From the NCBI GenBank assembly GCA_903885085.1, contig CAISHH010000144.1, positions 1 through 35,156 of the forward strand: a stretch of DNA of 35,156 nt. The letters run 5' to 3'. Positions 1 through 35,156 of the stretch are shown in pieces. The notes under the pieces were generated by a model. It ran no database searches. It was given only the letters and a program-made list of their open reading frames with translations, and was not told where the DNA came from. This DNA is from an uncultured Campylobacterales bacterium (GTDB lineage: Bacteria; Campylobacterota; Campylobacteria; Campylobacterales; Sulfurimonadaceae). The number at the start of each line of letters is the position of its first letter. Position 1 is the stretch's first letter. A program made the translations under genes and the position numbers.

Positions 1-72
1 AACTGTTACCGTTGGTATCATAAAAAGGTGGAATTAAAAAACTTGATTTACTGGTCTTGAAAAAAGGGTTCA
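1..72. mobile_element. Probable end of an insertion-type element (left edge)
   Basis: Read on the minus strand from 72 down to 28, this stretch matches the plus strand from 35084 onward: both begin TGAACCC, then share AACCAG or GACCAG with TAAA, and TTTTTTAATTCC. The match extends 5 to 6 bases past the TGAACC tip into CTATAA. The sequence before the tip carries stops in all frames, while the MCE-type protein reads openly right after it. The simplest reading is the terminal inverted repeat of a transposable element that broke the gene. The family cannot be named from this much sequence, although a 5'-TG tip is typical of IS3-like elements. A short open frame reads toward the tip and stops at 60, and could be a transposase C-terminus. 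Confidence 0.5.
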
Positions 73-680
73 TTATAGTGTTTACTACACCTAGCTACAA
101 ATTGCTTCCACCCAACTCGACCTTACAGTTTATCGAAAACGATGACATCAACGATATGATCACAAACCTGCAACCTGCAATTGAAAAGATGATCCATATT
201 ATCGATAATATCGATACCCTTAGCTCAAACTTTGCTAAAGAAGACGGAGCGTTTAATCATAGTATCAAAAATCTCGACACCATTACGAGCAGAATCGCTT
301 CAAATAAATCTCTTCTTACAAGTATCACAGGAGATCAAGGTAGTACGGATGCATTAATCAGTTCTTTGAATGAAACACAAAAAACGATGAAACAAGTGCA
401 TGAGATCAGTATAAAACTTGATAGACTCATAGGAAGTCTTGATTCAAAAGTTCTCAAACCCTCCACTGATGTTCTCAATAATATTAATGTTATTATGAAA
501 GATGTGCAGAAAAAACTTCAAGTGCTTGATGGAACAGTAAGCGCTGTTGGCGGATATGACAAAGATTTAGGCGCTATCAAAGAGCAGATAGAAGTTGGAC
601 TTGATAAAACCAATCAAGTTATGAATAAAGTTGACGCATTACTCGGTGGCAATAAAAAAAGTGAGGTTACACTCCCATGA
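57..680 (+). CDS. MCE/MlaD-type lipid transport protein, 5'-truncated
   Basis: This is the C-terminal part of a probable substrate-binding (MlaD-type) subunit of a lipid ABC transporter that works between the inner and outer membranes. No membrane anchor or complete MCE domain remains. What is left is a short beta-like segment (TTPSYKLLPPNST) followed by a long helical region of heptad-like repeats, which is the usual C-terminal helical barrel of MCE proteins. The apparent TTG start at 57 lies inside the putative mobile element end, so true gene sequence probably begins at about 73 to 75. Its stop overlaps the start of the following lipoprotein (ATGA), so the two were probably co-transcribed. 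The MCE assignment rests on the tail architecture and the lipoprotein neighbour, so it is moderate. The gene is either broken or reads through from an element at the edge. Confidence 0.6.
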   Translation: MKKGFIIVFTTPSYKLLPPNSTLQFIENDDINDMITNLQPAIEKMIHIIDNIDTLSSNFAKEDGAFNHSIKNLDTITSRIASNKSLLTSITGDQGSTDALISSLNETQKTMKQVHEISIKLDRLIGSLDSKVLKPSTDVLNNINVIMKDVQKKLQVLDGTVSAVGGYDKDLGAIKEQIEVGLDKTNQVMNKVDALLGGNKKSEVTLP

Positions 681-1336
681 TAAAAGTTATTTTACTTGCG
701 TGTACTCTTATCTTCTTAAGTGCATGCTCCACATCTACTCCAAAAAACGATTGGCAGATCCAAAGTGTCAATGCTTATGAAAGTCATCAAAAGCATTTTT
801 TACAAAATGATGATTCACTCTCGAACATAGATCTCAAACGTGCTATAAAGTATGCAAAACAAAGCTCTGATCTTACAACTTTAGCAACAATTTATCTCAG
901 TAAATGTGCCTTACATGTAAGCGTTTTAGAAGAGGATAGCTGTCAAGAGTATCTTAGCCTTGAACCACTTGTTAAAGATGATAAACTTCATAGTTATTAT
1001 CTTTTTTTACAAAATAACTATAATCAAAATGATATAAAAAATCTTCCATCAAAATACCGAACGTTTGCAACATATAAACTTCAAAAGAATTATGTAGCTG
1101 CACAAAAAGAGATTTTAGCTTCAGACGATATCATCTCAAAAATGATAATGGGATCTTTAATGAAAGACTCTCTACATGTAAGCGCGGTAAAAAGTATTAT
1201 CTATAAAGCATCATTTTATGGATATAAGAAAAGTGTCATCAGTTGGATGGAGTTTTATAGAACAAAAACAACAGATCTAAAAGAGAAAAACATTATCGAA
1301 GAGAAGTTGAAAATACTAAAAGATTCCAAGAGATAA
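677..1336 (+). CDS. Predicted lipoprotein, helical-repeat type, unknown function
   Basis: The protein starts with a lipoprotein signal: a hydrophobic stretch ending in the lipobox LSAC, with the lipidated cysteine at residue 17. The rest (about 200 residues) is predominantly helical and TPR-like and contains no motif I recognise. It overlaps the preceding MCE-type gene by 4 nt, which suggests an accessory envelope lipoprotein of that transporter. It does not look like the usual PqiC/DUF330 fold, so the function is inference from context only. The gene carries two copies of the dispersed palindrome (911 exact, 1172 near), and both are read as LHVS. They therefore leave two identical LHVS tetrapeptides in the protein. 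Confidence 0.7.
   Translation: MIKVILLACTLIFLSACSTSTPKNDWQIQSVNAYESHQKHFLQNDDSLSNIDLKRAIKYAKQSSDLTTLATIYLSKCALHVSVLEEDSCQEYLSLEPLVKDDKLHSYYLFLQNNYNQNDIKNLPSKYRTFATYKLQKNYVAAQKEILASDDIISKMIMGSLMKDSLHVSAVKSIIYKASFYGYKKSVISWMEFYRTKTTDLKEKNIIEEKLKILKDSKR
911..920. repeat. Dispersed palindrome TTACATGTAA
   Basis: Exact copy with flanking C and G, giving the 12-bp palindrome CTTACATGTAAG, then CG. It lies inside the lipoprotein gene and is read as LHVS. Confidence 0.9.
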
Positions 1337-1391
1337 GGAGTTATCACTTGGAAATCAAGCTTTGACTTTAAGGAGTGAAAGTATTATATAT

Positions 1392-1397
1392 TATAAT
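1392..1397 (+). promoter_or_regulatory. Likely -10 box for the chorismate mutase-rhodanese pair
   Basis: A perfect TATAAT sits in the 177-nt gap between the lipoprotein and the next gene. TTGACT at 1362 is 24 nt upstream, too far to be its -35 box, as is common in this phylum where -35 boxes are weak. It leaves a leader of about 110 nt before the ATG at 1514. Apart from this site the gap is A/T-rich and shows nothing else. Confidence 0.4.
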
Positions 1398-1513
1398 AGT
1401 TACAAAAGTGTTAATGAAAAATCTATTTTTTATTCTTACACTATTTTTTAGAGTTTATCAGCTACCATTAGAAGAAATCAATTTTCAAAAACAACCCATA
1501 CAAAGGATAAAAA

Positions 1514-1813
1514 ATGGATATTAAACAATGTACGTCACTCGAAGAAGTAAGAAATGAAGTAGATAAACTTGATGATGAGATCGTTGAGCTTATCGCAAAA
1601 AGAAATAGTTATGTTAAGCAAGCGGCTGCATTTAAAGAGAGTATCGAAGAGGTAAAAGCTCCCCAGCGTATGGATGCCGTTATGCAACGTGTACGCCATA
1701 AAGCGCTCACTTTGAACCTTTCTCCAAACCTTATTTCTAAACTTTATACGATTATGATTGACGCAATGGTAGAGTCTGAAATCTCAGAATTTAGAAACGG
1801 CGGTAATTTTTAA
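1514..1813 (+). CDS. Chorismate mutase type II / PchB-like enzyme
   Basis: This 99-residue all-helical protein has the AroQ-class signature. R13 is followed by VDKLDDEIVELIAKR, a YVKQAAAFK segment with K41, an APQR motif near residue 50, and a C-terminal helix with ESEISEFR. Family members convert chorismate to prephenate, the first step toward phenylalanine and tyrosine; close relatives (PchB) remove pyruvate from isochorismate to give salicylate. The YVKAAxxFK and APxR arrangement resembles the PchB branch, so the exact activity is open. There is no fused dehydratase or dehydrogenase domain. AAAGGA lies about 6 nt upstream of the ATG and supports the start. The stop overlaps the ATG of the rhodanese gene (TAATG), which indicates translational coupling. 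Confidence 0.8.
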   Translation: MDIKQCTSLEEVRNEVDKLDDEIVELIAKRNSYVKQAAAFKESIEEVKAPQRMDAVMQRVRHKALTLNLSPNLISKLYTIMIDAMVESEISEFRNGGNF

Positions 1814-2697
1814 TGAAAATTATTTTACTCTCTGTAGTTCTTGGAACTGCTCTTTTTGGAAATGATGCATTTATCTCTGTAGATACCCTTAAAAATGAGA
1901 TGAATAATAAAGATACTATTATTCTAGATATCTCAGATTCACAGACCTACATGCACGGACATATCAAAAATGCTGTTTTAACTGACATGGAAACGTTTCG
2001 TGATAAAGTTGGTTCGTATGCGATTATGAAAAAACCGTTCGAGGTACAAAAAATGGCTCGAAATCTTGGTATCAATGATAACTCTCATATCGTTATCTAC
2101 GGTCATGGTAATCCAAAAGATCTTCTCAAAGAGAGCTATATGGCGCTTACTCTCATTGTCAATGGTGCAAAAGATGTTTCTATTCTCAATGGTGGCTACC
2201 TCGCATGGACGTTTGAGAGTAATATCCTCTCTTCAACTTCTTCTAGCTCTCCTAAAGATGGGAATTTTACCTCTATTTATAATCCAAATATCCTTGTTGA
2301 TCTGAACTATGTGAAAAGCTCTATAGGAAAGGTTCCTATGGTTGATGCACGTTCAACTGAGATCTACTATGGAACTTCAGCTTCAAAGGATGTCAAGCGT
2401 ATAGGACATATCAAAGGTGCGATGTCTAGCTTCTGGAAAGATAAATTTCTAACAGATGAAACTTTGAGAAACGATAACGAGATAAAAGATATCTTTTTAA
2501 AAGGATATAACCTAAAAGAGAATGATGAAGTTATTTCTTACTGTACAGGCGGAATGGAAGCTTCTATGAACTGGTATATTCTATATAGTTATCTCGGGCT
2601 CAAAAATACAAAACTTTATGATGCGTCAATGCGTGAATGGGGAAATCGTGAAGATACGCCTATGGAGCGCTTTAAATGGGAGATGTTTTCTAAATAA
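1813..2697 (+). CDS. Exported tandem-rhodanese sulfurtransferase
   Basis: This protein of two rhodanese domains probably transfers sulfur from thiosulfate or 3-mercaptopyruvate to a thiol acceptor such as cyanide. Residues 1 to about 16 form a short hydrophobic signal peptide, so it is probably periplasmic. Domain 1 (about residues 20-135) lacks a cysteine in its active loop (IYGHGNP) and is presumably structural. Domain 2 (about 160-290) has the loop YCTGGMEAS with catalytic C244. The C-TGG loop differs from both the CRKGVTA of thiosulfate sulfurtransferases and the CGSGVTA of mercaptopyruvate enzymes, so the substrate is uncertain. It overlaps the chorismate mutase gene by 1 nt, with no obvious metabolic link. 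In a sulfur-oxidising campylobacterote, a role in periplasmic sulfur handling is plausible inference. Confidence 0.8.
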   Translation: MKIILLSVVLGTALFGNDAFISVDTLKNEMNNKDTIILDISDSQTYMHGHIKNAVLTDMETFRDKVGSYAIMKKPFEVQKMARNLGINDNSHIVIYGHGNPKDLLKESYMALTLIVNGAKDVSILNGGYLAWTFESNILSSTSSSSPKDGNFTSIYNPNILVDLNYVKSSIGKVPMVDARSTEIYYGTSASKDVKRIGHIKGAMSSFWKDKFLTDETLRNDNEIKDIFLKGYNLKENDEVISYCTGGMEASMNWYILYSYLGLKNTKLYDASMREWGNREDTPMERFKWEMFSK

Positions 2698-2701
2698 TCT
2701 C

Positions 2702-2747
2702 TTACATGTATAAGTACCCTTTGGGTATAAGGGTACTTTACATGTAA
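2702..2747. terminator. Long hairpin terminator between convergent genes
   Basis: A 19-bp stem forms from TTACATGTA (2702-2710) plus AAGTACCCTT (2712-2721), pairing with AAGGGTACTT (2729-2738) and TACATGTAA (2739-2747). It has a single bulged T at 2711 and a 7-nt loop. It lies between the ends of the rhodanese gene and infA and can serve both strands. Neither side has a strong T tract. The outer half of the stem is built from two copies of the dispersed palindrome TTACATGTAA, one with a final mismatch. Confidence 0.75.
2738..2747. repeat. Dispersed palindrome TTACATGTAA in a terminator stem
   Basis: This is the only exact copy outside a coding region. It pairs with the near copy TTACATGTAT at 2702-2711 to make the base of the hairpin between the rhodanese gene and infA. 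Confidence 0.9.
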
Positions 2748-2759
2748 AAGTGAAACTGC

Positions 2760-2978
2760 CTACTTATATCTATAAGTAATGCGACCTTTGTCAAGTGAGT
2801 ATGGAGTAAGTTCGAGTTTTACACGGTCACCCGGTAATATCTTTATATAGTGCATACGCATCTTTCCAGCGATATGACACAATATAATGTGACCATTATC
2901 CAGCTCTACACGAAACGTTGCATTTGGTAAAGCTTCAATAATCTTGCCATCAACTTCGATAACGTCTGATTTTGCCAT
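2760..2978 (-). CDS. infA: Translation initiation factor IF-1
   Basis: IF-1 binds the 30S A site during initiation. The 72-residue protein beginning [12 protein letters not shown] has the standard IF-1 length and OB fold, with motifs [27 protein letters not shown] and [15 protein letters not shown] longer reading frame begins 18 codons upstream, but those residues overlap the end of map and are absent from the family, so I place the start at 2978. It is the last gene of the operon. The usual next gene, rpmJ, is absent here and the hairpin at 2702-2747 follows, so the alpha-operon genes must lie elsewhere. Confidence 0.95.
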
Positions 2979-2988
2979 CTTTAAATCC

Positions 2989-3756
2989 TTATTTCTCTTG
3001 TTGTAGAGATAATATTTCAGCTCTGCCGCCAACTATAGCGACAGTATGCTCATAATGTGAACCGCGTAAACCATCGGTACTAACTACATCCCAACCATTA
3101 GCTCTAATAATAGGCTTGGTTTCTTTTTGACAAATCATAGGCTCTAAACAAAAAACCATCCCATTTTTGATCTTTGGACCAGCTTTAGGATTAGCTCCAT
3201 CAAGATAGTTCGGGATCTCAGGTTCTTCATGAGGTTTTCTACCAATCCCATGACCACAAAAATTTTTCAAAGGTACAAAACCTCTAGATAAAATAAACTG
3301 TTCCATCAAATAGGAAAGCTCTTTAAAGCGCATTCCATCTTTGATATTTTCAATCGCATGATAAAGCGTATCTTTCGCGCAAGCGATCAATGCTTCATCT
3401 TCTTGAGTTATCTTACCAACCCCTACAGAGATAGCTGCATCTCCAAAGTAACTATCAAGTTCAGTCCCAATATCAAAACCAATCACATCACCCTCTTGGA
3501 GCTTATAATCAGTTGGGATACCGTGAATGATAACCTCATTAAGCGAAGTACATACAGCATTTGGAAAACCGTACAAACCTTTAAAAGATGGCTTTGCACC
3601 ATGAGAGCGGATATAATCCTCTGCCATTGCATCAAGTTCTTTTAATGAAACGCCTACTTTGGTATTTTCTCTCAGAAGTTGCAGAGCGCCGCCAACAATT
3701 ATGTTAGCAGCGCGAAGTTTTTCAATCTCTTGTGGTTTTCTAATAGCAATAGCCAT
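2989..3756 (-). CDS. map: Methionine aminopeptidase type I
   Basis: This cytoplasmic metallo-enzyme removes the initiator methionine from nascent proteins. All five dinuclear metal ligands are visible: D95 (FDIG), D106 (FGDAA), H169 (CGHGIG), E205 (LEPM) and E236 (HYEHT). The auxiliary histidine H79 is in IIHG. At 255 residues it is the short type Ia form without an N-terminal extension. It sits 2 nt after secY and just before infA, an arrangement common to many bacterial spc operons, so it is probably co-expressed with the ribosomal proteins. Confidence 0.96.
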
Positions 3757-3758
3757 TT

Positions 3759-5021
3759 TTACAGACCAACCGCGCTTAGTGTTTGATACTTACTCATATA
3801 GATCTGAGCTTCAATTTTTCTCATTGTATCAAGTGCAACTTGAACAACGATCAAAACTGCAGTTCCACCGAAGTAAAATGGTACGCCCATACCTTTTATA
3901 ATCATAAACGGTAAAGTAGCAACCAAACCAAGGTAAAGAGCGCCCGTAAAAGTAAGATTACCCGCAGTTAAGTTTAAAAAGTTTTTAGTAGCTTCTCCAG
4001 TACGAATACCAGGAATAAAACCGCCTTGACGTTTTAAATTTTCAGAGATATCTTTTGCATTGAAAGTGATTGATGAGTAAAAGAACGCAAAAAACACAAC
4101 AAATACGAAAGTTAAAAAGTTAAAAAAGTATCCACCTGGGTGAAGATAGTCTGCTACTGCTTGAATTGTTGGGTTATGAGAGCTCGAAAGAACCGTCATA
4201 GGAAACATCAAAATTGCACTAGCAAAGATAACCGGAATAACACCAGCAAGATTCACTTTAATAGGAATATAGTTCATAACGCGTTTATTCTGATTTTGCA
4301 TCATAGTTTTTTTCGCGTATGTCACAGGAATACGACGTTCACCAAGTTCAACATAGATGATAACACCGATAGTTCCAAGGATAAGAGCAATTACTGCAAG
4401 AAGAGTAAAGAAGTTCATCTCACCTGTATTGATCATTGTAAACGTATGCCCGATTGCAGTTGGTATAGATGAAACAATACCAGCAAAGATAATCAAAGAG
4501 ATACCGTTTCCGATTCCACCTTGTGTTATTTGCTCTCCAATCCACATAAGCAACATTGTTCCAGCAAGCATTGAAACTGCAGACAATAAAATAAAAGTAT
4601 TGTGATCTATCAAGATAGCACTATTACCTGTTGGTCCTGTCATACTTTGTAATCCGATACTCACACCAATAGCCTGAACAATTGTAATAACAATAGTCGC
4701 ATAACGAATGATTTGCATATATTTCACCATACCATCACGCTCTTTTTTCATTTGAGCAAGGGTAGGAAAAGTAGCCGCCAAAAGCTCCATAATAATCGAA
4801 GCAGTAATATAAGGCATAATTCCAAGTGAGATAATAGACATACGTTGTACAGCATTACCACTGAACATATTCATAAGTCCTAAAGCATCATTATTGTGTG
4901 TATTGAAGAAAGAAGCAATGACAGAAGCATCAACACCGGGAACTGGCACATATGCCAGTAAGCGGTAGATGAACAAAAAACCAACCGTAATAAGTATCTT
5001 ATTTACGAGATTTTTATTCAC
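3759..5021 (-). CDS. secY: Protein translocase subunit SecY
   Basis: SecY is the channel subunit of the SecYEG translocon in the inner membrane. The 420-residue product has ten hydrophobic segments. The N-terminal part contains the plug and lateral gate region (LAYVPVPGVDASV), followed by GIMPYITASIIMELL. The cytoplasmic loop between TM8 and TM9 carries NLKRQGGFIPGIRTGEAT, a conserved ribosome/SecA contact. The length is slightly below that of E. coli SecY (443). It lies 2 nt after rplO and 2 nt before map. Confidence 0.97.
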   Translation of the reverse strand: MNKNLVNKILITVGFLFIYRLLAYVPVPGVDASVIASFFNTHNNDALGLMNMFSGNAVQRMSIISLGIMPYITASIIMELLAATFPTLAQMKKERDGMVKYMQIIRYATIVITIVQAIGVSIGLQSMTGPTGNSAILIDHNTFILLSAVSMLAGTMLLMWIGEQITQGGIGNGISLIIFAGIVSSIPTAIGHTFTMINTGEMNFFTLLAVIALILGTIGVIIYVELGERRIPVTYAKKTMMQNQNKRVMNYIPIKVNLAGVIPVIFASAILMFPMTVLSSSHNPTIQAVADYLHPGGYFFNFLTFVFVVFFAFFYSSITFNAKDISENLKRQGGFIPGIRTGEATKNFLNLTAGNLTFTGALYLGLVATLPFMIIKGMGVPFYFGGTAVLIVVQVALDTMRKIEAQIYMSKYQTLSAVGL

Positions 5022-5023
5022 AA

Positions 5024-5422
5024 TTATTTTCCTGTAGTTAAAACGTTTTCGTCTTTGATTTTAGATGCTAAATCTTTAGCAGTTGAACCAACAAGTTTCA
5101 CTCTAACAACAGATTTTCCAAGTTTGTGTACTGAACGGATTGTTTCCATAGTGATTTCTGCAAGCTCAGCAACAGCTGTAATACGCTCAACATTGATTAC
5201 ATATGGTTTATTATTTAGTACAGTAAAGCCAACTTTTGGTAAACGACGAGCCAAAGGCTGTTGTCCACCCTCAAAGTTACGTTTTGCATTGTAACCTGAG
5301 CGAGCTTTTTGACCTTTATGGCCTTTTCCTGAAGTTTTACCAGTACCACTTGCGTGACCACGGCCAATTCTTTTTCTATTTGCAATAGAGCCAGGAGCAG
5401 GAGTTAAATTTTCTAATGCCAT
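5024..5422 (-). CDS. rplO: 50S ribosomal protein L15
   Basis: L15 is a late-assembling large-subunit protein. The 132-residue product has the glycine-rich basic N-terminus ([26 protein letters not shown]) that threads into 23S rRNA and a compact C-terminal domain. It directly follows rpsE with no rpmD (L30) between them, as is usual in the Campylobacterota. Confidence 0.96.
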
Positions 5423-5425
5423 AAA

Positions 5426-5869
5426 TTATCCTTTAATTTTTGATAGTGCATCGATAGTAGCACGTACCAAAGTATTTGGATTGTTAGAACCGATTGATTT
5501 AGTCAAGACATCTTTGATACCTGCTAATTCTAGAACTGGACGAGCAGCTCCACCGGCGATAACACCCGTACCTTCTGAAGCAGGCTTCAAAAGAACACGG
5601 CTTGCGTTATATTTGCACTCTATATCATGAGCGATTGTTGTACCTTTAATCTTAACAGTAGTTAAGTTTTTAAATGCATTATCAACTGCTTTACGAATAG
5701 CGTCTGGTACTTCTTTAGCTTTACCAACACCATAACCGACAGTACCATTTTTATTACCGACAACTATAAGTGCAGTAAAACGAAAACGTCTACCACCTTT
5801 TACAACTTTGGTCACACGACCAATATTTACGATTGATTCTTCAAAATCTTCTCTATTGATTTGCATCAT
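5426..5869 (-). CDS. rpsE: 30S ribosomal protein S5
   Basis: S5 takes part in mRNA unwinding and decoding fidelity. The 147-residue protein has the N-terminal double-stranded-RNA-binding-like domain with [18 protein letters not shown] and [17 protein letters not shown], then the C-terminal domain with [16 protein letters not shown]. Two ATG codons are adjacent (MMQINRED), so the start could be 5866. It is shorter than E. coli S5 (167) at its ends only. Confidence 0.96.
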
Positions 5870-5874
5870 GACCC

Positions 5875-6231
5875 CTAGAACTTAATTTCGTTTGCACGAA
5901 GAGCTTCACCAAACGCAGCGATAACGCCGTGATATTGGTAACCATTACGATCGAAAACGATTGCAGTTATACCAGCAGCTTTTAATGTTGCAGCGAATGC
6001 AGCACCTAATGCAGCAGCACCGTCTTTGTTTGCACGAAGACCATTTGCTTTTGAATGGATAGCCGCTAATGTTACTGAAGCAGTATCATCAATCGCTTGT
6101 GCACTCAAATATCTGTTTGAACGGAATACAGAAACACGAGGAAGTGTAGCACAACCAGAAATTTTTGAACGAATACTACGCTTACGTTTAATACGCTTAG
6201 CTAGTTTTTGTTTCATTACTTTAACATTCAT
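5875..6231 (-). CDS. rplR: 50S ribosomal protein L18
   Basis: L18 binds 5S rRNA together with L5 in the central protuberance. The 118-residue product has the basic N-terminus [13 protein letters not shown] and the core motifs [19 protein letters not shown] and [11 protein letters not shown]. Length and order (after rplF, before rpsE) are standard. Confidence 0.96.
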
Positions 6232-6245
6232 TTAACTACCTCCCC

Positions 6246-6782
6246 TTATTTCTTAGATGTTTTACCGGCTTTACGCACGATAACTTCACCAACATATTTA
6301 ACACCTTTACCCTTGTAAGGCTCTGGTGGACGGAATGCGCGGATCTCAGCACAAATTTGACCAATTTCTTGTTTGTTTATACCTTTAACAGTAACAACAT
6401 TTTTCTCTACAGAAACTTCAACGCCAGCTGGAATTGGAAAGTTAATATCATGAGAAAAACCAAGTTGAAGATTAAGTATACTGCCGTTTACTGCAGCACG
6501 GTAACCAACACCATTGATCTCTAATTGTTTCATATATCCAGTTGTTAAACCAACTACGATATTTGCAGCAAGGGCACGGTAAGTTCCCCAGAATGCGCGA
6601 TCTGCACGTGCATCAGATTTTGTGCTAAAAGTTAAAGTATTATCTTCAAGAGCGATACCAACATTTCCTTTAGTATCTAAATCAACACTATTTGAACCTT
6701 TTACAAAAGTAATGATAGAACCATCAACTGTAACTTTAATATCTGAAGTAACTACTACAGGAAGTTTTCCAATACGACTCAT
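6246..6782 (-). CDS. rplF: 50S ribosomal protein L6
   Basis: L6 sits near the factor-binding site of the large subunit. The 178-residue protein starts MSRIGKLPV and has two similar domains. The second contains FPIPAGVEVSVEKN and the conserved C-terminal PPEPYKGKGVKYVGE. Nothing is unusual compared with the family. Confidence 0.96.
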   Translation of the reverse strand: MSRIGKLPVVVTSDIKVTVDGSIITFVKGSNSVDLDTKGNVGIALEDNTLTFSTKSDARADRAFWGTYRALAANIVVGLTTGYMKQLEINGVGYRAAVNGSILNLQLGFSHDINFPIPAGVEVSVEKNVVTVKGINKQEIGQICAEIRAFRPPEPYKGKGVKYVGEVIVRKAGKTSKK

Positions 6783-6792
6783 CTTCTACCCC

Positions 6793-7188
6793 CTACCATA
6801 CTGTACAAAGAACTTCGCCGCCAACGTTAAGCTCATGTGCTTTATCGTTAGTGATTACGCCCTTTGATGTACTTACTATGATCGTTCCATAACCATTTTT
6901 GAAACGTTTAATCTCAGATGCCTGTTTGTAAACACGGCGACCTGGTTTAGATATACGTTTTAATTCATTGATTACAGTTTTACCATTTTCATCATACTTT
7001 AATACAACATTGATAGTTTTTTTAACGCCGTCTTCAACAACGTTACAACTTTCAATATAACCTTTTTCTACTAATATGTTTGCTATTGCTTCAACAGATT
7101 TGTTGTGAACTAAAGTAGTCACATCAAGTCTACGCATAGCAGCATTACGAACGCGTGTTAACGCATCTGCAATTAAATCATTAATCAT
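6793..7188 (-). CDS. rpsH: 30S ribosomal protein S8
   Basis: S8 binds the central domain of 16S rRNA and in E. coli represses spc operon translation. The 131-residue protein starts [16 protein letters not shown] and has the C-terminal signature [19 protein letters not shown], ending GGEVLCTVW. Unlike the other tightly packed junctions here, it is preceded by a 144-nt gap with three hairpins (7246-7322), a possible site of feedback control. Confidence 0.96.
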
Positions 7189-7245
7189 CTATTTTCCTTG
7201 TTGCTATTAGCAGTCAGAAGTTTCTCATTGGTAATGACTCTAGAA

Positions 7246-7322
7246 CTCAAGCAAACAAGTTTGCTGAGCCCTCTTCTAAGAGGACCTAGTGTCAACGTAG
7301 CTAAATGGGCTTTTGCTCATTT
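7246..7322 (-). promoter_or_regulatory. Structured RNA in the rpsN-rpsH gap
   Basis: In transcript order there are three adjacent hairpins. The first is AAATGAGC-AAAA-GCCCATTT (7322-7303, one mismatch). The second is CCTCT-TAGA-AGAGG (7283-7270). The third pairs CTCAGCAAAC with GTTTGCTTGAG (7268-7246, one bulged T). The 144-nt gap is by far the largest in an operon whose other junctions are about 15 nt or less or overlap. There is no T tract typical of a terminator. A ribosomal protein binding site controlling rpsH onward is plausible; a processing site or attenuator is an alternative. Confidence 0.5.
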
Positions 7323-7332
7323 AACGTTTATA

Positions 7333-7518
7333 TTACCAACTTGACTTTCTAACGCCTGGGATTAACCCTTCATTTGCCATTTTTCTAAAGCAAACGCGAC
7401 AGATACCAAAATCACGAAGTACAGAGTGTGGACGACCACAGATCTGACAACGTGTGTAACCACGAACTTTGAATTTAGGAGTTCTATTCGCTTTCGCGAT
7501 CATTGACTTCTTAGCCAT
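7333..7518 (-). CDS. rpsN: 30S ribosomal protein S14, zinc type
   Basis: S14 is a late 30S head protein. The 61-residue form is the short, zinc-binding type, with C24/C27 (CQIC) and C40/C43 (CRVC) and the ending GVRKSSW. It overlaps the end of rplE by 1 nt and is followed by the structured gap before rpsH. Confidence 0.97.
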
Positions 7519-8063
7519 TATTCTCTTCCTTTTGCAAACGGCATACCAAGTTTTTCCAACAAAGTAAACGCTTGTTTATCGTCTGAACCAGTAGTAACGA
7601 TAGTAATGTTCATACCGTGGATTTGCATAATTGAATCATAATTAACTTCTGGGAAGATTAATTGTTCTTGCAAACCAAAGTTATAGTTACCACGACCATC
7701 AAAACCGTTACGAGCAACACCACGGAAATCTTTCACACGTGGAAGTGCGATAGAGATCAAACGGTCAAGGAAGTTGTACATGTTTTCGCCACGTAATGTA
7801 ACTTTAACACCTACAGGCATACCTTCACGTACTTTAAAACCTGCAACAGATTTCTTAGCGATAACAGTAGTAGCACGTTGTCCTGCGATTGCAGTAATTG
7901 TGTCTTCTATATTTTGGATTAGTTTGTTATCTTTCATAGCAAAACCAGCACCAACACTTATCATGATCTTATCAACAGCAGGAACATCCATGATGTTTGC
8001 AATTGCAAGCTCTTTTTGTAGTTCAGGTTTTAATGCAAGAAATTTTTCTTTTAAACGTGCCAT
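7518..8063 (-). CDS. rplE: 50S ribosomal protein L5
   Basis: L5 binds 5S rRNA and contacts the P-site tRNA. The 181-residue product has conserved segments [39 protein letters not shown] and [14 protein letters not shown]. Length and position between rplX and rpsN are standard. Confidence 0.97.
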
Positions 8064-8066
8064 GAA

Positions 8067-8297
8067 TTATGCCTCCACTTTACGTACATTTGAAGCATCT
8101 ATTGGCATCTCTTTATTAATAAAGCCGCCTTTTGGATTTTCTTCAGTTGGTTTAACAGTTTTCTTAGCTATTTTACAACCCTGTACTATTACTTTGTTTT
8201 TCTTTGGCATTACTGCTAGAACTTCCGCTTTAGTGCCTCTATCGTCACCAGCGATGATCTCTACAGTATCACCTTTTTTGAAATTAAATTTTGCCAT
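8067..8297 (-). CDS. rplX: 50S ribosomal protein L24
   Basis: L24 is an early assembly protein with an N-terminal KOW motif (KKGDTVEIIAGDDRGTKAEV). At 76 residues it is shorter than E. coli L24 (about 104), lacking most of the C-terminal extension; the conserved PTEENPKGGF segment is kept. It overlaps rplN by 1 nt. Confidence 0.96.
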   Translation of the reverse strand: MAKFNFKKGDTVEIIAGDDRGTKAEVLAVMPKKNKVIVQGCKIAKKTVKPTEENPKGGFINKEMPIDASNVRKVEA

Positions 8298-8665
8298 TAT
8301 ACAACCTCCGGCGCGAGAGATACGATTTTCATGAAACCTGAATAACGAACTTCACGGCTGATTGGTCCAAATATACGAGTGCCTATTGGCTCACGTTTTG
8401 AATCCAAGATTACAGCTGCATTGTCATCGAAACGAATCAATGAACCGTTTTCACGTTGTACCTCTTTTTTAGTTCTAACAACTACTGCTTTAACAACTGC
8501 GCCTTTTTTGACTTTTGCAGTTGGTATAGCTTTTTTTACTGAAGCAACAATAACATCACCAACAGTAGCATAGCGTTTTTTAGATCCGCCAAGTACTTTG
8601 ATACACATAATCTCTTTTGCACCAGTATTATCCGCAACGTTTAGGCGAGTGAAACTTTGAATCAT
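8297..8665 (-). CDS. rplN: 50S ribosomal protein L14
   Basis: L14 lies at the subunit interface and binds 23S rRNA. The 122-residue protein begins [22 protein letters not shown] and contains the family signature [20 protein letters not shown] and a [13 protein letters not shown] segment. It overlaps the end of rpsQ by 4 nt. Confidence 0.97.
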
Positions 8666-8916
8666 GCTTCTGCTCCTACTAATACGATGCTTTTCAATCT
8701 ATAAGATTTACTTTTAGATAAAGGACGACATTCAGCAGCAACAATTTCGTCACCTACTTTTAGTTCATTACGCTCATCATGCACTAGGTACTTTTTGAAA
8801 CGTTTAACAACTTTATGATATTTTGGGTGCATTACACGGCGTTCTACTACGATAGATACAGTTTTATCACCAGATATCTTAATTACATTACCTTGAATTT
8901 CACGTTTATGTGTCAT
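8662..8916 (-). CDS. rpsQ: 30S ribosomal protein S17
   Basis: S17 is an early 30S assembly protein with an OB fold. Motifs are [38 protein letters not shown] and a C-terminal [14 protein letters not shown] place the start at the ATG giving MTHKREIQG, because AAGG lies about 6 to 7 nt upstream. A TTG two codons earlier is the alternative start (8922). The product is 84 residues. Confidence 0.95.
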
Positions 8917-8925
8917 TACCAACCC

Positions 8926-9111
8926 TTACTTCATTGCGCTAAGCGCAGTGTTGATACGTGCAATATCTTTTTTAGCGAAACGTAGTTCACTATTATTTGT
9001 TAATTGCATCATTTTTTGTTTTATTTTCAAAGTAAACAGCTCAGTTTTTTTAACTTTTAGCATTGCTAGAAGCTCAGCTGTACTTTTTCCTGCTAAATCA
9101 GAATATTTCAT
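8926..9111 (-). CDS. rpmC: 50S ribosomal protein L29
   Basis: L29 is a small two-helix protein by the nascent-chain exit. The 61-residue product contains [15 protein letters not shown] and [13 protein letters not shown], the typical pattern. Its 5' end overlaps the 3' end of rplP by 14 nt, a translational coupling. Confidence 0.95.
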
Positions 9112-9523
9112 TGCTCATCTCCGCAGTTATAATTTTAGTTTTAAATGGTAGTTTGTGCATTGCAAGAGTTAGCGCTTCACGTGCTAAGTCATGGTTAACA
9201 CCACCCATTTCAAATATGATACGACCCGGCTTGATGTTCATTACCCATTGATCAACTGAACCCTTACCTTTACCCATACGAGTTTCAAGAGGTTTTGCAG
9301 TTAACGGTTTTGCTGGGAATACTCTGATCCAGATTTTACCACTACGTTTTATGTGACGTGTCGCAGAAATACGAGCTGATTCAATTTGACGAGAATTGAT
9401 ACGTCCAGCTTCAACAGCCTTAAATCCAATTGTTCCAAAAGTCAGTGTATAACCACTACGAGCGTAACCACGGTTACGACCCTTCATCATTTTACGGTAT
9501 TTAGTTCTCTTAGGCAATAACAT
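9098..9523 (-). CDS. rplP: 50S ribosomal protein L16
   Basis: L16 organises the aminoacyl-tRNA site of the large subunit. The 141-residue product starts [19 protein letters not shown] and has [18 protein letters not shown]-type core sequence and the [20 protein letters not shown] segment with EMGGV. All are standard for the family. Confidence 0.97.
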
Positions 9524-9525
9524 AC

Positions 9526-10248
9526 TTATTCAGCCTTTCCGCTATTTTCGCGTCTTGGAGCACGTTTAGCTGGGCGACGTGACTCTTGTTTTTCTTCTTT
9601 TACTTCAGCAGGAATACCTTTTGTAAGTACTTCACCTTTGAATATCCAAACTTTAACACCGATACAACCATAAGTTGTGTGTGCTTCAGCAAAACCGTAA
9701 TCTATTTTTGCACGTAGAGTATGAAGTGGAACACGTCCCTCTAAATACCACTCAGTACGTGCCATTTCAGCACCACCAAGACGACCAGAAACAGATACTT
9801 TAATACCTTTTGCACCAGAACGTTGTGCACCCTGCATAACTTTTTTCATCGCACGGCGGAAAGCAACACGACGCTCAAGTTGAGTAGCAACATTTTCTGC
9901 AACAAGTTGAGCAGCAGCCTGAGCTTTTTTCTCTTCTTTGATGTTTACAGAAACTGGTTTACCAATGAGTTTTTCAAGAGTAGATTTCAATTTCTCGATA
10001 TCTGAACCTTTTTTACCAATGATAATACCAGGACGAGCAGCGATAATAGTTACACGTAAACGTTTAACAGTACGCTCAATAATGATGTTAGAAACACCAG
10101 AATAGTAAAGCTCTTTTTTCAAATATGTACGGATTTTATGATCTTCACCAATGTTACCCGCAGCAGTTTTGAAATTAGGAAACCAACGGCTTTCCCAGTT
10201 ACGGTTGATACCAAGGCGAAGGCCAATAGGATTAACTTTTTGTCCCAT
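9526..10248 (-). CDS. rpsC: 30S ribosomal protein S3
   Basis: S3 lines the mRNA entry tunnel and has helicase activity. The 240-residue protein starts [16 protein letters not shown]. It has the KH type II domain with the GKKG loop ([15 protein letters not shown]) and a C-terminal domain with [14 protein letters not shown]. It ends in a lysine/arginine/glutamate-rich low-complexity tail (about residues 216-240). Confidence 0.97.
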
Positions 10249-10250
10249 AA

Positions 10251-10568
10251 TTATTTACCCTCTACTTCTACTAAAATATGTGCTGTTGGTTTACGAATAC
10301 CAGACGCCATACCACGAGCACGTGGACGGAAACGTTTAAGTACTGGACCATTATCAACACGGCAAGATGTGATAACACAATCTGCTGCTTCGTTACCACT
10401 GTTAGCTACTGCAGATGCAACAACTTTAGCAATGATTTTTGCTGCTTTGTTTGGAGTGAATTCTAAAGCTGCAAGTGCAAGCTCAGCATTCATACCTTGA
10501 ATTTCACGTGCAACAAGACGTGATTTGATAGGTGAAACACGGATAAATTTTAATAATGCTCTAGCCAT
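10251..10568 (-). CDS. rplV: 50S ribosomal protein L22
   Basis: L22 lines the nascent peptide tunnel. The 105-residue product contains [15 protein letters not shown], the basic hairpin tip with [24 protein letters not shown], and the C-terminal VEVEG. Length and order are standard. The hairpin residues match the usual sequence, with no sign of macrolide-resistance insertions. Confidence 0.96.
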
Positions 10569-10570
10569 AA

Positions 10571-10849
10571 TTAACCTACCTTTTTCTGTACAGAACCTTT
10601 ATGGCCCTTGAACGTACGAGTTGGAGCGAATTCTCCAAGTTTATAACCAATATGGTTTTCAGAAACGAATACTGGTACGAATTGACGTCCGTTGTGAACA
10701 TTGAATGTCAAACCAACCATTTCTGGAAGAACCATACTACGACGTGACCAAGTTTTGATAGGTTTGTTGTCTTTTGCAGCTTTTGCAGCAACAACTTTCT
10801 TCATCAAATGATCATCAACAAATGGACCTTTTTTTACACTTCTTGCCAT
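10571..10849 (-). CDS. rpsS: 30S ribosomal protein S19
   Basis: S19 binds 16S rRNA in the 30S head. The 92-residue protein has [31 protein letters not shown] and the conserved C-terminal [18 protein letters not shown]. Confidence 0.97.
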
Positions 10850-10853
10850 TTAA

Positions 10854-11693
10854 CTACCTCTTCGGATTAGATTTACGGCGAGTAATAATAAGTTTATCAC
10901 TAGCTTTTTTACGACGAGTTTTAGCACCCTTCGTTGGTTTACCCCACGGAGTAACCGGATGACGTCCTGAATTCGTTTTACCTTCACCACCACCATGCGG
11001 GTGATCGACAGGGTTCATAGCAGAACCACGAGTTTGAGGACGGATACCCATATGACGAGAACGACCAGCTTTCGCTATAACAATATTAATATATTCTTCG
11101 TTACCGACAACACCAACAGTAGCATAACACTCACCTAAAACTAAACGCATTTCAGAAGATGGCATACGAAGAGAAACATATTTCCCATCACGTCCCATAA
11201 TTTGTGCACTTGTTCCAGCTGAACGAACCATTTGACCACCTTTACCAGGCTTAAGTTCGATATTGTGTACAGTTGTACCAACCGGGATGCTCATGAGTTT
11301 CATTGCATTACCGACTTTAACGTCAAGACCAGATTCAGCAGATGAAATAACATCTCCTACATTAAGACCTTTTGGTTGAAGAATATAACGTTTTTCACCA
11401 TCAGCATAGTTGATTAGAGCAATACGACAGTTACGGTATGGATCATACTCGATAGCTGCTACTGTTCCAGGGACATTTAACTTATCACGTTTAAAATCAA
11501 TTATACGGTATAGTTTTTTTGCACCCGCTTGTTTATGACGAGAAGTGATACGACCATTGTTATTACGTCCAGCATGTGCAGGAAGTTTGATAAGCAATGA
11601 ACGAACACTAGCTTTTGCAGTGATATCACCGTTGTCAACATTTGTATAAAAACGACGGCTTGGTGTTACTGGTTTATAAGTTTTAATAGCCAT
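10854..11693 (-). CDS. rplB: 50S ribosomal protein L2
   Basis: L2 is needed for subunit joining and peptidyl transfer. The 279-residue product has the OB and SH3-like domains, with [16 protein letters not shown] near the N-terminus and the conserved C-terminal [17 protein letters not shown] with its essential histidine region. Confidence 0.97.
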
Positions 11694-11694
11694 C

Positions 11695-11976
11695 TTATAC
11701 CGCCAAACTTTCTATTTGTGCACCCTCTGGTAGAGTAACATAGAACTTTTTGAAGTTGTTTTGTTTACCAGCGATACCACGGAAACGTTTTACTTTTCCC
11801 GCTTGATTTAATGAGTTTATACGAGTTGGAACGATTCCAAAATACTCTCTAAACACCTCTTTAAGACCTGTTTTAGTCATACGAGGAGATGTTTGTACAA
11901 CGATTACACCATCTTCTTGAAGACCAAGAGTCTTTTCTGTATATATAATAGATTTGATATCTGTAATATCTGCCAT
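11695..11976 (-). CDS. rplW: 50S ribosomal protein L23
   Basis: L23 surrounds the exit tunnel and docks trigger factor and SRP. The 93-residue product has [16 protein letters not shown] and the loop [24 protein letters not shown]. It overlaps rplD by 1 nt. Confidence 0.95.
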
Positions 11977-12590
11977 TATTCAGCCTCTCTTACAAGATTT
12001 TCCCAAACCGCTTTTTCGATCACTACTGAACGATAAGTTGCAGCTAAGAATGCGTTTAACTCATTTTCTTCAACTACATAAGCAGATTGAACGTTACGGA
12101 ATGCTAAGAATGTTTTTTCATCTAAAATAGATTTTACAAACAATGCATCACGTTGACCAAGAGCATTAAATATTGCCATTGCATCTTTTGTTTTACCAGA
12201 AGCAACTTCAAGAGTATCTATAATAAATAGTTTCCCGTTGTTAGCTAACTCGTCTAAAGCAAATTTAAGAGCAAGTTTCTTTTGTTTTTTGTTGATTTTA
12301 AGATCGTAGTTACGGTTATTTTTCGAACCGAAAGCTTGACCCCCACCAACAAATAATGGTGAACGACGTGAACCAGCACGTGCTCCACCTTTACCTTTTT
12401 GAGCCCATGGTTTTTTACCACCACCGCTTACTTCTGCACGAGTCTTAGTAACAGCAGTATTAGCACGTAATCCTGCTTGGTAAGACTTTACATATAGATA
12501 TAAGTTGTGTGAGTGAATCCCACTAAAGCTTGCTGGTAATGCTAACTCAGATGCTTTTTCAAATTTTTCATTAAGTACTATAGCGCTCAT
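11976..12590 (-). CDS. rplD: 50S ribosomal protein L4
   Basis: L4 lines the exit tunnel with its extended loop and in E. coli represses the S10 operon. The 204-residue protein carries the loop motif [20 protein letters not shown] followed by [16 protein letters not shown]. The C-terminal domain is more diverged, as is usual. It overlaps rplC by 1 nt. Confidence 0.96.
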
Positions 12591-13165
12591 TATTTAGTAA
12601 CCTTTACACGACCTAATGCACCGTTAGCACCTGGAATTGATCCAGCAACAACTAGTACACCGTTTTCAGCGTCATAAGAGATAATTTCATTTTTAACAGT
12701 AATTTTTGTATTACCATATTGACCTGGCATTTTTTTACCTGGTTGTACACGACCTGGCCACTCAGCATTACCGATTGAACCAACTAGTCTGTGAAAACGT
12801 GAACCGTGACCACCAGGACCACCAGCAAAATTCCAACGTTTCATAGCACCAGTAAAACCGCGACCTTTTGTATTAAAAGATGATTTTACAACTTTAGCTG
12901 ATTCAAGTGGACTCATATCTAAGTCACCAGCTTCAGCGTTTGCAACGCTCATTGTTACAAAACGATTGAATTCAGCAGACAAAGAATATTTCTTTTGTTG
13001 CCCTTCTACCGCTTTATTCATTTTTTTGCCATTGTTATAAGCAACAATCGCAACCCCATTATTAACTTCACATACCTTAGCTTCTTTTACTTTTAATAAA
13101 GTAACAGGTGTACTAGGTACAGTGATAGTACGGCTCATACCGATTTTTTCAACAATATATTCCAT
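12590..13165 (-). CDS. rplC: 50S ribosomal protein L3
   Basis: L3 reaches the peptidyl transferase centre. The 191-residue product begins [14 protein letters not shown]. It has the long glycine-rich loop with [41 protein letters not shown] and C-terminal [12 protein letters not shown]. It is somewhat shorter than E. coli L3 (209). Confidence 0.96.
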
Positions 13166-13174
13166 AACCTATCC

Positions 13175-13486
13175 TTACTTGTCCATAGAGCGTACTTCTA
13201 CGTCTACTTCCGGTGCTAGATCAAGTTTCATGAGAGAGTCAACAGTTTCTGGCGTAGCAGAAACGATATCGATCAAACGTGCATGCATACGGATCTCGAA
13301 TTGTTCACGAGAATCTTTATTGATGTGAACTGATTTCAAAACTGTATATTTACGAATCTTTGTTGGCAAAGGAATTGGTCCACGAATATGTGCACCAGTA
13401 CGCTTTACAGCCTCTACGATTGACGCTACAGAACGATCGAGTACACGATGGTCATAAGCTTTCAATTTTAAACGAATTTTTTCCAT
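13175..13486 (-). CDS. rpsJ: 30S ribosomal protein S10
   Basis: S10 is a 30S head protein and also the NusE antitermination factor. The 103-residue product contains [17 protein letters not shown], the RGPIPLPTK signature and [11 protein letters not shown]-like sequence ([11 protein letters not shown] here). It is the first gene of the operon. AAGGAA lies upstream of the ATG, and a good promoter lies about 55 nt upstream. Confidence 0.97.
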
Positions 13487-13541
13487 GTTTTTCCTTCTAA
13501 AGAACTCGTCAGGTCAAGCCTAACTATATTAAGGGAACGGA

Positions 13542-13570
13542 ATTATAGCCAAGTAGCTTCTAATATTCAA
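13542..13570 (-). promoter_or_regulatory. Promoter of the ribosomal protein operon
   Basis: On the minus strand, TTGAAT (13570-13565) and TATAAT (13547-13542) are separated by exactly 17 nt. The predicted transcript starts at about 13535 and has a leader of about 48 nt before rpsJ. Confidence 0.75.
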
Positions 13571-13609
13571 GGTTTCAGGGGATAAAAATTGATTTATTAT
13601 AAAATTTAT

Positions 13610-13626
13610 TTCCTTTTAAAAAGGAA
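13610..13626. promoter_or_regulatory. Perfect palindrome upstream of the ATPase gene, possible operator
   Basis: TTCCTTTT-A-AAAAGGAA is a perfect 8-bp inverted repeat around a central A. It sits 4 nt before the TATAAT at 13631-13636 of the plus-strand gene, where a -35 box would lie, and in the shared control region with the ribosomal promoter. It could bind a repressor. A small hairpin at DNA level is the alternative. Confidence 0.4.
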
Positions 13627-13630
13627 GTGA

Positions 13631-13636
13631 TATAAT
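13631..13636 (+). promoter_or_regulatory. -10 box of the ATPase gene
   Basis: A perfect TATAAT lies 26 nt before the ATG at 13663, giving a short leader of about 20 nt. Confidence 0.6.
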
Positions 13637-13662
13637 TTTAAAATCTAAAAAATTGGAATTTT

Positions 13663-14727
13663 ATGGAAATCCTACTTGATGAGCTTTATAAAATCGATCT
13701 TACATGTAACCATTATGTTGAGCGAAAACTCCAGCTTGATGAAAAAAGCTATCAAATTAGCGGTATAGCGCAAAGCGGAAAAACAGAACTCGTAAAAGCA
13801 TATCTGCTCACATGTAAGAAGAATAGCTATCTTTATATTGATATCGCTGATGTAAGAATCGAGATAGAGGAACTCAACCTTTTTCTTCAAGATTTTTGTA
13901 TTAAAAACAAAATCAGTATTCTAGTTATAGATAACTTTGTTCCTGAAGTTAAAATCGTGAATGTCTCTCAACTCATCGTATGTTCGCGCAAACAGTATGA
14001 ACTCGATTTTCTTATACCTCAAAAACTCACACCTCTTGATTTTGAAGAGTTTTTGGCTTATGAGAGCAGATATGATTCGACTGCTATTTCTCATTATCTC
14101 CAACTCGGCGGTTTTGCCGCGCTACAAAGAGTTTCAGCTGATAACCGTGCAAAATATATTCAAGAGAAATTCCGCTATGCGCTTTCAGCTTTGGAATTTG
14201 ATATTTTAGTGACGGCTACAAAATCACTTGGACAAAAACTCTCCGCTTTTAATATCTATGAAAAGCTGAAGCTCAAAAGAAAAATCTCTAAAGATATGCT
14301 TTACAAAACTTTTGAGTCGATGATCACCGATGGCTATCTTTTTCAGCTCTCAAAAGTGGGCTATCCAAATGCTACAAAAAAGATTTATCTCTGCGATATC
14401 ATCTTTAAAAGTACGCTGACTATACAAAAAAACTTTGCCAGAGTCTTTGAAAATATTGTTTTTTTAGAAATACTCAAAAATGAAACAGAATTTTTCTATG
14501 AAGAGGGAATCGAGTTTTATATTCCTAACAACAGTGAGATCATTTTATGTATGCCCTTTGCTGAGGAACGGATGCTCTTTAAAAAGCTCGAATCTATAGA
14601 AGCATTTATCTTCTCAAATCAGATTCAAAAGATCACATGTGTGACGATGAGTAAAGAGGGAGAGATCAGCCATCCTATAAGTAAAGTTGAGATGTTGCCT
14701 TTTTCACAGTGGGCATTAAGTGACTAA
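13663..14727 (+). CDS. P-loop ATPase of the AAA_14/DUF4143 type
   Basis: This protein of 354 residues has a Walker A motif GIAQSGKT (residues 34-41) and a Walker B-like strand ILVIDN (86-91), followed by a sensor-like region. The C-terminal half (about 160-354) has a helical winged-helix-like part and a segment resembling the nuclease-like DUF4143/DUF234 C-terminus. Proteins with this layout are common in bacteria and archaea and are poorly characterised; DNA or toxin-antitoxin related roles have been proposed. It stands alone between the ribosomal operon (divergent) and rnhB (15 nt downstream). It carries one exact and one near copy of the dispersed palindrome, both read in the LTC frame. 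Confidence 0.65.
   Translation: MEILLDELYKIDLTCNHYVERKLQLDEKSYQISGIAQSGKTELVKAYLLTCKKNSYLYIDIADVRIEIEELNLFLQDFCIKNKISILVIDNFVPEVKIVNVSQLIVCSRKQYELDFLIPQKLTPLDFEEFLAYESRYDSTAISHYLQLGGFAALQRVSADNRAKYIQEKFRYALSALEFDILVTATKSLGQKLSAFNIYEKLKLKRKISKDMLYKTFESMITDGYLFQLSKVGYPNATKKIYLCDIIFKSTLTIQKNFARVFENIVFLEILKNETEFFYEEGIEFYIPNNSEIILCMPFAEERMLFKKLESIEAFIFSNQIQKITCVTMSKEGEISHPISKVEMLPFSQWALSD
13700..13709. repeat. Dispersed palindrome TTACATGTAA
   Basis: Exact copy near the start of the ATPase gene, read as LTCN. A near copy (TCACATGTAA, read as LTCK) follows at 13808. Confidence 0.9.
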
Positions 14728-14742
14728 AAGCTACAATTTTTC

Positions 14743-15318
14743 ATGAAAAATAGTACTTTATGCGGAATCGATGAAGCTGGACGCGGGCCATTAGCAGGTG
14801 ATCTTGTAATGGCTGGATGTGTCTTACACCTAAAGGGCACTTCGCATGTAAGCGTTGAAGGCTTGAATGATTCCAAAAAACTCACACCGAAAAAACGCGA
14901 AGAGCTTTATGAAAAGATTATAGAAAATTCCACATATCATATAGTCAAGTTTTCCGCTCTTCAAATAGATGAGATGGGAATATCCAAATGTCTCAAAGCA
15001 GGACTCGAAGAGATAATGCAAAATATCAAAGCTTCCAACTATCTTTTTGATGGCAACACAAACTTTGGCGTTAAGGGCTTAGAAACTCTTATCAAAGCTG
15101 ATGAGACCATCCCTGAAGTCAGTGCGGCTTCCATTTTGGCAAAAGTGGTTCATGACAGAGATATGATGGAACTCGACCGTCTTTATCCAGAGTATAAGTT
15201 TGCCTCACACAAAGGGTATGGAACCGCTTACCATGTAGAGATGATAAAACAACATGGTTACAGCGATGTGCATAGACGAACCTACAAGATCAAAGCTCTT
15301 GAAGCCACACTCTTTTAA
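14743..15318 (+). CDS. rnhB: Ribonuclease HII
   Basis: RNase HII cuts RNA in RNA-DNA hybrids, removing misincorporated ribonucleotides. D10 and E11 in GIDEAGRGPLAG, D103 in YLFDGN, and the ASILAKVVHDRDM segment give the catalytic acids. Compared with usual RNase HII there are extra residues (about 30-38, LKGTSHVSV) between the first strand and GLNDSKKL. These are encoded by a repeat also found in pseG (see findings). No Shine-Dalgarno sequence is visible; TACAAT ends 5 nt before the ATG, so the transcript may be leaderless. The 191-residue length is normal. Confidence 0.95.
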   Translation: MKNSTLCGIDEAGRGPLAGDLVMAGCVLHLKGTSHVSVEGLNDSKKLTPKKREELYEKIIENSTYHIVKFSALQIDEMGISKCLKAGLEEIMQNIKASNYLFDGNTNFGVKGLETLIKADETIPEVSAASILAKVVHDRDMMELDRLYPEYKFASHKGYGTAYHVEMIKQHGYSDVHRRTYKIKALEATLF

Positions 15319-15348
15319 AACACTACCATGTAAGGTATAATCCTACCC

Positions 15349-15576
15349 ATGAAATCGATAACATATATAGAGCAAGCGCTCGCAGAACTAGACAAAGAGG
15401 TTGAAGCAACGCTTCTAAACATCAAACTTTCTTTAAAAGAGAAAGACAACGTTATGCTTCCTATGTTATTACAAAAAAAAGTTTTGAAACAAACATTAGA
15501 AGATTTGACCTATCTTAAAGAGCATCCACCGACTCCAGATCAACCGTGTGGCATCTCCAAATACAGAGAAGATTAA
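15349..15576 (+). CDS. Small conserved-looking protein, unknown function
   Basis: The 75-residue product is mostly helical: one long amphipathic helical stretch of about 60 residues, then a proline-rich tail with HPPTPDQPCGISKYRED. I do not recognise a family. It follows rnhB by 30 nt but has its own TATAAT at 15336-15341, only 7 nt before the ATG, and no ribosome binding site. Its stop lies inside a strong terminator hairpin. The coding style matches its neighbours, and I regard it as real. Confidence 0.65.
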   Translation: MKSITYIEQALAELDKEVEATLLNIKLSLKEKDNVMLPMLLQKKVLKQTLEDLTYLKEHPPTPDQPCGISKYRED

Positions 15577-15606
15577 ACAATCTTCTCTGTATTTGTAGAA
15601 TTTTTT
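15558..15606 (+). terminator. Intrinsic terminator after the small protein gene
   Basis: A perfect 17-bp stem (15558-15574 with 15579-15595) has loop AAAC and is followed by TAGAATTTTTT. The left arm is formed by the last codons of the 75-residue gene. It closes the rnhB side and may also stop SRP RNA transcription from the other strand. Confidence 0.92.
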
Positions 15607-15679
15607 ATACTAAAATCATTATATTTGTAATTTTTAGAGCTATGAAAGTGTTAAGATTATGTGTGATTTTAAAATGAAG

Positions 15680-15786
15680 TACTCCCCTCCAGATACCTGC
15701 GGCACATAATAAGACGGAGTGTGCTGCTGTATTCCTACCCTGACACATTACCCCGCAATACCATTGCACAGGTCTAAAGGAGAGCG
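15680..15786 (-). ncRNA. ffs: Signal recognition particle RNA (4.5S type)
   Basis: The minus strand carries the universal SRP domain IV. It reads GTGTCAGG, a short internal bulge, GGAA, then AGCAGCACAC (15746-15719), with the asymmetric loops expected of the Ffh binding site. The outer ends pair: CTCTCCTTTAGACCTG at the 5' side matches CAGGTATCTGGAGGGGAG at the 3' side, giving the usual long hairpin of about 105 nt. The exact ends are estimates. It accounts for most of the 305-nt gap between the coding genes on either side. The remainder holds its promoter and a 5' hairpin (15784-15817) that may belong to a processed precursor. Confidence 0.88.
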
Positions 15787-15830
15787 TTCAAAACACAGAC
15801 TTGTATGTTCTGAGCGCTTTTGAGAGTAGA

Positions 15831-15836
15831 AGTATA
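15831..15836 (-). promoter_or_regulatory. -10 box of the SRP RNA gene
   Basis: TATACT on the minus strand, preceded by a T-rich run, gives a predicted start at about 15823. That is some 37 nt before the SRP RNA helix, and the leader could form a hairpin between 15817 and 15784. Confidence 0.5.
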
Positions 15837-15881
15837 GCAAAAAAAATTTAATTTAAAAGAATAATCTGATAAAATCCACTC

Positions 15882-16670
15882 ATGTTGTATATCATAGTAG
15901 CACTCAGTGCCGAAGCCAGAGGGCTTATAGATCATTTTAAACTCGTCAGAACTTATACTTTGCCCTACACGATGTTTGAAAGTGAGCAGATAAAGCTCAT
16001 AGTCACAGGTATAGGATTCGATAACGCGATGATGGCTACAAGCGCTCTTTTGGGGCATTGTTCACCCTCTAAAACCGATATGCTTCTCAATCTCGGAATC
16101 TGCGCCGCGCCAAAAAACTTTGAGATAGGTGAGGCGTTTTTAGCGCATAAAATCTGTTACAAAGATGGATTCTATTTTCCGGATATTTTATTTGAGCACT
16201 CTTTAAAAGAGAGTGATATTCTCAGTGTCGATGAACCTGCGAGTGAAATATTGAACCTTCCAGTAGATATGGAAAGTTATGGCGTTTATAAAGCGGCTTC
16301 ACGGTTTTTCAGCACTCATCAAATGCTCTTTTTCAAAGTAGTCTCTGATCACTTTGAGCCTGAACGTGTAACAAAAGAACTTGCCATTGAACTCATCTTC
16401 AAAAATCTAAACAATCTTAATGCAGTTCTTAACTCTGCTGAGTATGTCATAAAGAAAGATCCTCTTTTTACACAAGAGGAAAAAGAACGCATAAATAGCA
16501 TTTCAAACTATCTCACAAAAGCACAGTCTGATGCCTTTTATGATGCTTGTTGTTATTATAAACTGCATCATAAAAAACCTTTACATCTAAGCGTTCCAGA
16601 AAAAGAAAAACTATCCAAAAAAGAGAGGAGCGACTATCTTGAATCACTTATTAAAACCCTCACACTGTGA
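15882..16670 (+). CDS. Nucleoside phosphorylase/nucleosidase-like protein with extra C-terminal domain
   Basis: Residues 1 to about 170 look like the PNP/MTA-SAH nucleosidase fold. E11 follows IIVALSAEA, LIVTGIGFDNA resembles the glycine-rich strand, LNLGICAA follows, and VDMESYGVYKAA (around residues 128-139) is the nucleoside-binding motif with E131. Residues 180-262 form a helical tail not found in classical enzymes. The substrate is not predictable. It overlaps the following radical SAM gene by 32 nt, so the two are tightly coupled. TAAAAT ends 6 nt before the ATG with no ribosome binding site, which suggests a leaderless transcript. Confidence 0.75.
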   Translation: MLYIIVALSAEARGLIDHFKLVRTYTLPYTMFESEQIKLIVTGIGFDNAMMATSALLGHCSPSKTDMLLNLGICAAPKNFEIGEAFLAHKICYKDGFYFPDILFEHSLKESDILSVDEPASEILNLPVDMESYGVYKAASRFFSTHQMLFFKVVSDHFEPERVTKELAIELIFKNLNNLNAVLNSAEYVIKKDPLFTQEEKERINSISNYLTKAQSDAFYDACCYYKLHHKKPLHLSVPEKEKLSKKERSDYLESLIKTLTL

Positions 16671-17655
16671 CTTTTTCTCTCATCTTTACATAGAAGAAAG
16701 CGTTAAAGAAGAGGCGCTTACATGGAAGATAATGCAGAAGTTTTCAAACTCCAAAATCATCTTTATCAAACATTATAAAGATGTTTTTAACCGTCCAAAT
16801 CAAGACTTTGGAGTGCAAAGCAAAAGCAAAAATCTTATCTTAGCGCGAAGAGAAGCACCGTTTTTGTATGAAGGTTCTTACTACAGCGACGGTTTTGAGT
16901 ATGAACATTTCTTTTACACACCCTCAATTTTGGGCTGTTTATATGACTGCGAATATTGCTACCTCAGCGGAATGTACAACTCCGCAAACAGTGTATTTTT
17001 TGTCAATACTGGGGATTTTTTTGATGCTGTCTTGACTTATCTTAACAAACCTACACTCATCGCCATCTCTTACGACACTGACACTTTAGCGATTGAGTCT
17101 CTCACTTCACACACAAAAGAGTGGATAGAATTTGCACAGAAACATCCAAATCTCCATCTTGAAGTGCGTACAAAAAGTGCAAATTTCAAAAGCATAAAAA
17201 ACCTTACATGTAACGATAATATTGTCCTCGCTTGGACACTCTCACCGCAAAAGATCATCGATCTTTATGAACATAAAACACCCTCACTTGAAAAACGTCT
17301 TAGTTCCATAAAAGAAGCGATAGACGCTGGCTGGAGAGTGCGAGTCTGCATCGATCCTGTAATCTATAATGAAGATTTTAATGAACTTTATCCACCATTA
17401 ATCGATAAACTTTTCACCACTATTGATGCCGAAAAACTTTTTCAGCTGACACTCGGAAGTTTTCGTATGAGCTCAACCCATCTTAAAAAGATCAAAAAAT
17501 TACGAAGAAGCGACATCGCTTTTTACCCTTATGAGGTTAAAGACAATATCGTTTCTTATGGCAAAACCATCGAGCAAAATATCTTACATGTAATGACTGA
17601 ATGTGCAACAAAATATATCGATAAAGAGAGGATTAGAACATGGCAACTGCAGTAG
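16639..17655 (+). CDS. Spore photoproduct lyase-like radical SAM protein
   Basis: The 338-residue protein has the cluster motif C100-LYD-C104-EY-C107 followed by Y108, the C-x3-C-x2-C spacing of radical SAM enzymes and of spore photoproduct lyase (SPL). Downstream sequence also follows SPL, including an HLEVRTKSANF strand and an AIDAGWRVRVCIDPV segment. In the region where SPL has its hydrogen-donor cysteine (AACTSDIVGIDHLT in Bacillus), this protein reads ISYDTDTLAIESLT, with tyrosine in place of cysteine. It is therefore SPL-like but may not repair spore photoproduct. The start is TTG at 16639, supported by GAGGAG 8 nt upstream. It overlaps both neighbours. Confidence 0.85.
   Translation: MNHLLKPSHCDFFSHLYIEESVKEEALTWKIMQKFSNSKIIFIKHYKDVFNRPNQDFGVQSKSKNLILARREAPFLYEGSYYSDGFEYEHFFYTPSILGCLYDCEYCYLSGMYNSANSVFFVNTGDFFDAVLTYLNKPTLIAISYDTDTLAIESLTSHTKEWIEFAQKHPNLHLEVRTKSANFKSIKNLTCNDNIVLAWTLSPQKIIDLYEHKTPSLEKRLSSIKEAIDAGWRVRVCIDPVIYNEDFNELYPPLIDKLFTTIDAEKLFQLTLGSFRMSSTHLKKIKKLRRSDIAFYPYEVKDNIVSYGKTIEQNILHVMTECATKYIDKERIRTWQLQ
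17204..17213. repeat. Dispersed palindrome TTACATGTAA
   Basis: Exact copy in the SPL-like gene, read as LTCN. Confidence 0.9.
17584..17593. repeat. Dispersed palindrome TTACATGTAA
   Basis: Second exact copy in the SPL-like gene, read as LHVM. Confidence 0.9.
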
Positions 17656-18335
17656 TTACAGGCGCGAGCCGAGGGATAGGAGAAGCGATCTCACAAAGAC
17701 TTTTAGAGCTTGGTTATAACGTTATCGGCATCAGCAGAACCATCAATGAAAGTCCGATTCATCATCCAAATTTCAAAGCACTTACCTGTGACCTCAGCGA
17801 TGAAAAAATGACTGCTTCCATTCTCACACTTCTTAGCACTGATCCATCTATTACGATCCTTTGCAATGTTGCAGGATTTGGAGTTTTTGAACCACATGAA
17901 GAGATAAGTCCAAACACTTTATCCAAGATGGTTACACTCAATCTTACAACTCCTATGATTCTAAGCAACGGACTTTTAAGGGCGTTAAAATTTAATGAAG
18001 GAATCATCTTCAATATTACTTCCATCGAAGCCCTTCGTCACTCCAAGTTTTCAGCCATTTACACAGCAACCAAAGCAGGTCTTCGTGCGTTTAGTCTCTC
18101 ACTTTTTGAAGAAGTAAGAAAAAGCGGAGTCAATGTCGTCAGTATAAACCCCGATATGACAGCTACCTCATTTTTCGATGAACTTCGATTTGGAACTTCT
18201 GAGGAGTTTGACAAGCGCCTCGAAGCCGAAGATATCGCCGATGCTGTGCAAAATATACTTCAAATGAGAAACGGTGTTGCAATCACCGACATCACAATCC
18301 GACCGCAAAAATTTGGCCTTGAGAAGAAAAAATAA
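17640..18335 (+). CDS. Short-chain dehydrogenase/reductase
   Basis: This 231-residue classical SDR has the nucleotide-binding motif TGASRGIG (residues 7-14), the NVAG motif near 76, and the catalytic S128, Y141 and K145 (YTATK). Substrate and cofactor are unknown. R11 in the glycine motif and R33 after the second strand favour NADPH, by analogy with the family. It overlaps the SPL-like gene by 16 nt, with AGAGGA upstream of the ATG. It ends the three-gene operon before the fliD promoter. Confidence 0.9.
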   Translation: MATAVVTGASRGIGEAISQRLLELGYNVIGISRTINESPIHHPNFKALTCDLSDEKMTASILTLLSTDPSITILCNVAGFGVFEPHEEISPNTLSKMVTLNLTTPMILSNGLLRALKFNEGIIFNITSIEALRHSKFSAIYTATKAGLRAFSLSLFEEVRKSGVNVVSINPDMTATSFFDELRFGTSEEFDKRLEAEDIADAVQNILQMRNGVAITDITIRPQKFGLEKKK

Positions 18336-18341
18336 TCCTTT

Positions 18342-18355
18342 GGAATCTTTTTTGC
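18342..18355 (+). promoter_or_regulatory. Sigma-54 promoter of fliD
   Basis: TTGGAATC-TTTT-TTGC has GG (18342-18343) and GC (18354-18355) separated by exactly 10 nt, the fixed -24/-12 geometry of sigma-54 promoters. Sigma-54 drives middle-class flagellar genes in this phylum. The predicted start is about 12 nt downstream of the GC, leaving a leader of about 60 nt with AAAGGA before the ATG. Confidence 0.75.
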
Positions 18356-18426
18356 TTAGTTAAACAATAACCCAACTCTGTCGATACTACCTTCAGAAAG
18401 AAAATATAAATTTTAAAGGATTCATT

Positions 18427-20139
18427 ATGAGTTCAACTGGAGCATTAAGCTCACTCGGTATCGGTTCTGGGGTTTTAACTTCGAGTGTTATTGATCAGCT
18501 AAAAGCAAGTGACACAAGCCTTATTATTACGCCCATTGATAATAAAATAACAACCAATACAAACAAGCAACAATCTATGAGCCTTTTAAGCAGCCTAGCA
18601 ACTTCACTTACGGGTTCTGTCTCTTCTTTGGAGGGTAGTTCTTTGTATCAAAAACGAACTGTTTCTGGAGCTAACAGTGCAGTAAGTGTTACTGCTGACA
18701 CTGGTGTTGCTGTACAAAACTTTTCTATCTCAAATACCAAGCTTGCAACGACGAATGTCTCACAATCAGGTAGTTTTACAAGTTCGGCAAATACTATAGC
18801 TTCTGGAAGTGGACAGTTCAATCTCAATGTTAATGGAACTGATTATAAGATAGCTTATGATGGAACCACTACCTATGATGATCTTAAAACTAAGATCAAT
18901 GATATCGCTGGAGCTGATGTAAGTGCAAGTATTCTTCAAACTGGTGATACAAGTTATAGCCTCATACTCAACTCTAAAAATACGGGGAAAGCGCAACAGA
19001 TTACACTAACAGATTTGAGTACAAAAGCGAATAGTGCTCTTACGAGTAATGATTCTCTCTCTGGAACATTTAGTGCTAAAACCTCGACTATTTCTACTGG
19101 AACGGGTACATTCGCACTTAAAGACAGTAGTGGCCATGCTATTGGCTCATCATTTCAATACAGTGCTACAACATCCCTAAGTGACTTAGCAACTATGATC
19201 AACAACGATCCAACAGCTAGTGCGAGTGTGAATGCAAGCGTGATTAAAAACGATTTAGGAACATATAATCTTGTTTTAACACCAAAAGCGGGTACAACGG
19301 GACCTATCAGCATGGCTAATTTTACGGGTACCTTAGATACAAAACTAACAGGCGCTACAACAACCACAAATGGAGGTATGTCAAACATCCAAGCTGCTTC
19401 TGACGCCTCATTTAAATATAACGGTATTACTTTAACAAGATCTACAAACACTATTTCAGACATCACAGTCGGTGTCACGATCAATCTACTGAGTACAGAT
19501 TCCACTTCAACTGCGAACATCAGTATTACTCAGGATGCTCAGCCTATTAAAGATGCGATGCAAAGTCTTGTAGACAGCTATAACGCTATGAACAAACAAT
19601 TAACATCTATGACCCAAACAGATGCAACGACAGGCACGGTAGGATTATTTAATGGCGATAGTTCCATTAATGGGATCGATAGAGCTATCAAACAAATTTT
19701 AACCTCTTCAAGTGGTAGCGGACTCTCTTTAACACAGTATGGCATCAACATCAATCGTGATGGTACACTGAGCTTTGACAGCAGTGCCTTTGATACAAAA
19801 ATGGCTGAAAGCCCAGACGCTATGGCAACATACTTCAGTGGAAAAACAACAATCGATAGTAATGGAAATAGTAGTACAACGGATGGTATTTTCAATACCC
19901 TTTATACAAATCTGAATGATTTAACAAAATCGAGTGGTGTTTTAGCAAACTTGACAACAGGGCTTACGACAGAAGCTACATCTCTCACAAGCGATAGAAC
20001 AAGAGCAACCGATGCACTTACTGCGAAATATGATACGATGACTCAGCAGTTTATCGCTTATGATTCCATCATTAGTAATCTGAACAATCAATTTTCATCC
20101 CTCTCTCAACAAATCTCAATGGCAGTAAACGGCAAATAA
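18427..20139 (+). CDS. fliD: Flagellar filament cap protein FliD
   Basis: FliD (HAP2) forms the cap that guides flagellin polymerisation at the filament tip. The 570-residue protein begins with the typical FliD start (SSTGALSSLGIGSGVLTSSVIDQLKA). It has a serine/threonine/asparagine-rich variable centre with two related IN-type D2/D3 motifs (around 120-300) and a helical C-terminus with QFIAYDSIISNLNNQFSSLSQQI. It contains no cysteine, as is usual for exported flagellar subunits. It is 12 nt upstream of fliS. Confidence 0.95.
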   Translation: MSSTGALSSLGIGSGVLTSSVIDQLKASDTSLIITPIDNKITTNTNKQQSMSLLSSLATSLTGSVSSLEGSSLYQKRTVSGANSAVSVTADTGVAVQNFSISNTKLATTNVSQSGSFTSSANTIASGSGQFNLNVNGTDYKIAYDGTTTYDDLKTKINDIAGADVSASILQTGDTSYSLILNSKNTGKAQQITLTDLSTKANSALTSNDSLSGTFSAKTSTISTGTGTFALKDSSGHAIGSSFQYSATTSLSDLATMINNDPTASASVNASVIKNDLGTYNLVLTPKAGTTGPISMANFTGTLDTKLTGATTTTNGGMSNIQAASDASFKYNGITLTRSTNTISDITVGVTINLLSTDSTSTANISITQDAQPIKDAMQSLVDSYNAMNKQLTSMTQTDATTGTVGLFNGDSSINGIDRAIKQILTSSSGSGLSLTQYGININRDGTLSFDSSAFDTKMAESPDAMATYFSGKTTIDSNGNSSTTDGIFNTLYTNLNDLTKSSGVLANLTTGLTTEATSLTSDRTRATDALTAKYDTMTQQFIAYDSIISNLNNQFSSLSQQISMAVNGK

Positions 20140-20151
20140 AGGATAATATAA

Positions 20152-20526
20152 ATGTACCAACCAAACGCATATAGCACTTACGCTCAAAACAATGTCGGCA
20201 TAGAATCTCCACAAAAGCTTATAGAGATGCTTTATGAGGGAGTATTACGTTTTAATACTCAAGCCAAACGTGCTATTAGAGATAATGATATAGAAAAAAG
20301 AACCTATTGGATTAATCGTTCAAATGCTATTTTTATTGAACTACTCAATTCCTTAGATCACACGCAGGGTGATGTTGCACATTATCTCAATGGTTTATAT
20401 ACTTATCAGCTCCATCTTATGAGTCAAGCAAATGTACATAATAGTGAAACACATTTAGATCAAGTAAATCAGGTTATAAAAGGTCTCTTAGAAGCATGGA
20501 GAGATGAAACCCATGTGGAACAATGA
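20152..20526 (+). CDS. fliS: Flagellin export chaperone FliS
   Basis: FliS binds the C-terminus of flagellin in the cytoplasm and hands it to the export gate. The 124-residue helical protein has the typical start (YQPNAYSTYAQNNVGIESPQKLIEMLYEGVLRF) and the central SLDHTQGDVAHYLNGLYTYQL segment. It overlaps the next gene by 23 nt. Confidence 0.95.
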   Translation: MYQPNAYSTYAQNNVGIESPQKLIEMLYEGVLRFNTQAKRAIRDNDIEKRTYWINRSNAIFIELLNSLDHTQGDVAHYLNGLYTYQLHLMSQANVHNSETHLDQVNQVIKGLLEAWRDETHVEQ

Positions 20527-20767
20527 GTTCAAACTCGCCATTTTAAATAAAGATACAAAACAAATAGATCTTCTCCTCACTCAGATGCCAAAATTTGAGA
20601 CTTTAGAAGAGATGCAAGAAGCTTTTTATCTCTTCAATCATGCAAGAGAGCTCCTTGAGGGCCTCAAAGATGAGACTGCAAAGTCAATGAAAAAGATTAA
20701 AGAAACCATCCGCTATATTGAATCAACAAGCACAGAAATCCCGGCAAAACTCGATATAATGCAATAA
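20504..20767 (+). CDS. FliT-like small flagellar protein
   Basis: This 87-residue, all-helical acidic protein sits immediately after fliS, the usual place of fliT, a chaperone for FliD. The sequence similarity to FliT is not clear by eye, so the name is by position. The start may be the first ATG (20504) or the one three codons later (20513); both overlap fliS. The pseB promoter lies inside its 3' end. Confidence 0.55.
   Translation: MKPMWNNEFKLAILNKDTKQIDLLLTQMPKFETLEEMQEAFYLFNHARELLEGLKDETAKSMKKIKETIRYIESTSTEIPAKLDIMQ
20755..20760 (+). promoter_or_regulatory. -10 box upstream of pseB
   Basis: A perfect TATAAT at the end of the FliT-like gene gives a predicted start at about 20767 and a leader of about 22 nt. 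TAGG about 8 nt before the ATG is a weak ribosome binding site. Confidence 0.5.
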
Positions 20768-20780
20768 CTACATATTTTAG

Positions 20781-22920
<2,140 letters not shown>

Positions 22921-22921
<1 letters not shown>

Positions 22922-23685
22922 TGCCCTACTCTAAATATCTATCTTCTCTTGATATTAAAGTGGGAGACACACTTCTTGTCGCTTCAAATATACTCCAACT
23001 CGGTGTAAACCTAAAAAAAGAAGGCATAAAATTTGGTTCCGATGATATGATCTCAAGTTTACAGAGACTCTTAGGTCCAGATGGAACACTTCTCTTTCCA
23101 GCCTTCAATTATGATTTTAGTAGCCAAAAAGGGTATGACTATCTTCATTCACCTCCTCAAAACATGGGCGCTTTAAGTAATCAAGCATTTAAACGCAAAG
23201 ATTTTATGCGCACAAAACACCCTGTATTTTCATTTTTTGTAAGTGGAAAAAAAGTACAAAAATATTATAAACTTAATAATATCTCAGCATTTGCAAAGGA
23301 AAGTCCCTTTGATCTTATGTATCAAGATAACGCAAAGATGCTTTTTATCGATATTGAATACAATAGATCTTTTACTTTTATCCATTATGTGGAGGAGATA
23401 GTCGGTGTTCAGTATCGATATTTTAAAGATTTCACCTCTACCTATAAAGATCACAACAGCTTGGAAGAGCAAAGAACTTACACGCTTTTAGTCCGTGACT
23501 TAGAAAAAGGAGTTATTAATAGCTCTAATCCCATAGGTAAAATTTTGGAACAAAAAAACGTATCGAAAACTTATAACATTCTCGGCGTCAAATTCGCTCT
23601 TGTTGATCTCAAAAAGGCTTATAAAATTATAGAAGAAGATATACTTTTTAATGAAAGTAAAAACTTAATCTCCTACACAAAGTAA
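22921..23685 (+). CDS. AAC(3)-family N-acetyltransferase, probably acting on sugars
   Basis: The 254-residue protein matches the antibiotic N-acetyltransferase (AAC(3)/YokD) fold. It has GPDGTLLFPAFNYDF, MGALSNQAF, the motif RTKHPVFSFFVSG with H100, and FIHYVEEIVGVQYRYFK. In sugar biosynthesis loci such enzymes acylate amino sugars rather than confer resistance. It overlaps pseC (TAATG) and therefore belongs to the pse operon. It could transfer the acyl group made by the downstream FkbH/ACP genes, or simply N-acetylate; the sequence does not decide. The 3' end overlaps the convergent DUF4910 gene by 21 nt. Confidence 0.8.
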
Positions 23686-24927
23686 AATCTTCTCCTCCAT
23701 TAAACGTTGTACTATCCCATACAACTCCCAAATCGGCTTATTAATCTTTTGAGCTATCTCTAAAAGAGTTCTTTTTCCATTACTGTATGCAATCACATTA
23801 CGCATGGTAAAAACATACTCTCCGGGAGATTTGAAATATTGTGTCGGGTAGAGTCCACGTTTTCCAAGCTGTGGTTCACACAGTACAGTTGTTTTATAAA
23901 CATGGTTATTTTCCAAAGCTTCAAGCACTTTTTTTACCATCTCATAGCCACCTTCAAGCCCTTTTGGCGAGATGACACTGAGATCATCTTTTGAGGTGTG
24001 ATACTCTTTATAATGCCCATATTTTGTCCGCATCAGATCCACCACGGGCAAATCGATTCCCGGTGAACAGTATTGTCGTTCATCACTTCCACGCTGTAAA
24101 AAGCTATATTTTTTATAATCTTTATCGATGTGGGACAACACATGTTGTGCAACTTCATCAGCTAAAGTGTCACCATCAATAGAAGCCAAATAGGAGTAAT
24201 CTCCTTCATCACCAATACATGTAAGCACAAAACCTGCGATAATATTATTTTGCATCTCTTTGTAATGACGACTCAAATAGCAAATAGAACCAATAGTTTC
24301 AGGGATAAAAAGAATGCGATAGCTATAACGCCGAGGCAACTCTAAAAGCCATCTTGCCAAGTGAATACTCACTGTTGGACCAGAGAGTTCATTATTTGCC
24401 ATGGAGGGATGGCAAATATAAGTTGAGAGCAAAATCTCCTCTTCGCTCTCTCCTTTTATCAAGATTTCACCATACGTTAATGAGCCATCTTTTAACTCAC
24501 TATCGATAAACACCTCATACTCGCCCTCTTGCAACTTTTCTCTCTCATTGTGACTGAGACAAAATCCCCAATCTCGTTTGTAGTAGCTCGTCACATAAGG
24601 AATAGCTTCAGGATAATCAGCAATGGAACGAAGATGTTTTTGTAGCTCAACAAGCGGCATTTTTGTGTGAATTGGCTCAGAATAGCCCATAAGGTGGAGA
24701 TTATGCTTTTTAAAATCGATCACTTTTGTGCCATTTGCATCTTTTACATTCCACTCTTGGGGCACATTCCAGTCAAAACACGCTGTGCCACTTGGAATTT
24801 CGCTTACATGTAAAAAGGGAACTATCTCTTTTAATATCTCTAAAGTTTCTCTGACTCCATTACCAGTCAACGAACGATTGATCGGATAGAGTTTAACAGC
24901 TAAATCGTATATCTTATCTCCAATCAT
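23665..24927 (-). CDS. DUF4910 aminopeptidase-like protein
   Basis: This 420-residue protein has the M28-like zinc peptidase fold of the DUF4910 family. It has CHPSMANNELSGP (around 172-183, H173), E210 in FIPETIGS, and a late YHTSKDDL segment. A C-terminal part of about 70 residues resembles a small winged helix, including GKRTLLEIAQKINKPIWELYG. Members are often found in surface polysaccharide loci and may act as deacylases or amidases. The usual bridging aspartate position reads N-E (ANNELSG), which I recall as typical of this family. It lies on the opposite strand to the pse genes and overlaps yaiI by 4 nt. Confidence 0.75.
   Translation of the reverse strand: MIGDKIYDLAVKLYPINRSLTGNGVRETLEILKEIVPFLHVSEIPSGTACFDWNVPQEWNVKDANGTKVIDFKKHNLHLMGYSEPIHTKMPLVELQKHLRSIADYPEAIPYVTSYYKRDWGFCLSHNEREKLQEGEYEVFIDSELKDGSLTYGEILIKGESEEEILLSTYICHPSMANNELSGPTVSIHLARWLLELPRRYSYRILFIPETIGSICYLSRHYKEMQNNIIAGFVLTCIGDEGDYSYLASIDGDTLADEVAQHVLSHIDKDYKKYSFLQRGSDERQYCSPGIDLPVVDLMRTKYGHYKEYHTSKDDLSVISPKGLEGGYEMVKKVLEALENNHVYKTTVLCEPQLGKRGLYPTQYFKSPGEYVFTMRNVIAYSNGKRTLLEIAQKINKPIWELYGIVQRLMEEKILLCVGD
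24804..24813. repeat. Dispersed palindrome TTACATGTAA
   Basis: Exact copy in the DUF4910 gene, read on the minus strand as LHVS. A near copy (ATACATGTAA, read as LTCI) lies at 24215 in the same gene. Confidence 0.9.
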
Positions 24928-25373
24928 TTAAATACCTTTGTCAAAAAACTATTAAGCTGGTTTGCAAATTCTTGGGCATCTTTTTGTGAAAACGGCTTGG
25001 GCCCTCTCGTGTTTTCTCCACTCTCACGTATCGACTCCATCAGATTTCTCATCGCCAGATATTGCTTAATGTTGTCCACACTGTACAGCTCGCCTCTATG
25101 ATCAATTGCGTGAGCATTTTTAGAGATGATGCGATCAGCAAGCGGGATATCCGCGGTAATGATGAGATCGCCCTCTTCTGCCATCTCGACGATTTTATGG
25201 TCAGCCTCATCTGCGCCTTGCTCTACTATAAGATAGCTCACAAACTTAGAATCTCCGATGCTTATCTTTTTATTTGCCACCACAAAAGTCTCTAAAGCGA
25301 GTCTTTCGATACTTCTAAGTATGATAGGTTTTAAAAGATTTGGAAAAGCATCGCCGTCTATAAAAAGCCTCAT
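24924..25373 (-). CDS. YaiI/YqxD family protein (DUF188)
   Basis: The 149-residue protein has the family start RLFIDGDAFPN with D6 and D8, EQGADEADHKIVEMAEEGDLIITADIPLADRI, and a lysine/arginine-rich C-terminal RGPKPFSQKDAQEF. It is related to PIN/NYN-type nucleases by fold prediction, but no activity is known to me. It overlaps the DUF4910 gene by 4 nt and directly follows ywbE. Confidence 0.9.
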   Translation of the reverse strand: MRLFIDGDAFPNLLKPIILRSIERLALETFVVANKKISIGDSKFVSYLIVEQGADEADHKIVEMAEEGDLIITADIPLADRIISKNAHAIDHRGELYSVDNIKQYLAMRNLMESIRESGENTRGPKPFSQKDAQEFANQLNSFLTKVFK

Positions 25374-25568
25374 CTAGCCGTATATCTCAGCAACACGACC
25401 GACTTCTTTGCTCATAAGACGCACTTTTATGCCATGAGGATGAAAAGCAGAATTAGTCAAAATATCGCGAACTACTCCATCTGTTAATTTTCCCGTGTCT
25501 TGATCTTGCTTTAAGACAATGGCAACGCGAATGCCGCTTCGTATATTTTTACGCTCTCGTCCATCCAT
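25374..25568 (-). CDS. YwbE family protein
   Basis: This 64-residue conserved small protein of unknown function has the family pattern DGRERKNIRSGIRVAIVLKQDQ and GVVRDILTNSAFHPHGIKVRL. AAGGGAG lies upstream of the ATG. It is the first gene of the minus-strand block that splits the pse genes in two. Confidence 0.85.
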   Translation of the reverse strand: MDGRERKNIRSGIRVAIVLKQDQDTGKLTDGVVRDILTNSAFHPHGIKVRLMSKEVGRVAEIYG

Positions 25569-25615
25569 TTGTAAGTTCTCCCTTGTGAATATCCCGATTT
25601 TAGGACATTAGTAGC

Positions 25616-25621
25616 TATAAT
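25616..25621 (+). promoter_or_regulatory. -10 box directly before the cytidylyltransferase gene
   Basis: A perfect TATAAT ends 6 nt before the ATG at 25628, and TATACT abuts it. With no ribosome binding site, the mRNA may be leaderless or start at the next ATG (25637). Confidence 0.45.
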
Positions 25622-25627
25622 TATACT

Positions 25628-26350
25628 ATGAATTTAATGATCATCATCCAAGCCCGCATGACTAGCACCAGACTTCCTGCCAAAGTGATGCTTCCGCTAT
25701 GTGGCAAAACTGTTTTGGAGATCATGCTAGATCGTCTAGCACCTTTTCACAAGAACATCATCATAGCCACCACGGATGATGGTTCACAAACTCCAATAGT
25801 TCAGCTTTGCGAAACCTTACATGTAAAGCATTTTGAGGGTGATACGGATGATGTTTTGAGCCGTTACTACCACAGCGCAATAAAGTTCGACGCGGATGAT
25901 GCGACTATCATCGTGCGATGCACAAGCGACTGCCCGCTGATAGATGCAGATATCATAAAAGAGACGATTGAGTTTTATAAAAACAGTGACGCCGAGTATG
26001 TCTGTGCTTGCCAAAATAGTGGATTTCCACGTGGAATGGACAGCGAAGTTTTCTCATTTAAACAGCTCAAAGAGGCTTACCAAAACGCTTCTACTCCTCA
26101 TCAAAAAGAGCACGTCACACCCTACATCAAAGAAAATGTTAAATGTGCATCTTACAAAAATACACAAGATCATTCAAAATACCGTCTTACCCTTGATGAG
26201 GAAGATGACTATAAAGCCATCACGGAACTCTATGCAAAACTAGGATACAGAACTGATTTTTCTTATGAAGAACTCATAGCAACGCTCGAAAAAAATCCCA
26301 ATATTTACGAAATAAACAAGCATGTCGAACAAAAAAAATATACTCATTAG
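25628..26350 (+). CDS. SpsF-type cytidylyltransferase, likely CMP-pseudaminic acid synthetase
   Basis: The 240-residue protein belongs to the SpsF/KDO cytidylyltransferase-like group. It has QARMTSTRLPAKVM near the N-terminus, TTDDGSQTPIVQLC, RCTSDCPLIDADII, and a C-terminal YRLTLDEEDDYKAI. The canonical PseF is absent, and this gene sits directly before pseG (overlap 29 nt), so it probably activates the sugar with CTP; this is inferred from position and is uncertain. In other bacteria SpsF-type proteins occur in spore coat and flagellar glycan loci. It carries one exact copy of the palindrome at 25817, read as LHVK. Confidence 0.8.
   Translation: MNLMIIIQARMTSTRLPAKVMLPLCGKTVLEIMLDRLAPFHKNIIIATTDDGSQTPIVQLCETLHVKHFEGDTDDVLSRYYHSAIKFDADDATIIVRCTSDCPLIDADIIKETIEFYKNSDAEYVCACQNSGFPRGMDSEVFSFKQLKEAYQNASTPHQKEHVTPYIKENVKCASYKNTQDHSKYRLTLDEEDDYKAITELYAKLGYRTDFSYEELIATLEKNPNIYEINKHVEQKKYTH
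25817..25826. repeat. Dispersed palindrome TTACATGTAA
   Basis: Exact copy in the SpsF-type gene, read as LHVK. Confidence 0.9.
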
Positions 26351-27317
26351 AATCGATTCATCTTCAAGTATCGGGCTTGGGCATTTGATGCGAACTCTTC
26401 TTTTGGCTGCCTCTCTCAAAAAGTATTTCAATATCACTTATGTTACGCAAAATCTCAAAGGCAATCAAAACCATCTTATAGAACAAAATGGTTTCGCCCA
26501 CAGAATCGTTCAAAATATGGATTGTGATACGCTTCTTGAAGTCATCAAAGAGCTTGGTCCAACGCTTTGTATTATCGACCATTATGGCATTAATATCGGT
26601 TGCGAAACTCAGATCAAAAGTATCTGTCCTCTTTTGGTCTTTGATGATGAGTTCAAGGTTCACAATGCAGATATCGTTTTAAACCACTCATTCATCGCGA
26701 AAAAAAGTGACTATGATTATCTCAAAAATACAAAAATCTTAGCTGGAAGTAGCTATACGCTTTTAAAAGATGATTTTTTATCTCACAAAAATCGCTTCAC
26801 TCCGCTTGGAACTCTAAAGAATAAAAAAATTCTTATTACACTCGGTGGAAGCGACCCACAAAATCTCTCACTTCGCATCAAAAAGTGGCTTATAACTCAA
26901 GAGAAATCCCTACACCCAAAAGGCACTTCGCATGTGCACATTGTGACAACCTCGGCAAATCAGAAAATCACCTATCTCAAAACGGCAGACAAAGAACTTA
27001 TCGTCAACGCAGAGGATATGGCAAAACTAATGCAAGAATATGATCTTATCATCACTAGCGCAAGCACTTCACTTTTGGAAACTTTTGCTCTTAAAAAACC
27101 ATTCATCGCTATCCAATGCGCTTCAAATCAAAGTAAAACTGTCGATGTATTACAGAAACAAAATCTTAAAAATATCATCACAAAATTTAGTCTTGCATCT
27201 TTAAAAAGCGCGCTAAACTTTGTACAATACCATCCACACAAGATAAAAAGAGTTCTAAACAAATATCACTTTCAAAAAGATAAAGTCGCAAAGGAGATAA
27301 TCCATGAATATACATAG
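26322..27317 (+). CDS. pseG: UDP-sugar hydrolase PseG
   Basis: PseG removes UDP from UDP-2,4-diacetamido-2,4,6-trideoxy-L-altropyranose (the PseH product), giving the free sugar for PseI. The 331-residue GT-B-like protein has the N-terminal IRIDSSSSIGLGHLMRT with the active-site histidine, ITLGGSDPQN, and a C-terminal ITSASTSLLETFAL. The peptide HPKGTSHVH (around residue 200) comes from a repeat also present in rnhB. It overlaps the SpsF-type gene and the FkbH-like gene. Confidence 0.9.
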   Translation: MSNKKNILIRIDSSSSIGLGHLMRTLLLAASLKKYFNITYVTQNLKGNQNHLIEQNGFAHRIVQNMDCDTLLEVIKELGPTLCIIDHYGINIGCETQIKSICPLLVFDDEFKVHNADIVLNHSFIAKKSDYDYLKNTKILAGSSYTLLKDDFLSHKNRFTPLGTLKNKKILITLGGSDPQNLSLRIKKWLITQEKSLHPKGTSHVHIVTTSANQKITYLKTADKELIVNAEDMAKLMQEYDLIITSASTSLLETFALKKPFIAIQCASNQSKTVDVLQKQNLKNIITKFSLASLKSALNFVQYHPHKIKRVLNKYHFQKDKVAKEIIHEYT

Positions 27318-28860
27318 CATCGCTTTTGTGTCAAACACCATCACAAAGCCTTTTGAACGATTTTTAAAAGAGTATTCCCTAACGCACTTTCCGCTTGATA
27401 CCATCATCGATACGCTTTATGCGAAAGTCGAAGAAGAGCTTCTCATCTTGCTTCTTGATGAGAGCTTTTTTAGCGAGAATTACGATGAAAGTTTTTTACT
27501 TTTAAAAAATGCGCTGCTTCATTTCCGTGTAAGTAACAGCGCAAAAATCATCATCAATACCGTGAATGAAGAGTTTAACGAGATATTCATACCCTACCAT
27601 GTAAGCAAAGAATTGGCTCTTCTCACGCTCAATCAAAAAATAGCATCTTTGCAAAACGAAGTGGCAGACCTTGCTGTTTTGGACTTTTACGCACTTTGCA
27701 AAGAGCACGGAAGTAAAAATCTCATCAGCCAAAGAAACCGCTACCTTTTTCAAACACCCTTCACAAAAATGGCAACGGAACTTCTAAGTGCGAAGATAAG
27801 AGAACTGATTTCGCTTTTTCACACACCTCGTATCAAAGCAATTGCCGTCGATGCGGATAACACGCTTTGGGGCGGAATCGTCGGCGAAGATGGAATCAGC
27901 GGCATAAAAATAGACAATAATTATCCTGGCATCATCTACAAAAAGTTTCAAAACTATCTCTTAGAACTAAAAAATAGTGGGATTATACTTATCTTACTGA
28001 GCAAAAACGATGAAAGTGCCGTGCAGGAAGTGTTTAGCAAAAAAAATATGCCACTAAAGTTGGATGACTTTGTACTGACTGCTATAAACTGGAACTCAAA
28101 AAGTGAGAACCTCAGCGCTATTTTAAAAGAACTCAGCCTTACAAAAACAGGCATTATTTTCATTGATGATTCCTCTGCGGAAATCGAAGAGATGAACCAA
28201 AGGATGCAGATAGAGTGCTTTAAGATGAACCCTTCAAATCCACTCGAAAATCTTGAGACGCTCAAAAATATCACCGCTTTAAAAACTCTACATGTAAGCG
28301 ATGAAGACAGTAAAAAAACAGCACTTTATAAAGATGAAAAAGAGCGCTCAACTTTAAGTTCGACTCTGCAAAGCAAAGATGATTTTATCACCTCTTTAAA
28401 GATCGAGATAAGCGTTACATGTAACAATATTCATCACCTAGAGCGTATAACACAACTAACAAACAAGACTAACCAGTTTAATCTCACGACTAAAAGATAT
28501 GAGTTTCACGAGATAAAAGAACTGATGCAAGAGGGTTTTGTTTATGACTTTAGCGTGAATGATAAGTTCGGAGATATGGGACTTGTCGGGGTTGTCATCA
28601 TCAAAGACAATGCAATCGATAGCTTCTTGATGAGCTGTCGAATTTTGGGTCGTGGAATCGAAGAGTGCGTGTTAGAGTTTATAACACGCAGACATCAAAA
28701 CCTAAGTGCTACTTACTTTAAAACAGAGAAAAACTCTCTCGTCGAAGAGTTCTATGACAAAAATGGATTTGAACTTACACAAGCTCAGGGCTCTAAGCAT
28801 TACAAATTTAGAAATTTTGCCGATATCAATGAAAGCATAAAGGTTAACTATGAATCTTAA
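27304..28860 (+). CDS. FkbH-like HAD protein, probable acyl loading enzyme
   Basis: The 518-residue protein has three parts. An N-terminal domain (about 1-150) resembles the SGNH-like part of long FkbH forms. A HAD domain (about 175-340) has D183 and D185 in AVDADNTLWGG, LSKND (232-236) and FIDDS with D288/D289. The C-terminal part (about 360-500) resembles a GNAT fold. FkbH enzymes take 1,3-bisphosphoglycerate, remove phosphate and load glyceryl onto an acyl carrier protein; other members load related hydroxyacyl groups. The next gene is an ACP, overlapping by 11 nt. Near and exact palindrome copies lie at 28288 (LHVS) and 28415 (VTCN). Confidence 0.88.
   Translation: MNIHSIAFVSNTITKPFERFLKEYSLTHFPLDTIIDTLYAKVEEELLILLLDESFFSENYDESFLLLKNALLHFRVSNSAKIIINTVNEEFNEIFIPYHVSKELALLTLNQKIASLQNEVADLAVLDFYALCKEHGSKNLISQRNRYLFQTPFTKMATELLSAKIRELISLFHTPRIKAIAVDADNTLWGGIVGEDGISGIKIDNNYPGIIYKKFQNYLLELKNSGIILILLSKNDESAVQEVFSKKNMPLKLDDFVLTAINWNSKSENLSAILKELSLTKTGIIFIDDSSAEIEEMNQRMQIECFKMNPSNPLENLETLKNITALKTLHVSDEDSKKTALYKDEKERSTLSSTLQSKDDFITSLKIEISVTCNNIHHLERITQLTNKTNQFNLTTKRYEFHEIKELMQEGFVYDFSVNDKFGDMGLVGVVIIKDNAIDSFLMSCRILGRGIEECVLEFITRRHQNLSATYFKTEKNSLVEEFYDKNGFELTQAQGSKHYKFRNFADINESIKVNYES
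28415..28424. repeat. Dispersed palindrome TTACATGTAA
   Basis: Exact copy in the FkbH-like gene, preceded by AGCG and read as VTCN. Confidence 0.9.
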
Positions 28861-29134
28861 AACAATTATTTTAAAAGCCGTAAAAGATGTGAATGAACAG
28901 CTCCAAATCGATGAGTTGGAAAATATCCACGAAGAGACTCCACTTTTTGAACTCCTCGATTCTCTTGGAACGCTTGATCTCATTTTAGAGCTTGAGTCCT
29001 CTTTGGAAGAGCATACGGGAGAGTATATCGCCGTTGCAAATGAAGAGAGTATGGACAAAAACAACACCCCGTTTAAAACGATAGTGACCTTAGAAAATTA
29101 TCTGCTTCAAAGGATAGCCGATGAGTCAAATTAG
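28850..29134 (+). CDS. Acyl carrier protein (first)
   Basis: The 94-residue acidic helical protein has the phosphopantetheine motif LLDSLGTLDLILELE with S38. It overlaps the FkbH-like gene by 11 nt and the KASIII-like gene by 14 nt. It is therefore likely the carrier loaded by the FkbH-like enzyme. The C-terminal part is longer than in a minimal ACP. Confidence 0.85.
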   Translation: MNLKTIILKAVKDVNEQLQIDELENIHEETPLFELLDSLGTLDLILELESSLEEHTGEYIAVANEESMDKNNTPFKTIVTLENYLLQRIADESN

Positions 29135-30194
29135 TTTTGCTAACATCGCCATTACTGCGATGGCAACGACTGTTGGCAATAATATCATCGAGCTTGAAGA
29201 TGAAAAAGAGCGTTTTGGATTTGATGATGATTCTTTTTCCAGACTCCAAAGAAGCATTGGTTTAAAAACACGTTATATCGCCGATGAAGGAGTTTGTGCA
29301 AGTGATCTGTGCGTGCAAAGTGCCGAAAATATCTTTGCAAACTCAGGCATCAAAAAAGAGGAGATCGAAGCACTTCTGTTTGTCACTCAGAGTCCCGACT
29401 ACAAAGCACCCTCTACAGCTATCATCATGCAAAACAGACTCGGTCTGCCGACAAGCTGCGGAGCGTTTGATATCAACCTTGGATGCAGTGGATTTATCTA
29501 CGGACTTTTCACAGCTTTTTCTTATGTCAACAGTGGGATGAAAAAAGTCTTGTTATGCGTAGGCGATGTGAATAGCTACTTCTCTGGCGAGCGCGACAAG
29601 ATATTTACGCCGCTTATGGGCGATGCGGGAAGTGCCATTATCATCGAGAAAAAAGACGCGCCACGTAGCTTTTTTTCACTTTACAGCGATGGAAGCGGAT
29701 ACAAGCATCTCATCGTCCCAGCGGGCGGAGCAAGAACTCCAAGCACGCCTGAAACACTCATTCCAAAAGAGAGAGAAGATGGCGGAATCCGCCGTGATGA
29801 AGATCTCTTTATGGATGGCAAAGAGGTGTTTAACTTTGCTATCAAAACCGTGCCTCCGCTCATAAAAGAGATCGTAGAGTTTGCAGGTAAAGAGAACGAC
29901 GAAATAGACTATTTTGTACTGCATCAAGCAAACCCTTACATCCTAAAAACAATCGCTTCACGTCTCAAAGTAGAAAAAGAGAAAGTACCGCTCGAAACTG
30001 GGCAAATATATGGCAACCAAAATGCCGCATCTATTCCCGGAACAATCAACGGCTTTTTAAGCGACGAGTTTAGTTCCAAAAAACTCACCATCGCCATTGC
30101 AGGTTTTGGCATCGGGCTTAGTTGGGGCGGAGCTGTGATTCAAACAGACAATATCTATGCGCCTAAAACAGAACTCTATAAAAAGGAACTATGA
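29121..30194 (+). CDS. Beta-ketoacyl-ACP synthase III-like enzyme
   Basis: The 357-residue FabH-like thiolase-fold protein has the catalytic triad C122 (NLGCSGF), H268 (VLHQAN) and N299 (YGNQNAAS). It condenses an acyl starter with a carrier-bound extender, or forms an ester or ring as in some natural product KASIII enzymes. It is unlikely to be the housekeeping fabH because of its position in a glycan locus between two ACP genes. The overlaps with both ACPs suggest coordinated synthesis. Confidence 0.88.
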   Translation: MSQISFANIAITAMATTVGNNIIELEDEKERFGFDDDSFSRLQRSIGLKTRYIADEGVCASDLCVQSAENIFANSGIKKEEIEALLFVTQSPDYKAPSTAIIMQNRLGLPTSCGAFDINLGCSGFIYGLFTAFSYVNSGMKKVLLCVGDVNSYFSGERDKIFTPLMGDAGSAIIIEKKDAPRSFFSLYSDGSGYKHLIVPAGGARTPSTPETLIPKEREDGGIRRDEDLFMDGKEVFNFAIKTVPPLIKEIVEFAGKENDEIDYFVLHQANPYILKTIASRLKVEKEKVPLETGQIYGNQNAASIPGTINGFLSDEFSSKKLTIAIAGFGIGLSWGGAVIQTDNIYAPKTELYKKEL

Positions 30195-30415
30195 TGACAC
30201 AGGAAAAATTTTTAGCACGTCTTGCTGAGGAAGTACAACTAGACCGTGCACTAAGTGCAGATGAGATGCTTTTTGATATTGCTGAATGGGATTCACTTGC
30301 GATGCTTGGCGCGCTCAGTGTGTTTGATGAGATCGGAGTCAATGTGGAGATCGATGAGCTTGAAAACTGTAAAAGTATCAAAGATATTTTAAACAAGGCT
30401 GGATTTGACTCTTAA
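30191..30415 (+). CDS. Acyl carrier protein (second)
   Basis: The 74-residue ACP has the phosphopantetheine motif EWDSLAML with S35. The first two codons are ATGATG. It overlaps the KASIII-like gene by 4 nt and the pseH-like gene by 11 nt. Two distinct ACPs in one locus suggest that one carries the FkbH product and the other an extender or chain. Confidence 0.83.
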   Translation: MMTQEKFLARLAEEVQLDRALSADEMLFDIAEWDSLAMLGALSVFDEIGVNVEIDELENCKSIKDILNKAGFDS

Positions 30416-30926
30416 GGGTTTTGATATTACGCTTACATCGCTTACATGTAAGGATATTGAGATGGTACGAAACTGGCGTAATAGCGATGAAGTGAAGCGT
30501 TATGCGCTCAATCAAAACTATATTACAAAAGAGCAACAAGAGGCGTGGTTTCAATCATTGCAAGAAAAAGAGGATAAGTATTTTGTTATTTATGCCAAAG
30601 ATGAACCCATCGGACTTATTTGGTTCAATAAATGCGATGAAACAGTAGAAACAGGGTTTTATATCTATGACACAACTAAACAAAACTCGCTCACTCCATA
30701 CAAAATAGTTAGTATTTTTCATGAGTATCTTTTCAACTCCAAGGAGTTCAAAACTCTTACATGTAAGATTATGCATGACAACCAAAGAGCTGTGCGTTTT
30801 AATCTCTCACTCGGTTACAAAGAGATTGAAATATATGAAGAATATAAAAGTTATACATTGAAATTTGATGATTATATAAAAGCAGATGCTAAAATATCAA
30901 AACTGCTTTTAAAAGAGAATGAATGA
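30405..30926 (+). CDS. pseH: Amino sugar N-acetyltransferase PseH
   Basis: PseH transfers acetyl from acetyl-CoA to the C4 amino group of the PseC product. The 173-residue GNAT protein has MVRNWRNSDEVKRYALN, PIGLIWFNKCDE and MHDNQRAVRFNLSLGY (coenzyme A region). The start is TTG at 30405, supported by AAGG 6 nt upstream. Given the acyl-ACP module just before it, an acyl-ACP donor cannot be excluded, but GNAT fold and neighbours favour PseH. Two palindrome copies (30442 and 30757) are both read as LTCK. Confidence 0.85.
   Translation: MTLKGFDITLTSLTCKDIEMVRNWRNSDEVKRYALNQNYITKEQQEAWFQSLQEKEDKYFVIYAKDEPIGLIWFNKCDETVETGFYIYDTTKQNSLTPYKIVSIFHEYLFNSKEFKTLTCKIMHDNQRAVRFNLSLGYKEIEIYEEYKSYTLKFDDYIKADAKISKLLLKENE
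30442..30451. repeat. Dispersed palindrome TTACATGTAA
   Basis: Exact 12-bp form CTTACATGTAAG in pseH, preceded by a partial copy GCTTACATCG in tandem and read as LTCK. Confidence 0.9.
30757..30766. repeat. Dispersed palindrome TTACATGTAA
   Basis: Exact 12-bp form CTTACATGTAAG, second copy in pseH, read as LTCK. Confidence 0.9.
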
Positions 30927-31942
30927 AAATAGCTGCGCACGACACATCTGAAAAAGTCTTCATCATCGCAGAACTCTCCGCGAACCATAATCAAGATTTT
31001 TCCCTTGCAAAAAAAGCGGTTTTAGTAGCTTTCGAAGCTGGATGTGATGCTATAAAACTTCAGACCTACACACCCGACTCGCTCACGCTCGACGTCAAAG
31101 ATGAAAAGTTCAAAGCCGGCGATCTGTGGCAGAATGAATATCTTTATGATCTCTACAAACGTGCGTGTATGCCGTATGAGTGGCACAAACCTTTAAAAGA
31201 GTATGCCGATGAGCTTGGAATCATTTTATTTTCATCACCGTTTGATCTTGATGCTGTGGATGTATGTGAGTCCATCGATGTGCCTGCGTACAAGATTGCA
31301 AGTTTTGAGATCACCGATATCCCGCTTATCAAATATGCCGCTTCCAAAGACAAGCCCATCATTATCTCCACAGGTGTCGGCGAGATAGAGGATATCGAGC
31401 TTGCAATTGCTACATGTAAGAGTGTGGGCAATAAAAATATCGTGCTTTTAAAATGCACAAGTGCCTACCCTGCAAAGCCGGAATCTATGAACCTTCTGAC
31501 AATCGCGGATATGAAAAAGCGTTTTGGCATGGAAGTGGGACTTTCAGATCACACTCTGGGAAATGATGCAGTCATCGCCTCCGTGGCACTAGGAGCTAGA
31601 GTCATAGAAAAGCACTTCACGCCCGATGAAAATATCGACACGCCCGATGGTGCGTTCTCGCTCTCGCCGAGTCAATTAAAAAAGATGGTGCAAAGTGTAA
31701 GAAACGTCGAAAAGATGCTGGGATGCGTGAAGTATGACGATAAACCAAAAGCTTATGCAAGAAGCCTCTATGTGAGCCGCGACATTAAAAAAGGGGAAGC
31801 TTTTACAAAAGAAAACATCAAAAGCATCCGCCCCGGAAATGGCCTTCATCCGAAGTTTTATGAAGAGGTTTTGGGTAAAATTGCGGCAACTGACATCAAA
31901 GTAGGCACAGCTTTACAAAAAACTGATATTAAAGAGTTTTAG
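30923..31942 (+). CDS. pseI: Pseudaminic acid synthase PseI
   Basis: PseI condenses the 6-deoxy-altrose sugar with phosphoenolpyruvate to make pseudaminic acid. The 339-residue NeuB-family protein has an N-terminal TIM barrel with IIAELSANHNQDFSLAK, AIKLQTYTPDSL, SSPFDLDAVD, YKIASFEITD, LLKCTSAYPA and GLSDHTLG. A C-terminal SAF antifreeze-like domain follows (around 285-339, ending with SIRPGNGLHP and GTALQKTDI). It overlaps pseH by 4 nt. Confidence 0.95.
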   Translation: MKIAAHDTSEKVFIIAELSANHNQDFSLAKKAVLVAFEAGCDAIKLQTYTPDSLTLDVKDEKFKAGDLWQNEYLYDLYKRACMPYEWHKPLKEYADELGIILFSSPFDLDAVDVCESIDVPAYKIASFEITDIPLIKYAASKDKPIIISTGVGEIEDIELAIATCKSVGNKNIVLLKCTSAYPAKPESMNLLTIADMKKRFGMEVGLSDHTLGNDAVIASVALGARVIEKHFTPDENIDTPDGAFSLSPSQLKKMVQSVRNVEKMLGCVKYDDKPKAYARSLYVSRDIKKGEAFTKENIKSIRPGNGLHPKFYEEVLGKIAATDIKVGTALQKTDIKEF

Positions 31943-31944
31943 CC

Positions 31945-34233
31945 ATGCAAAAAAGTATAGATGATATCTTTATCCAAAAAATAAAAGACAAAAAAATAAA
32001 GGTTGTATCTTTTGATATTTTTGAGACTTTAGCTTTTAGAGATGTTGCAGATCCAAAAGAGATATTCAAAAAAGTCGGTAAGAAAAAATATGTAAAAAAG
32101 ATTTTCGGTGATGCGAATATTTTTAGACTCGCTAGAGTAGAAGCTGAAAAAACTGCTAGAAAAAAATACTCCCGCTTTGAAGAAGTGACATTACAACAGA
32201 TATATGAACAACTCCCTCTTCAGAGCGAACAAAGAGAAAAGATTTTAGATCTTGAGATTGAACAGGAATATAAAAGTCTTTATATAAATCCGCAAATAAA
32301 AAGATGGATCGATCTAGCTATACAACATAAGAAGCAGATCATATTTATTTCAGATATGTATCTTAGTACGCAGCAGATCGAGCATCTTGTGATGTCAAAA
32401 CTGGATAGCTACAAAGATACTTCAAAGATCTTCGTTTCAAACGAGCATCAGGCAACAAAAGCAACGGGAAAACTATTTCAATTAGTCTTAGAGAGTTTAA
32501 AAATATCTAATGATGAGATACTCCATATTGGGGATAATTTTCATATGGATATTGAGATGGCTAAATCTAAAAATATCACAGCTCTTTTTTATAATAATGA
32601 CAAGTATGTAAATGAAATATTAGAAGTAGAATCTCACTACGCAGGTCAATTTTTCAATAAAGGATTTCACCAAAGAAAATTGGCTTGCATCCAAAACAAC
32701 TATGCTAAAGAGAAAGAAAGATTCTTTTTCAACCTCGGAGCATCAGTTTTTGGCCCTATACTCTGGGAGTTTTCACACTGGCTAATAGATATAGCAAAAC
32801 AGCAAAAAATTACACAGATAAACTGTGTTATGAGAGAGGGACGGATCTTTAAAAAGTTCCTAGAAAAACTTGACAATGATCTAGATATAAATCTTGTGTA
32901 CGCATCAAGAAAATCCACTTTCCTACCCTCGATCGATATCGCCAATAACAGTTTTGATTTTCATCATTACCGCAAATTGACTATCAAAGATTTTTATGAA
33001 TTGTTCAGGCTGAAAATCACGGATACTTTTATAGATTCCCACAAAACTATCTTATTTAGTGAAGCATCAGAGTATATTTTAAATAAAAAAAATTTAATGC
33101 AGGCAGTTATTGAAGACTTTAAAAAGAAAAAAGAGCAGATAGATAGCACTATATTAGAAACGAAAAAACATCTTCTTACCTATTTGGAAGGTCTAAATTA
33201 TCACGACAACTCCATCAGCTTAGATTTCGGCGGTTCGGGAACAGTGCTTCAAAATATACAAAACATCCTGCCTTTGGAAAAAAAGCATAAGATTAATGCT
33301 CTTTTTTATATACATGACTCCGGAGTAAAAAAACTTAGTAACTCCCACTTTGTGTCTTTTTTATCTCCCGATGATTTCAACACAAGACAAATAGAGTTGA
33401 TAAGAAGAAGTCATGAGATAGTAGAGAGTTTATTTAACGGTGACATAGGGACTACCCTTGCATATCAAAAAGTCGATGATACCATAGTACCTATTTTAGA
33501 TAAAGCAGATAAAAGTTTAACATTTGTATCTGAAGCATTTGACAAGGGCATAGAAAGTTTTTTCAATATTGCTAAAGAAACAAAATTAAAAGCCGGCAGC
33601 TTTAAACAAAAAGATGTATTGGCGATCTTGGCCAGACTGATCGATATACCCACAAAAGATGAGGCTGCTTATCTAGGCGCTCTGTACCAAAACGAGAGCT
33701 TTAAAGATGAAAATATAAAAACAATCATTTGTAAAGAGGATATCGATTTCATTAAAGAGATAGGCATACAAGAAGCATACTACTCGTTTTCAAAAGAGAT
33801 CTCCTTTCAAGTGGGAAAGATATCATGGATACAAGGTGTCATCACTCGACTTGATGAATCTTTTATACAAAATGTCAAAGGTATAAAATCAAAAAGTATC
33901 AATGCTAATGCAATTGAAAAAATTTTCACGCTACTTGACACTGAGCATATATATATCTATGGTGCCGGTCAATTTGCAAAAGAGCTACTTCCTGAGATTT
34001 CTCAAATGGAGATAGAGATTAAAGGTTTTATGGACAGTAGAGCAAAACTTGGAGAGTTTAATTTCGAGAATTACCAAGTCAAGACAATAGATGACTATAC
34101 TTTATCCGATAACGACACTATCATCATCGCCAGTACTGTTTTTGTTGATGAAATAGTCAAGACTATACAACAATATGCTCAAACAAATAAACGAAAAATC
34201 AAGATTATCACATATGAAAAAGTTATCTATTAA
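31945..34233 (+). CDS. Large HAD-like protein with C-terminal Rossmann module
   Basis: The 762-residue protein starts with a HAD domain (about 18-220): nucleophile D24 in VVSFDIFETLAFR, ISDMYLS, KATGKLF and HIGDNFHMDIEMAK. Position +2 of motif I is F rather than D, as in the FDIFDTL-type hydrolases common in polysaccharide loci. A middle part (about 240-640) of unknown fold follows, with MREGRIFKKF and LDFGGSGTVL. Residues 668-760 look like a nucleotide-binding sugar module (IYIYGAGQFAKELLPE). I infer a glycan role from position (2 nt after pseI), possibly glycosyl transfer or phosphate removal. It ends convergently with a glycosyltransferase. Confidence 0.65.
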   Translation: MQKSIDDIFIQKIKDKKIKVVSFDIFETLAFRDVADPKEIFKKVGKKKYVKKIFGDANIFRLARVEAEKTARKKYSRFEEVTLQQIYEQLPLQSEQREKILDLEIEQEYKSLYINPQIKRWIDLAIQHKKQIIFISDMYLSTQQIEHLVMSKLDSYKDTSKIFVSNEHQATKATGKLFQLVLESLKISNDEILHIGDNFHMDIEMAKSKNITALFYNNDKYVNEILEVESHYAGQFFNKGFHQRKLACIQNNYAKEKERFFFNLGASVFGPILWEFSHWLIDIAKQQKITQINCVMREGRIFKKFLEKLDNDLDINLVYASRKSTFLPSIDIANNSFDFHHYRKLTIKDFYELFRLKITDTFIDSHKTILFSEASEYILNKKNLMQAVIEDFKKKKEQIDSTILETKKHLLTYLEGLNYHDNSISLDFGGSGTVLQNIQNILPLEKKHKINALFYIHDSGVKKLSNSHFVSFLSPDDFNTRQIELIRRSHEIVESLFNGDIGTTLAYQKVDDTIVPILDKADKSLTFVSEAFDKGIESFFNIAKETKLKAGSFKQKDVLAILARLIDIPTKDEAAYLGALYQNESFKDENIKTIICKEDIDFIKEIGIQEAYYSFSKEISFQVGKISWIQGVITRLDESFIQNVKGIKSKSINANAIEKIFTLLDTEHIYIYGAGQFAKELLPEISQMEIEIKGFMDSRAKLGEFNFENYQVKTIDDYTLSDNDTIIIASTVFVDEIVKTIQQYAQTNKRKIKIITYEKVIY

Positions 34234-35081
34234 ATTGTTATATAGAAAACTTCTTTGCCATCTTGTTTGGATATGAGCATCTCAACTATACTTTCGTGTG
34301 ATCCTATAGATGCAATGCAAATACATTTTATCTGATTCTGATTCATAGTATCATCGATATCTACGACATCTAGATCATCTAGCTTTGTTCCTATTATATG
34401 CTTATCCGTCGAGATAAAAAAAGACACAATAATCCCTTTTTTCTCCAACTGCTGTTTTAGTTTAAGCGCGAACTCACCCGTGCCGAAGATCGCCACTGCT
34501 TGACATAACAACTGGTGCGCTTTTTTTTGTAGTACCTCAGCAGATTCACTCAAATCACTATCTTTCTTACATGTAAACGTAGTAAACGTATGACCTATTC
34601 GTAGACTCCATAGTTTTAATTTATCTAAATAACCTTCTGCTGTTTGATTCCATGGGGAATATACACTATTGATATAACAAAACAGTTTTTTTAGATCTTT
34701 TTTATATCTGGCATATATGTTATAGAATTTGAGGATTTTATTTATCTCATGCGATACAAATTGCAGATCATTATATTTTTTTACATATGCACTATACTCT
34801 ATACTTTTGGTGATAGATTTTCCATGACGATAATATACTAAACCGGTCTGCTCCAATATCCCGATCTTAGACTCATTATAGATATGCGAAAATAGTGTGA
34901 TCGACCACAAAAAATCTTCGTACATATTAAGATTTTCTGTTTTCGTAATATGCTCAGCTATACCTTTAGCCGTATCCTTTTTAATTATTTTGTTCCACAT
35001 TACATGCCATACCCAAGACTTTGACTTTGAATAGATAATATTATCAATAATATCTTTTCCCTCATATCTGCCACGATCTAT
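34230..35081 (-). CDS. Glycosyltransferase family 2-type C-terminal part with Rossmann module, 5'-truncated
   Basis: The open frame continues upstream of the ATG at 35000 to about 35081, where IDRGRYEGKDIIDNIIYSK followed by WVWHVMWNKIIKK matches the middle of GT-A glycosyltransferases. MYEDFLW is the family 'EDxxL' segment. The catalytic N-terminal half with the DxD motif is missing. The last 90 or so residues (VAIFGTGEFALKLKQQL and SFFISTDKHIIGTK) form a nucleotide-binding-like module similar in kind to the one that ends the convergent HAD gene; the two genes overlap by 4 nt. At 35082-35084 the frame meets the element end, so the gene appears interrupted. It is probably a glycosyltransferase of the locus. 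Confidence 0.6.
   Translation of the reverse strand: MDRGRYEGKDIIDNIIYSKSKSWVWHVMWNKIIKKDTAKGIAEHITKTENLNMYEDFLWSITLFSHIYNESKIGILEQTGLVYYRHGKSITKSIEYSAYVKKYNDLQFVSHEINKILKFYNIYARYKKDLKKLFCYINSVYSPWNQTAEGYLDKLKLWSLRIGHTFTTFTCKKDSDLSESAEVLQKKAHQLLCQAVAIFGTGEFALKLKQQLEKKGIIVSFFISTDKHIIGTKLDDLDVVDIDDTMNQNQIKCICIASIGSHESIVEMLISKQDGKEVFYITI
34567..34576. repeat. Dispersed palindrome TTACATGTAA
   Basis: Exact copy in the glycosyltransferase gene, read on the minus strand as FTCK. Confidence 0.9.
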
Positions 35082-35083
35082 AA

Positions 35084-35156
35084 TGAACCCCTAAAATCAA
35101 ACCAGTAAAATCTATTTTTTAATTCCAAAACGCTAGAATAAAATACGGAATATATA
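35084..35156. mobile_element. Probable end of an insertion-type element (right edge)
   Basis: The plus strand from 35084 begins TGAACCCC and matches the minus strand of the left edge (72 down to about 28) over roughly 45 nt with small gaps. The glycosyltransferase frame stops being open exactly here, with an in-frame TAG on the minus strand just inside the element side. The two edges are in inverted orientation, so the window could lie between two element copies or contain the two ends of one. The family is unidentified. Confidence 0.5.

Follow-up and report, generated by a model that had tools for sequence, protein, structure and literature searches.

An FkbH-ACP-KASIII-ACP module next to an altered PseH as a putative acyl supplier in a Sulfurimonadaceae pseudaminic acid locus

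The window analysed here (the whole stretch of 35,156 nucleotides, positions 1 to 35,156 of contig CAISHH010000144.1, from an uncultured Campylobacterales bacterium of the Sulfurimonadaceae) contains a pseudaminic acid (Pse) locus in which four additional genes lie between pseG and pseH/pseI:

20790-21797, + strand: pseB
21794-22921, + strand: pseC
22921-23685, + strand: AAC(3)-fold N-acyltransferase gene (PF02522)
23665-24927, - strand: DUF4910 M28-like hydrolase gene, Cj1295 family (PF16254, 358 bits)
25628-26350, + strand: cytidylyltransferase gene in the PseF position (PF02348)
26322-27317, + strand: pseG, UDP-sugar hydrolase (TIGR03590, 188 bits, above cut-off)
27304-28860, + strand: fkbH, 518 aa, HAD-IIIC phosphatase with a C-terminal GNAT-like part
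28850-29134, + strand: ACP1 gene, 94 aa, with a clade-specific insert and phosphopantetheine Ser38 (from alignment with relatives)
29121-30194, + strand: KASIII-like gene, 357 aa (PF08541/PF08545), Cys122-His268-Asn299
30191-30415, + strand: ACP2 gene, 74 aa, phosphopantetheine Ser35 (from alignment)
30405-30926, + strand: divergent pseH (TIGR03585, 72.4 bits, below the 93.1 cut-off)
30923-31942, + strand: pseI, above the NCBIfam cut-off

By the ORF calls the four module genes overlap by 11, 14 and 4 bp in gene order, and the module is joined to its neighbours by overlaps of 14 bp (pseG/fkbH) and 11 bp (acp2/pseH); coordinates and domain matches thus bear out the arrangement given in the initial annotation. 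FkbH scores 251.4 bits against TIGR01686, above the curated cut-off of 146.65, and alignment locates its HAD motifs (DADNT at 183, Ser233-Lys234, Asp288-Asp289) and a C-terminal SCR(I/V)LGR cysteine at 445, all kept in its relatives, the C. jejuni-type FkbH included. These sequence features make it a putative enzyme for charging an ACP with a glyceryl unit. The KASIII matches two KASIII Pfam domains and its Cys-His-Asn triad is intact, as had been claimed and as in every module KASIII aligned. It falls below the cut-offs of both the housekeeping FabH family TIGR00747 (189.8 against 292.1 bits) and the C. jejuni FabH2 type NF009519/PRK12880 (266 bits against an equivalog cut-off of 436); the genome encodes a further KASIII (G000:C2:6178-7065), which shares 36% identity with this one and is presumably the housekeeping FabH. 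Neither ACP matched a family in the Pfam search, and the only NCBIfam match of ACP1 is a weak one to the DltC family; both carry a DSL serine that is kept in the alignment of close relatives.

The initial annotation regarded this gene set as the window's best candidate for an undescribed system, a view that has to be given up, since FkbH-KASIII-ACP with pseB/pseC, DUF4910 and AAC(3) is a C. jejuni-type layout for which dimethylglyceroyl-Pse is known. C. jejuni flagellin carries N5-(2,3-di-O-methylglyceroyl)-Pse (PMC3068675, PMC7099621), and no dimethylglyceroyl ions were seen from strain 12664, in which fkbH is a pseudogene (PMC7099621). A flagellar locus that we call C. jejuni-type from its gene order and a PRK12880 score of 769 (L059) reads pseB-pseC-DUF4910-AAC(3)-ACP-methyltransferase-epimerase-FkbH-KASIII-ACP. 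With Cj1295-Cj1304 the window has in common pseB-pseC, DUF4910 (49-51% identical to C. jejuni-type proteins), AAC(3) and FkbH-KASIII-ACP, so that the window too combines FkbH-KASIII-ACP with DUF4910 near pseB/pseC; a glycerate-derived acyl group on Pse is known there and proposed here. The window module is a variant of that set, but a distant one: its KASIII is 36% and its FkbH 25-32% identical, it has an ACP of its own (ACP1) between FkbH and KASIII, its PseH is without the CoA loop, and neither the methyltransferase nor the epimerase-like gene, both present in L059, was found among the window proteins scanned.

This set of four genes recurs at the equivalent position in congeners and in two further genera of the family, which makes the arrangement more than chance. 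In all, seven loci hold the module between pseG and an altered pseH (the window, L046, L047, L048, L050/L045, L053 and L052, the last with two other genes directly after pseG). This placement upholds the expected clustering with pse genes and, with the close overlaps, the idea of one functional unit tied to them. The module's occurrence apart from pse genes, named earlier as a finding that would count against it, is not seen in these seven loci; it is seen for a related module in another family of the order, which lies in a pgl N-glycan locus without pse genes (L054). In two congeners (G006, G007) this fliD-fliS-pse site is present but lacks the module; identity to the window is there 82-95% for PseC but 25-30% for PseH, 36-38% for PseG and 52-53% for PseI, so that presence of the module goes with a different set of enzymes from acyl transfer onward. 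The window's PseI falls in a group of its own, with 66-87% identity among its members and no more than 58% to PseI proteins elsewhere in the family. An SDR at 17640-18335 was rejected as a module reductase because module-less congeners have the same SDR. A search of genome contigs with FkbH gave three metagenome relatives only, and a plasmid search gave distant relatives only (KASIII 40% and FkbH 35% identical at best), the two plasmid KASIII neighbourhoods inspected being sugar or surface-polysaccharide settings. The Shewanella sfm and Clostridium pse papers searched make no mention of the module.

The PseH that follows the module is itself altered. In H. pylori PseH, Gly103 touches the CoA pyrophosphate, Asn131 touches the pantetheine and Tyr138 is the proposed general acid (PMC4363471). 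By this numbering Gly103 and Tyr138 are lost and Asn131 is kept in all seven window-type loci checked, and in the window the P-loop glycines are gone from the alignment. Gly103 is found in none of ten ACP-linked PseHs and in 37 of 37 from loci without ACP genes, Tyr138 in none of the ten and in 36 of the 37, and Asn131 in all 47. Where congeners lack the module, the PseH encoded at this site is canonical, scoring 152-154 bits on the TIGR03585 equivalog. The same altered PseH is also paired with a different ACP cassette (SDR, AMP-ligase and, once, LuxE/LuxC) in L068, L075 and L080. An independent-origin test indicated that the ten altered PseHs can form one clade with a single change sufficing, so the association of PseH with ACP genes counts as one evolutionary event and carries no statistical independence. 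The nearest structures to a fold model of the window PseH were FdhC, the best match, and PseH. FdhC is a sugar N-acyltransferase with a structure containing a bound 3-hydroxybutanoylamino sugar, and it was crystallised with CoA. Some CoA-using GNATs have atypical P-loops, and acyl-ACP-dependent GNAT-like enzymes such as FeeM are known. We propose from these residues that the altered PseH is a candidate acyl-ACP-dependent N-acyltransferase for UDP-4-amino-4,6-dideoxy-L-AltNAc.

That an unusual ACP-bound acyl group is destined for pseudaminic acid, as the initial annotation held, is very likely. Our preferred reading, to which we give a probability of roughly 0.6, is that the module supplies an acyl group derived from 1,3-bisphosphoglycerate on an ACP and that the altered PseH transfers it to N7 of Pse. 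FkbH, to judge by its family, would remove phosphate and load the glyceryl unit from 1,3-bisphosphoglycerate onto an ACP, and the KASIII would then either shuttle the acyl group between the two ACPs or extend it by C2. With an acyl-ACP as donor in place of acetyl-CoA, the altered PseH would acylate the C4 amine of UDP-4-amino-4,6-dideoxy-L-AltNAc, which becomes N7 of Pse, and PseG, PseI and the cytidylyltransferase would carry the product onward to CMP-Pse bearing the new acyl group at N7. DUF4910 and AAC(3) would be an extra pair that could, in line with the role suggested for Cj1295, swap the group at N5. We note that the FkbH chemistry in this scheme is borrowed from polyketide systems. In its favour, the related module of G041 lies near an enzyme of the PglD type, whose family acylates the C4 amino group of the bacillosamine precursor. 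Against it stand the position of the C. jejuni glyceroyl at N5, not N7, the FdhC crystals with CoA, the atypical P-loops of some CoA-using GNATs and the single evolutionary event behind the PseH association; the KASIII, moreover, is left without a clear function should the acyl group remain C3.

Extension by the KASIII is the basis of a sub-variant, rather doubtful in our estimation, in which malonyl elongates the glyceryl unit to a C5 acyl group (4,5-dihydroxy-3-oxopentanoyl or a reduced form) that PseH then uses. The intact triad in all module KASIIIs aligned would suit such a condensation, as would two ACPs for two substrates; tetronate FabH-like enzymes take glyceryl-ACP and a second acyl chain (PMC7489565), and a FabG-like SDR adjoins the related modules in G009 and G041. 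The window module, however, is without a reductase, and the sole known Pse product of a FkbH-KASIII-ACP locus is C3. Alternatively, the window might follow the C. jejuni route, with DUF4910 stripping the N5 acetyl, AAC(3) or another enzyme adding the acyl group there, and PseH only acetylating N7. Both genes adjoin pseC, as in C. jejuni-type loci, and Cj1295 is required for N5-dimethylglyceroyl-Pse in C. jejuni; against this, the window copies of AAC(3) and DUF4910 are the only ones among 13 genomes, neither being found in the 12 others searched, ten of which have FkbH, and Campylobacter-type PseHs retain the CoA loop that the window PseH lacks. We consider this route improbable, and on the distribution DUF4910 is rejected as a required partner of the module.

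AAC(3) is rejected as a general transferase for the same reason, and the initial annotation's proposal that it carries the ACP-bound acyl group onto Pse or a glycan is less probable still. Several Campylobacter-type loci (L060, L063, L064, L065) do have AAC(3) directly 5' of KASIII-ACP, but in the work that found the modification Cj1296/7, the C. jejuni AAC(3), was phase-off in both of the C. jejuni variants typed; we regard the altered PseH as a stronger candidate for the transfer. Least credible of all, we think, is that the module makes a separate tetronate-like small molecule and sits in the pse locus incidentally. The tetronate analogy stands as far as the enzyme families go, FkbH-like, ACP and FabH-like proteins being common to the module and to the glycerate-utilisation operons of tetronate clusters, but the module is set among pse and flagellar genes, its overlap with pse genes is conserved, it co-varies with PseH and PseI, and the window proteins scanned included no recognisable polyketide synthase or partner for tetronate tailoring.

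Comparable solutions exist elsewhere. The Pseudomonas syringae viosamine island (VioS KASIII, ACP, VioR reductase, VioB acyltransferase) likewise provides a KASIII-ACP acyl supply for a flagellin aminosugar (PMC3927599); unlike the window, it makes 3-hydroxybutyryl with a reductase, has no FkbH and serves a different sugar. Aeromonas group II flagellin islands hold ACP-based acyl genes within the pse locus (ACP, OAR, AMP synthetase, LuxE, LuxC) and resemble L068 (PMC7874193), with an acyl-supply chemistry unlike the window's. In the portions of the published accounts consulted, a two-gene exchange (Acinetobacter psaABCGHF versus psaABCDEF; Shigella boydii Psb5) accompanies a change of the N7 acyl group of Pse and so offers a precedent for such change by gene exchange; the acyl group there is 3-hydroxybutanoyl, and those portions do not mention an FkbH-ACP module.

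While the gene set itself is already known, its destination, the altered PseH and the acylation of Pse, looks new. We speculate, at somewhat less than even odds, that the PseH clade beside the module gave up CoA and is fed from glycolysis by the FkbH-KASIII line, yielding an unreported N7-glyceroyl or C5 polyhydroxyacyl Pse, and that, with another ACP supplier serving elsewhere, Pse acylation is a plug-in system. The family-wide comparison leads to a testable division of labour in which the altered PseH and an ACP-borne acyl group would serve N7 and DUF4910 would serve N5. The residues at PseH positions Gly103 and Tyr138 may serve as sequence predictors of whether a pse locus yields plain or unusually acylated Pse, a sugar that sits on a surface structure recognised by phage proteins.

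The FkbH module is real and conserved. Its four open reading frames (fkbH, acp1, kas3 and acp2) lie where the initial annotation placed them, neighbouring frames overlapping by 11, 14 and 4 bp, and the run of overlapping genes reaches beyond the module to a cytidylyltransferase gene and pseG before it and to pseH and pseI after it.

Window 2989-13165, minus strand: ordinary ribosomal protein/secY operon, upstream of the flagellar locus
Upstream of the module: fliD, fliS, pseB, pseC and AAC(3)
Upstream of the module, opposite strand: DUF4910 hydrolase
27304-30415, plus strand: FkbH module
28850-29134, within the module: ACP1, with a lineage-conserved insert (about IAVANExSMDxxxTPFKT) that C. 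jejuni-type ACPs lack
31945-34233, after pseI: 762-aa protein, HAD domain at its N terminus, weakly PglD_N-like region at its C terminus; relatives (38-40% identity) lie downstream of pseI in loci L047 and L048

The window FkbH scores 251 bits against TIGR01686, far above the cut-off, and the KASIII has both of its Pfam domains and, as had been noted, an intact triad (Cys122-His268-Asn299). Neither module ACP matched a Pfam family; both have the DSL serine, retained in close relatives. PseG and PseI exceed their NCBIfam cut-offs, while PseH falls short of its own.

FkbH was found in 10 of the 12 other genomes searched (G001-G005, G009, G015, G018, G041 and G172), and FkbH relatives are present in 5 of 7 congeners; beyond the genus, three more genera of the family have them, as do a few genomes from other families of the order. 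Clustering with pse genes is conserved: L046, L047, L048, L050/L045, L052 and L053 share the arrangement pseG-fkbH-acp1-kas3-acp2-pseH and have pseI further downstream, a few other genes separating pseH from pseI in L046 and L053. The cytidylyltransferase or PseG departs from the window type in some module loci (L046, L052), which leaves module, PseH and PseI as the constant combination. The PseIs of module loci form a separate group (66-87% identity to the window's, the next PseIs dropping to 58%). Two congeners, G006 and G007, carry a module-free pseG-pseH-pseI at the same chromosomal site, along with fliD, fliS, pseC and a conserved pair of small genes. Identity to the window proteins is 82-95% for their PseC but 25-30% for PseH, 36-38% for PseG and 52-53% for PseI, so that it is the pathway from acyl transfer onward that changes with the module.

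ACP and CoA share a pantetheine arm, and only CoA carries the nucleotide. We aligned PseHs scoring above 100 bits from 47 loci (7 beside an FkbH module, 3 beside another ACP cassette, 37 without ACP genes), mapping H. pylori positions via C. jejuni PseH and the canonical motif. In the H. pylori structure CoA is contacted at its pyrophosphate by Gly103 and at its pantetheine part by Asn131, and Tyr138 has been proposed as general acid (PMC4363471). Glycine is found at the first position in none of the ten ACP-linked PseHs as compared to all 37 others, the Tyr138 position is Asn or Thr in all ten and Tyr in 36 of 37, and Asn131 is kept in all 47; this is the pattern expected for a switch from CoA to ACP, and we infer such a change of donor for the window-type PseH. 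GNATs with atypical P-loops that still use CoA are known (PMC4964394). Fisher's test gives p = 2e-10 for motif against ACP genes, a value that ignores kinship and is not to be taken at face value, since the ten altered PseHs can form one clade, and hence possibly one change, in a tree computed with the motif columns removed. The best structural match of an AlphaFold model of PseH (pLDDT 80, four sequences) is FdhC with a bound 3-hydroxybutanoylamino sugar, followed by C. jejuni and H. pylori PseH.

In the established pseudaminic acid (Pse) pathway the N7 group comes from the PseH step and the N5 group from GlcNAc. L059 and similar loci of another family read pseB-pseC-DUF4910-AAC(3)-ACP-methyltransferase-epimerase-FkbH-KASIII-ACP, like the C. 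jejuni region, where Cj1295 follows Cj1293/Cj1294, cj1302 is fkbH, and Cj1296/7 and cj1301 are annotated as N-acetyltransferase and epimerase, respectively. C. jejuni 11168 flagellin carries 2,3-di-O-methylglyceroyl on N5 of Pse, which requires Cj1295 (PMC3068675), and the published 391/317 oxonium pair fits acetyl replacement. Dimethylglyceroyl ions are absent in strains 12664 (fkbH pseudogene) and 12661 (no epimerase gene) (PMC7099621), which other strain differences could explain. Campylobacter-type PseHs retain the CoA loop, consistent with the acyl group going to N5 there and, as we would predict, to N7 in the window. The C. jejuni C3 product argues for a KASIII that would transfer without elongating, if the C. 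jejuni KASIII participates at all; elongation, on the other hand, would be compatible with the intact triad, the presence of two ACPs and the SDR that accompanies related modules (L051, L054). In the open literature (which takes in a minority of subscription journals) we found no functional test of FkbH or KASIII in any pse locus, and within the same scope the one flagellar-glycan paper retrieved for FkbH gives it as an annotation.

The window's own AAC(3) and DUF4910 genes sit between pseC and the two conserved small genes; neither was found in the 12 other genomes searched, and the two seem to have been added in this genome, where they may act as an N5 exchange pair. In G015, a PIG-L deacetylase and a formyltransferase-like gene lying between pseG and fkbH (L052:8301-9702) look like another N-acyl exchange pair for Pse. 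The window's genome has no Maf/MptE-like (PF01973) match genome-wide, while 8 of 8 relatives tested have one above cut-off; the gene is either absent from the assembly or replaced.

The second ACP cassette paired with altered PseH comprises ACP, SDR and AMP-ligase, the gene kinds reported, together with LuxE/LuxC, for Aeromonas group II islands (PMC7874193). LuxE and LuxC are added in L068, the G009 pse locus, where this cassette stands in place of the FkbH module; G009 carries FkbH-ACP-KASIII-ACP away from that locus, on a short contig (L051:9-3819) where an SDR and an epimerase-like gene accompany it. At L100:1197-2970 and L145:8272-10061 pseI adjoins yet another kind of ACP-KASIII cassette, one that lacks FkbH, and a 196-201 aa protein matching no Pfam family occupies the PseH position. 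G041 carries a related module, plus an SDR, grouped with a PglB-like oligosaccharyltransferase, a PglC-type transferase, a dehydratase, an aminotransferase and a PglD-type acyltransferase. Judged by predicted function the pse and G041 settings are alike, the module adjoining or lying near an enzyme that would acylate the C4 amine of a UDP-4-amino-4,6-dideoxy sugar. The module probably represents a predicted ACP-fed acylation of the flagellar nonulosonic acid, a variant of a kind already known.
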